NCBI GenBank assembly: GCA_948567375.1
Contig: OX419759.1
Coordinates: 58,246,593 to 58,310,592 of the forward strand
Length of the DNA stretch: 64,000 nucleotides
Source of the DNA: Lunularia cruciata
Taxonomy: Eukaryota > Streptophyta > Marchantiopsida > Lunulariales > Lunulariaceae
Direction: 5' to 3'
In this document: positions 1-64,000 of the stretch, in pieces
How the letters are laid out: each line of letters opens with the position of its first letter
Numbering within the stretch: the first letter of the stretch is position 1
Made by a program: the position numbers and the translations under genes
The notes under the pieces: generated by a model
What the model saw: the letters and a program-made list of their open reading frames with translations, nothing else
Told to the model about the DNA's origin: nothing
The model's database searches: none

Positions 1-1776
1 CAAAACCTCTAGCTTAGGTGCAAAATCCATAGCACACAAGGGATACACATCTGAATCCGATTCACTTTCATCCTCCTTTGTGGAAGTCTCTTCCTCCATG
101 TTTGTGTCCACACTTGAAGCTCATTCTTCAGAATCTGATTCCCAATAATGTGAAGTGTTCATGGTGTTAGTCACAAGAACTGTGACTCTATGGTTTGATG
201 GCCCAATCCTCAAGTACCCTTCGTGTCATCTATCAATTGTCTGTGCTGCTATCAACCATGGCCTTCCAAGAAGTAAGTCATAGCTTGAATCCTTCAAGAC
301 TTGGAAAGTCATGAGATTTTGAACTCCCATAAATTGAAACTACCACTTTATCCATCATCCCTATTGGTCAAAATTGTTGCTTGTTTATCATGCTCACCAC
401 AAATGTTGAAGGTCTTAGGGGTATCATACCCAACTTCTTCATCAACCTTTCAGACATGGCATTCACTGTTGATCCTCCATCAACCAATGCATCCTTGATG
501 TTGTGACCATTCACTCTCACATCAATCTTGGAGGCATATTCACAAGCCTCCCATGGTGCTAGCTTGGCATCCACCACCCCCATTGATACTAGAGCTTTTG
601 CCTTCTTCTTCTTGTTGCTCCTTGTAGAACTCAATCCACCTCTAACCTCCTTTCTCAAGGTAGGGTTCAAAGCAATCAATTGGCCCACAGTGATGTTAGC
701 CTTGTGACTACCAACACCCTCCAACATATTGTAGTTCCATTGTTGCTTTGAAATCAAGAAATCCTCCATCCCCAACTTCTTCCTTGGAGTCTTTTTTGTC
801 AATGGTGTTGAGGTGCAAGTGCTCCTAATAGATATAGGAGTATCTTTGCTTGGAGTAAATCCTTGAGAAGAGTGAACATCCTCTGCAAAACGAGCTCTCT
901 TCTTTTCTTGTGCCAAAAGCTCCAAACTCCAATCCCTTGGAGTTTGAGCACTCTTCCTTCTCATACCTTGCTCTCAACCACATCTATGAATGCTATCCCT
1001 TTACCTTTTTTTGGATTAAGAGCCACTAGGGTTTCACTACCTCTTTGTTTCCTTCTATTGGCTCCCTCATAACCCCTTCCTCCATGGTAAGTGGAATTTG
1101 GGCAATTCCTTTGGATATGGCCTCTTCCTCCACAAACAAAACAATTTCTATCATTCAAATTTTTAGTTGTTTGGCCTCCTCTATATAGATAGTTTCTATA
1201 ACTCCTAGGCCCTCTTCATACATTCTAATCCACCTCTCTCTTCTCCCATAGTTGTACCACATTGATCTTGAGATCCGCAAGTTGTTCTGTGATGGTTTGA
1301 AGTGGATCCTTTGGTGGAGGTGCAAGAATTGGGGCAACTACTACTTGTGGTGTAACCCTTTTCACCAAAGTATCATGAGTTCCACCATACTTGTAACCTT
1401 GAGGAGGATGCACAACCTCCTTCACCACCAAATCACTCTCATCCCCTTCCAAACTCTCCTCCATACGAATTGCGATCTTGATAGCTTCAACCTTGGAAGA
1501 AGGTTTTTCATATCTCACCTTGCTTCTAATTTGTGGTCTCAATCCTCCCACAAAAAACTTGGTGAGCATGGCCCCTTTGCCAATAATAGTAGTCTCCATA
1601 TCATCCCCACTCTTCCTCAATAGTGTGCAAAATCTAGACTCTAACTCTTCCATTCTTTCCACATAGACCCTCACTTTCTCTCCATCTCTTTCCTTGAGAA
1701 AGGTAACCTCACTCATCAATCTCTCATAACTCTCATCAGGAAGAAAGTTCTCAATGATTCTACCATTGTTGGTCAT
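1..1776 (-). pseudogene. Ty3/gypsy gag - zinc knuckle - protease fragment
   Basis: Reading from 1776 down, the first stretch (about 1776-1225) resembles the retrotransposon gag domain, with LPDESYERLMSEV and later FFVGGLRPQIRSKVRYE. A CCHC knuckle follows near 1140-1090 (CFVCGGRGHIQRNC). A retropepsin-like segment (550-370) has the active-site-like string DGGSTVNAMSERL. Near 275-225 another frame reads SYDLLLGRPWLIAAQTIDR, the typical second half of such proteases. Stops and frame changes separate the parts, so it is a dead relic. It runs off the left edge, so any reverse transcriptase would lie outside. Its gag start abuts an oppositely oriented integrase fragment at about 1763, so the N-terminus is probably cut away. 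The gag of a Ty3/gypsy element forms the particle; the family is clear, the lineage is not. Confidence 0.85.
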
Positions 1777-3732
1777 GTTGGAATGGACAAAACCTTAGAT
1801 GCAGCAAAATGCAATTATTTTTGGCCCAAGATGAGCAACGATGTGATGGAAGATGTTCTGTGAGCCGGCTTGTCTCTCACTCAGGATGAACCTCTGATGG
1901 CTATTATGGTAGCACACCATGGACTAAGAAGGCAAGGAACCCCAACTCCATCATACTCCTCCAAGGCTAACACTCCAAGACTCAAGACATTGCTCACTAG
2001 AGAACTCAATGAGAGAGAGATAGACGCAAATGAAAGGATGATGAGTACCTCCTCATCCTTTTTTTATATACTTGTGAAATAGTTATGCACCAAAGTTACT
2101 AATTACTCGAGTAACTCCAGTTACTAGGTTAAAAGTCAAGTAAAGTCAAAAAGTAGAAAGGAATATCCATTCACATGGGCATATTCTCCTAAGCATGTGG
2201 TCTTATCTTGACCCAACCACTAAGTCAAGGATTCTTTCACATGGGCTATCCTTAGACTAAAGAAGAATCCAAAACAAAAAGGTTTGTGGGCCCAAGAGTT
2301 CTCAACTCTTTCCTCAAAGCCAAACACCTAGGAATAATACCAAGTCAACACACTAAAATCCAAAATAGTGGTGCTCATCTTTTCTACTTCCTGTAAAGTA
2401 AGTTCCCCTCTATCTTAGCTATGACTAACTTTAGCTAATCATGACTAATGTAGAATCATCCTTTATCTCTATATAAACAATATTTCTCAAGTACTTGTAA
2501 TACCAAGCTAAATATCACAATACCACACACATGCATAAATGGGTGTTATAGTTCAAAGCTGCCTCCCTTGCCAACAAAAAAAAGCATCTAACAAAGCTCC
2601 CACATGACTCCTTCAACTCCTTTTTACTCTTGCACACTGTTAGGAACAAGTAAGCATGGATCTGTTTGTGAATTGCCCAAGACCACCTTAGGATTTGACT
2701 CCGTCGTCATCTTTGATGATCATCTTAGCAAAATGATCCATTTGCTTCCTACCACCAAGGATGTGAAGGCTTCCAAATTAGCTCAATTGTACTTAGATGT
2801 TTTTTTTTCTCACCATGGCCTGTCTTTGGTGCTCATCACTAATAGGGGCACTCAATTCACCAATTTGTTATGGAGAACACTCTTTGGTCTCTTCAAAACC
2901 AAATTGGCCATGTCCATGGCCTACCATCTACAAGCTAATAGTCAAACAAAGCAGGCTAATCATACTATTGAGGACATGCTCAAGGGCTCCACTCTAGAAG
3001 AGCAAGAAAGGTGGGACACCTTACTTCCACTAGTGGAGTTTGTGTACAACAATTCAACAAATACATCCACACAAGTATCACCATTCTTTCACACATCTTT
3101 TCACACTATCAAGCTTAATGAAGATCCACCCAATGGATAGCAAGCTAGAGGATGTCAACACTTTTGTTTCCAAAATCCAACAAGGAGTAGAGAGCACCAA
3201 AAACAAGTTGCAAATTGCTCAAAATTCATAAAAACAATATGTAGATGCATGCCGCTAACACCTTGAGTTTGATGTGGGAGATCAAGTTTGGTTATCAACC
3301 ACCAACCTCATATTAGTTGGCCCTTGTAAGCTCAGACCACATTTTATTGGACCTTTTTCCATACATCATCAAATTGGCATAGTAGCCTACCACCTCAAAC
3401 TACCGTCTCACATGAAGATTCATCGAGTGTTATATTTCTCCTTAGTATATAGATATGCATCCCAGCCAGAAAAGTTTCCTTCCTTATAGGAAATTTGACC
3501 TTGTCCATCAGTCATTGATGACACAAAGGAGTATGAAGTTGAACACATTCTCTAGAAGCACATTCGGAGTACTCATCATCCGCATGTGGAATACCTAGTA
3601 CATTGGAAAGGGTACCCATTGTATAGGTAACATGGGAGCCAATAGCCAACTTGACCCACGCAATAGTGTTAGTGAAATCTTTTGAGCAACAGTTTTGCAA
3701 CAAGGACTTTGTATCTTAAAAGGAGGGAGGTT
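1763..3732 (+). pseudogene. Chromovirus integrase relic, interrupted by a repeat insertion
   Basis: The zinc-binding part of an integrase starts at 1763 (GHVGMDKTLDAAKCNYFWPK) and stops at 1858, where a 0.7-kb repeat begins. Homology resumes near 2551 and continues through the catalytic core (ELPKTTLGFDSVVIFDDHLS; ITNRGTQFTNLLWRTLFG) to about 3140. After frame changes it runs through the C-terminal segment (VGDQVWLSTTNLILVGP) and a chromodomain-like tail near 3535-3610 (VEYLVHWKGYP). The same order is seen in the better preserved element at 24221-30773, to which this is closely similar. Stop codons, a deleted segment near 3110 and the insertion show that it is inactive. A short purine tract and an LTR start follow at 3720-3733. 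No gag, protease or reverse transcriptase of this copy is present. Confidence 0.88.
1859..2550 (+). mobile_element. Dispersed 0.7-kb repeat (LTR-like) inserted in integrase relic
   Basis: This segment interrupts the integrase reading and is flanked by GTTC on both sides (1855-1858 and 2551-2554), as expected for a transposon footprint. It begins TGTGAGCC and ends GGGTGTTATA. A diverged second copy lies in reverse orientation at 21155-21814, and a partial copy at about 20267-20640. All share phrases such as the one around 2195-2215 (GTGGTCTTATCTTGACCCAA). It holds no convincing gene; the short open frame at its start has no recognisable domain. It could be a solo LTR or a non-autonomous element. 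The 4-bp flank is suggestive only. Confidence 0.65.
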
Positions 3733-3948
3733 TGTAATACCAATAGCTAGACATATGATCTAGAGGTGAAACTTGGGGTGGTGACATCTAGAAAGATGTA
3801 CACATGATGCAGAAAGTAGATCAGATAGAGATATCAGCAAAAGAGCACTTCTATTAATAGGGCAGAAGCCAAAATAGGCTTGAAAACTTTAGAGGCAATT
3901 TTGGAGGCCTAAATAGATGAATTTGGCCTCAAAAATGTGCAAATTCAT
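3733..3948 (+). repeat. Truncated 3' LTR of the first chromovirus relic
   Basis: The sequence starts TGTAATACCAATAGCTAGAC straight after a purine-rich tract (about 3718-3731). It matches the start of the LTRs at 24221 and 30076, including the GGCCTCAAAAATGTGCAAATTC stretch near 3927-3947. Similarity ends abruptly there, where unrelated sequence leading into another gypsy element begins. Only about the first 215 bases of the LTR remain, and only one of the two tandem subrepeats seen in the 24221 LTR. Confidence 0.8.
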
Positions 3949-4019
3949 GTCAGTGCTACAAAACCCACCTGAGCTCCACCTGGTTGACTACGGCTGTGCT
4001 TTAACCTATCATAGTTATG

Positions 4020-5810
4020 GTTGACTTAAGTCCCTACACTGCTGGTTGGGTTGTGGGTCAAGATGACGAGAACGGCAACAAATTTGCAGCAAGGTTTGGA
4101 GCAAGGATCTTCACGGAATGGCAATGGAGGTATCTTCAAATCAAATGGGAGTTGTGGGGTGCCAAGATAGCGCTAAGATAGGATAGATTGCCTAATTGGT
4201 ACCTATGTCATCCTAGAGATAGATTTCTTGCCGCTACTTGGAATGGTTGCCAACTGTGACACTCCAGACATTGTCATGTTGCGTTGGATAGCATTCATTT
4301 GGATGTTGAATCCAGAGCTAAGGTACATAGCTGGGAAGGAAAACCCAGTGGCTGATATGTTGTCTAGAGCATGCTATGAAGAGGCTGAAAATGACTGTAT
4401 GGTGGATGTGCATGAGCTGGAGCTGAACTTACCCTTTAGAGAAGAACTGTACAAAGATGATCTTCTGGTTATTGGAAAGTATCTTAGTACTCTAGAGAGA
4501 AACTCAGAATGGACCAAGGAAGAGTTTGAGAAGATAAGAAGGAAGTCTGACAAATTTTTGTTGAAGGACGGGTATCTTTGGCAAAGGCCCAAGGGCCACT
4601 CTGGGGTTCCATTGAGAGTGTTGGGAGATGAGGAGACAAAACAGAGAGTGATATGGGAGTCACATGATGCAGAGGCTGCCAAACATCGTGGGGTTCAAGG
4701 TACATACAAGTGCATCCGGGGTTTGTACAGGTGGCCAGGTATTTATATAGAGGTATGGCGGTATGTGGAGACCCGTGAAATCTGTCAGATCTACTCCAAA
4801 GTAAGGCACCTACTTAGATGGGTTGATGGGAAGATGGGTTGAAACCCTCATTTTCAATGGGTTTTGGACTTGGTTCATATGCCCTTAGGAGTCCTAGGAG
4901 CTAAATATCTAGTACTGACCAGGGAGGATCTGTCTAACTATGTGGAGGGAAGGGCGTTGTCATCTACACATACCCAATAGGTGTGCCAGTTTGTTTTAGA
5001 GGATATTATTGCCAAGCATGGGTGCTTCTATCGAATGAGGGCGGATCAAAGGGAGTTGGACACAAGAGAAGAAGCTAAGTTCTTTGCTAAATTCAAAATC
5101 AAACTGAACCTGAGAATTGATTACAATCCTGAGGCCAACAATAAGAGTGAACAAGGTCATCCGCCAATAGTGAAATGCACTGGTGAAGGCCTGCCGAGGT
5201 GAGACATACAAATGGCCTGATTTTTTGCCATTGGTACTCATGGAAGATAGGTTAACTTGCAGCTTGGTAACTAGAATGCTGCCTACTGAACTAGTATCAG
5301 GGCACTTACCTATTATGCCTGTGGAGGAAGACATTGCTAGTTGGAGAACTGTTCATTGGGAGGATAATGTGTCTACAAAGGAATTGATTTTGTGCAAGAT
5401 CAAGCATTTTAACTCAACACCATGGAAAATACAAGTGGCATGCAAGAAGGTGAAGGAAGTGCGGCTGAGGAGCAAGATATACTTTGACAAGACTCACCGG
5501 CTGCAACTAGTGCCTATCATTGAAGGGGACTAGGTGTTGATTTCAGATAACAGCCTGAATGTACATCATTCAATGCTCAAGAAGTTTGCTCGCCGTTGGC
5601 ATGGACCATTTGTTGTAATCAAAGTTCACAAAAATGCCACCTATAGCATGCAAGAGCTAGATGGTACTGAACATCATCTGCCATACGCATGAAAAAGGGT
5701 TAAACTTTCAAATGGTGATCAGGAACTGGAGGAAGAAGAGACCTTGACTCCAGCTCTGAAGATGGTTCAGATGGTACCACGGAAGGAAACTAAAAGTTTT
5801 ACATTCTGAA
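4020..5810 (+). pseudogene. RNase H - integrase relic of a second Ty3/gypsy lineage
   Basis: From about 4020 one frame reads an RNase H domain (GWVVGQDDENGNKFAARFG). After a frame change near 4240 a second carries its end, with the hallmark GKENPVADMLSRA (about 4336-4374). The same frame continues into an integrase zinc-binding region (AAKHRGVQGTYKCIRGLYRWPG, about 4675-4741). Later frames show an integrase-core phrase (LTREDLSNYVEGRALSS, about 4915-4965) and a C-terminal part (about 5183-5700). At least four stops or shifts disable it. The core phrase differs from the chromodomain elements elsewhere in the window, and I see no chromodomain, so this is a different gypsy branch. It has no LTRs that I can define. 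Confidence 0.8.
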
Positions 5811-5819
5811 CTCACTGGT

Positions 5820-6260
5820 GCAGACCGGTGTTGCGGGGATCGGTTGGTCTCGGGAGTGCGCCAGACACCTGGCTGCTTGTGCTAAGACTGCTCGGCTTGT
5901 CATCTGTTCAAGGCCTTTTGTAATCAGATGTTGTCTCTACTTTGCCCGGCTGGCAGTCCTTCTTGCTAGAGCAGCTTGCTACCGATCCTTCTAAATGTAG
6001 GCTCACGGTTAATGGCTTCTTGGATTAGGCTTTGTTGAGGCAATCTTAATCTCCAAGCTTCATTGCTAATGTTAAAGTTCTGTTCATATTAAATTTGTGT
6101 TCAATGGGCAGTGATGTATTTCCTCTAACAATTCATAGTCAATTCTTAGACCTCCGTTCTCTTGTGACTCCATCTGAGATCATCTCTGGGTCTTTTCTCT
6201 GATTGACAGATTCTAATTCATGACTTCTTCCTTCTGCCCAAACTCAAACTCTTGCACAGC
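5820..6260 (+). repeat. End repeat of the pyrimidine-rich element (left copy)
   Basis: This stretch contains GGTGTTGCGGGGATCGGTTG and ACCTGGCTGCTTGTGCTAAG (about 5828-5888). Related sequence recurs in the same orientation at about 8850-9260 and in reverse orientation at about 16200-16680. It marks the left boundary of the long pyrimidine/purine-rich block and may be a terminal repeat of one element family. No coding potential is seen. Confidence 0.5.
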
Positions 6261-8150
6261 CAGGACTCTCTTCCAAAGTCTTCCTTACCTTTCTTCAGCA
6301 CTTCTCACTCATTCCTGAATTCTCCCCTAAACCCTTCACATTCTTTCCCAAAAAAAAACACCACATTCTCTCGAAATCTCCCATAAGCCCTTCACGTTCT
6401 CTTGAAAGGCATAACAGGTCTTCCATTCTCTCCCAAAAGCTCCTCACATTCATGTTCTCTCCAAATACAGCTTCACATTCTTCCAAAAGAAAGAAAGCAC
6501 CACATTCTCTTGAGAGGCAAAACAGGTTTTCACATTCTCTCCCGGAAGTTTATCACATTCTCTCGGAAAGCACAACAGGTCTTCACATTTCTCCTAAAAT
6601 TTTATCACATTCCCTCAAAAGGCATAACTCATCTGCCATTTTCCAGTTCTCCAAACGACTCCACATTCCTTTTTGAAAGCACCACATTCTCACATTTGCT
6701 TCCCATTCACCTTCTTTTGGAATTTCCTGTTCTCCTCCCGATTTCTGATCCTATCTCTCTTTTCTGCCAATTCCCTCCTTTTGATCCACTTCCTTCTCTC
6801 ATTTTTCCTTAATCCGTCCCTATCACCCTCCTTCAATCACTCCTGTCTTGTTCTCCCAAAAAATATCACATTCACTCCAAAGCTTCACATTCCTCTCAAA
6901 GGCTTAACTCATCTGCCATTCCCCAACTCTCAAAACAACTTCACATTTTTCTCCAAAGCAACTGCTCCTACCATTCTCCCAAAATCCCTCACATTCTTTC
7001 CCGAAATAAACCACACCTTCCCTCACATTCCCTTCTGAAAGCATAACTAGTCCTCACATTCTCCTCTGAACTACTTCACATTCCCTTCCAAAAGCATTCC
7101 TTTCACGCTTTGTGTCATTCTCCCAAAAACTTCCCTGTCATTCTCCCGAAAAGCTCTCACATTCTTGTCCCAAAAATTCACATGGAAAATTTCACTGTTC
7201 CTTCAACTCTTGCTCTCCAACTCTGCTCTTCCCCCAAAATTCTGTCAATCCCTTCTTGTCCTGAAACTTCACGTGGAAAATGTCTCTCTTCCTTCAACTC
7301 CTATTCTCCAGCTCTGCTCTTCTCTCAAAATTCTGTCAATCCCTTCTTGTCCCAAAAACTTCCCTATCATTCTAACAAAACTTCTCTGTCATTCTCCCAG
7401 AAAACAAATCACTTCCTGGTCTTCTCTCTATATCCTCTCTCTTTCTTCCTCAAGGCAACTCCCTTCTTGTTCTTTTACCCAAACCCTCATTGTCAAATTC
7501 TTCTTCAAAACTTTTATGTCATTCTCCCAAAAAGCTCTGACATTCTTGTCCCAAAACTTCACATGGAAAATTTCACTATTCCTTCAGTGAAATTTCAGGC
7601 TGTTTCTTTTGTCTTTCTCCCAAAACCTGGCTGTTTTCTCCAAAAAAAACATCCCTTTGATACTTCACTGTCTTCTCCTTTCACTTTCATTGTCCTAAAA
7701 ACTCCATCGATCCTTCTCTATCCTTCAAGAGACAAGCCTTTTAATACCTCTTTGTCACTCCAATTCCTCTCATTACCTCTCCGTTCTTCAAAACCAAAAC
7801 CCTTCGATACTTCCATGTCTTTCCAAAAAACCCCCTTTGGCCATCTTCTGCCTTTCTCCCCAAAACCTGGCTATTTTCTCAAAAAAAGTTCCCTTTGATA
7901 CTTCACTTTCTTCTCCTTTCACTTTCATTGTCCCTCAAAACTCCATCAATCCTTCTCTGTCCTTCCATAGACAAGCCTTTGGATACCTCTTTGTCACTCC
8001 AATTCCTACGGGAAAACCCTACTTGTACTCTCTCCTGCACTGACCTCTCTAACTCCATTCCTCTCCTGTCCCTCAGCCTTTGAAGTCCCCTCCCCCCTCC
8101 AATCAGCAAGCCTCACAAAGCATATCTCCCCCCCCCTGTCTTCAGCCTTT
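6260..8150 (+). repeat. Pyrimidine-rich degenerate repeats, left block
   Basis: The plus strand is almost pure C/T with short A runs. From 6290 to 7160 a degenerate unit of roughly 30-60 bases built on CACATTCTCTCCCAAAAG recurs. A clearer duplication of about 91 bases begins at about 7179 and 7270 (CATGGAAAATTTCACTGTTC type). A 240-base duplication runs from about 7624 and again from about 7864 (AACCTGGCTGTTTTCTC type). Long open frames here arise because pyrimidine-rich DNA rarely makes stop codons. I see no gene. Confidence 0.75.
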
Positions 8151-8850
8151 GTCTCCTCGACAAACCTTCTTAGGCCACTTTGTCATTACTCAACATGGAA
8201 AATCCCAAACCAACTCTTTTGCTCAAAATTACTAAATGAAACACTCTCACAAGACTTATTTACTCAGATGAAACTAAACTGAAATACCCCCAAATTCCAA
8301 TAACATAAACAAAATTCCAAGCTCATGTAACATAAATTTAAGCCCTGAGTTGGTGTAGCACAAAGAAACTCCCAAGCTCATGCATCATTTTACAAATCCT
8401 CTGAGCTCTTGAAACATAAAAGGACTTTTGAGTTTACTCAACCCTTGAAACTTCCTTGGGCTTATGGCAACACACAATAACTTCCGACTTTACAATGACA
8501 TGAAAGATATTCCCAAGATACAACAACATAACAAAATACCAATGTCACTATAATGTAAAGTCAACAAAACTCTCCCACCAAATGCACCAATGGTTCACGT
8601 AGATTATTTTCCTTACAACACCGGTGGTTGCACAAGATTTGTAGGGGTATATGTTGTTGGGAAAATGATTCATAGAGAGTTGGTGCCATTGGCAAGCTCT
8701 AGAGTTTTCCTTTGTAATACCTAAGCTCAAGAGTTTCTTTGTGTTATACGACACTTGGAGCTTAATTTTGTGATATGCCAACCGTGGCTTGTTAATGGTA
8801 TTGGAATCTTGCAAATATGCTTTGAGTGTCATTTGAACAGATAATACGTT
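8150..8850. repeat. Small inverted repeat between the two pyrimidine-rich blocks
   Basis: The arm at about 8261-8600 contains AAGAAACTCCCAAGCTCATG. It is matched in reverse at about 8690-8810 (AGCTCAAGAGTTTCTTTGTG), so the two arms face each other around 8640. Phrases from the left arm recur at about 11780-12075, after the second pyrimidine block, in the same orientation. No gene is seen. Confidence 0.5.
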
Positions 8851-9260
8851 GTTGTGGAGAACGTTCGGTCTCAAGAGTGCACCGAGCACATGGCTGCTTG
8901 TGCTTAGTTTTTCCTTATTGTCTTTCTTTTGGATTTTTCCCATAGACTGACATTCCTTCCCTACTCTTGGATTGTCAAGAATTTGTCTCTATATGAACTT
9001 GTTGTTTCAGTTTCCCTGAGGTTGGCTCTCCCTGAAGGTTTTGTTTTATCCTTGACTTTTGCAAAACTAATCTTGTCATGCGAGTCTGGTGTTATGGTTT
9101 CTACCTCTGCTTGGTCTCATATTCTATTTTCACGTCAGGTTCAAGCTATGGTTTGGGATCTGGCAGTTCATAAACCTAGGTCAGGTGGCCCTTTAATAAA
9201 ATAAACAAAAACTGAGTGATCTAACCGAACATAAACCCGGGCACCCAGATCATTTAATTA
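8850..9260 (+). repeat. End repeat, middle copy
   Basis: This copy carries GGTCTCAAGAGTGCACCGAG and ATGGCTGCTTGTGCTTAG (about 8868-8910), diverged from the copies at 5820 and, in reverse, 16680. It precedes a second pyrimidine-rich block, so the layout 'end repeat then pyrimidine repeats' occurs twice in tandem. The open frames here have no recognisable domain. Confidence 0.45.
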
Positions 9261-9739
9261 TGCTATTCACATGGACCGGACTGAGAGCTCCTAGAATGGA
9301 GTTTTCCTCAACTCTAGTCACAATTCATAACACAAATCCGCTTCCAAGACTCATCATTCACAGGAATTTCAACAACAAAGTTCACAAGGTTAAATAAGTC
9401 AAATAGTTCTAGTCAAGACAATGCCTGCCCTAAGGTTGCAACTGCTCATCAACTCAGCCCGGCACTTCACATATACTCTGTCCAACAGCAGACAAGGCAA
9501 CTCACCCTCCGAACCCCTTCATTCTCCTATGCCCTATTTTGCAGATCAGATTCACTCCATTCAGACAGGCCAACCAACTTCAAATCTTTTCTTGCCCATG
9601 CTCCAGATGAGCTGATCCACTTTGAAATTCTCCTCCTCTTCTTCCTGACTAGCTCCTATCACTGCCTGTTCAGTCACTCTTCACAACATTTTCCCAAAAA
9701 AAATATCTTTCTTCTTCACTCCTATCCTCACCTTCGGGA

Positions 9740-10370
9740 GATTATCCTTCGGCAACTTCTGCAGCAAATCCCCTTCAGACCTGCAAAAATTCCTCTCCAA
9801 TTTTTTCCTTCATCACTCTATCCACATTTTTCCACAGAACTCTTCCTTCCTCAGTCTTGTTCTCACCTTTGTGAGAGTTCCCTTATGCAACTCATGTAGC
9901 TAACCCTTCAGACCTGCAAAAATTCCTCTCCAATTTTGTCCTTCAGCACTCTATCCACATTTTTCCACAGAAAGATTCCTTCCTCAGTCCTGTTCTCACC
10001 TTTGTGAGAGTTCCCTTATGCAACTCATACAGCCAACCCTTCAGACCTGCAAAAATTCCTCTCCAATTTTGTCCTTCAGCACTCTATCCACATTTTTCCA
10101 CAAAAACCTTCCTTCTTTAGTCCTGTTCTCACCTTAGTGAGAGTTCCATTTTGCAACTCATGCAGCTGACCCTTCAGACCTGCGAAAATTCTCTACTGCC
10201 TGAATCTCCTGTCCTCTTGCTTCCTTGCAAAATTTTGTTCTCTTCAACTTCTGCCCAAACCCCTTCAGACCTGCAAAAATTCTCTACTACCTAAATCTCC
10301 CGTCCTCTTGCTTCCCTATGAAATTTAGTTCTCTTCAACTTCTGCCCAAACCCCTTCAGACCTGCAAAAA
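9740..10370 (+). repeat. 133-bp and 90-bp tandem repeats
   Basis: The phrase CCTTCAGACCTGCAAAAATT starts at 9772, 9905 and 10038, a period of 133 bases, and again at 10173. A shorter version then repeats with a period of about 90 bases at 10262 and 10353. Each longer unit also holds CACTCTATCCACATTTTTCC. The units lead directly into the 163-bp array, so this is a hierarchy of related minisatellites. Confidence 0.85.
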
Positions 10371-11195
10371 TTTTCTACTCCAACCACTCACAACCCTTCA
10401 CAACCCTGCCCTTACATTCCATACATCTGCACTCTGTCCAAGCTTTCAACTCCTGCAATTTTCCAGCCTTTACATTCCTGCAAAATTTCTTCTTCTTGCA
10501 CCTCACCAAAACCCCTTCACTGTCCTGCAAAAATTTCCTCCTTCAACCACTCACAACCCTTCACAGTCCTGCCCTTACATTCCATACATTTGCCCTCTGT
10601 CCAAGCTTTCAACTCCTACAATTTTCCAGCCTTTACATTCCTGTGAAATTTCTTCTTCTTGCACCTCACCAAAACCCCTTCACTATCCTGCAAAAAATTC
10701 CTCCTTCAACCATTCACAACCCTTCACAGTCTTGCCCTTACATTCCATACATCTGCCCTCTGTCCAAGCTTTCAACTCCTGCAATTTTCCAGCCTTTACA
10801 TTCCTGCAAAATTTCTTCTTCTTGCACCTCACCAAAACCCCTTCACTGTCCTGCAAAAATTTTCTCCTTCAACCACTCACAACCCTTCACAGTCCTGCCC
10901 TTACATTCCATACATCTGCCCTCTGTCCAAGCTTTCAACTCCTGCAATTTTCCAGCCTTTACATTCCTGCGAAATTTCTTCTTCTTGCACCTCACCAAAA
11001 CCCCTTCACTGTCCTGCCAAAAATTCCTCCTTCAACCACTCACAACCCTTCACAGTCTTGCCCTTACATTCCATACATCTGCCCTCTGTCCAAGCTTTCA
11101 ACTCCTGCAATTTTCCAGCCTTTACATTCCTGCGAAATTTCTTCTTCTTGGACCTCACCAAAACCCCTTCTCAGTCCTGCAAAAATTGCCTCCTT
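10360..11195 (+). repeat. 163-bp tandem array
   Basis: The anchor CCTCACCAAAACCCCTTCAC starts at 10501, 10664, 10827, 10990 and 11153, giving four intervals of exactly 163 bases, with diverged edges on both sides. The unit is pyrimidine-rich and nearly free of stops in all plus-strand frames. Because 163 is not a multiple of three, each unit shifts the reading frame. That produces three overlapping proline/serine/leucine-rich open frames of 213-336 codons with the same repeated peptides. They are by-products of the repeat, not genes. The high similarity of the units suggests fairly recent amplification or homogenisation. Confidence 0.93.
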
Positions 11196-11700
11196 GCTGT
11201 TGCCACTAACCAACCACTTCATTCTTTCCTGCTAAAATTGACTCTCTGTTCAGCCCTCAATCTCCTGCCCTCTTGCTTCCTTGCAAAAATTCCTCTCTAA
11301 ACAGCCAATCACCAATCCTTCCTTCTTTCCTTTTGAGAGAGAAACCTCACTTTTCTCTCCTCAATATCAAGCCCTATGCTTTCCCGCGAAAATTGCTTCT
11401 CTGTTCAGCCCTCAGTCTCCTGCCCTCTTGCTTCCCTGCGAAAATTCCTCTCTAAACAACCAATCACCAATCCTTCCTTCTTTCCTTTCGAGAGAGAAAC
11501 CTCACTTTTCTCTCCTCAATCTCAAGCCCTATGCTTTCCTGCGAAAATTGCTTCTTTGTTCAGCCCTCAGTCTCCCAACTTCGAAATTTTCCTCATGAGC
11601 TCTTCTTCCTGTCCCCGACTCTCCAAAACCCTATCCTCCCATAAAATCTCTCCTCTCGAGCTGAGTTCCTTCACTGTCCTCTAACTTTTCACTACTGTTA
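11195..11700 (+). repeat. 156-bp tandem duplication
   Basis: The phrase AAAATTCCTCTCTAAACA occurs near 11286 and 11442, a spacing of about 156 bases, and CGAAAATTGCTTCTCTGTTC near 11387 and 11542. The unit includes TTTCCTTTTGAGAGAGAAACC. It continues the pyrimidine-rich block and then fades out at about 11700. Confidence 0.8.
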
Positions 11701-12200
11701 TCCCCCAAACCTTTCATTGTCACAACTCCTCTAAAGCCTCCCAAGTATTTCCAACTCAAAGACTCTTTTTTGCTCCTCCACTAAGGCAAATATTCTTTCA
11801 TTCCAATAATGTAAAACAAAACCTGAGCTAGTGTAACCCAACATTATTTCTTGGCTCAAGCCACATTAAAAGACCCCTTGAGCTAATAACACCATAACTT
11901 TTTCCGACTTCACAATAATATAGGAAGTATCTCCCGCAGCAAGGTAGCATAAAACCACACCTCAGACATATTGACATAAATCCATGTTCCTTACAACAAC
12001 TAGAAGAGAAAAAGAAAATTTATCACACCAAAAGCCTCAAGGGTACACGTGGGCTATTTTCCCGATGACAACGTGTGAGAGTATTTTAGTTAGTGCATTT
12101 TTCTTCTTGAGACAAAAGGTCTTGGAAGTTATATTTGGTGTTTTGATCAAATGAGCTTTGAGCATTTTTAATGATGGGTAATGAAGAAACAAAAGAGAAA
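11700..12200. other. No gene; spacer between pyrimidine- and purine-rich halves
   Basis: This spacer contains diverged matches to the sequence after the first pyrimidine block (compare about 11880-12075 with 8440-8640), including the phrase TTTTCCGACTTCACAATAAT. It separates the pyrimidine-rich from the purine-rich half. No open frame or RNA gene is supported. Confidence 0.5.
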
Positions 12201-12229
12201 AGGGTTTTAAGAGGGGCTGTTTTGAGGAA

Positions 12230-12480
12230 GGGACAAGAAGTGAAAAGGAAGATTTTTGAGTTGTGGTCTGGATAGGTGGACAGGAAGTGAAAAGGGAGAT
12301 TTTTGAGTTTTGGTCTGGACAGGTGGACAGGAAGTGAAAAGGGAGATTTTCAAGTTTTGGTCTGGACAGGTGGACAAGAAGTCGAAAGGGAGATTTTTGA
12401 GTTTTGGTCTGGACAGGTGGACAGGAAGTGAAAAGGAAGATTTTGGAGTTTGGTCTGGATAGTTGGACAGGAACTGGGAC
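12230..12480 (-). repeat. 47-bp tandem array (purine-rich on plus strand)
   Basis: The phrase GGTCTGGACAGGTGGACAGG and close variants start at about 12265, 12312, 12359, 12406 and 12452, a period of 47 bases (46 for the last). Each unit also carries AAAGGGAGATTTTTGAGTTT. The pyrimidine-rich strand is now the minus strand, so orientation is reversed relative to 6.2-11.7 kb. Confidence 0.9.
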
Positions 12481-12539
12481 AAGGAGAGCAAAGGAAATTT
12501 TTTTTAAGGTTTAGCCTGCACAGGAAATGAAGAAAGAAA

Positions 12540-13320
12540 GAGATTTTTGAGGGTTGGGGCTGGACTGTGAAGGTGAGAGGGAAATTTCATTTTGCTGGCT
12601 GGTTGTAACAGGAGCACATGGAGTGAAGAAAGAAAGAGATTATCGAGGGTTGGGTTGGACTGTGAAGGTGAGAGGAGAAATTTCGTTTTGCTGGCTGATC
12701 GTGACAGGAGCACAGGGAGTGAAGAAAGAAAGAGATTATCGAGGGTTGGGTTGGACTGTGAAGGTGAGAGGAGAAATTTTGTTTTGCTGGCTGGTCGTGA
12801 CAGGAGCACAGGGAGTGAAGAAAGAAAGAGATTATCGAGGGTTGGGTTGGACTGTGAAGGTGAGAGGAGAAATTTCTTTTTGCTGGCTGGTCGTGACAAG
12901 AGCACAAGGAGTGAAGAAAGAAAGAGATTTTCAAGGGTTGGGCTGGAGCACATGGAGTGAAGAAAGAAAAAGATTATCGAGGGTTGGGTTGGACTGTGAA
13001 GGTGAGAGGAGAAATTTTGTTTTGCTGGCTGATCGTGACAGGAGCACAGGGAGTGAAGAAAGAAAGAGATTTTCAAGGGTTGGGCTGGACTGTGAACGTG
13101 AGAGGGAGAAATTTTGTTTTGCTGGCTGGTCTTGACAAAAGTACAAGGAGTGAAGAAAGAAAGAGATTTTTGAGGGTTGGGCTAGACTGTGAAGGTGAGA
13201 GGGAGAAATTTAGTTTTGCTGGCTGGTCATGATAGGAGCACACAGAATGAAGAAAGGAAGAGGATTTCGAGGGTTGGGGTTGGACTGTGAAGGTGAGAGG
13301 GAGAAATTCCGTTTTGCTGG
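12540..13320 (-). repeat. 96-bp tandem array
   Basis: The anchor GAGGGTTGGGTTGGACTGTG starts at 12645, 12741 and 12837, a period of exactly 96 bases; related anchors continue to about 13290 with some deleted units. Each unit carries GAGTGAAGAAAGAAAGAGAT and TTTTGCTGGCTGGTCGTGAC. Since 96 equals 32 codons, several frames on both strands stay open with 32-residue repeats. The same DNA gives equally repetitive but unrelated peptides in each frame, which argues against a real protein. Confidence 0.92.
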
Positions 13321-14230
13321 TTGGGGTGTGACTGGAGACAAGGAGGAAGGAGTTGATTTTTGCAGGAAATGAGTTGAACTGTGGCAAGAGCAGGAGAGTG
13401 AGATCAAGAGGGTTTTGCTGGGTTGGGGTGTGATTGACAGGAAGGAAGGAGTTGATTTTTGCAGGAAATGGGCTACACTGTGGAAAGAGTAGGAGAGTGA
13501 GATCAAGAGGGTTTTGCTGGGTTGGGGGGTGATTGACAGGAAGGAAGGAGTTGATTTTTGCATGAAATGGGCTACACTGTGGAAAGAGCAGGAGAGTGAG
13601 ATCAGGAGTGTTTTGCGGGGCTGGGTTGTGACTGGAGACAGGGAGGAAGGAGTTAATTTTTGCAGGAAATAGGCTGAACTATGGAAAGAGCAAGAGAGTG
13701 AGATTAGGAGTGTTTTGTTGGGTTGGGGTGTGACAGGAGACAAGAAGGAAGAAGTTGATTTTTCTAGGAAATGTGCTGAATTGTGGAAAGAGCAAGAGAG
13801 TGAGATCAGGAGTGTTTTGTTGGGCTGGGGTGTGACTGGAGACAGGAAGGAATGAGTTGAGTTTTGAAGGAAATGGGCTGAATTGTGGCAAGAGCAGGAG
13901 AGTGAGATCAGGAGTGTTTTTCTGGGCTGGGGTGTGACTGGAGACAGGAAGGAAGGAGTTGATTTTCATAGGAAATGGGCTGAATTGTGGAAAGAGCAAG
14001 AGAGTGAGATCACGAGTGTTCTGCTGGGCAGGGGTGTGACTGGAGACAAGAAGGAAAGAGTTGATTTTTGCACAAAATGTGCTGAACTGTGGAAAGAGCC
14101 GGAGAGTGAGATCAGGAGTGTTTTGATGGGCTGGGGTGTGACGGGAGACAGGAAGGAAGGAGTTTAATTTTGCAGGAAATGGGCTGAACTGTGGCAAGAG
14201 CAAGAGAGTGAGATCTGGAGGGTTTTCCTT
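13320..14230 (-). repeat. About 102-bp tandem array
   Basis: The phrase GGGGTGTGACTGGAGACAGG or a variant recurs about every 100-103 bases from 13323 to 14134 (roughly nine units). Each unit also has GGAAGGAGTTGATTTTTGC and AGAGCAGGAGAGTGAGATCA. Open frames of up to 177 codons on the minus strand follow the period and are not credible genes. Confidence 0.9.
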
Positions 14231-14299
14231 GAACAGGACTGTGAAGGGGAAGAAGAGAAAAATGTTGTTGGCTGGCTGGTCTGGACAGGAGTGACCTAT

Positions 14300-14960
14300 T
14301 GAAGAGAGAATTTTGAAGGTTGGCTTCCCTGATCAGTAGCCAGTGACACGGGTAATTTTGAGTTAGGGTTGCTCTGGCTGGAGAGGAATGATTTTTTCCA
14401 ATGTGGAGCTTGTTTGTTGTGAGATTGTTGACAGGAGAAGAAGATAATTTGAATGGAGAATGTTTGATGTGAAGAGGTGGACAGGGATGAATTTTGAATG
14501 TAGAGGATTTGTTGTTGAGAGTGTGGCAATGGAGAATCTCACAAAGGAGAGACTGGACAGAGTGGAGGAGAGAGAGTTTTTTGAGGGTTTGGTTTGGACA
14601 GGAGTGACCTATTGAAGAGAGAGTTTCAAAGGTTGGCTTCCCTGAGTAGTAGCCAATGACATGGGTAATTTTGAGTTAGGGTTGCTCTGGCTGGAGAGGA
14701 ATGATCTCTTGAATGTGGAGCTTGTTTGTTGTGAGAGTGTTGACAAGAGAAGAAGATAATTTGAATAGAGAATGTTTGTTGTGAAGAGGTGGACAAGGAA
14801 TGATTTTGGAATGTGGAGGATTTGCTATTGAGAGTGTGGCAGTGGGGAATTCCCATGAGAGTTTTGCAAGAAGAGCAATTTTGAATGGAGAATGTTTTCT
14901 ATGAAGAGGTGGACAGGGAATGAATTCCGAATGTATAGGATTTGCTATTGAGAGTGTGGC
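14300..14960 (-). repeat. About 312-bp tandem duplication
   Basis: The segment starting GGTTGGCTTCCCTGATCAGT (about 14318) recurs at about 14630 (GGTTGGCTTCCCTGAGTAGT), including GGTAATTTTGAGTTAGGGTT in both. A shorter inner repeat (GAGAATGTTTGTTGTGAAGA type, about 14456, 14767 and 14887) runs through it. No gene is seen. Confidence 0.85.
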
Positions 14961-16060
14961 AATGGAGTGAATTCTCACGAAAGAGAGACTGGACAAAGTG
15001 AGAGTGGAGGAGAGAAATTTTGCAGGGAAGCTGATGCCTTGAGAGTGTACATGCCAAAGGAGAGAAATTTTGTTTGTTGGCTTGGTTTGGACAGAGAAGA
15101 GAAAGAGAAGGATACGGGTTTGCCCTGGATGGAAATAGAGGAGAATTCAAATTTGGCCTAACAAGAAGAGAATAAAGAGAAGGCTTCAAGTTTGTTGGCC
15201 CTAGACAGAGACAGCTAGGGATTTGAGTTTGGCCTGAACAGAAAAAGAGGAAAGGAATTTCAAATGAAAGTTGCAAGTATGAGGGCTGTTGTGAGAGAAG
15301 CTGGAAAGTGAAGAGAATTTTTGAAGGGTTTTGATTGCATGAGGAGTGAGAGTGGACTGAAGATAAATTTTCACAGGGTTTTGTTTGCCCTGAGCAGTGA
15401 GAGTGGTCAGAAGAGAATTTTTGAAGCGTTGTGTTTGGCATGAGTAGTGAGAGTGGAAGAGAGGAATAGTGGAGAAACATTCGAGAGAGGAAGGACTTTA
15501 CAAAGTTTGGCTTCCGCTCAGGGACCAGTGAAAGATAGACAAATCTTCAAAGGATTAGGTTGGAAAGTCAAAAAAGGAAAGCCTGGGAGCAAAAGAAGGA
15601 TTTTTGCAGGAGAATGTAGGGTTTGATGAGGAGTTGACATGGAAGAAATCTTGCAAAGGAACACAAGGGAGTGTGAGGGATTTTGAATGTGCCGAAGTGA
15701 TACTAAGGAGGAAAATATTGAGGGGCTTGGATTGTGGCAAGAGGACAGGAAGAAGGAGAAATTCAAACAGGAATTTGGACTGGAGATTGTGACAAAATTG
15801 AGAGAGGCATTAAAATTCATGAGATGTTTGGAGAAAGTGCTATGCTGAGGAGGTGACAAGAGAGGAAGAAAGTTTTGAGAGAAATCTGCTGGCTGTGCAT
15901 GGCAAGAGAGTGAGAAGAGAAATGCCAGAGGTGATGACAGTACAAATTTGTTGTGACAAGAGGGGAGAATCACCAAAGGAGATTTGTCGAGCAACAATCT
16001 TGGGGCGTCACGCAGGGAACTAAAAACAAGAAGCTAAATGTTGTAAGGGATAGGAGTTAG
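14960..16060 (-). repeat. Purine-rich degenerate tail of the block
   Basis: The plus strand stays G/A-rich with loose repeats (GAGAATTTTTGAAGGGTTTTG type near 15313 and 15412, GTGAGAGTGG near 15347 and 15389). The minus-strand open frame of about 190 codons at 14899-15480 is low-complexity, rich in Ser/Leu/Pro, and is explained by base composition. No gene is supported. Confidence 0.65.
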
Positions 16061-16199
16061 GACCTAGATGTTTCCTATTCTGTATATGCTTGATTAGACA
16101 ATGTGCTTGATGCAAAAATATTCAGTCTGAGTTTTGGTCATCCCGAAGAATTTATGAATTCTGGAGAACTTGGTACGGTGATGGAAGTGACATTCCTTG

Positions 16200-16690
16200 T
16201 GAATGAACGTATATGTAAAAGATAAGCAAACAGTAATAAGAATGGAAGTGAGTCAGGGTTTGGACAAACTCCCAGGATCAAATCGGTTGCATGACTTGTG
16301 GACTAGTCCATGAATCCCACCAAATTTTGTGCTTTGTCCAAGTCTGACTGTTACAGCAAAAACCCCACCCACCTAAGAATGACAGACTAAGAAAAAAGTC
16401 TGGAATTACAGATCAGGAATAGTAGCCAAAGAACAAGTAGGAAAAATTAACCTAAGCCTATGCAAGTATTCATTGACAACGATCATCACCCAAAAATAGC
16501 GACAAACAATCTCTCGAGAGAAGTTGCTGTCATAAAGCCAGATAACATAACCAGTGCCAGACTACGGATTAACTGTCAAGTCTATGACAAACAAGACAGC
16601 CTAAGCACATGCAGCCAGGTGCCCGGTGCAATCTCGAGACCTTACAATCCCCACAACACCGCTAACTCTTTACTCGAGCCACATTGAAAA
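16200..16690 (-). repeat. End repeat, right copy in reverse orientation
   Basis: Read on the minus strand from about 16672, the sequence gives GGTGTTGTGGGGATTGTAAG, then GCACCTGGCTGCATGTGCTTAG. These match the plus-strand copy at 5828-5888. The whole 5.8-16.7 kb block is therefore bounded by the same repeat facing inward from both sides. Confidence 0.55.
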
Positions 16691-17349
16691 CACGGGTTTC
16701 TCCAAACCACAAATTCACAAGAATAGCTTCACAACTCTACCTTCAATTTTACTTTATGAGCCCAACTTGCAACAAATTGGTCTTGCATTCACCTCTTGAG
16801 CTCAAAATCACAACCACTACTCAAAATTTGCTCCTTTTGTGCTCAAAAATTGGTCAGCACTTCTGCACACCGTCTGCCTTATTGCCAAATCTCCATCAAG
16901 CAACAAGCTTCTGCACACCAAGGAGAAACTGAACTTCAATTGAGCTACCAACGATCATCCGAGCTTGGAGATACCACCAACACTCAAAGTTCCTGACTTG
17001 ATTTCCCCTTGATTTCACTTCTCTGATGTAATCAGATTGTTTACAACTCTTGAATCCACTCAACTCAGATCAGTACTTGATCTGTCACTCTATAAACTGC
17101 CAACAACTAAGCATTGATTACACTCAAACCACACCCACTCTAGCTAAGAGAATCTAGGTGATGCTTGCTGGCTTATGTCCACCATAGCCAATAACTCGAA
17201 GGCTCAACATCAGAGAAGTGAGCTCTCTGGAGCTGCACTTTGAAAGTATACCCCTAGACTCAAGCTAGGTCTGAAAGCCTAACGGTCCCGCTGATGGCAC
17301 ACTTGATGGTGCAAATGGTGCAAAGTGATGGTGGGCCCTACCATGAAGT
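16690..17349. other. No recognisable gene
   Basis: Short open frames are present but have no recognisable domain and no codon bias I can judge. The sequence is not obviously repeated elsewhere in the window. Nothing can be supported. Confidence 0.4.
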
Positions 17350-19625
17350 CAGTACCCCAAACACAAAATCTGACCATCTGAAAGTAGTCTTTGAGAAACT
17401 ACTAAAATAACTCTAACTATTATCACTGCAACTCCAATGTCCAAGCAATCTAGATGTGACACTACAAATGGCGTGACACCTTCAATCCTCATGGTCTCAA
17501 ATGCCCAATGATGTTCTTTGTTCTCATCAATGGCACTCCTCCTCTTCAACTCTTAGTCTTGCGCCAAGGCACTTACCTTTGAAGCCTTTGCCTTGTATAG
17601 GTCTTTGGCCTTTTCCACCTCACCCTTCACTAGGTCCTCTTTGTCCTTCCGAGTGTAGACCTGCTTGTGCATTGGCTTGATCAATGTGGTGTTGTCCACC
17701 ACATCAAGGCACTTAGCTTGGTATTGTGGCAATAACAACTCCATTTATTGTAGTGTAGGGCCCATTGAGTGAATGATAAAATTTGAGCCATCTTGCACCT
17801 GCACCAACTTGGATGTTGTAAGTGCCTCTTACACTTGATTTGAATTTCTAGTGCAGCCTCAAGAAGATCCATAAAAATGTTGACCTCCTCTTCATCTTTT
17901 GCATTGCCAATATGCAATCTTCTTCCTCTATGCAATAATCAGCCTCTTCTTCTTCTCTTGGCCAAAGTTATTGGGCCTTTGAGCACTTAACCCAGTCTTG
18001 CACTTCTACTATGGCTTTTTCTTTTTGAACTTTAGGACTCAAAGGTGCTTTCTTGGGCACTGCCACTTCTTCCACCATGTGTTCTTCTTCATCTATATGA
18101 TCCTCTTCAATGTCCTAGTCTTGCACTTGGGGAGCAGACTGAGCATCCTCCCAAGGTTCTTCTCCTTCTTTGTTGTCTCTTGAGGCAAAGGTTGATCTTT
18201 GTGAAGGATCAAGTGAAGAATTCCTGCTCTTAATCGTCCTCAACTTCATCAGCCTCACTGTCCTTGCCTTCATCTTCCAAAGAGGACACTTCAATAATTT
18301 GGGCACTTGCCTTTGACTTCTTGGCTGGAGGAAGTGGTTTCTTCTTTGGGGTGGTGTTCTTCCTCTTTGGAGCCTTAAGCAAGACCAATCCTTCATCTAC
18401 AAGCAAAAATAGCCCAATCTTTACAAATTTTTCATCCACCAATTGATACTTGGTGATCTAAGTAGGTCTTTTAGATTGTGCTTCAAAATAACCTATAGCA
18501 TGAAAATGAGTAACCTCTTCTTGTCTTTTTGGTGAGAAGGTTCATCTCCATGTAGTAGTGCACATGAAAGGAGAATGTAAGCAGCTCTTCCTTTGTCTTC
18601 AAAATCTTTGTGTAGGAGTTAACACTGCTTGTCAAACATTTTGGCCCAATCTATAGGCTCTCCTACATCCATATAATCAAAGAACATTACTTGGCCATTG
18701 GTTAAGTAGATGGTTTGTTTATATTTAAAGAGTTTCATGAATACCTCTACAATGGCTCTTTGGACAAGGTCCTTTTAAAGAACTACACTCCATCCATTGA
18801 TCTTGGAGTGCTTACTATCAAAATAGCTCTTGACTTTGGGAGTTAGCCCTTTGTCTATGAATTTTGTATCTATTTGTATTGCTCTTGCAACCCTAACATC
18901 AAGGGCGAGTACCATTTGCCAATGGTCCTTAGTCCAATTCAATAGATTGCTCCAAGTTCTCCTTGAAGTTCTCTATCTCTTGTCTCTCATCTCATGAATG
19001 TGTGATAACTCTAAATTGCAGAGTAGGAATCCTACATGCTTACTTCTAATTACATCCATCTTGCAATATATTGCCCATTTGTTTATAGTAAGGGATCTAA
19101 GGATGGCCTCAAGAGCTTTTCAGTAAGTCTTGGGAGTGACTACCATGGTTTCTACATACAAAAGAATGCTATAAGCTATTGCTATACTACATCAAGAGCC
19201 TTATCTCATGCCAAGTACCTAGGATTGCATCAAGTGCCACTCTCAAAAATGACTTTGAGTACTCACTGCTTCATAGAAATTTGTAGGATACTCTTGAGCA
19301 GCTACGCAAATAGATTCAATTGCAAAAAGTGCCACTATAAACTAGGCACTTCAATTTATACACCTAGATCCTGGTCATTCTTCACCACTTTGGCAGTTAG
19401 AGAGCAAGTAGAAACTTGCTATTATGCAGACAAAGTCCTTTGCATGTTGTCCTCGGATGAAGTCACTCTTCCATTTGCCAACCATTTTCTCCCATGCCAC
19501 ACTTGCCTATTGAGTGCCAAAAAATTTCTTGTAGGTAACAACCCTTGGCAACAAGTTCAAATTGTGGTGGTTATTCCCTCTGAGTGCCAACCAGGCACTC
19601 AACACTTGAGCCTATACACCTAGCA
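17349..19625 (-). pseudogene. Repeat-encoded charged/coiled-coil protein, copy C
   Basis: On the minus strand the order is: a region near 18560 with MEMNLLTKKTRRGYSF; a basic/acidic stretch at about 18400-18240 (PKAPKRKNTTPKKKPL, then SSLEDEGKDSEADEVEDD); a helical part (LPQYQAKCLDVV, about 17730); and KAKDLYKAKASKVSALAQD (about 17610-17554). The same order, with similar words, is found on the plus strand at 22.7-23.9 kb (copy A), partly at 33.8-34.6 kb (copy B), and on the minus strand at 37-38.4 kb (copy D). Stops and frameshifts are frequent. I do not recognise the family. The basic nuclear-localisation-like patch, acidic patch and predicted helices suggest a DNA- or chromatin-binding protein carried by a repeat, but this is inference. 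Confidence 0.6.
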
Positions 19626-20266
19626 TGTTTGCACTTTGAGTGTTGCATCTCTTACAAACACTCCAAAAGATTGTTCAACACTCTTAGTGTTATTCCATCA
19701 TTAGTCAATTGGGGTCATTCTACACCTCTCCAAGAATTTCTCATTTCCTTTATGACAAAGCTTCACTTTTCATCCTAATACGTAGCCCTATAGCTCATGT
19801 GGTCTCCATACTCATTCATCCTATTAGCATTCAAGATTATGTCACATCACTTCAAGTGCTAAACATCCTACAAGTAGGCCAGCTTGCAAGTACTCTAGAT
19901 TATTCTACATCATGTGAGTGTTTCTCCCATCCTATCTAGCCAATGTCAATCCTCCAAGTACCTCTCTAGTTGAGGCAATTCTCCTAATAATTCTATCATT
20001 CTCAGTGGTTCTCTTAGACCTTAAGCCTAATATGAACATCAAAAGAAAATTTGAAGAAATGGGAGCACCACACTATCCTTAGACTATAGGAAAATTGGAA
20101 CCAAAAAGGGTTGTGTACCAAAGATTACTCAACTCTTACCTCAAAGCCAAAAATTTAAAAATAATGCTAAATAAATACACTAGAAACAAAATAGACAATT
20201 CAAAACTCAATTTACTAGGAAAAAAAATTTCTAAAATCAAAAGTCTAAAGGAACATCCATGCAAAT
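19626..20266. other. Outer part of the left arm of a large inverted repeat; no gene
   Basis: The stretch from about 19036 to 19420 is matched in reverse at 22030-22360, for example GGATCTAAGGATGGCCT at about 19090 against the reverse of about 22295. From about 20000 the sequence resembles the 0.7-kb repeat family again. The open frame of 195 codons at 19036-19623 lies antisense or outside the conserved coding part and has no recognisable domain. Confidence 0.5.
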
Positions 20267-20640
20267 CGAAATAATAACATGAGGATGTGGTCTTATCTTG
20301 ACCCAATAACTACATCAAGGATTCCTTCACATGGACTATCTTTTGACTAGAGAGAAATCCAAACCAAAAATGCTTGTGGACCCAAGAGTTCTCAACTTTG
20401 ACTTCAAAGCCAACCATTTAGGAATAATATAAAATCAATACACTAGAATACACAACAGCAATATTCATCCATTCAACTTCCTCCAACATACAGTCACATA
20501 TATCTTAGCTATGACTAATGCTATGAGTAATATAGAAGCTTGGTTAAACTTTGCATAAAAAATATCTTTCAACTAATATCAAACTAAATATTGCAATAGA
20601 GCAGACATGCACCAATAGGTATTACAATATGATTATCATT
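20267..20640 (+). repeat. Partial copy of the 0.7-kb dispersed repeat
   Basis: This stretch matches the second half of 1859-2550 in the same orientation, from GATGTGGTCTTATCTTGACC (about 20283) to GGTATTACAATA (about 20617-20628). It lies in the centre of the large inverted repeat, facing the reverse copy at 21155-21814. Confidence 0.7.
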
Positions 20641-20659
20641 GTGTCACTTCATAAGGATA

Positions 20660-21015
20660 TCTTAGTCCTTAGACAATTGTTCATAGCTCAAAGCTTTCCA
20701 ATGGTATCTCATCCATGGGATTTTGAGCTTGTTATAGGAAGGTTCCCTAAACATTCCTTTTGGTCAAACCTATTTGACCAACCAGATAGGACAAGGATAG
20801 ACATGTCACCCATCCATACTATTAATCAAAGGGTGGAGCTCACTAACATGTCACCAATCCATGTATTTGATCCAAGGATGGAGCTCCCTTTGAGGGGATC
20901 TTTGTTGCTATATAATAAAGAGAAGCTGCTCCTTTGAGACATCGAACCATTGTGTGTGACGCTTTGTATTTTCTCTCTTGTATTTCTCTTGGGGGTTCTC
21001 CTATCCTCAGAGTAT
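20660..21015 (+). repeat. Fragment of a chromovirus LTR (3' half)
   Basis: The sequence matches the second half of the LTR at 24221-24967. Shared marks are TTTGACCAACCAGATAGGAC, the paired GACATGTCACC phrases, a TATA-like CTATATAATAAAGAGAAG (about 20909) and the following TTTTCTCTCTTGTATTTCTC. No PBS or internal sequence follows, so it is a lone LTR fragment at the hinge between the inverted arms. Confidence 0.75.
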
Positions 21016-21154
21016 AACACATTTCCATTGTATGTTGAATTATTGTCTATACTTGCTACACCAAGAGTTTTGGTGGTTAGTCTAGAGGTTGGATATTGTT
21101 GAGTTGTATGGCCAAGCCTTTAGCAATGGTGCAAAATAATTTGGGAGTGAGGAT

Positions 21155-21814
21155 TATAACACGACCCATTGGTGTAAGTATGCACTATTGCGATATTTAG
21201 CTTAGTATTATAAGTATTTGAAAGATACCCTTTAATAAGTTTAACCTAGCTTCTAATTTTAGCCATACTAAGATAATGGTGAGCTTATGTAGAGGAGTTT
21301 GAGAAAGTGACTTCCACTTATTCTAGATTCTAGCATATTGAATTTCTATTATTTCTAGATGTTTGGCTTTGAGTAAAGTGTTGGAAAAAAATATGTCCAA
21401 AGGTCCATTTGGTATGGATTTTTCTATAGTCCAATGATAGCTCATATGACAGAAACCTTAATTTAGTGTTGGATCAAGATAAGACTTATATGACCATTCC
21501 TATGAGTATGGATATTCCTTTAGACTTTAGATGACTTTCTTAGTAAGTTGAGTTACTCTAGTAATTAGTAGCTTTTATGTATAAGTATTTCATATGATTA
21601 TAAACAAGGGATTAGAAAGTACTTATCATCCTTTCATTTGCAACTTTCTCATGTTAAGTTCTATAGTGAGCAATGACTTGAGTCTTGGAGATGCCCTGGA
21701 GTTTTAACCTTGGAATAGAGTGATGGATTTTAGCTCCCCCGTTTCTTAGTCCATGGTATGCTAGCTTAATAGCCATAAGAGGTTCATCGTGAGTGTGAGA
21801 TAGGTTGGCTCACA
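21155..21814 (-). repeat. 0.7-kb dispersed repeat, full reverse copy
   Basis: Read on the minus strand it runs from TGTGAGCCAACCTATCTCAC (from 21814) to CGTGTTATA (to 21155), matching 1859-2550 end to end at moderate divergence. The flanking bases do not form an obvious target duplication here, which may reflect age. Confidence 0.7.
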
Positions 21815-24220
21815 ATCGGTGTTGAATGATTGAGGAATGTGCTATGATGCTAGATATAGTTGCTTGATCTTTTGGTTAGACCTTTATCTGATCTAATTAG
21901 ACCATCATATATAACATCCTTATAGATATTGCAAGCAAATTTTCACCTCTAAATAATATGTCTAGTTAATGGTATAACACTAGTTGTTCTATAACTATTA
22001 AAGTGTTGAAGAATGACCAGGATCTAGACTTATAAATTGAAGTGCCTGGCCTACAATGGCAGTTTTCACAATCCAACCTATCTTCCTAGCTGATTGATTA
22101 GTGTCTTGAAAATTCTATGAATTAGTGAGTGCTCAGAGTCTCTTTTGAAAGTGGCACTTGGCACAATCTTAGGTACTTGGCCAAAAGAGAGGCACTTGGT
22201 GTAGTACAAAAATAGCTCATAGCATCCTTTTGTGTGCAAGAATCATGGTAGTCACTGCCAAGACTTACAAGAAGGCTTCAAAGGCCATCCTTAGATCCCC
22301 TACTATGGAAAAATGTGCAATTTACTACATGATAGACGTAACTAGAAGTAAGCACTTAAGATTCCTCCTTTGGAATTGGGAATTGGAAAACTTCACATGT
22401 TCATGAAATGAGAGGTAAGAGAGAGAGAGACCTTCAAGGGGAATGTAGGGTAGTCCATGGAACTAGACTAAGGACCATTGGAAAATAGTACATGGCTCAG
22501 ATGTTGCGGTTGCAAGAGCCATGATGATAGACACCAAATTTTCAGACAAGGATTTAACTTCCCAAAGTTAAAATCACTTCAAAAGTAAGCACTCCAAGAA
22601 CAACATATGGAGTGTAGCTAGTTACAAAGAGCATGCTAGAAGAGCCATTGTAGAGGCAGTTATGAAACTCTTCAAACAAAAAAAAAACTACATAAGCAGT
22701 GTTCTTTGATTATATGTATGTGGGAGAGTCTATAGATTGGCCAAAATATTTGACAAGTATTGCAAGCTCCTACACAAAGATTTTGAAGTCAAAGAAGGAG
22801 CTACTTATCTTGCTCCTTTTGTAGTGCATTACTACATGGGGACAAACCTCTTAACCAAGGAATAGAGGAAGAGGTTCTCTGCACATTTTCACCATGCAAG
22901 TTATATTGAAGAACAACTTGAAGGACCTACTCAAATCACCAGGTACCAATTGGCATGCGCAAAGTTTGTAGAGATAGGCCAATTAGAGCGTGTAGATGAA
23001 GAAATTACCTTGCCCAAGGCTCCAAAGAGGAAAAATACTACCACAAAGAAACAACCTCTTCCTCTAGCCAAGAAGTCAAAAGCAAGTGTCCAAACTATTG
23101 AAGTGTCCTCTTTGGAAGATGAAGATAAGGACATTGAGGCCAATGAAGATGAAGACGAGGAGTAGGAATGGAGTTCCTTCACTTTGCAAGGATCCACCTC
23201 CACCTCAAGAGACAACAAAGAAGGAGAAGAAACTTGGGAGGATGCTCAGTCTGCTCCCCAAGTGCGGGACCAAGACATGGACAAGGGCCTTGCAAATGAA
23301 GAAGAACACACGGTAGAAGAAGAGGTAGTGCCCGAGTAGGCACCTTTGAGTCCCAAATTTCTAGAAGAAGAAGCCACAATAGAAGTACAAGATCAGGCTG
23401 AGTGTTCAAAGGACCAGGAACTTCAGCCAATAGAAGGAGAAGGTGCCAATGACCAAATAGAGGAAGAAGATTGCAGCACCAACAATGCCAAAGAAGAGGA
23501 CAAAATCAAAATTCTAATTGATCTTCGAAAGGCTGCACCAAAATTGTAGATTGAAGTGCAGAAGGCACCTACAACATCCAAGTTGGTGTAGGTGAAGGAT
23601 GGCTTGAATTTCATCATCCACTCAATAGGCCCTACACTGCACTTTATGAAGTATTAGTGCCCAAGTACCAAGCCAAGTACCCTGATGTGTTGGACTACAT
23701 CACCCTAATCAAGGCTATGCACAAGCAAGTTTACACTTAGAAGGCCAGAGAGAAATTGGTGAGGAGGAGGTGATGAGGATCAAAGACCTATACAAGGTAG
23801 AGGCTTTGAAGGTAAGTGCTTTGATGTAGGAGAACCACGAGTTAAAGAGGAGAAGTGCCACTATTGGGAACAAATGAGATCATCAGGCATTTTAGACCAA
23901 GTGGCTCAAGGGGGATTGGAAGGCACTCTACCTTGAGTTTGTGTAGTTCAAGAAGGAAGCCAAAGACCAACTTTGTAGCAAGTGCTAGGAAGTAGATAAC
24001 ACTTGGAGTGCCGTGTGGGAGAAGTATGACTGAGTAGTAACACTAGAGCTGTAGATGCAAGAGTACCATATGGAAATGTTGACTCAATTGGAATGTCTTA
24101 GTAGGGAGGCAATAGAAGAAAGAGTGAAGCATAAAAAAAGCCTCCAATTGCTAGAGGAATAGAGTGCCAAATAGAGCAGGTAGTTGAAGCAAAGGGAGGA
24201 AGATCAATTGAAAGCACTGA
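21815..24220 (+). pseudogene. Repeat-encoded charged/coiled-coil protein, copy A (first part)
   Basis: The order on the plus strand is: HYYMGTNLLTKE (about 22830); a long readable segment at 22950-23165 with PKAPKRKNTTTKKQPL and SSLEDEDKDIEANEDEDEE; a segment at 23346-23549; a helix-rich stretch near 23600-23720 ending KFTLRRPERNW in one frame; and IKDLYKVEALKVSAL (about 23781-23826). Stops are frequent. The copy is cut at 24220 by the chromovirus and continues at 30779 (continuity TTGAAAGCACTGA / ACTGAAGATGCAAG). It is the right arm of an inverted repeat with copy C. Function unknown. The charge pattern suggests a nuclear protein of a transposable element, not a host gene. Confidence 0.6.
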
Positions 24221-24967
24221 TGTAATACCAAGAGCTAGCCATATGATCAAGATGTGAAATACAGTTTGGTAACATCTAGAATGATGTTATACATGATGGT
24301 CAAAATAGATAAGATAGAAATATCACCAAAAGAATACTTCTACTAATAGGGCAGAAATCGAAATAGACTTGAGAACCTTAGAATCAATAGCTAGACATAT
24401 GATTTAAAGGTGAGAATTGGTTTGGTAACATCTAGAAGGATGTTACATATGATGGACTAAACAGATCAGAAAGAGGTATCACCAAAAGGGGACTTCTACT
24501 AATAGAATAGGAACCAAAAAATGCTTGAAATCTTTGAAGGCAATTTCAGAGGCCTAAACAGATGAATTAGGCCTCGAAAATGTGCAAATTCCCCCCCCCC
24601 CTTCCCCCTAGTATTGGAGGAAGTGCTAGCCTTCCCTCCCTCCTACTTAATCTTGTCGAGAGCTTTCCAAAGGTACCTTATGCGATTCAAAGATTCCTAC
24701 AGGGATTCCCTAGAAGATTCCCTCTGGTCAAAGCTTGTTTGACCAACCAGATAGGACCTAGACCAGACATGTCACCCAACCAAGTAAGTAATCCAAAGGT
24801 GGAGCTTGCTGACATGTCACCTATTTGTGTGCCTAATCCTATGGTGGAGCTTCCTTGGAAGAGATCCTCTTTGTCTATATAATAAAGAGAAGGTGTTCCT
24901 TTGGGGCATCAAATGTTTGAGTGTGCAATCTGTGTTTTCTCTCTTTTCTTGTCCTCGAAGTATTACA
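24221..24967 (+). repeat. 5' LTR of chromovirus
   Basis: The 747-bp LTR begins TGTAATACCAAGAGCTAGCC and ends GAAGTATTACA, so its tips form the inverted TGTAAT/ATTACA. It is preceded by ACTGA (24216-24220), which recurs after the 3' LTR at 30774-30778. Inside, about 155 bases from AGCTAGCCATATGATC (about 24232) are repeated as AGCTAGACATATGATT (about 24390), a tandem duplication shared with the 3' LTR. A TATA-like CTATATAATAAAGAG lies near 24875. There is a C run at about 24592-24602. Confidence 0.92.
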
Positions 24968-24968
24968 A

Positions 24969-24981
24969 TGGTATCAGAGTG
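24969..24981 (+). other. Primer binding site, initiator Met tRNA
   Basis: TGGTATCAGAGTG lies one base after the 5' LTR. It matches the plant tRNA-iMet primer site (TGGTATCAGAGC) apart from one base near its end. This fixes the LTR end and the element's orientation. Confidence 0.9.
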
Positions 24982-25545
24982 AGTGTTTTAGTCCAAGAGA
25001 GTAGATCACCACTCTTGGAATAGCACGAACTACTGAAACTGAGTAATTTGACGTGGAGAACATAGAGTAATTGCTAGACTTAGGAAGGACTTTAGAGAAC
25101 GGATGGGATAGATGCGCCGGGAGGACAATTTCCCGCACTTAGCTTTCCATTCTCGAATCCATTCCACATCAAGGTTATGTACATCCAGCATGAGTAGATG
25201 AGAGTATCGCTATTTTATCACTTTGATGCAAAATTCATGGACAGAGTGATGAACTCACCGATGATTCTACATGTGGTGATATATGATAGAGAGTAGGATT
25301 TGACAATCTGCATTCTATTATGATAATATGGATATGAATGTCCCAGATCCTTTCCCTTTCAACACTCAAGTAGAAATCCGTTATGTAGTGAGACCGAAAG
25401 TGATGTTTAGAGATTTTGTGGTTAGAATTTTGGTGAGGAGTATTATCAATGAGTGATAGCTTCTGAGGTCCCAATGGTAGTTCCAATAGTTTGTGTGCCT
25501 TCTAGAGTGATCATATTGACTTTGTATTGAAGTATACATTAGCAA

Positions 25546-26575
25546 TTGAGTGTTGTAGGAACCATGGATCTGCAATTGCAAGAGTTGGTGCAAGGAATGC
25601 AAGGGATGTTGAATGAATTTCAAGAGATTAAGATGACCATGAAGACATTACAAAGTCAAGTGCAGATCCTCAGGAACAATCAAGCCATGCAAGAAAAAGA
25701 GCCATCTCAAAACCCAGTACTTGCGATTGAAGTACTTGGAGAGGCACCCGTGCCTTCAAACCCTATCAATGATGAAGCCCCATTGCTACTCCGGATGAAG
25801 AAGACCTGCAACATCAAGCCTTACAGGAGCAGCGTATGATGGGAGTAGTGGAAAATTGGATCTCAAGAATGAATTGATATTTCCGATTGTTCTCAACAAA
25901 GATCACAGAGCATGTTGTAAGCGTGTTTGCATGTGGGTACTTGACCGATAAAGCCCTCACATGGTATGATGTTTGGGAACAATCCATGTTGGTAGAGAGA
26001 AGGGAGGTCACATGGACAGCAATGCAAGAAGGATTTCTGAAGAATTTCCAATCGTTGGATTCTGTGCAGATGGCTCGAACCCGACTATGGGGATTGAGAC
26101 AAAAAAATAGCATACAAGAGTATGTGGAGGTATTTTTGGATCTACAAGTTGCAATTACCAACATGAGTCAAGCATAGGCTCTTGATGATTTCAAACAAGG
26201 GTTGAAAGAGCAAATTTGCCAAGAAGTCATGGTGCAAAATACTTGCACGATATTTGAAGCCATTGCTTGTGCGTAGAGAATAGCAAGAGCTTTAGGTGGA
26301 GGTGAAGCAATAGTTCCACCTCAACATTCTTGGGCAGAAATGCCACACATGGGTGGACCAGTACCAATGGAATTGTGCAACCTTTGATTTTGAGATCGAG
26401 GAGCACAATTGCTTCAAGGGGGCATGGACGGGTTTAGGGACAAAGAGATGGAGTCCTATGAGAAGAAGGGATTCGAGGAGAACAATGCCGTTGTTACAAT
26501 TGTGGTCATATTGGGCACATATCTACCAATTGTTGCACTCGTTTCCCTAGACACCCTTGGCCTTCATACAGGTGA
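25546..26575 (+). pseudogene. Chromovirus gag with zinc knuckle
   Basis: The segment 25546-25839 begins with a leucine-rich helical stretch (LQELVQGMQGMLNEFQEI). The gag domain follows in another frame at 25887-26177 (CGYLTDKALTWYDVW; FLKNFQSLDSVQMARTRL; LRQKNSIQEYVEVFLDL). A CCHC knuckle lies in a third frame at about 26486-26530 (CYNCGHIGHISTNC). Stops at 26178 and in between break the protein into three frames. The order gag-knuckle-protease is normal for a Ty3/gypsy polyprotein. The protein would coat the retrotransposon RNA; this copy cannot make it. Confidence 0.88.
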
Positions 26576-26739
26576 TCTTTGAACAACAAGGAGAGGCACA
26601 TTGAAGAAGCGGAGGTGGAAATCACTTTGGAAAATGAAGATCACCAATACCTTGCGGCCTTACAGGCTCAATAAGGAAGCAGAGAAGTGAGGGAAGGAAG
26701 AAGACTAATGCGCAAAGATCCCAAAAGGCAACCTCACAA

Positions 26740-29700
26740 TTGATTGTCGTGAATGGAATCCTAGAAGGTAGTCAAGTGAGAGTATTAATAGATCCGAGAG
26801 CAATAGAGAATTTGTTGTCTCGCTCTATTGCAATAAGATTGGGAATGGATCTAGAGAGAGATGTGAGTGAAGAAGTAGAGTTACCTAATGGGCAAACAGA
26901 GAGGATTGAATCATTACCTAGACGGGTAACACTCTTTGTAGGAGAATATCAAGAAGCAATTGAGTAGCGAGTGATACAGTTGGCTCGTTATGATGCAATT
27001 TTAGGCATGCCATAGATAGAGCATTACAACTCTATGGTAGATTGGAGGAAGAAAGTAGTGAGAACCTACCAATGGTCAATCATTGGAGTTAAAGAAAAAT
27101 CACACAGGCAGAAATTGCCTCTATATGTCATTAGGACGGCAATTGTCTGTAAGACCGATAGATGTTTCATGGGTCTAATAAGAGAAGTCCAGAGTGCACA
27201 ACTCAATGGACAAATTCCTAAGAGATTGAAGGATGTGATGGATGAGTTTCAAGATGTCTTTTCCGATGAACTACCCTCAGGATTACCACCAAAAAGGCAA
27301 GTAGATCACAAGAGTGAGACACTCTCGGGGAAGACACCTCCTTGTAAGGCCCCATATTGCCTATCACCTCATGAGTTGGAGGAGTGTAAGACTCAAATTG
27401 AGGAGATGTTGCAGAAAGGTTCATCCAACCTAGCGTATCACCATATGGGGTCCATGTCTTGTTTGTGAAGAAGAAGGATGGTACAATGCGCATGTGCAAT
27501 GACTATTGGGATCTCAATCAGCAAACAGTGAAGAAAAATACCCCTCACCTTGCATGGATGACCTGTTTGATCAACTCTATGGAGAGATACTTCACCAAAT
27601 TGGACTTGCGGAGTGGTTACAATCAAATCCAAATTGCAGAGGAGGATGTACAAAATTGCTTTTTGAACCAGGTATGGCCACTTTGAGTATCTTGTGATGC
27701 CTTTTGGCCTCACCAATGCACTTGCCACTTTCATGAGTCTAATGAATGACATATTTCATCCATACTTGGATAAGTTTGTTATTGTCTTCTTGGATGATAT
27801 CTTAGTATATAGTAGCATGATGACAGAACACAAACAACATCTATGAGAGGTCCTCCAAATTCTAAGACAAAATCAATTATATGCCAAAATCTCAAAGTGC
27901 AAGTTTGGCAAGTCTAAAGTAGACTACTTGGGGCATAGAGTAAGTGCAATGGGCATTCAAGTATTGATGGATAAAATAGAGGTCATTCAAAAATGGAGTG
28001 CTCCACAAGATCAAACTCAACTTAAGAGCTTCTTGGGGTTGACAAGATTCTATCGGAGATTTGTCAAGGACTTCTCTAAGGTTGCACAGCCTTTAACGGC
28101 ACTACTTGGCAAGGGGAAGAAGTGCACATGGGGAATGGCACAAGAGTTGGCCTTTCAAGAATTGAAAGTCGCCTTGCTACATGCACCAATCTTGAAGTGG
28201 TATGACCCAAAACGTCCAATCAAGTTGGCTACAAATGCATCAAGCTTAGCAATAGGAGCAGTCCTACAACAAGAGTGGCATGACGGATGGCATCCAATTG
28301 CATATTTCTCTCGAAAGTTGTTATTGGTAGAGCACAACTACCACACCACAGAACAAGAAGAGTTGGCCATTGTTCTGGCAACCAATTATTGGAAGCACTA
28401 TTTGGGCGAGAAGGCATTTGTAGTAGAGATAGACCACAAACCTCTAGTCTACCTCGAGACGCAGAAGGATCTATCTTGTTGCCAAATTTGGTGGGCAAAG
28501 TGGCCACAATGCTTCAACATGATAATCACCTACATGGAAGGTAAGAAGAAACTTGCAGATGCATTCACCCACATGCCAATGGCAAACAACTTGGTGGTAG
28601 AGGTTAAGATTAACCCTGAATTCTGGCCAGAGAATCTGGCCGCTACAAAAACTAATCCATAGATTGTAGAAGCACAATCATCCAAAGGTGTAACCAGCAC
28701 CCAAGGACTCATCTTTTGGGATGGCAGATTATGGATCCCAAATGTCCCAAAATTACACACCACCATTATAGTAGAACGTCATGATTTGTCCATTGCAGGT
28801 CATGTCGGAGTGGACAAGACCTTGGATTCAGTCAAGCACCATTACTATTGGCCCAAGATGAGCAACAACGTGATGGACTACATGCGCAGCTGCCTACATT
28901 GTCAACAGAACAAAGCTTCTAATCAAGTTCTTGTAGGGCTTCTTCAACCTCTCCCCACTCCTACCCAACATTGGGAACAAGTGAGTATGGATCTCGTATG
29001 TAAATTACCCAAGACCACCTCAGGGTTTGATTCCATTGTGGTCTTTGTGGATCGGCTCAGCAAAATGATTCATGTACACCCTACCACCAAGGAGGTGACC
29101 ACTCCACAACTAGCTCAATTATACTTAGATGCAGTCTTTGCTCACCATAGCTTGTCTAGAGTACTCATCACCGAAAGAGGCACCCAATTCACCAGTTTGT
29201 TTTGGTGAACACTCTTTGGTTTCTTCAAAACCAAGTTGGCCATGTCCACAACTTACCACTCACAAATAGATGGCCAAACAGAATGGGCTAATTGCATGAT
29301 TGAAGACATGTTACGTGGCTTCACCTTAGAAGAGCAAGAGAGGTGGGACACCCTACTCCCATTGGTGGAATTTGCTTACAAAAATTCAGTGAATGCATCC
29401 ACCCAGGTCACTCTATTCTTCCTCATGTATGATGAGCATCCCTTCACACCCTCTAGCTTGATGAAGATCCGTCTAGTGGCTACCAAGGTCAATGCAGTCA
29501 ACACATTTGTTTCTAGAATCCAACAAGGTGTGGAGAGTGCCAAAAATAGATTACAGAATGTGCAAAATCAACAGAAGCAGTATGTTGATGCACATTGTAG
29601 GCACATGGAGTTCAATGTTGGGGATCAAGTGTGGCTATTGACAACCAACCTCACATTAGTTGGACCTCGTAAGCTCAGACCTTGGTTTATTGGGTCTTTC

Positions 29701-29990
29701 TTGATTCTTCGTCGTGTCGGCACTCTGGCCTATCACCTTGAGCTACCACCACACATGAAGATCCATCCAATGTTCCATGTCTCCTTACTACGCAGATATG
29801 CTCCTTGATCAGGCTAGGGTCATTCCCCACAAGACATTCAACCTTGTTCGACACTCATTGATGGCACAAAGGAATATGAAGTGGAGCGGATTCTCCAAAA
29901 ATGTATGGGTGGTACTTGCCATCCGCGGGTGGACTATCTAGTACAATGGAAAGGTTACCTCCCTATGAAGCAGCTTGGGATCCCGCTGCC
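26740..29990 (+). pseudogene. Chromovirus pol: protease, RT, RNase H, integrase, chromodomain
   Basis: Protease lies at 26740-26967; its active site, usually DSGA, reads DPRA (LIDPRAIENLLS). RT lies at about 27200-27870 with FVKKKDGTMRMC, LDLRSGYNQIQIAEED and an intact FLDDILVYS (about 27788), split over frames. RNase H is open at 27928-28662 (TNASSLAIGAVLQQEW; VEIDHKPLVYLE). The integrase zinc part begins at 28798 (GHVGVDKTLDSVKHHYYWPK). Its core has MDLVCKLPKTTSGFDS, then ITERGTQFTS, where the usual catalytic Asp is Glu, a stop at 29206, then DGQTE. The chromodomain tail is near 29875-29960 (VDYLVQWKGY). The order places it in the chromoviruses. It is near full length but disabled by several shifts and two damaged catalytic sites. 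Confidence 0.92.
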
Positions 29991-30059
29991 AATTTGACAC
30001 ATGCACCAATGTTGGTGCAAGCATTTGAGCAACAATTGCACAACGAGGACATTGCGTCT

Positions 30060-30074
30060 TAAAAGGAGTGAGGT
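30060..30074 (+). other. Polypurine tract
   Basis: The run AAAAGGAGTGAGG just before the 3' LTR start at 30076 is the expected plus-strand primer of an LTR retrotransposon. A similar tract precedes the LTR relic at 3733. Confidence 0.8.
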
Positions 30075-30075
30075 C

Positions 30076-30773
30076 TGTAATGCCAAGAGCTAGCCATATG
30101 ATCTAGATGTGAAATTCAGTTTGGTAACATCTAGAATGATGTTATAAAAGATGGTCAAAATAGATAAGATAGAAGTATCACCAAAAGAGTACTTCTAATA
30201 ATACGGTAGAAAGCGAAATAGACTTGAGAACCTTAGAACCAATAGCTAGACATATGATTTAAAGGTGAGAATTGGTTTGGTAACATCTAGAAGGATGTTA
30301 CACATGATGAACTAAACAGATCGGAAAGAGGTATCACCAAAAGGGGACTTCTACTAATAGAATAGCAACCAAAAAATACTTGAAATCTTTGAAGGCAATT
30401 TCGGAGGCCTAAACTAATGAATTAGGCCTCAAAAATGTGCAGATTCCTCCCCATTCCCCATTGGAGGAGAGGCTGGCCTTCCCTCCCCCTGCTTTTTCTG
30501 GTAGAGAGCTTTCCAATGGTACCTTACGTGATTCAAAGATTCCTACATGAAGATTCCCTAAAAGATTCCGTCTGGTCAAAAGCTTGTTTGACCAACCAGA
30601 TAGGACCTAGACCAGACATGTCATCCATCCAAGTAAGTAATCCAAGGGTGGAGCTTGCTGACATGTCACCTATCTATGTGCCTAATCCTATGGTGGAGCT
30701 ACCTTGGAAGAGATCCTGTTTGTCTATAATAAAGATTGGGTGATCCTTTGGGTGATCCTAATAACTGAAGATG
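30076..30773 (+). repeat. 3' LTR of chromovirus, end partly deleted
   Basis: It starts TGTAATGCCAAGAGCTAGCC and follows the 5' LTR through both tandem subrepeats and the GACATGTCACC phrases to TCTATAATAAAGATTGGG (about 30722). The last part of the LTR is then missing or scrambled. ACTGA at 30774-30778 matches the 5-bp flank of the 5' LTR, so the right boundary is kept. Moderate differences between the LTRs mean the insertion is not recent. Confidence 0.85.
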
Positions 30774-30778
30774 CAAGT

Positions 30779-32100
30779 CCAATGCTTGTGGAATCGTGCC
30801 TACTAGGAGGGATGCATGAAAAATCTATCCTTGCACTTGAAGGAGCATTAGGATAAGAAGTTCAATGAAGTATGCTAGAATTTTTGCTAGAGATTGCTAC
30901 ATATCAAGCCTAGTCATCCAATTGATTAGATACTTGAGAGGTGAACAAAGCCCTTCACCTCATGTAGCTCCAACCCAAGGCACTCCCTCAAAAAGAAGTC
31001 TTTCAGTAAGACAAGCACTCCTTAGTAAGGATTATGTACTCAAAGTTGTATAGTAGTTGAGCACTCTAAGTAGGCCAATCATTCTTGCACTTAGCATTAC
31101 ATGTATTTTAGAGGAGTGCCTTCAAAGTTAAGTGGCACTTAGAGTTGTATAAATATGAGGATGAGTGCCCTTAGAATTGTACTGCACTTGGAGTTGCATA
31201 TACTTGAAGAGGAGTGCCCTTGGGTTTGAACATGCACTTGGAATTGTAAACTAAAAACAGATTAGGTGGGTTAGATATCTCCCCTAACAAGTGTAAGAGC
31301 ATAAATAATTCTATAGATGGTTAGGATAAGATAGGTTGATAGAATTAGTGATGGACAACCTAGATTTAGATCTTTTAGGATTCACATGGGATTCTTATCC
31401 CTTCTGCTTAGAGCCAGACCTGTATATAAGTCCGACTGATGTTAGCACTTGTGTTGTTTCATTCTTTTGGAATATAAGCATTAATTACAAGTAAAGAGTG
31501 CTCTTACTTCTTTGCAAGTTCTATGTTCTACATTTTGCATGTTGTTTCAATGTCTAATCAAGAGTAGAGGTAAGGAATTTCACATTAGGTCTTCAATGCT
31601 TAGTGCCAAGTAGGTATTCACCTCTGATCAAGGTGTGCACTAAAGAATTCAAATGAGTGAACTTATGCAACAAGTGGATTGGGAAGCTCATTGTGCAAGA
31701 AATATCACAAAATCAAAAAAATTAGACAATAAGGAGCAGAAAGCTCCATCTTGCAAGTTGTGCCTTCTAGGAAGGGAACAAAAAAATTTTAGGCACTGCA
31801 TCTTTGAATGGGATGGCACTCCAAGTTGAATGAACCATCACCTTTAGGAGAAATCCCGGTTAGATTTTAGAGTGAAAGTGACTAGTTTTGTGATTTTACT
31901 TTTGCTATAGTGCACCACAAAGGGTGACACTACACTCTTTTGGGAGTGGTTTCTGCCCAAGAGGTTTAACAAGAAAAAATTTGAATTGAGATTTGGTGAT
32001 AAGTGCATGTTTCACTTCACTTTTAGGCATTTCCAAATAGTATCCTTGTAGGAAAGAATTGTTATTATTGACTATAGTACAAGTACATCAACATTGAGTT
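30779..32100 (+). pseudogene. Copy A, second part, with LTR-like sequence
   Basis: This continues copy A after the chromovirus. It aligns with 34690-35900 (end of copy B) through GAAGATGCAAGTCCAATG, GAGAGGTGAACAAAG, the GAGGAGTGCCCTTGG phrases, a TATA-like TATATAAG (about 31423) and AATTACAAGTAAAGAGTGCTC (about 31482). The part from about 31250 to 31600 looks like an LTR by position and content. Downstream is a short frame with Cys/His spacing (CKLCLLGREQKNFRHC, about 31758-31805), found also near 35570-35615. No intact gene remains. Confidence 0.5.
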
Positions 32101-35100
32101 GTCACAAAGAGCAAATGATGGAAGAAGCAATAGTGCCAAAGCAAGGACCACTAAGTCTGATTGTGGAAGAAGAAGCTATAGTAGAGACCCAAGATTGAGT
32201 GTAGTGCTTGATGGACCAAGAAAATGTTCTTGAAAAGGAGAAGGAGACCAAAGACCACCTAGAAGGAGAAGATTTGTGACAACCCAACAAGTATCACTTT
32301 TGTGCTAATCAGTAAGTAATTGGTTGTTTTCATAAGTAAGTAATTGTTTGTTCTCATAGAGATACTAGTCAAAAATGGTCAAATACAAAGTAAATCTCAC
32401 AAATAGTTCTTCTTGGTTGTATCTTTAGTCTCTTGGGTAGAAACCACATCCAAAAAAGAGTAATAAGTGCTCAATACGGAATCTTGTCACAAATTACAAC
32501 ACCTTTAAATCATAATTCTTCGGATCCTTTCCAAATCAATCTTGATTGTGATGATTCAATTCTCCTAAAGAAGGCTACTTCACATGAAATGACTTTGCCT
32601 CAGATTTTTGTTCCATCCCTCCATTTAAGGCACAATTTCCTCAATCAAAATTGCTTTACATCAATCTAGCATTGTGACCACAAATGAAGAATACTACTAA
32701 CATTACAATTCCTCACAGATTTATACATGCATTGCCTTGATTGCACTCCACTCAAGATTAAACAAACAAAATGGAAACCAAAGCTACGGAATCCAATATC
32801 TAACACCCTCAAATTGCAAATAAAACTTCTCTAAACACTCACAAACACACATATAGGATTGATACATGGAATTAAGCTAAAACAAAAAGCATTGAGTTAA
32901 AAATAATTTCTTTACTCAACTTCAAAATTACGGTACTAAATAAAAATAATCATTGCAAGTGCTTCTTTTGAATAGGCAAAGCACTCAATAGTTATCTAAC
33001 TACCTACCATTTCAACTATTACTTTACAAATATGTAGATCCAAAGTATCACACCACCTCTTCATATCTACCTCTTAAGATCTTAATCAATTACCAATCCA
33101 ATCTGATTTCTACTTTTACTTTGGCTTCTACACCCATTGTAACTACAATTGCTTTTTCTACTCGGGATCTATCTACTTCTTTTTCTAATTTTACCCTATC
33201 TTCAGTCTGAATTGAAATTGAATTCATTTTTATGCTAATTTCTTTCTTCTACTCTACTCTTACTTCTTTAGATGACTCAAGTAACTCACCCAATGTCTGA
33301 GTTCCTCAGATTAAGTCACTTTCAACCTGAGGTGAAGTAACTTTGATACCCAAAGTAGTTATACCCAAAGTCATTTTGCATATTCTCCATAAACTTCAAA
33401 TGCTTGCAACTTCATCCACAGACTTCCAAACTCTACAGTTCTGGTGGTAATGGAAAGCCCTAAAAAAGATACTTCTAATGAGATATAGCACTCACAATTT
33501 GGACATGTGGTCACTAAGATACAGGCCTAGTAATCCTAACCTCCAACTTTGATTCCAATGCAAAGTATGCTTGGATTGGATTGTGTCTCCTCCCGAACCA
33601 AAGTAATTGGATTGGTTTGTCATCCTTGTATCAGATTCTACATCAGTGGATCTGGTTCCTTCTTCTACTATTCATACCTAGATTTATATAGACTTAACCT
33701 ACATACTAACTCTTTTTCTAACTCTTTCCACTTCTAATAACTAATTTTACTCTCAATTCTACCAAAAAGAAAAATGTGGGTACCACAAGATTGCATCACC
33801 GATCATGCAAAGGAAGAGGAGGAGATCAACATTGTAATTGATCGTCTAAGGGCTTCACTAGAATTGCAAATTGAAGTGTAGGAGGCACCAATGAGTTCCA
33901 AGTCAGAGCAAGTGTAAGAAGGCTCAAGTTTCATCATTCATTTGATTTGCATTGCACTTCAATTGATGGAGATTCTATTGCCCAAATACCAAGCCAAGTG
34001 CCCTAACATGGTAGACTACACCAAAAAAGCATAAGCTACACTCAAGCCAAGTAGTCTACACTCAAGCCAAGTGCCCTAACATAGTCTTGATTAGAAATAT
34101 GCATAAGCAAGTCTACACTCAAAATTCCAGAGAAGACCTAGTGAAAGACAAAGCAACAAAGGCTAGAGAACTTTACAAGGTAGAGGCCACAAAGGTAAGT
34201 AACTTGCTATAGGAGAACCAAGAACTCAACAGGAGAAGTACCACAACAAAAAATTAATGGGACCACTAGGCAAAAAAAACCCTAAGGTTCAAAGAGGATT
34301 GGAAGGCACTCCACCTCAAGTTTGATCAATTTAAGAAGGAAGTTGAAGATCAATTTCATAACAAGTGCCAGAGTTGGAGAACACTTGGAGTGCTCTAAAA
34401 TAGAAACATGATCAAGCAGTGACTCTAGAGATGAAAATGAAGGAGTATTGGATGGAGGTATTAGTGGAAGTGGAACTTCTCACCAAGGAGGTTGAAGAAG
34501 AGAGAGTCAAGCATGCAAGGAATCTCCGTTTGCTTGGAGAATAGAAGGCCGAATGGGTCATTTGAACAAGGAAGATTGAAGAGGACCAACTGAAGGCACT
34601 ACAAAATTTTAGAGTAGACCTAAACTTTGTTCATGGAGATACTAAAGGAAGGAGTAATGCATGCCTTGAGAACCAAATCCCATGAATTGAAGATGCAAGT
34701 CTAATGATTACAAAACCAAGCCTATGAAGAAGAAAGAATGAACATAATGTCCTTTCATTTGAAGGATCACTCAAACAAGAAGTTTAAATGAAGTGTGCTA
34801 AGCCATCCTTTTAGAGATAGCTAGGTATCAATCACAAACAGACCAATTAGTTAGATATCTGAGAGGTGAACATAATCTTTTAATATTCCCATGCACTCTC
34901 CCAAGGGGAGGTCCTTTGGTGAGGTAGGTACTCTTAGGCAGATTTTAGGCACTCAAAATTGTACATAATTGAGGAGGAGTGCCCTTGGAGTTGTACCACC
35001 CTCAGAATTGTAGATAGTTGAGGAGGAGTGCCCTTGGGATTGTACATGCATTTGGAGTTATATACTAAAGATAGAATAGGTAAGGAAGCTCTAACATATC

Positions 35101-35900
35101 CCTTGACATGTGTTAGGAGCCAAATCATTCTACATATGATTAGGATAAGATGGGATTAGGATATTTAAAACCAGTGATAGAAAATTTAGCTTAGAATTTT
35201 TAATATGCACTTGGGATTCTGAACCCTTTGGCTCAAAGCTAGATTAGTATTTAAGGTTTAGTATTGCTGGCCCTTATGTTCATTCATTTTGTGTAATGCA
35301 TACTTCAGTTACAAGTAAAGAGTACTCTTACTTCTTTGCAAGTTTTATGTCCTTCATTTTGTGTGTTGTTCAATTTATAGGCAAGAGTAGAGGTGAGAAA
35401 TTTCACAATAGGTCTTCAATGCTTAGTTTCAAGTAGTAACTTGCCCCTAATCAAGGTGTGCACTTGATGATGCAAAGGAGTGAGCTTGTGCAACAAGTGG
35501 ATTGGGAAGTTTACTACACAAGCAAGACCAAGGAATCAAAAAGCTTAGATAATGAATAGCATGAAGTGCAGTCTTGCAAGTTGTACTTTCTAGGAAGGAT
35601 AGAACACATTTGTGGGAATTGTACCTTTGGAATGGAGTGGCACTTGGAGTTGAACAATCCACCACCTTCAATATCAATCCTAGGTAGTTATTAGATTGAA
35701 AGTGATTTTTTTATTTTCTTTTTGCTATAGTGCCATAGAGGATGATACTACCATCTTTTGTGAGTGGTTCTTACCCCAAGAGGTTAAACAAAGACAATAA
35801 TCAAACTAAGGTTTGGTGCCAATTGTGTGATTTGCTTCATTCTTATGCATTTTCAACCAATATCCTTGTAGGAACAAGCTGTTCTTACTGATCATACTAT
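32100..35900 (+). pseudogene. Repeat-encoded charged/coiled-coil protein, copy B
   Basis: The reading starts near 32130 (KQGPLSLIVEEEAIVETQD), is interrupted by a solo LTR at 32275-33787, and resumes at 33788. Then come LLPKYQAKCPNMVDYTKKA (about 33975), ARELYKVEATKVSNLL (about 34166) and RFKEDWKALHLKFDQFKKEV (about 34290), matching copies A and C word for word in places. The 3' part (34690-35900) repeats the sequence at 30779-32100. Stops are common. Copy B follows copy A directly in the same orientation, so the two share the LTR-like stretch near 31.3-31.6 kb. Confidence 0.55.
32275..33787 (+). mobile_element. Solo LTR with 5-bp target duplication
   Basis: The segment begins TGTGACAACCCAAC and ends GGGTACCACA. 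It is flanked on both sides by AGATT (32270-32274 and 33788-33792). In copy A the corresponding place (about 23467-23475, GAAGATTGCAGC) is uninterrupted and gives the empty site. The start and end sequences are typical of gypsy LTRs. At 1,513 bases it is long for an LTR and has no internal region, so it is what remains after recombination between two LTRs. No full-length relative is in the window. A short direct repeat (AGTAAGTAATTGGTTGTTTTC type) lies near its start. Confidence 0.85.
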
Positions 35901-36300
35901 AAGAAAGTTGACACTTGGCTGTCATACCTACCTATTGGTCTTATCTAACTACAATTAAGAGGTGATTGCACAACCACTACCTATCACAACTACTTCTTGT
36001 CATTTACTTTGCAAGTAATTACACTTTTGCAATCATTGCCTACAAAAATGGTCCTAAGTCAAAAATCAGTTTTGGTCAAAGATACATATCAGGATGAAGG
36101 TAGAATTTGAGGCCAAAGAGAATTCTAGGTTGAGGATGTGTTCTACAATTAACAAATTTCTGTCTATTTTCTTTGGGTGTAATTATCTTTTTCCTAGAAT
36201 GTACTATGTACTATCTTTTTCCTTTGCCTTTACAAATCTTGATATTTAACTATACTTGTTCTTGGTACCATATGATTTCCACCTGAAGTGCTTTCATGGT
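35900..36300. other. No recognisable gene
   Basis: A stretch between copies B and D without a convincing open frame, repeat match or RNA gene. Confidence 0.4.
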
Positions 36301-37671
36301 GTGTTCAAATTTCTACAAAGTGTGTTCAAGTAATTTTTCCACCAACTATTGCAGGTGCTCGTCCGAGTAGCTCTTTACTATCAAGGCATGTCCTTGGGAT
36401 TTGGAACCCCAAGCCTTCAATTTCTCCAAGGAGGCCTCCATTACCTCCTTTGCACTCTCCTCCAAATAGTCCCACACCATCTCCATCCATGCCAAAAATT
36501 GTAGTTTTCTCCAAGTTGAATTGGTTTTGACTTTCCTCCAACTTAGCCATGATTTCCCCTTGAATGACTACACTATCCTTCTTGCATTTGTCCTCTTTCT
36601 ACTTTAGGTTCTCTACAAGTTTATTTACCTATATGTCAACTACTTGCATTTCCTCTTGATGACAAACTTGCAATGAGAGACAGCCCCACCTTCTCTACTT
36701 CTCCCTTAAACACATCAATTTCATCCACTTGGGCTTCTACTTTTTCTTCAAGCTTTATTCATTGATGTGTTTCTTCTTCCTTCAAGTCAAACATCTTTTG
36801 CCTCATTTTCCTTTCTTCCATAATTTTCTTCTCCAAGGCCTTGCTTTCTTTCATGACCTTGGCCACCTCTTGTGCCAAGTTGTTGCTTTGTTTCTCAATC
36901 TCTAAATGTCAGGCACAAACTTCTTTCAATTCCTCCCTTTCCTTCATCTTCTCTTTTTTTATTCCTTATGCTGATTGATGAAGATGCCCAATGAGGGCTA
37001 CATAATTTGTGCTTCCCTTGCAAGACTCCACATAGGTGGGGAGGAGTTGCTCCATGATTTTCAAAATTGGACCAACCTTGTACACTACTAGTTGCAAAAG
37101 TGGCACTAACATGATTGGTTGAGTCTCCTTCTTGCTTGAACTCTCCCCTTTTCTTGTCTTGAATGAAGCTAAGGGTACACTTTCTTCTCTCTCAATATCC
37201 ATAAAGATAGTTGGCTCCCATTGCTTGGATATCAATTCTATCAAGGCTGGTACTTATGTCTTGGATGACCCTTTGTCCTGATTGTTGTCTTCTTCTTGAA
37301 ATCCACCTTTGGCCTGAAGACCTTTCTCATCCTAATAAGAAATTGCATCTTCCGCCTTGAGCACCTCTTTAGCACAAAGGAAATATTCCATTGCTCCTAT
37401 GGGTGGGAACAAAGAGGACTTAGTTATCCCTAAACCCTCGTCTATGCTTTTCTTTGGGCTAAAAGTCCCAACTTCTTGATCATAGCATCTAGGGGTGGGC
37501 ATTTGTTCCTCCTCTTGGAAGTTGTTTGTTTTGTGAGGGGTTTGTGTTGGGTTGGATTGTATTTCTCCACCTTCTCAATCTCGGGCCACCTCCTTGTCCA
37601 ACAAAATTACAATTGTCATGAAGGACTATTTGATCCCCATTGGAGTAGGATCTGGTTATGGCTCAGTGCCA

Positions 37672-37702
<31 letters not shown>

Positions 37703-38416
37703 CTTCTTCTTCTTCTTCTTCTTCTTCTTCTTCTTCTTCTTCTTCTTCTTCTTCCATAAGGATCCCCTTTTTTCTCTTTTTGGCCTTTTCCTTTGGCTTA
37801 TAAGGAGTTGCAAATCATTTCCAATGTATGGGCTCCATAACAATCTCCTCATGTCTTTGCTTCTCAAAGCCCAAGGAGTTGTAGGCTTCTTTCACTTCCA
37901 CATACTTCTATGTGTAGGAAAACTCCACATCTGCCTCCAAGTACTTTTGTACCATGAGCGCTCTTTCTCTAGGCTCATCAAAATGTCCCATGAGGAAGAA
38001 GTGGTTTGGGTACTTCTTCTTCTCTTCTGGGGTCAGCAAGTCAATCCCCATGTAGAATGGACAACAAAGAGGGATACCATAGTTATTTCTCCTTCTTTGT
38101 TCATAGTTCCTATAAGTTCTCTTGTCCTCACCTAGGACATTACTAACCAATTCACAAGCTTTCCTTGGTATAAGTACACACAAAAAATTGCCTGGTTGTT
38201 GTTCAAGTAAGTTGATTGTTTGGATTTGAACAACTTCATTATCAACTCAACTAAGATCCTCCTTGCATGATCTTTAATACCAAGAATAGACCAACCATTT
38301 TTGGTCTTCTTATCTCTAAAAGTGGCTTTAAACTTGGCCTTGATGGTCAAGTTGGGTCGAGACCATATGTTATCCAAAGTTATGCCATTTGGGGGTGAAT
38401 TGCTAGGCCCCAACAC
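36300..38416 (-). pseudogene. Repeat-encoded charged/coiled-coil protein, copy D
   Basis: On the minus strand: a segment at 38416-38132; another at 38183-37908 with PFYMGIDLLTPEEKKKYPNHF (compare YMGTNLLTKE in copy A); a long GAA tract that would encode a charged homopolymer; then 37244-36966 with VGPILKIMEQLLPTYVES (compare IGPTLHFMKY in copy A). A strongly heptad-like stretch follows at about 36905-36700 (EIEKQSNNLAQEVAKVMKES; ALEKKIMEERKMRQKMF). This copy shows best that the protein ends in a coiled coil. It is broken by stops. It is more diverged from A, B and C than they are from each other. Function unknown. Confidence 0.55.
37673..37754. repeat. (TTC)n / (GAA)n microsatellite
   Basis: About 27 uninterrupted TTC units on the plus strand. 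It sits inside copy D, where the minus strand reads GAA and would give a run of Glu, Lys or Arg depending on frame. All open frames spanning it (poly-Phe, poly-Ser, poly-Lys) are trivial products of the repeat. Pure GAA/TTC runs of this length can adopt triplex structures. Confidence 0.97.
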
Positions 38417-38574
38417 TCTTTACCAATGCTCCTTTGTCCAAGCAAAGAGGTTCTTTCTCAAATTCACTAGCCCCGGAGGGTTATCTCTAATTTCATTCAA
38501 CATTGCATGATTTCTCAATTCCAAACTCCATAGCAAAAATTTAAGCTTCTTGTTGTGGACCAATTCATGTCTAC

Positions 38575-38980
38575 TATAACAATATGGAGTTTACTGACGA
38601 GTTAGTCAAGGCTAACAAAGTAGAAAATAGGCCAAATCAGCTGTTTTGTATTTTCCAAGTATTGAGTAATGTGCATGCCAAGTGGTGACTTCTAGGAAGA
38701 AGCTTCTTGGGAAGCTTCTTGACTAGCTTAGCTTGCACCCCAAGTAGGTAGCTTCTAGAAGTTTCCAACTATCTTAGCTTGCATGCCAAGTAGGCAGCTT
38801 CTAGAAGTAAGTTTCTTGAGAAGTTTCCCAGTTAACTTGGCTTGCATTCCAAGAAAGTGACTTAAGGAAGCTTCTATACCAAAGTTGATGCTCATGCTAG
38901 GCATTTGGAGTTTCCTACACTCAAGTGTCCCAATGTGATCTTCCATTCTCCTATTTATCTCCTTGGTTATGGTCTTTACA
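38575..38980 (+). repeat. 5' LTR of second chromovirus
   Basis: It begins TATAACAATATGGAGTTTAC and ends GGTCTTTACA. The 3' LTR begins TGTAAC, so the first G has become A here. It is preceded by TCTAC (38570-38574), repeated after the 3' LTR. At 406 bp it is shorter than the 3' LTR because of internal deletions. Its middle consists of loose repeats of an AGCTTCTTGGGAAGCTTCTTG type, able to form hairpins. Confidence 0.93.
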
Positions 38981-38981
38981 T

Positions 38982-38993
38982 TGGTATCAGAGC
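38982..38993 (+). other. Primer binding site, initiator Met tRNA
   Basis: TGGTATCAGAGC, an exact plant tRNA-iMet primer site, lies one base after the LTR end. Confidence 0.93.
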
Positions 38994-39239
38994 AAGAATG
39001 AGATGGATGGAATTTATGGACAACCAAATCCATTTTTGCCAAACCATTAAGATTTTTGTGTTCTATTACTATCCAAGCATCATTTAACATAGTTCATCAC
39101 CTCATGCTTTGGGAAAATTTTTTTGAATGTGACAACCTTGTACGAGGAACCCTTGGTACTTCAAATTGTACCTTATAGAGAATGGTAGATGTGTTGCATC
39201 CATGTGTTAATAAATTAGATAAATTGAGGGTAGTGTGAT

Positions 39240-40540
39240 AGAGTAGTAGCCATGGCAGTAATGCCCAAGGTTATCATTGCTATGTAGCAACAAATTAAGC
39301 ACCTTACTTGATTTTTGGATGAACGAGACCATCAATTACAAGAGCACATAGAGAGCACCATTTCAAGAAAGACAAGAGCAAATATGATTTCCAAAACCCA
39401 AGGTATTTGATGGCAAGAATCTTCTAAACATAATGGAGAATTTTTTGTTTGATTGTGAATGTTATTTTGAGGTTACAAATCTTCAAGATGAATTGAAATA
39501 GATTCTCTTAGCTTCAAGCTAATTGGATGGAGTGGTAAAACTATGGTGGCAATTCTGAGTGGAGCAAGTTGAATGGCAATTTGTTACGCCAATCTTGAAA
39601 TAGGAAGAATTCAAGGTTGCAATAATTGGATGATTCCAAGCAATAAATGCTATATGAGCTGCATGAGATAAGTTGGTAGAGTTGAAGTAGATTGGTTATG
39701 TAAGAAGTTACATCCCGTAATTCTAGAACACCATTATGCAAATTCTAGATGTATTGGATGGTGAGTTTTTAGATCAATTTGTTAGGAGCTTGAAGTCACA
39801 AACCAAATTGGAAGTAAATATGCAAGAGCCAAAACACTTGGAAGAAGCCATGCAGTTGACTAAGCACTTTGATTCCTTAGTTGCAATAACTTAGTCTCAT
39901 CCTTGACCTTCATAAAACCTACCAACATATCACACACAAGTAGAGGAGCCAACATCAATGGAGATTGATATCATCCAATGGAGATCACTTGGCATAATAG
40001 ATCAAGAAAGATTACAACAAAATGACAATTGCTTTTATTGTCACCAGATTAGACATCTCATTGTTGAATGTCCACTCAAGAATGGCTGATCTCAAAAACT
40101 CACCCTAATGGAATTTATGGAGTGGAATGATGATGGAAATGAGGAATGCTAGTAGGAGATATTGAGCTATCTATTAGTTAGGGATCTTGATTAGTTCCAA
40201 TGGGATTGAAAGCTCAACCTATGCAAGTTTTCTTCACTTAGAAGGTATAATATCTTATTATGGTTGTAAGATTTTGGTTAATTTTGGAAGTTTAGAGAAC
40301 TTCATATCTATGCAATTAGCAAAGGAATTAATTATTCTTATCAAACCAATAATTAGAAGTAGATTAATGATGGCGGATGGTAGAAAAGATTCTACATTCC
40401 ATACCTCACATCATGTTACCTTCAAGATTGGGAAGGAATATTGGGAGTGTATGAGGTTTTTAGTGGCTCCTCTACACTATGACATCATTCTAGGTCTACC
40501 TTGGCTTGAACATCATAGGATTCAATTTGATTGGAGTTGA
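39240..40540 (+). pseudogene. Second chromovirus gag and protease
   Basis: Gag-like words are scattered over frames at 39560-39890 (LDVLDGEFLDQFVRSLKSQT; LEEAMQLTKHFDSLVAIT). A CCHC knuckle lies at about 40027-40075 (CFYCHQIRHLIVEC). The protease is readable at 40187-40540 (ILVNFGSLENFISMQLAKEL; DIILGLPWLEHH). Its active site, usually DSG, reads NFG, so the catalytic Asp is lost. The many stops in gag show that this copy is older or more decayed than the one at 24.2 kb. Confidence 0.85.
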
Positions 40541-40597
40541 CGATAAATTCAAGTACAACACCAAGTTAGGAATTTTGGATCAGGTAGTCAGGCGCCT

Positions 40598-43500
40598 TTG
40601 TGTAAGACATCTAAGAATATTCAATCCCAAGAGGGGAATTTTGTCAAGAAAGCAACCATAGACCATGCTTTGAAGGAATATAAGTCTCAAGATAGGAAGT
40701 TTGTTAGTGAAGATACCATAGTGAAAACTTTGGATGAAGATAAGTCTAGTTTTGCAATGTTAATCAAGCCAATTGCGTATGGAGGATCTGAGGAAGATCA
40801 AAAGCCTCATCAAGCAATGGTTGATCAAATAGTCCATGAGTTTTTAAATGTGTTTTTGTGTGATATGCCAAAGGGATTACCCTCCAATTGTGGTATGCTC
40901 TTCAAGATTGAGTTATTCTTAAGAAGTACTCCAATGAGTAGACCAATCTATCTGCTCTCATCAAAGGAGTTGGATGAGCTCTGAACAACATTGACAAAGT
41001 TGTTAGAGAAGGATTTCATATAACATAGTACATCTCCTTATGGAGCACCGGTATTATTTGTTCCAAAGAAGGATGGAAGACTTTTGCTTCTGTATTGATT
41101 ATCATGGCCTCAATAAACAAATAGTGAAAAATGCACATCCCTTGCCTCAAATTGATGACTTGCTCAATCAATTGAATGGTGTAGGATACTTCTCCAAGTT
41201 GGATCTCCAAAGCGGCTATTGGTAAATTCTCATTGTCAGAGATGTACAAAAGACTACCTTTTGCACAAGGTGTGTGCATTTTGAGTGGAGAGTTTTGCCT
41301 TTTGGGCTCACTAATGCTCCAACAATCTTCATGGATCATATGCATTGGGTGGTGGATGGGCTATTGGATTGATATGTGGTGGTGTTCTTGGATAGTATTT
41401 TAATCTATAGCAAGACAAAGGTAAAGCAAACAAATCATGTACGAGAAGTCCTAAGACAACTATGTCAATGGAAGTTTTATTGCAAGAAGTCAAAGTGTGT
41501 CCTTTGGTTGATGGAAGCTACCTTCTTGGATCACAAGATCTCAGCGGAGGAGATCAAGATGGAAGGGGAGAAAATCAAGGCCATTATTGATTGGCCTACT
41601 CCAAAGGATGCTATAGAAGTATGAATATTTAATGGAATGGCAAGTTTTCACCGACTATTCATCCACCACTAATGCTCATGTGATTGTCCCATTGACCAAC
41701 CTCTTGGGGAAGAACTTGAACTTTCAATTGACCACCAACCATGAAGAAGTTATTCCAAAAGCTAAAAGATATGGTGTCTTCAAGACCCATTCTTCAACCA
41801 TATGATCCTCAACTATCTTATGTGGTTGATTTTTGATGTTTCTAACTTTGCAATTGGAGCCATGTCATAGCAAGAATTCCCAGATGGATTAATTCCCAAA
41901 TGAGTTACATCCTTTTGCCTTTATGTTTTGCCAAGTAAATATAGTAGAAAGGAACTACTCTACTCAAGATTGGGGATGACTAGCAATGGTATATGCCACC
42001 AAATTATGGAGGCATTATTTCTTAGGGAAACAAGTGATCATGCAAATTGATCACAAGTCCTTGTTGCAAACATTACATTTGGAACACATGAAGAGTTGAC
42101 ATCATTGATAGGAGGAACAATTAAAATTTTTTCATATCAAACTTGAGTACAAACCTGGTTGGTTTTATGTCATCCCCAATGCCTTCTCATGATGTCTTGA
42201 TTTGAAGTCTCTTCCTCTCATCACCGTGGCAATTACAATGGTATCAATTAACTCCTAAGTCCAAATCAAGTTTAAGGTAGCTTTACAAAAATTTCCTTTC
42301 TTTCAAATGGTACAAGGTCATCTTACAACATGTGACAAGGAGTACAAACCTTCTTCTTCAAGGAAGGCCTTCTTTTTTGTGAGAACCGGATTTATGTTCT
42401 AGCTAAGGGTGATCTCCAACTTGTGCACCTCCAAGAAGCCCATGACTTACCAATTGTTGGTCACATGGGTGTGGACAAGAGCTTGGGTACCCTTCAATGC
42501 CAATGGTGGTAGCCCAACATGGCACAAGATTTTCAAGAGTTTGTTTGATCTTGTGAGAGCTGCCAATGCAACAAGGCTAGCAACCAAAAACTGAGTGGGA
42601 TCCTTCAACCACTCCCCATTCCATCTAATAGGAACACATAAGCTTAGATCTCATCATATTTTTACCCAAGATAAAGCAAGGTCACATAGCAATCATGGTG
42701 TTTGTGGATAAGCTTAATCAGCAAATCTATTTAGCACCAACCTTTGATACCAAGATGCTCCAACATTGGTGTAGATCTACTTTGATAGTGTCTTCAAGCA
42801 TCATGCGATACCTTGCATATCATCTTTGACCATGATCCTTGATGTCCTGGAAAATTTTGGCAAACACTCTTCTAGATACTTGGCACCAAGCTTGTCTTGT
42901 CCACGGCCTATTATCCTCAAACTGATGGACAAACTAAACATACAAATTGCACCTTGGAGAATAATTTGTGCCTTTGTCAATGTTCACCATACCTATTGGG
43001 ATGAATATCTTGCAGTTGTTGAGTTTGTATACAATCATTCCAAACATGCAAGCACTAGATTCTCTCTTTTCTTCCTTAATTTTGGCCAAGATTCACTTCT
43101 TCTAAATTCCCTTCTTGCTCCTCCATCTCATGTCTCTCATACTTCTACCTTCTTGACCACCATATCCCAATCCCTCCTACAAGCCAAATCTCATCTCCTT
43201 ATTGCTCAGAATTATCAAAAACAATATGTAGACCACCATCATTTTAATCTGTGATCAAGTTAGTGATCAGGTCATGCTCTTGTCTAGTAATCTACCCCTC
43301 CCACTTGATACCATCCGTAAACTTGCTCCTAATTGGATAGGACCCTTTGATATCACCCAAATCATTTCTCCTATTGCTTATTTACGTGCCTTGCCTTGTC
43401 ATATACGCATCCACCCTATCTTTCATATTTCCAAGTTGAAACCCTTTGTTCCTAACCCATCTTCTTTTTCCTCTCGTGTCCAACCTCCTCTTCCTCTTCC

Positions 43501-43620
43501 CATCCCTATCAATGATCATGAGGAGTATGAAGTTGATCATATCCTTGCATGTCACCACATTCAACAAAGCCATCAATAACATATAGAGTATAAAGTCCTC
43601 TGGAAAGGGTATCCCCTTCA
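40598..43620 (+). pseudogene. Second chromovirus RT, RNase H, integrase, chromodomain
   Basis: [22 protein letters not shown] and LDLQSGYW (41040-41225), LPFGLTNAPTIFMDHMHW (about 41298), then FLDSILIYSKTKV where the usual second Asp of the FLDD box is Ser (41376-41624). RNase H words are scattered over 41780-42200. The integrase zinc region lies near 42440-42590, and core and C-terminal parts at 42826-43260 (FVNVHHTYWDEYLAVVEFVY). A C-terminal segment is open at 43274-43579, ending in a chromodomain start (EEYEVDHILACHHIQQ). The chromodomain continues after a stop at about 43580 (IEYKVLWKGYPL). It is a chromovirus, but a different family from the 24.2-kb element by sequence. Confidence 0.88.
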
Positions 43621-43724
43621 TGATGCCACTTAGGAGCCTCTTTCTAATCTCCAAATGCCCAAACAACCATCCAGGAGTTTGAAGCTTCAATGATGACAAG
43701 GATCCAATTAGTGGTGGGGGAATA

Positions 43725-44197
43725 TGTAACAATATGGAGTTTACATACAAGTTAGTCAAGGCTAAGAAAGTAGGAAATAGGCCAAATTAGCCTAGAATAT
43801 TTTACAAGTATCTAGGAAGCAACTTGGTACCTTCTCAAGTATTGAGTAACATGCATGCCAAATGGTGATTTCTAGGAGGAATTTTCTTGGGAAGCTTCTT
43901 GGCTAGCTTAGCTTGCAACCCAAGTAAATAGCTTATAGAAGGAAGCTTCTAACTAGCTTAGCTTGTATACCAAGTTGGCAACTTCTAGAAGGAAGAAGCT
44001 TGAGAAGTTTCTCAATTAACATAGCTTGTATTCCAAGAAAGTGGCTTAAGGAAGATTCTTGAGAAGCTAGAGCCTTGTATGCTCCCTATAAATACCAAAG
44101 CTGATGCTCATGCTAGGCATTTAAAGTTTCCTACACTCAAGTGTCCCAATGTGATCTTCCATTCTCCTATTTCTCTCCTTGGTCTTGGTCTTTTACA
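43725..44197 (+). repeat. 3' LTR of second chromovirus
   Basis: It begins TGTAACAATATGGAGTTTAC after a GTGGTGGGGG purine tract and ends GGTCTTTTACA. It is followed by TCTAC (44198-44202), the same five bases that precede the 5' LTR, so both boundaries of the 5,623-bp element are certain. TGTATGCTCCCTATAAATACC near 44077 looks like a promoter box. Confidence 0.93.
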
Positions 44198-44202
44198 TCT
44201 AC

Positions 44203-45033
44203 AACACAATCCCCACTTGACTAATCCTGGGGATTTTACAATGGATTCTGGTGCCTTGTGCATCCTCCTTGGCACATAGCTACTTCCTTTCCTTTCTATC
44301 TTCATGGTATTCCTACTTCTCTTTCTCACTTCCCAATTCCCCTTGCACAGACACACTCTCTTGAAGTTTGAAGGCCTAAGTAAAACTTCTCACTAGGGGT
44401 GAAGGAAATGCAGCTTGTCTCACTTAGATTGATTTTGCAAAAAGTGAAAATTTTCTAGGCCCTAGATGGATATTTAAGGTGTTGGCCCAACAATTACAAA
44501 GTTTTGGTACGAGCACCCTTTGGTGAGCCACAGCTACTTGCACATGTGCATGGTTAGTACAATTGGATAGTCATTAATTGTGGTTCTTGATCTATCGGCA
44601 CTATATTTATTCATGAAATGTCAGGCCAAGGGGCTTCCAAGCCATGGAATTATCTGCCATGCCAAAGGTCCATCTTCAAGACAAAGATCTTCCAGGGCAA
44701 GGGGTTTCCTTGCCAAAGGTTCTCTTGGCTGACCATCTTCCTTCTCTTAGAGCCAAGCTTTGTGCCCTTGGTCAAGATCTTCTACCACTAACTCTTCCAC
44801 AGCATATTTCTTCCCCGTCCTTTTCCCTTCAAAGGTGGAGCTTCCTTGGGGTGAAAGGTAATCAATCATCTGCCTCCCATCTTGTTTACTGAGTGCCTAT
44901 ATCTACACTCTTCCTGTCCAAGTTCTACAAAAACAAAAACAAGAAAGGTGTGCTTTCAAAAGGGGTGAGGCATCACAAGTATACACAGATAACTATACTA
45001 GACAGAGGTGCAAAACCAAGTGACTTTGAAGCA
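44203..45033. other. No recognisable gene
   Basis: The stretch between the chromovirus and the virus-like island. An 82-codon open frame at 44644-44892 has no recognisable domain. Nothing can be supported. Confidence 0.4.
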
Positions 45034-45334
45034 CTATCCCTCTAGTAATCTCTTTAATTTTTCTGAGGCAGTTTCTAGCCTCATTGCATTAGATCTTGAT
45101 ACTAGGGATGAAGAGAAATGATTCTTAGTCACGGATACAACATTTTTGCCATTGATGCATATTTTTTGTATTGCCCTTATTTTATTCTTCTCAAAGGAAA
45201 TGTCATCTTTCTTTATTCCCAGCTTCATGTACACTACAACACTGGTAGAACCTTTTCAAGGTCCTTGCCATTGATAGCCCATTGCTACTCTCGAGATACT
45301 CTCTTATCTTGTTTCTGGATATAGGCTTCGCCAT
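45034..45334 (-). pseudogene. Two short overlapping frames beside the polymerase relic, unknown
   Basis: One frame runs 45334-45203 (starts MAKPISRNKIREYLES) and a second, in a different frame, 45234-45034 (KLGIKKDDISFEKNKIRAIQ; ends ETASEKLKRLLEG). Both are basic and helical and lie on the same strand as the polymerase, downstream of it. They could be one small gene broken by a frameshift. I do not recognise the family. The position suggests that they belong to the same inserted DNA, but this is inference. Confidence 0.3.
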
Positions 45335-45763
45335 TTTGTGTGAATATTAGATCTTCTTGTTAATATCTACATTGATACCATATCACTATTGTTCAGTGTT
45401 AAGTACGGATATATTTTTCCTGATAGACTAGTAGAAAGTAGTGTACTACAAAGGCCATGTTTTCGTCAACTAAGCATATTTTGTTCCCTTAGAGTTATTT
45501 ATGGTATAGATGAGCATTTAAATGAAACAAAGAATGTAAATACTATTATAAGTGTTAGTATCCTGTTGCTAACACACACAATTGTGTAACCTATTTTAAG
45601 AGAGCGAAATGCAACTCGTTATACACTAATATATCGAGTAAAGAGGTAAAAGAAATCTATTGAGTTGTTGAGCATGATGAAAAGACATACTTTGAGAAAA
45701 AAAATACGTGAGATCAAAAGGTGCTTGTTAAAATGAGCAATCCATCAAGCACAAACCTTCTTG

Positions 45764-48207
45764 CTATAATGGATTAATTTCTGCTGTTATGAAACCTTTG
45801 AGAGCACCTGAAAACTCTTTTACCAGGGGTCTTTGACCCAGGAGTTGCATTATTTGATCGATAGGATTGGATATGTGGTTCTCGATATAATACAAATAAT
45901 CTATGTCTAAGCCATGAGGTACAAATAAATGTGGCGGACACATCTTATGGCCTTGGAGTGTGTATCCTTTCTTACTTTTGACGAGCACAAATTCCAGTCT
46001 GTCACCAGGCACAGCGTCTACTCCCAGGTATTGCAGTCTGTTCCTGTATTCCAACAGGGGTGTGTCCTGTTGGTATACAGCAACAATATTCTATGTATCC
46101 TTTTCCCAATATTCTAGTGATTACCAAGTCCTTTAGTGGGACTTTGTTATTTATCAGGAGTAAAAGTTCATGTTTAACAAATTTTATTATATCTTCGTAT
46201 GATGATGAGTTCATTATCATGTTTATCATGCAATGAGAACATGTTCTTTAGAAACAGACAGCTATCCCTTTTGGATACAACAAGTCCCTTGTATATCATC
46301 TTTTGTTCTCCTGCTACCAGTCCTATATACCTCTTTTGTGTTACTAAGAGAAATGTTCCAACTACACTCTCGAACTCTAGACTTACAGGAGCAGGAAACA
46401 CTTTTGACACATCATTAGATATAGATGTTGCAAGAAATTTGCAGGATTCGTAGTCCTTAGCAGCAGGTGATGTGAACATACAAGAATTTGTATCGCCATA
46501 CACAAGATCCACTAGATACTTGGATGATATGATATTCGCTGTCTTTGTTAGCATAAATCTGCCTACTGCTGTAGTTGACTCAGCTCCCTCTATAAATTGC
46601 AAATACGGAGAGTTACGAGTTCCAGGGGAGCCATAAGCAGATATTTAAAGCAGATTGTCGTCCCTCAAGAACTATCTTTTCTATGCCAGTAGCAGTGCTA
46701 AAGTGGGCCTTAATTTCCTTTCTTTTTACTATCAGTGTTCTCAAAAGAGAAGGTACTAGACCCAGGGGCTTTTTGACAAACTTGCAGACTCTTCCACCTG
46801 GTATGTATATTTCAAAACACGGTTGACTGTTTTCATTCCTAACAAATGTTGAATGGCATATATTATGACATTATCACAGAAGGATACAAACTTGAAAAGT
46901 CTGCGTAGAGCACCACTTATACAGTTCAGGAGTGGGATAGACACTAGCACCCTTGTACTCGAATTCTTCGAGCAGTGAGCTGGCCTTATCGAAAATTACA
47001 TTCTTATCATGACATTCTTTGTATAGTTGAGACTTTACTCTTATTTGGGGCCTCTCGTGTAGAGATCTCTAATCCTTGTTCTTACAACAGCTGACATCTC
47101 CGTAATGCTAATTCATACGTTCATGTTGTCGAACAGGGCAACAGTCAGTAAAGAGTCAGCTATACAATACTTTTCAATCGTTTCCATTGCTGTTCTATCT
47201 CCTATATCAAATAGCTTGAACACATCTTTGTATGAAAGGTCCACTTTCTTTTCTCCTATGAACTTTTCTGAGACAAAAGCAAAGACCATAACTCTGTAAT
47301 TTGTATCGTTTTGTAACGTACTGGTATACATCTACGACAGTGCGTCCCGGTACTCAAGTACTATATAGTCGTTGAATCCGTGCGCTGCACTGCTCCAATT
47401 TACAACTATTCTCTCAGTGTCCATATTGCTAACTCTGGATGCCGAGGGCAGACTAACAAGCTTTCTTATGAGTCTTGTGTCAATATACTTACAGTCAAAC
47501 ATGAAGATGTTATACCCTATTGTAACATCTGGATTTATCTCTTTGGTACGTAGAAAGTATATCTGTATGAGATCCTCTTCACTTGCAAGTGCTATTGTAT
47601 GAGCATCATAGATGTATATATCATAGTTTCAAATGTACAGAAGGTACCTCTTAGGGGTTTCTCCCATGAGATACCTTTGCGACACTATCGAAATTATAAA
47701 GACTTCATCTTTTTCCATACAAGGATCAGGCATGGCATTACTACGAGAGGAGTATACCTCTATATCCATGCTCATAGTTAGCGGTCTTGGTATATCTCTG
47801 CTATCTAAAGCTTGTATGGACTTCCAACTGCAAGTATACTCGAAATCTGCCGTACAACATCTGGTGACAAATGGAACAAATCCACATCCTCTTGTGAAAC
47901 AAAATTCTCAAAGAGAAATGCAAACTTTTCAGGACAAAAAGATGACCATTAAAGTAGCCCTTTTCCAGCTGTTTGTACCGACAAACATTCCCATGCCACT
48001 GTGTATCATGTTCGTCTTTCTTGTCAAATACATCTGATAGACGAATCCCATTTACGATCATTCCTGTGATACCCAACGAGTCGATAGCGGAATTTATAGC
48101 CTTTATACGATGGAGCGATTTATGCTGTATGCTTGACCTATCCCGGAAATCCAGCGAATAACATTATACACTCCTTGCTCATCGCTGTCTGAAGTAGTGT
48201 TTCCCAT
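45764..48207 (-). pseudogene. Family B DNA polymerase relic, giant-virus (NCLDV) type
   Basis: Read on the minus strand, all signature motifs occur in order. Exo I is MDIEVY (47769-47752). Exo II is GYNIFMFD (about 47518-47490). Exo III lies within EKYCIADS (47175-47152). Motif A is DFSSLYPSV (46901-46875). Motif B is represented by SAYGSPGTRN (about 46644-46605). Motif C is YGDTNS (46500-46483), where the second Asp of DTDS is Asn. The thumb follows (KRYIGL near 46340; PGDRLEF and DIDYLYYIENHISNPI at 46010-45840), ending at a stop at 45764. Family knowledge: this layout and the thumb are those of polymerase delta and the NCLDV enzymes, which replicate DNA with proofreading. No introns and no delta-type C-terminal Cys clusters are seen, so a viral source fits better. 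At least five frameshifts or stops break it. The start is uncertain; an ATG at 48207 is the best candidate. Confidence 0.88.
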
Positions 48208-48362
48208 ATTGCTATACAGATAGCATATGTCCTGATCACAATACTAGCAGCAAGCAAAGCAAACAAGCATTCGAAAAAAGAAATCGCTATAGGTTGTGTT
48301 CATAATATTGTTTCTTTAGATATTACAGAGTACAACCGTCTACACAACAGCAAATGAGGAAC

Positions 48363-49600
48363 AATGGCAAATCAGTCCATTGCGAAGTCCCTATCAGTCT
48401 CCTTGGAGCATCGTGCTCCAGACAAAAAGGAGATCTTACATAGGAAATGTCCCCTGTCTATAGATGGTGACTGTATAATGTAACCCCGATAGAATGGAAT
48501 TGCTACAAGTGTGCCTCTATTCTTTACCGTGGATCTAATGGTTACTACTATTGTGAATGCGGATCAGCTGCATCAGAGTCATACTCTTTTAGATGTAATG
48601 GCAAGTTTCATGGCGAAGACTTCATTATGCTTAGCAAACCGGTTGATAATCTTAAACTGGATCAGAAGTTTGCTGATCTTGAGACTAACGTTCTCCTATT
48701 GGGACCGACAGGAGTTGGTAAATCAACATTTATCAACGCACTTGCCAACTATCTGACGTTCGATACGCTTGAAGAGGCCCGGTAGAAACAAACCAGTAGC
48801 TCTGATATATTCTAAGATGATAATAACAACAGATGACTCTGAGGAAAAAAAAATTGTGATCGGAGATGATAGTACAAATGAAGGTGGAAGTGACAGGGAA
48901 ACAGGACAATAGTGCACTCGAAACTGCAAATCATATCCGTTGGCCATAGGGAACGAAAAGATATTGAGAATAATAGACACTCCCGGAATAGGAGATACCA
49001 GAGGGATTGATCAGGACAAGACGAATATTAAGAACATTCTTGCATACACATCTTAATATGATAGCATCAATGCTATTTGTATCCTCTTCAAGCCAGATGA
49101 GACCAGACTGAATGACTCCGTCTCTCAGGTACTGTATCATGGAACTCTTTGTACAGCTGGACAAAGACGCTGCTAAAAACCTAGTGTTCTGCTTTACAAA
49201 TACGCGAGGTACGTTGTACCGTTCCAAGAGCAACAAAGAAGCATATTGATCTGTTGCTGTCTGATATCAACAATGAAATGAACGATACCAACACTCTCAA
49301 GTTAAACAAATGCACCATGCATTGCTTTGACAGTGAATCGTTTATATTCCTGGGCATGTAGCCAGCATGGAATTAGCTTCAGTGAAGAGGATTCATATAA
49401 GGGTAGCTAGAGACAGTCAGTAGAAGAGTCCAGTCGTTTGATAGGCCATATTGCATCTCTTACCCCACCACCCTACTGACAAGATCCTATCGCTCAACAG
49501 CTTCAAGGAAATCCCCGTGCAGATGCAAGTACCTCTTGTTAAAATGACTGCAGCAATAGAAAGCAATACAAGCAAATAGAAGAAGAAAAAATCATAATCG
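48363..49600 (+). pseudogene. P-loop GTPase relic with N-terminal Cys-rich segment
   Basis: An open stretch (to a stop at 48782-48784) first shows paired cysteines, WNCYKC and YYYCECG (about 48495-48575), then CNGKFHG. The G1 loop GPTGVGKST follows at 48702-48728. After a stop, other frames show VIGDD (about 48858), DTPGIGDTRG (from 48976; G3), FCFTNTRGT (about 49187; G4-like) and CFDSESF (about 49326). This set resembles a TRAFAC-type GTPase family that I recall mainly from fungi and invertebrates, often uncharacterised; I cannot name it firmly. At least four stops or shifts make it a pseudogene. It points away from the polymerase, with about 150-290 bases between the starts. No introns are seen. 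It shares decay level and setting with the polymerase, so one insertion event is likely. Confidence 0.78.
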
Positions 49601-52600
49601 AACAAAGAAGTACCTCTTACGAGGAAAGTAAAAAGTACTCATGATACCTCGTGTACCTGATGTAGACCAAGTCCCTTATGCCGAGGGAGCAACATTTCCT
49701 CCAAATGCATCGACTCCAAGGTGTGGATCCACGAAAGACAGGAGCCTAAGAATTTTGGTCGTGGCGTCCATTGTCCAGTCTTTGCAATGTGTGCCGATAC
49801 CTGGACAACAGAGAATATTATTATATTCAAAGTCACGTTTCTGATCAGGTGGACACGGTGCTTCAGTGTTTCCACTGGGCGTATGCTGGGATTCCGTCAG
49901 CGAATACTCAGGGCATTAGGAACTTGGAGCTGTTGCCATGGATATTCTGATCATTGATATCTTTCCAATTCGCTGTCTCGTTGGGATGCGCTGCGAATGG
50001 CCTGCCACTGTGAATCTATGTACTGAAGATATAATCAGAATGTGGTACTTGTTCTTTTATCATAAAACCTCCACCTGATTGGACGGTGCTACTGACTGAG
50101 AAGGAAGAGGAAGTGGAAGAAGATTTAGAAACGAGGGTGGTGATCTCCTGAACTTGAGTGCTTACCATAAATAATGTAGGTTGGAGCTACTGCTTTAAGT
50201 TTACATGGGAAACCATTCACTACAACGTCTCCACCGTCCCCGATTTGTTACCTCACAACCAACAGCCAACCAGTGCAGAATTTCACACTTTGGAGCTCAG
50301 TCGACAGGAATCAAAGGGTTCAGATGCTGTGGTTCACGCTCGTCGATCACCATTTGATCCATACACAGTTTTTTCTTTCCCAAGGTCAAGAACTCAGCCG
50401 CATAATCTTGGATCGTAGCCTTGTAGATGGATTCATCGTCATTCGTAGACTGTAGCAGTTGCGTAAAACTGAAAACTGGGGCATGAATATACATCAATTG
50501 GGGTACAGAACCTTTTGTTGCACATATCACCATTCGTTAACATTTTTTAATATGAACTCCATTGGATTATGTGTATCACGTGCTTGACCTAATACAAAAT
50601 TGCCCTGTTGATGTTCTGTTGATGTTATGTGACTATATCGATAGATTTGCTAGCAGTTGGCTTGCCATTTGGGGAGAATGGCTAAGGTATTCATTATTTT
50701 CATTAAGGATCTGTTGTTTCAACACGAATGAGAATAATTCCAAATACATATTATTCTTCTAATGGATTTATATCGAGGTTTGTGAGATATCACAGACTGC
50801 AGCAAAAAGATACGTTGACTCATCAAATCAAGAGAACACCGGTGGGTTTTCTCCCGTAGGTTGTGCAGCCTAGCATACTTTTATGCCTCGTTGCTCTCAT
50901 AAGTTCGGACCTAGATCATGTGATTTAATTGCACATACGATAGCCTCCGTCCTTGATTGTCGAAACCTCTTTTTTCAACTTCTTTTTTTTTTCAACTCTC
51001 ACGTTATCTGAGCTCTGATGTACCACCCTAATTCCTGCAGGTTGCACTTATGGAAAAGGATAAAGTCATCTTCATATCGTTCTTAACAGAACCTCCACAA
51101 CCAACGAACATGAGAAAGGCAAAACACAATATAAGCTGCCTATACCTGAATCGTCGAGTGGTTGCGGATCGATTTCATATACCAATATGACTTAGGATCT
51201 TAAGATAGTGTCAGGAAATTGTAATGCGCCAATTCCCTCTTGGTTCCAGTACTATGATGCATTTCTACTCCAAAAGTAAACGTAGCTGACTCTGGACCTC
51301 TTGCAATGGACTTACAGCTATAAGTAAAATCTAGTGCTCGTCTTATGCACATGGGGTAACACTTCTTCAGACTGCCAGCTTAAGTGTGTGCGTACCTACG
51401 TCCAAGGAAAAAAAATAGCAGCGTTGGAGGTAAAATTACTGATCTATGAACAGGAAACAGTTAAGTGTTTCGCTCTGCTGGCCAGGTGAAAAATGCTTTA
51501 CGCACATTCGTGCTACCTTGTGTATTTCTGGCAGTGCAGATATTCTGACTTCTTTCTCCCTGTCGAAATTGATAGCGTCTTATCTCGCAATTGACAAGAC
51601 AATTTCATTGCGAGTTGATTAAAACGGGGTTAAAGTTCTCCGCATATCCGATTATAAATGAAGATTCTGGTGAACCTGCCATGACCCTCCAATAGCAGGT
51701 CAAATAAGCACGAAACAATAATGCATCTGCAGCTTTATCCTCAGTCTTCCATAGAGACAAACACTGATCTCCACCACGTTTTGGATAAGGAAACGAAACG
51801 CGTCATAGTCCCATGATAGCACGAGTGTCAAAACAGTCAAAAGAGTCGAATCTTTAATTTAACACCGTGCACGCAGAGTGACTTAAGCTCTGCACGCGTG
51901 AGTAACAGTTGAACTTGATGTCGTAAATTGTTGTTTCCTAGTTTAAGAGTTTCATATTGTCGGTGACAACAGCTTCGGTCAGCGCGGTCGCAGATGCATT
52001 CCAGCAGGAAGAATAATAGTGATCTTCGTTAGACAGTGGCGTACGAAGCTACAACTACTTCGGCTGTAAAGGGATCAAGGTAGTCTACATTATCAGTAAT
52101 CCGCCAGAGAACCTTCTCCACTAAGAATGTAATCTGCAATCATTTTACTTCCCATCTGTACACATTACTGCGGGAAATGTCCTGTAACTATAGTAGAGTA
52201 CTGCTCTCTTCTAGGCCTGAAAAGCGAAAGCTTCTATCACTGTCAGAACTCTTGTAACTTCACACACAGACACAGAAGATGCCAAAATCATATTCATGAC
52301 TCACACGAGATGCCGTCGGGACCCGAGACATGATTAATGCCGTTAGAAAGATAAGTTGTCGTGCTCAATAGAAATGAATTATCAGAATTCTGAAGTCCTT
52401 TCCCTGGCAATTCTTCATCTCCGCTTCCCCTAACGTACCAAAGCAGATCAAGGGAACGACTCAGCAAACCACAGTAGATAACAAAGAGCGCTCTTGATAC
52501 GTCGAAGTTCATACTTCGATGTATCAAGTGAATTCTTAGCGAATGGATAAGACATAGAGAAACTGTTGAGATTCTTCGTTTCTGGCTTTGGAACTTCTCA

Positions 52601-54118
52601 TTTTCTTGCTTCATGCTTTGCTGTCGAGACCTTAAAACCCTTACTGTATCTCTTCCTGTGGATTCCTCGTTATGTCACATAACTTCAAGTTGCATCCAGA
52701 AGAGAATCAGTACCTATCCAAATCAACCTAGTATGTACTACTGGAGAGGATCAACAAATCATGTTTTGGAAAAGGTATGTGATCGTGACAATGAATCCGG
52801 ACCAATACTAATTAGTATGCTCTATGTTTTAATAAGCCCAGCAATCTTTACATATGTCGAGAATCTGTAATCAAGAATCCGAAGTGAAAGGAAGTGAATT
52901 TATCCATTTCAAATGTTGTCTTTGACAACTACTAGACAAAATGAAACTTGAGCCTCAAACTTCTATGCAGCAGTTATTCATACTCGCAACATCGTTATGC
53001 GAGGTTAGGAAACACTCTAACTATTATACCTACCCCCGACATTGCAATTCAATTGACGTTACTGGTAACAGTTTTGATTTGAATCCAAGATTACTATTCA
53101 ATGACATTCTGAGTTGTTTTGATTATGTTGGTCTTCTACGAAGTTGGACGAACGAGACTAATTTTGACTTTATTTTCTGAGCTGATTTGCCTGTTTCTAA
53201 ACGTTGCTTTTTATTCAGAAAGGCAGTCATGGCTCAATAAATTACTTTTCATCCTAAGAAGTTCTCTATCATGGCCAGTGCCGTGTATGGATTGTAGTGC
53301 AAATAAAAAGAAGACACTATCATGAGTATACGGTGACTGTTTTAGAAAAGATATATCTAACAAAATGCTTTCAGATTATCATGAGTAAACTCCATTCAAT
53401 ACTCTATTTCTTTGACCTCTTCTTTTTCTGTCTTGCCATGATATCATATTTTACCTTTAACATTGACTCTTCATTGACAAGTTCATGTTCTTTAAGCTCC
53501 TGTTCGATCCAGAACTCCTTGTTGCCGTTAAGATTTCTAAGTCCAGTGTATGGACTAATATGTTTATATAATCAATCTACGACGTTCGTGCTCAGGAATA
53601 TTCTAGACATGAAATAGTATGGCCTGAATCTATAAATAAACCATCCGACTGTTTTTGGTTACTCGAGGAGATCATTGCCTATAAAAATACGACTTTGATA
53701 GAGCTTCTAGTATGTAATCCACGACCGCGAAATTCAATATTTTATAAAAGAAAACAGAACAAGGATTAATGATTTCATAATGGAGGCCACCCCCATGACC
53801 GAGTATTAGTAAGTTAATCTTCAATGAGGGATCAAAGTAGACATCATACTACTTCACCAGAAAGTCACATGATCCACGGGAGGAAGATTTCTATGAGACA
53901 CTTACTTTGAAGGAAATTAGAATCCCAGAAATGGTCACAATCTCAAAGCTAAAAAGGAAAATTATGAATTAAATAAATCAAATTAAGAACTTGGGCTGAA
54001 AGGATGTGAGTGAATAGACAAGACCAATAATTGTAGCTAGCTGTTATAATACTCTTTTCTGTAATGAATGTGGATTGAACTAATTGAATTCGATTTTTTA
54101 GGTTACTTTCTACCAAAA
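49600..54118. other. Unassigned; no gene supported
   Basis: Open frames here are short (up to about 106 codons at 52294-52614 minus and 53297-53617 plus) and I recognise no domain in any. One 78-codon minus-strand frame at 50533-50297 (KATIQDYAAEFLTLGKKKL) looks protein-like but unidentified. The stretch is not repeated elsewhere in the window. It could hold further decayed viral genes or host non-coding DNA; I cannot tell. Confidence 0.4.
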
Positions 54119-54143
54119 TATATATATATATATATATATATAT
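54117..54143. repeat. (AT)n microsatellite
   Basis: About 13 uninterrupted AT units, followed by CAACCCAC. Confidence 0.95.
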
Positions 54144-54310
54144 CAACCCACATTAATTAGGCATACACGTTAATGAAAAATCAAAATGACGCATTTCCAT
54201 ATTACTAGCGAGACAGATACTACAATTCATTTATACAAGTAAAGAGAGAATATATTGTTGGTAAAAGAAATTTAAGATTTTAATTTTATTCTTATTCACT
54301 CTTTCTCCAG

Positions 54311-54400
54311 TTACTGGATTTGAAATTGAGCAGAGCCTCCGAGATAGGTTCAAGCAAACAATTACAAGAATATTTCAAGAAAATTCTGAACGTCCTATAG
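54311..54400 (+). other. Possible isolated exon, unknown
   Basis: A pyrimidine tract ending TTTCTCCAG precedes, and GTACCT follows, a 90-base stretch. One frame reads TGFEIEQSLRDRF, then TITRIFQENSERPIG, which has the look of a helical protein. No neighbouring exon is identified, and similar chance cases are expected in this much sequence. Confidence 0.2.
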
Positions 54401-55287
54401 GTACCTCACACAATATTCTTTCATTCGTACTATCATTTTGGGAGTTCCTGTACAATTTTAAAATATCTCTTGAGAAAGGGGCCCTCTGTATTTACAATTA
54501 TTAATATTTAATATACTCGAACTTTCCTCGAGGCTTTCATTAGTGTGAACCACACTAATTAAATATACAAACCAATTAAACATTCATACTTAAGCGAGTG
54601 TAACTGGAAGTGTACATATGGTCAATGTAAATTGTAAAGAAGCAAACAATGATAAGATTCGAAAGAAGATTGGATGGATGAAAATCAAGCACAGGTCAGT
54701 TAATGTGAACAGAACCTGATATCCTTGCAAAAACATGTACACTAACCGTGCTATACCCAATCTGTCAACTGCAAGGAGATTACAACTCATATTTTGAACT
54801 ACCACTGTTCCTCAAATTGAGAACTAGAAATTATTGAGATTGGAAACCATATGGATACGATTCATAGTTATTGTCGCCCAGATACATGCTTGAGATTCCA
54901 TGTAACTTAAAACTACATTATGGAAATTCAGCATTTCCTTTTTCTCCTCGAATTGGGTTTTGTATCGGATAGCTTTCTGAACTGTATCTGCAGAATCGCA
55001 TACTTGATACAGGTTGTGCCTTCTAGGACCACTAAAGGCCAATTTCGTCCAACTTGAAGCACAAACTCTGAATGGTTAAAGCTGAAACCAAACAGAGATT
55101 CGCAGTGTTACAGTACAGATTCTGGATATGGGAAGCGCACGTTTAAAACCACCTGTGTAGTATTCGGTCACCGACCATACCTGTGCTCTGCTAGAGCTAT
55201 CCTCAAAATTCATCACATCTCGATAGAATCTCCCCCCTTTGGTTCGATAACCCTCTGTACCTGCTGCAGTAGTCCGATGTACGCCAA
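54401..55287. other. No recognisable gene; upstream region of the phosphatase
   Basis: Short open frames on the minus strand (71-72 codons) lack recognisable domains. The right end probably belongs to the regulatory region of the acid phosphatase gene. Confidence 0.4.
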
Positions 55288-55321
55288 TTTCGTGGTAGGA
55301 CCGAATGGTCCTACCACGAAA
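55288..55321. promoter_or_regulatory. Perfect palindrome, 15-bp arms
   Basis: TTTCGTGGTAGGACC (55288-55302) and GGTCCTACCACGAAA (55307-55321) are exact reverse complements around GAAT. It lies about 110 bases before the TATA box of the acid phosphatase gene. It could be a dimeric transcription-factor site or the remnant of a short hairpin element. No second copy was seen in the window. Confidence 0.85.
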
Positions 55322-55398
55322 CTTTTCTTTTTCTTCTTTCGGGACGCCCTATCGAGTTGGAACACGCATGATACTTTCGATCATGCTAAAGATGATGG

Positions 55399-55410
55399 TG
55401 TATAAATATC
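55399..55410 (+). promoter_or_regulatory. TATA box of the acid phosphatase gene
   Basis: GTATAAATAT (about 55400-55409) is a good plant TATA box, about 230 bases before the start codon. Transcription would then start near 55435, giving a 5' leader of about 200 bases. Confidence 0.6.
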
Positions 55411-55634
55411 AGACGCCCGGACGTTTTACGGTATTGAAAGTCGGACAGGGCGAGTTTATGAGCAGGTCAACCACGGGGAGGATATAATGGGTAGTAAATA
55501 AAATTATCGTGCTCGCAGTCTCTCGAGAGCGACACCAATCAGTTGCGCTGACAGTAGAAGCTCCAAGGATTTGCAGTTGAGAAATTGCCGAAGTGAGGGA
55601 CGTACAATTCTGGATATATTTGGCGAGTAGTGAA

Positions 55635-57377
55635 ATGAGGAACTTCTTGTTGCTGTGTTTGTTGCTGAGTTGTTGCATTCAGAGCTCATTTGCTCGGGTG
55701 GGGCCCAAGGAGACGAGGCAGTACTGCGATGCTTGGATGAAGAATGTTGAAGCTCACAACATCCGGAACTGGAGACTTAATCCATCCGAGTGCTTTCCAT
55801 TCATCAAGAAGTACATGGAGAAAGGCCAATACTTCGTAAGCTCTTCGTCACCTTCTAATTGCAGATTATCTGTACCTAGCTGTTCTGATTTGGAGACGTA
55901 TATGTACTTTTTCCAAAGACATCCGAGTCGATGGAATTACAACTCATACAATACTCTGGACGGAAAATTTTCAGCCAGAAACTTCTCATCAGAATCAACA
56001 TTGAAAATTCTCCTGTTGAACTTTTCCCACATCTCTGCAACTCAATGCATCTGCTATGACTCGATTTTGATTGCCAGTTCCATACTCAGCACATTGCGTG
56101 GACTCCCTACATCGCATGGCTGGTCTTTGTCAATTCGCCTGTTGTTCAATGCCAAATCAACTAAATTTGTTCTAGGACAGCGGGCTGTGCGCTTGTGGGA
56201 TCTTACTCCTGCCGTACCTCTAATAGCATACATATTTTAAGACGAAAAATTTGAAACTAGAGCAGCTTCAGACCAGCTCTAGGTTGGTAACTTCTGGTGT
56301 GTGCACAGCGTTGTTTGTATGAATTTTCATCCTAGCTGTGGTAACTTCATTCCAGAGCTTCGTTGTTTTACAGATAGACCTGAAGGTAGCTGTGAATGCA
56401 ACGTACGACTACTTGAAAACCATCAAAACTGATGGTCATGCTGCAGTCATGTTCGATATTGACGAAACTCTTCTGTCCACTGCTGAGTATCAAGCTCTTT
56501 CCAATTACGGGTAAGAACACGTTGTCCGGGGAGAAGAATTTTATCGAATGAAACTCACAACTGGATTATATTTGAGACGTTTGGATATGAATTTGAGATT
56601 GATGTAAGTAACGTCTAGATGGTGAACATGATGGTGAACATTTCTGTGATTCTGAATGTTCAGTGTCAATACTGGTTTGCAGAAGCATCCCGTTCAATTC
56701 AACAGCTTTCGACGCATACGTGGACTTATCTAGCTCTCCAGCTCTTAAGGAATCGCTTGCTTTATATAATAAGCTAAAAGCTGATGGGTGGAAACTGATC
56801 ATAATCACCGGAAGAAACGAGGAATTACGACCAGCCACAGCGAAGAATCTACAATTTGCTGGGTACTACGACTACGACGAGCTGATTTTGAGGTAAGAAA
56901 CTGACCGTTAAGTGATCCTTCATAAAGTGGTTTCTCCAGTCGTAAGGATGAAGAGTTCAAGGTGCTGTCTCTTGAAGATATTTGACAAAACCTCCCATCT
57001 CGTTTCAATCTTCAATCCCTCTGGAACCTACTGTAGATTCGGAGAGTGAATTGAGTGACAAACCATTGGTGCAAAATCTGCCGCTGTGTAAATTAATCTT
57101 CGCTGGAAAATAGGAGTTTGAAAATAACTGGAAACTCTCTAACCAGACTCGATACGCTCGATACTCGATACACATGAATCACACTGTTCCTTATGTCAGG
57201 GCGCCGGAACAAAAGGGGCTCACAGCTGGAGTCTACAAGTCCATTGCACGAATGAAACTGGAACAGGAGAAAGGTTACGTCTTCAAGAGCTGCGTTGGTG
57301 ACCAATTCAGCGACTGTGAAGGTGAAGCCAAGGGTGACCAGACCTTCAAGTACCCCAACCCAATGTATTATGTCTGA
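55635..57377 (+). CDS. Class B (HAD) acid phosphatase, vegetative storage protein-like
   Basis: Four exons join without stops: 55635-55835, 56374-56510, 56683-56892 and 57200-57377. All have GT/AG ends (GTAAGC, GTAAGA, GTAAGA donors) and matching phases, giving 241 residues. The start at 55635 is chosen because a hydrophobic signal peptide (FLLLCLLLSCC) follows at once. The mature part begins with CDAWMKNVEAHNIRNW, typical of plant family members. Motif I of the HAD fold is intact (FDIDET, exon 2), as is motif II (ITGRNEELRPATAKN, exon 3). Exon 4 has VGDQFSDCEG and ends NPMYYV, the usual C-terminus. Family knowledge: these secreted or vacuolar enzymes remove phosphate from monoesters at acid pH; some relatives are storage proteins lacking catalysis, but here both Asp of DIDET are present. 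It is the best preserved gene in the window, with its own TATA and poly(A) signals. The physiological substrate cannot be read from sequence. Confidence 0.95.
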
Positions 57378-57497
57378 TGAGCTTCAATCTCAGTATTGAG
57401 CAAGACACTCAGCCCTTCATTAGAATAACTTTTGCAAATTAAGGGCAATTGCTGGTCAGTGTTCCAAACTATCCCATGTTCTCTTTCCATTGTTGCA

Positions 57498-57503
57498 AAT
57501 AAA
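57498..57503 (+). terminator. Polyadenylation signal of the acid phosphatase gene
   Basis: AATAAA lies about 120 bases after the stop codon, at the expected distance in plants. Confidence 0.55.
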
Positions 57504-57699
57504 ACTTCTATCCTGTACAACAGAGAAAGACTGATGAATCATCGGCCGGGAGCTGATTGGATCTTCCAATTGCAATGTCCAATGTCAAGCATGATTGCAT
57601 AAGCTCTTGTGTGACAGACCAACTTAACCGGCACATATTTGACAATTACAGGTCAGCTTATTTCAGCTTGCAATTGTCTCTGTAGCTGCATTCAAAAAA

Positions 57700-57930
57700 T
57701 CAGATAAAGCTACCGGTAAATGCAAGATCGCACAACAATGGAGCAATAGAGCATACCATGTAAGCATCATGTACAACATTATTAAGGGGAAAGATGGGGG
57801 TCTAGAGGACAGGGAGTTCTTAAAGCAACTGGTAAATGCAAGACCCACAACAATGGAGCAATAATGCATACTCCGGTAAGCATCATCAATAGGATCAACA
57901 TGAGATGGGGTCTAGAGATAAGCGGGATAA
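57700..57930. repeat. Tandem duplication of about 115 bp
   Basis: GGTAAATGCAAGATCGCACA (57715) recurs as GGTAAATGCAAGACCCACA (57831). Both are followed by ACAATGGAGCAATA and later by GTAAGCATCAT, and GATGGGGGTCTAGAG (about 57794) recurs at about 57904. Two copies are present, with small indels. Confidence 0.85.
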
Positions 57931-60900
57931 TATAATGGTAATAGTCAACTAATATCTATGAATACATAGATTTAATAAACGATAGGTCGAAAAGAATTTA
58001 GCAAGCTAAAATAGCAGGATTTTGACGATATTAACTTCACCAATTTGTTTCTCATGTTCATTTTCACAATTCAAATTAGACTAAGTATCGTTATGTATAC
58101 ATATATAGCATGGACACTACATAAAGTTTGGAAGTTTGCCAGAAATACATGTACAACTTGGGCACCGTAGTTGAACTATTTGAAATACATTCACAGCCCT
58201 GGACATCCAACTACTTCACATGCAACCTTTCAGTTAAAGGGAATATCACATACGGCTACTTAACATAAACCTATAACATGAACAACTTGTCCAGTTATTC
58301 ATTATTTTGGACCAATTATAACACCTTATCGGTTAACCTCTTGGAGCTGACGTATTTAGATTCTATATCTACTACATGTCCTTGACAAATCTAACAACAT
58401 CCTAGCCTCACATACTCTTCCTTGTGAATTCGAAAGGAACCAAGTACACTTAATAGGCTAGTTGATTACCTTATTAGTGCAAAAGAAGTTATCACTCAGA
58501 TGCGGTCGTATTCACTATACACTATGCTCGGTGCCCAGTCCACCCACGAGTCAACAGACTTCTGCTTCGTAGACTTGTCCTTTCTATGCAACAATAAAGC
58601 AGAGACCAATCATGTCACGCACAAGGAAAAGAGGCCCAACTGCCTACACCTGAAAGAGAATACCCGTCAACTGTGAATGACCTCAAAACCATGTGCACGC
58701 ATTGGGAATCAGAAACATTTCACAACTCATATACACCTAGGGTTCAAGTAAAGAACTCAGGTCGATTCCAAGTTGTACCAAGAGCATAATATCTTTCAGT
58801 ACTTGATGAGCAATTATCCTTGTAGCATCTACTTCTGTGAAGTGTTTTAGAGCAATTCACATAAAAGAGTACAGTAGTTATAGTACATTCCAAAATCGTA
58901 ATCATCTCACTTGTGGTTATTCCTTGACTTTTTTTAAGTCGGAGAGCCGCCTTCCGCTCTCTTGCCGAAGACAGTTTGCCCCCCTGAAGAAAGCCAAAAC
59001 GTTCGACATTTTCCATAGTCAATTAATTATTTCACATGTATGGATAACAGCCAGAACATCCGACCAGGACAGGATCTGATGTTACACAGTATCTGTGTAC
59101 TGGAATCACTCCAGAACATTCAGCGCTTGTTCTTGATTTTCACTGCTAACAGAAGACAATTAACTCCTCTCTGTCCACTTCTAGTTCCTTGTACAGCAAT
59201 CTGAAGCCTGTCCAAGTGCAGTGACGGAAGATGCAAGTCACAAACATGGACATTTGCAGGCTGCAGCATTTCACATTTTTTTCACAATAGTGAGCAAATG
59301 GAGTTTGTCCGGCTCTCCTCACCCCAGAGCTTATTAAAAATCTCGCTAGTCGTTTATCTCAGGTCAGAAAGGAGTGGAGTGTATACCAGAACCGGAGCTT
59401 GCCGTCTCTTTATTTATGTACGAACGAAGGAGGGGTTTCTTTAATGGCTTGATGTGTTTGTTGGCCATCCCATTCACTTCACAGAACTGAAGGATCTCAT
59501 TATCTCTCATGTACGAAGTGCTTTATCAAGATAGTTTCTTTGTAGCGTTTCTTTGCTAAACTTACCGCATTATCGTGGAGCAGCACAGCACTTACAAATC
59601 TTAACTTACCGCATTATCATGATGAATTTAGATTTAGATGAATTCATCTGTTCGGGCAAGGCTGGTAGATTGCCTTTTAGTTGATTGAGCAGAGATTTTT
59701 AGGCACGTTACCTCCAAGAAAGAGTTGAAGACTTTCTTTGTTGTCCTTCATAATTATGATGCATTCCTCAGGTCTCCTCTAGGGCTATCCACAACTATTA
59801 CGGCATTGATAGTCTAACCAGTGTGTGTGTGTATTCGTTACCAGAGAAAAGACATCCTCTCTTCTTCTGGACATTATAACAAGCATACTAACTTGAAGTC
59901 TCTTATATCACGAACCATCGGGTGTCTCAATCTGTGATGGATCTTTGTTCCTCTCATCAATCTGCCATCAATATTTTTTTACTCAGGTGATTCATCCAGC
60001 GACTTTTACGACTTTCCATACCACGACATTTACTGTGTACCTTCTGCAGACAGCAGTATCCTTCGACCGTAGAAGAGAAAATATAGAAAGGTATTGTACG
60101 GAGTTCAATATATAATTCCAAATGGACCCGATAGGATGTGCAGACCTACTACAGTTCTATATTCTGAAGTTTCTGGTCATATGCTGGTCGCCATGGGAAA
60201 CATCGTCAGTTTCTTATGAGCATCGATCCTTACGCCTGTTTATTTTTACTCACTTGTAAGACGAACCTGGTAGAGTCGCAATGCAATTCCTCTTTGCAGT
60301 AAAGGGAGAATATGCAAGATGATGTCTTTCACTTTAGAAAGGAGCGTGCACAGACTGCTTCTTGCTGGGTAAAACTGGCAATTTCTAGTAATACGAGATC
60401 ATTGATTCTTCATGGACTGCTGACTTCTTCACAATGGAAGTTTTACGGTTATATCTAGTTGAACGAATAAAGTGGATGCAAATGAGGCCTAAGTTTAGGG
60501 GATGATTCGGCAAATCCTACACTGGGAATCTCAACGGCGAGAGTAAGAGTGTAGTTGGAACGGGTAAGGAAAGATAGTGGTACTGACGAAGAAGAATAAG
60601 AATGAACCATTCCAGTTCATCGCCAATAGGTTCTAGGATTGGATCTAGAATATGTAGCCTACCTGAAGTAGTTACTGGTCCTTGTGATCCATAACAAATG
60701 GGAGCTAGAAAAGTACCTTATGATGAGTTTATGGAAGAATATGAGCAGTTTAATACTGAGTTGTCAACAGTTCACATCCTTGCAGTGCGCTATCTATGAA
60801 AAAGATAAAAGGACGTTATTTACAAAGCATACAGCACCGAAATGTCAGACCCTGCAATGTATACTACCTAAGACACACACTTGTGGAGCCCAGACGTCAA

Positions 60901-61942
60901 TTTCTGAACAAGCCGAAATACTCATTTTACAAACGAGCTACTAACGTCTTGTGTAACTTTGCTGTAGAACAACAGAAGTGAGCAAATTTCAAGATATGTT
61001 TCTTATTGCAGAGAGCAGAAGCACTGAACATAGTACAGCTCCCAGTTTCCATACTCCATGGCAAGTCTTCATATTTCCATGGAGCATGAAAAGCCGATAC
61101 AGTCAGAACAATAGGCCTCTGAAGTGTGTAAGCTCTAACAATGGTCCTGTATGCGCTCCTGACCTCTCTCTCTCTCTCTGCTTCTGAACTTATTCTACAA
61201 CCTATAGAACTCTGGAGGGGTCGAAGTTAGCATGATGCCATGAATCATGTTCGTTCGGAAGTCTACCAGTCAGAAAAAGGCAGACCGCACAAGCCATAAC
61301 TACTCGTGCTTCAACAGACAAGTTCTTTTGTTCATCGACACTGATAACCGGTGTACATCAAGGAGGTCCATGTCATTAATTTCATTCCAGTACTTACTAA
61401 CTTCACCAGGCATACCAAACATGACTAGTAATTCCCATACAGTGTTCTTGTGGATCCACACAACTCAGATGCAAGGCTGCATAAATTTTCTACTGGCCAC
61501 TAGTCGGTATCACTTGTTGACGTCCAAATACCGAAAATATCCAGATAACGTCCTATGGGTGAGAAAAATTTCAAGGCAAAAGCCATCCGCTACTCCAATG
61601 AATATATGTATTTACATGTTAAAACATAATCAGCTGGGCATCTAATCTTACTATAATTCGAGATTCAAGGTATGGTGACAGATATATGGCCTCACTGTAA
61701 ACGGGGAACCCTACAGAGGTCCACGGCTCAAACCGAAATCTAGAGGTGATGGTTAATTTGAAAGCGCACTCATAGCTAACGATCTCCCCATCCCTAACTC
61801 GGAATAAAATCCATGACCAACTAACTCTAGGGGTATCGAATGGCTGAGGAGCGAATTTACCAGGTACAGAAGCAGGCGAAACTGCAGTGAATTGGAACCT
61901 AAGGTCCTCTGAAGCTGAACCGAAACAAATACAATCCAAACT
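57931..61942. other. Intergenic; no gene supported
   Basis: This stretch lies between the phosphatase and MOCS2A. Open frames reach about 130 codons (61247-61645 plus) and have no recognisable domain. A minus-strand 106-codon frame at 61939-61619 lies just after the MOCS2A stop and is most likely 3' untranslated sequence. A short (CT)n run lies at about 61164-61181. A 16-base direct repeat (AACTTACCGCATTATC) lies at about 59559 and 59602. Confidence 0.45.
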
Positions 61943-62251
61943 TTATCCACCGCTGATCGGAGGAATGATAGCCAGTTCATCACCCTCCTTGACCTTCACA
62001 GGATCGGTGATATATTCATAATTCAAGGCGACCACGATGCTATCACGCATTACCTCCAAAGCTGAAAAGCGAGCAGTCAGCTCCGTGACGCAATCAGCCG
62101 TTGTAGCTCCTTCAGTCATGGAAATATCAAATTCCGATCCGCCGGCAAGCTCCCGGGCTCGGGCGAACAAGAGAACCTTAACTCTCACCTTCTGCTCTTC
62201 CTTCAACTCCAAATTCGGAACATCCTGTGACTTCTCCATCTCCATCTCCAT
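61943..62251 (-). CDS. MOCS2A: Molybdopterin synthase small subunit (sulfur carrier)
   Basis: An intronless frame of 102 residues with a ubiquitin-like (MoaD) fold. It starts with an acidic lead (MEMEMEK), then the first strand VRVKVLLFARARELAG, the helix TTADCVTELTARF, the strand IVVALNYEYI, and the signature end ELAIIPPISGG. The free C-terminal Gly-Gly is essential: sulfur is attached there as a thiocarboxylate, and two sulfurs are passed to precursor Z with the large subunit to form molybdopterin for the molybdenum cofactor (cytosol). Length fits the plant protein (CNX7 in Arabidopsis). Three in-frame Met codons lie in the first five residues; the first is used here. Nothing is broken and the gene stands alone. 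No close poly(A) box was found. Confidence 0.96.
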   Translation of the reverse strand: MEMEMEKSQDVPNLELKEEQKVRVKVLLFARARELAGGSEFDISMTEGATTADCVTELTARFSALEVMRDSIVVALNYEYITDPVKVKEGDELAIIPPISGG

Positions 62252-63600
62252 CTCCTTCTCCCTGGACCCTACTACTTCACTTCATCAATCTGAGTTTCTC
62301 AGATTTTCTTTCAAACAGATGACATTTCCTAACCTGACATAAATTTTAATCTTCTATACTTTCAGCAGTACAGTGGAATTCGTTACGCAGAGAACAAAAG
62401 CTGCAAATTCTTGAGCAGAAGATCTGCACCCTTCTCTGAGAGTGCAACGAGAAACTCATGTTCCACTGTGCTACGGCACGGGAAGATCTCGTGATTTACC
62501 GGCAAAAGGTACCGTGGTCACCTAAGAAACCGGCTCTAAAATCCAACAGTCAAGAGGAATATTTTCCTTGGCATCCGTTGCGATCGGATTGTGAAGCTGG
62601 CTAGTTACTACTGTAGTCAAACCGCCTGTCAGTCTGTTACCTTTTGGATCAAACTGTGTAGTGAGGATGCTCGCGAGCTGCACAGTTTACAATAATTTTA
62701 CTGTGGTTCATCGATCTTCGTGGTAAGTGCCTCTCAGCAGTTCACGCAATGTTCAGTGGTCCATCGATGTCCATGGTACAGTCTTGCTTACTGTGGTTCA
62801 GTGTGTGGGGAACACGTTCTCCTACCAAGGTAGGTAGTGCACTACACAGTAGTGCATTACGCAGGCTCTCTTGAATGATTTGGTTGGGGGTTCCACCATG
62901 AGAACTAGGTCTGTATATTCCCTGTAGTTGCCGCAAAAGCCCATTGCTATGCCAATCCGCTAAATCCATTCTTAGAGGTATGGGTTGCCATAAATCAAAT
63001 ATACGAAGTTGGAGGACGAAGTGGACTGGTGACGCATTTGCAAACCGAAAATGGCAAACTTCCCGGACGCAAAATTCTGAGTCTGAGTCAGAGATGGACT
63101 CAACGGTTCCCTAACTTTGGCACATCGACTTAATGGCACCCCAAGTTGGCAGAACAGTCCTACTGGGCACTTTATGTCACGAACTACTAGACTATGTTCT
63201 TGTAATTCCCTACTGTATTTGAAAGATCCAATTTCATGTAGAACATGGCTGGTCACTTTGCTAATTGTGGAAACTCGAAAACGGACTGGATGCTTTTGTA
63301 ATTGAGGACGTTTGAGGACAATGACGTATGTGTTTTGGAGAACGACGATTGATCCATAATACACATGGAATTGTGTAATTATAGGGTAAATGGTTTGTTG
63401 AAGGAGCAGATCAACCATGGCCGGCTTGGGGCGGAACGATAAATTTCGACCACAATACTGAAATACACTTCCGAACTGGAGTTCAGCTCGAAGCGAAAAG
63501 TAATTAGGTTCTCAAGTTGAAAGAAAAGTCGACCGCGTAGAAAACACGAAGGAAGGGAAGACCCCATCAAGCCGTATAAGGGTGAGTAAAAATAGGTAAA
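62252..63600. other. No recognisable gene; upstream of MOCS2A
   Basis: Contains the presumed promoter of MOCS2A near 62260-62450, without a clear TATA box. Short open frames (a 148-codon minus-strand frame at 63418-62972 is the longest) have no recognisable domain. A loose local repeat (TGTGGTTCATCGATC and GTGGTCCATCGATG) lies at about 62702 and 62757. Confidence 0.4.
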
Positions 63601-63622
63601 ATAATAAAGTCCAATAAAACCC

Positions 63623-63835
63623 CAATGAAGTCGAAATGAGGAATCTGCCCTACTGCACCTAAGAGGTATGGAACGAAAAACGAAAAACGGAAAAGAACTA
63701 AGAATTTAACGAACGAAGAACGGAGAATTCTCAATAAAGTCGAAATGAGGAATCTGCCCTACTGCACCTAAGAGCTATAGAACGAAAAACGAAAAGAACT
63801 AAGAATTCAACGAACGAAGAACGAAGAATTCTCAA
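63623..63835. repeat. Tandem duplication of about 109 bp
   Basis: The unit CAATGAAGTCGAAATGAGGA starts at 63623 and again, as CAATAAAGTCGAAATGAGGA, at 63732. Both continue with ATCTGCCCTACTGCACCTAA and a series of AACGAAAAACG / AACGAAGAACG words. The units differ by a short deletion. Related AACGA-type words run on to about 63860. Confidence 0.92.
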
Positions 63836-64000
63836 GTAGAACGAAGAATTCAACCCGAATTTGCTGCAGAACTTGAGTTCAACGAGAAACAGGACAAGAA
63901 ACAAATTTGCGAGCCGGACGGACAATTTGGCCCAGTTTGGAGTTCAAGCCGGGAGCACAAGAATCAAACTTTCGATCCGGGCCAACTTCAACCCGAAGAA

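Follow-up and report, generated by a model that had tools for sequence, protein, structure and literature searches.

In the nuclear genome of the liverwort Lunularia cruciata we found a degraded gene that is confirmed to be a real, though broken, family B DNA polymerase of the RNA-primed type. Very probably it is the dead and partly deleted polymerase gene of a large DNA virus of Nucleocytoviricota type, inserted in the nuclear genome of an ancestor of this liverwort. The window, that is, the whole stretch of DNA analysed, is 64,000 nucleotides long (C8:58246593-58310592, contig OX419759.1). C8 is a 64.5-Mb contig, and the genome searched is the 566-Mb assembly of 74 contigs; C1-C12 denote contigs of that assembly, with positions in Mb. 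P-numbers stand for proteins found with the L002 polymerase or with GTPase queries, L001-L003 for IMG/VR loci. The features are collected in Table 1.

A broken polymerase gene on the minus strand

Exonuclease motifs I-III, motifs A-C and the thumb can all be read in order on the minus strand, intron-free, across stops and at least eight frame changes (our own count; motif coordinates were counted by hand from the reading frames). This arrangement was already described in the initial annotation and it stands; the extent given there, 2.4 kb up to 48207, does not. The polymerase begins at about 47886 instead: the last 250-320 bases are not polymerase, and from 47960 they go with a neighbouring GTPase fossil. 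When aligned in a single frame with P0062 in the genome search, the fossil shows 14 stops in 577 codons, some of them at places where the true frame differs. In motif C, the final aspartate is read as asparagine.

Six of the ten stop-free minus-strand pieces match PF00136 or PF03104 in Pfam at E<=0.002, the best piece values being 2.8e-22 for DNA_pol_B (PF00136) and 3.2e-10 for DNA_pol_B_exo1 (PF03104); two of these six lie under the curated cut-off (17.7 and 18.6 bits vs 23). The thumb piece at 45764-46090 matches PF00136 at 0.0017, under the curated cut-off. Among the other four pieces, two have no Pfam match and two match unrelated families only, weakly. The initial annotation had suggested translating the minus strand in three frames and searching with a family B profile. 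With a profile made from 136 reference polymerases, the scores of nine real pieces range from 121 down to 13 bits, while the top of 300 dinucleotide-preserving shuffles of 45400-48700 reaches 6.6 bits. In addition, tblastn with the L002 polymerase aligns the exonuclease part at 34% identity over 258 positions, spanning two stops.

The copy on C2 extends about 143 residues further towards the N-terminus, and the window has no match to these residues. On the other side, the stretch at 45123-45766 is probably part of the same insert, because it is common to the C10:38.277 Mb copy; it holds no recognisable gene.

Ty3-type elements lie to the left of the fossil and, beyond the GTPase, host genes to its right (Table 1). 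One of the three acid phosphatase pieces scores slightly under the curated cut-off for PF03767. We take the repeat at 44214-44916, also present at the C1:7.507 locus in a different arrangement, to be a host repeat. Further away, window positions 6200-16000 form a long repetitive tract with extreme GC skew and peptides recurring in several frames.

Table 1 Features of the window, and copies of the two fossils elsewhere in the genome. Codon-position values are mismatches to the window at positions 1/2/3; p compares position 3 with positions 1+2.
Feature	Position	Strand	Evidence or remark
Ty3-type retrotransposon remnant	40625..44197		left flank; type recognised by eye; similar element at C11:26.63 Mb, 78%
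Stretch downstream of the polymerase	45123..45766		common to the C10:38.277 Mb copy; one alignment 45123-45991, 75%
polB fossil: family B DNA polymerase of giant-virus type, broken and 5'-truncated	45767..47886	-	Pfam, tblastn, shuffle control
Thumb pieces, two frames	45767..46247	-	blastp 59 bits to P0029, 41 bits to P0091
Palm, longest stop-free piece	46177..46644	-	PF00136 2.8e-22; motif C YGDTNS 46500-46483; KRY 46335-46327
Motif B	46630..46660	-	split by frame change
Motif A DFSSLYPS	46878..46901	-	third frame; also a short tblastn segment with the L002 polymerase
Exo III piece	47116..47331	-	YCIAD 47169-47155; alone no Pfam match; best blastp 54.7 bits to P0082
Exonuclease domain pieces	47335..47907	-	Exo I DIE 47766-47758; Exo II GYNIFMFD 47517-47494
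Stretch recurring with the GTPase at C11:25.04 Mb without polB	47960..48386		junction of the two fossils ~47887-47960
Broken zinc-ribbon + G-domain GTPase, DUF8206-type	~48387-49561	+	final stretch 49469-49561 weak, 26%
Host acid phosphatase (HAD IIIB), several exons	55581..56893	+	right flank; PF03767 on three separate pieces
Host ThiS-family protein, presumably the molybdopterin synthase small subunit	61946..62281	-	PF02597 1.6e-16
polB loci 1-9	C8:58.29 (window), C1:75.93, C6:58.10, C10:38.28, C8:4.03, C8:4.18, C8:4.30, C11:26.63, C2:5.39 Mb
polB loci 10-18	C3:0.26, C1:51.76, C1:7.51, C1:70.03, C1:7.43, C2:23.96, C7:36.38, C2:19.40, C10:52.34 Mb
polB copy, codon positions	C1:7.51 (7.507)		28/21/53%; 25% at 1+2; p 2e-17
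polB copy, codon positions	C1:7.43 (7.435)		27/23/49%; p 4e-10
polB copy, codon positions	C2		25/17/48%; p 6e-6
polB copy, codon positions	C1:75.9		11/12/10%; 12% at 1+2 vs 10%; p 0.41
polB copy, codon positions	C6		10/11/19%; p 0.001; intermediate
polB copy, codon positions	C10		15/7/20%; p 0.004; intermediate
Broken GTPase copies	C1:26.73, C7:48.73, C11:50.11 (two rows), C2:19.40, C11:25.04 Mb (two rows)
Open GTPase frames, two	C12:49.49 Mb

Relation to viral and cellular polymerases

The longest fossil piece alone retrieved no relative from IMG/VR or from the protein collection. Relatives came from an IMG/VR scan with two Pol delta rows added, which gave 14 loci; L002 fits the window region best. 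A search with its polymerase gave 604 proteins, the best 120 of which were used further. In tblastn every one of these 120 aligns with the region 44000-50000 (E<=0.01), and the largest summed scores (sums that count overlapping segments) belong to P0044, P0062 and P0074. In a FastTree tree the references fall into two large polymerase groups, here called sets I and II, with L001 outside them, then yeast Pol delta together with L003. Members of both sets are metagenomic (IMG/VR included) or come from fungal genome records. These polymerases are the closest sequences found, and the fossils stand on a long branch of their own. Several set I proteins (P0044, P0082, P0084, P0097, P0105, P0106 and P0108) are longer, and their alignment to the window breaks at motif C, where the window has no insert; in P0044 the YGD/TDS motif is interrupted by what reads as an intein-like insert.

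The initial annotation had described the motifs and thumb as being in the style of giant viruses (NCLDV) and polymerase delta, and the scores favour the giant-virus type. For each of the nine window pieces the best set I/II protein scores above yeast Pol delta in bits; here the top score among 120 proteins is compared with a single delta row, yeast, the only full one used. Examples are 107 vs 66 bits and 67 vs 32, and the closest case is 30.4 vs 27.7. For one piece the yeast match is missing, which carries no weight because the Exo I region is absent from the yeast row. The top-scoring set I/II protein for each piece has 31-43% identity.

Could the fossil derive from the plant's own Pol delta or zeta, as a pseudogene or a retrocopy? 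It is a family B polymerase of delta style, Pol delta is the best solved relative of its longest piece (53.5 bits against PDB, vs 33.5 for herpesvirus, 26.7 for Pol zeta and 22 for poxvirus), and introns are absent, as a retrocopy would have it. However, the palm piece that gives 107 bits with sets I/II and 66 with yeast delta reaches 36.6 bits with the host delta locus and 37.0 with the host zeta locus. A PF00136 search of the genome gave 26 matches, and from their frames we take the host's own genes to be the putative loci at C10:5.62 Mb (delta, many exons), C6:2.74 Mb (zeta) and C7:55.72 Mb (alpha); yeast delta aligns with successive exons of the C10 locus at 32-91% identity. A place within plant Pol delta or zeta, named at the outset as what would overturn the viral reading, was thus not found: the putative host genes are separate loci, and by score the fossil is nearer to polymerases of giant-virus type than to cellular delta or zeta. 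We regard an origin from the plant's own polymerases as very unlikely.

Trees were built from separate pieces of six fossil loci with metagenomic, IMG/VR or fungal-genome references, none of them a named member of Nucleocytoviricota. From the 136 references 57 were chosen, with no more than two from any cluster and without 11 distant IMG/VR rows; those whose segments were over-long (e.g. inteins) or short were then removed, leaving 56 references for the exonuclease part and 51 plus one host zeta row for the palm part. Branches are long throughout. The fossils form one clade in two alignment pieces, with SH-aLRT support of 100 (6 rows) and 93 (3 rows). In the exonuclease part they fall among set II rows with low support (28 and 62), and the tree that holds I and II together without the fossils scores a log-likelihood 17 higher (p-AU 0.80). 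In the palm part they lie outside I and II at 97, or 96 with three long rows omitted; the palm piece thus sits on the delta side of both sets, as a delta retrocopy might. Nonetheless delta lies beyond the fossils and sets I and II, together with L001, which groups with delta though an IMG/VR row; support for this is 70 and 79 only. We read the fossils as a separate lineage beside I and II, of uncertain place and with long-branch doubts; there are good indications that the virus lineage is one not yet named.

Transfer from a fungus with virus-derived polymerases of its own deserves more weight than a cellular origin, and we still consider it unlikely. Liverworts live with such fungi. Among the 120 listed proteins, five are named from Mortierella, Linnemannia, Podila, Bifiguratus and Ramaria, all in set II, and the GTPase pieces beside the polymerase match fungal proteins well (64% over 47 residues to the Entrophospora protein P0130), animal and metagenomic ones too. 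Against such a transfer, the fossils form their own clade, outside set II for the palm piece, and the two fossil subfamilies described below differ mainly at third codon positions.

Further viral genes were also sought. A family search with PF08706 (D5_N) found no match, its control matching; PF04451 (MCP) and PF04947 (VLTF3) found none either, but there the controls did not match. A Pfam survey of 73 reading frames at 44.0-55.8 kb, taken from 150 listed for 44-64 kb and excluding the main polymerase pieces on purpose, matched only a GTPase P-loop piece. The 592-residue protein adjoining the polymerase in L002 found no match when used as query. By eye it had been considered a capping enzyme, and this was dropped: Pfam gives it no family, and PDB gives weak C-terminal methyltransferase hits, the best at E 0.096. 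Because the searches found no second core gene and the trees hold no named giant virus, the label NCLDV is taken from the polymerase alone and from the literature on similar fossils.

Copies across the genome, their history and known inserts

A DNA search with 45767-47886 gave at least 24 matches in at least 18 loci, counted by merging matches within 15 kb (the tool gives counts as lower bounds). Besides the window there are 17 loci: 13 on six other chromosome-scale contigs, three on C8 and one on a small contig. Three of them are weak (C7:36.38, C2:19.40 and C10:52.34 Mb, with E of 8e-9, 1e-8 and 4e-6). Identity to the window is 79-84% for C1:75.93, C6, C10:38.28, C11 and C3. It is 65-73% for C2:5.39, for C1:7.4-7.5 and, in the C8:4.0-4.3 copies, for most rows, the shortest rows being higher. 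DNA was examined for nine of the 18 loci. All seven with frames read are broken or truncated (the window, C1:75.93, C6, C10:38.28, C2:5.39, C1:7.51 and C1:7.43), and the C3 and C11:26.63 copies are short polymerase pieces only.

Three fossils lie within 0.27 Mb at C8:4025295-4298162 and all jump from about query position 613 to 1212; since this internal gap is common to them, they descend from one shortened copy that was multiplied locally. The copies at C3:258647-263171 and C11:26623963-26628534 (L128-L131) have about 4.5 kb in common, flanking a 0.2-kb polymerase fragment on either side, a block that could be a host duplication or a mobile unit carrying the piece. Flanks of other copies have further kb-long blocks in common.

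Such dispersal, and perhaps the C3/C11 block, would also fit a transposon or linear plasmid that replicates itself by means of a protein-primed polymerase, like Polintons or killer plasmids, or else a transposon with a captured polymerase fragment. Yet the pieces match PF00136 and PF03104, PF03175 (protein-primed polymerase) is absent from the ten pieces at E<=1, and the copies vary in extent with no common ends seen on non-systematic inspection. An element of this kind is very improbable, to about the same degree as a retrocopy of the host polymerases.

Mismatches between copies were counted by codon position (Table 1), in tests that assume independent sites and with C1:7.51 and C1:7.43 not independent of each other; with 88 and 28 phased bases, the copies on C3 and C11 do not allow such a reading. 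Because of their third-position excess, C1:7.51, C1:7.43 and C2 seem to have split from the window copy under selection. By contrast, the mismatch of C1:75.9 is even across codon positions, so its split from the window copy was neutral. C1:7.51 and C1:7.43 differ from each other by 12/12/13%; the block that follows them downstream, which includes part of an LRR-type gene, differs by 10%. On account of this even difference and the roughly 10% in the shared block, the two were duplicated inside the host. The block had been considered as a viral gene and was rejected, as it holds the LRR-type host gene (by eye). At C1:7435001-7445000 a 1301-residue open frame, LRR-type by eye, stands beside the polymerase fossil (L114 1544-5446, minus).

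These patterns suggest that two polymerase subfamilies diverged while functional and then underwent neutral decay and duplication in the host. Probably at least two virus lineages were fixed, although the same codon pattern would arise if a resident copy had been under selection for a time. Viral DNA would have entered germ-line or gamete-forming cells and been joined into the chromosomes through host repair or by accident, in at least two lineages; the inserts would then have decayed without function, cut up by deletions and retrotransposons, with fossil pieces copied along with host DNA. The many fossils thus point to repeated entry of giant-virus relatives into the germ line of an early-branching land plant. 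There is about an even chance that a distinct, unnamed lineage of large DNA viruses beside sets I and II long infected liverworts, at least two of its members being fixed independently, and that it perhaps persisted in bryophytes generally.

The polymerase fossil sits in a host chromosome, as seen from the flanking host genes, the dispersed copies and the joint duplication with the LRR-type gene. Contamination or misassembly, which the initial annotation had raised against itself, is extremely unlikely: the 18 loci are spread over one small and seven chromosome-scale contigs, the 17 beyond the window including a pair duplicated with a host gene, and the fossils show decay and duplication with host DNA.

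Endogenous giant-virus DNA in non-seed plants is already known, and the liverwort case is a new instance. The accessible text of one survey (PMC5294986) places the DNA polymerase of a moss in extended Pithoviridae, the sole positive among 110 land-plant genomes; its Table 1 assigns the DNA polymerase and D5 of P. patens to Pitho, apparently with nothing for MCP, ATPase or VLTF3. In the part available of a second paper (PMC10640383), nucleocytovirus genes are cited from moss and 'fern', after Maumus et al. 2014. The moss Physcomitrium (Physcomitrella) patens is likewise a non-seed land plant whose nuclear genome carries an inserted DNA polymerase of virus type; in L. cruciata the host is another, there are two polymerase subfamilies, and D5_N has no match. 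The same second paper describes, in the part available, an asfarvirus-like giant element in Rhizophagus irregularis, with polB dispersed in 15 to 33 copies per genome (PMC10640383). As here, these copies are spread over chromosomes, besides one large insert; as far as that text goes, five marker genes lie there in a 1.5-Mb region, whereas here polB, perhaps with the GTPase, occurs in short pieces only. Our literature search, made at abstract level and with most subscription papers outside its reach, found no giant-virus insert reported for a liverwort. With fossils in a liverwort, one more early line of land plants would be shown to have been reached by these viruses. The fossils also provide sequence marks for dating insertions and seeking living relatives, and are useful for studying how hosts silence old inserts.

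The neighbouring GTPase fossil

Next to the polymerase, on the opposite strand, lies a second broken gene (Table 1). Its pieces match general P-loop families, MMR_HSR1 and AIG1, weakly in Pfam; with DUF8206-type proteins (PF26633) the best match is 50% over 96 residues to P0158, across zinc ribbon and G domain. A genome search with the first GTPase piece gave 10 matches, the window included. Compared with five broken copies, the GTPase shows a mixed pattern, with mismatches of 17-25% at first, 7-18% at second and 19-36% at third positions.

The GTPase may have come with the same virus. Its family is common in fungi and animals. That polymerase and GTPase are native neighbours was not upheld: 47960-48889 recurs with the GTPase at C11:25.04 Mb, and the polymerase is absent from C11:25037518-25046000. 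At C2:19.40 Mb the two lie 3.3 kb apart, in a different relative orientation and with a polymerase match of only 56 bases.

Two long open frames of DUF8206-type GTPases stand side by side at C12:49490358-49497840 (L137 and L138). In these host frames, unlike in the window GTPase, the G domain is not preceded by a zinc ribbon (by eye). Among the 120 listed of 661 hits (7994 candidates scored), the L137 frame comes nearest to proteins of Marchantia paleacea (87% identity), Riccia fluitans (82%) and M. polymorpha (80%), and no other protein exceeds 41%. This one protein makes a complex thalloid liverwort the most likely host. The other relatives listed belong to fungi, to animals (rotifers and insects among them) and to metagenomes, a spread that may reflect lateral transfer.
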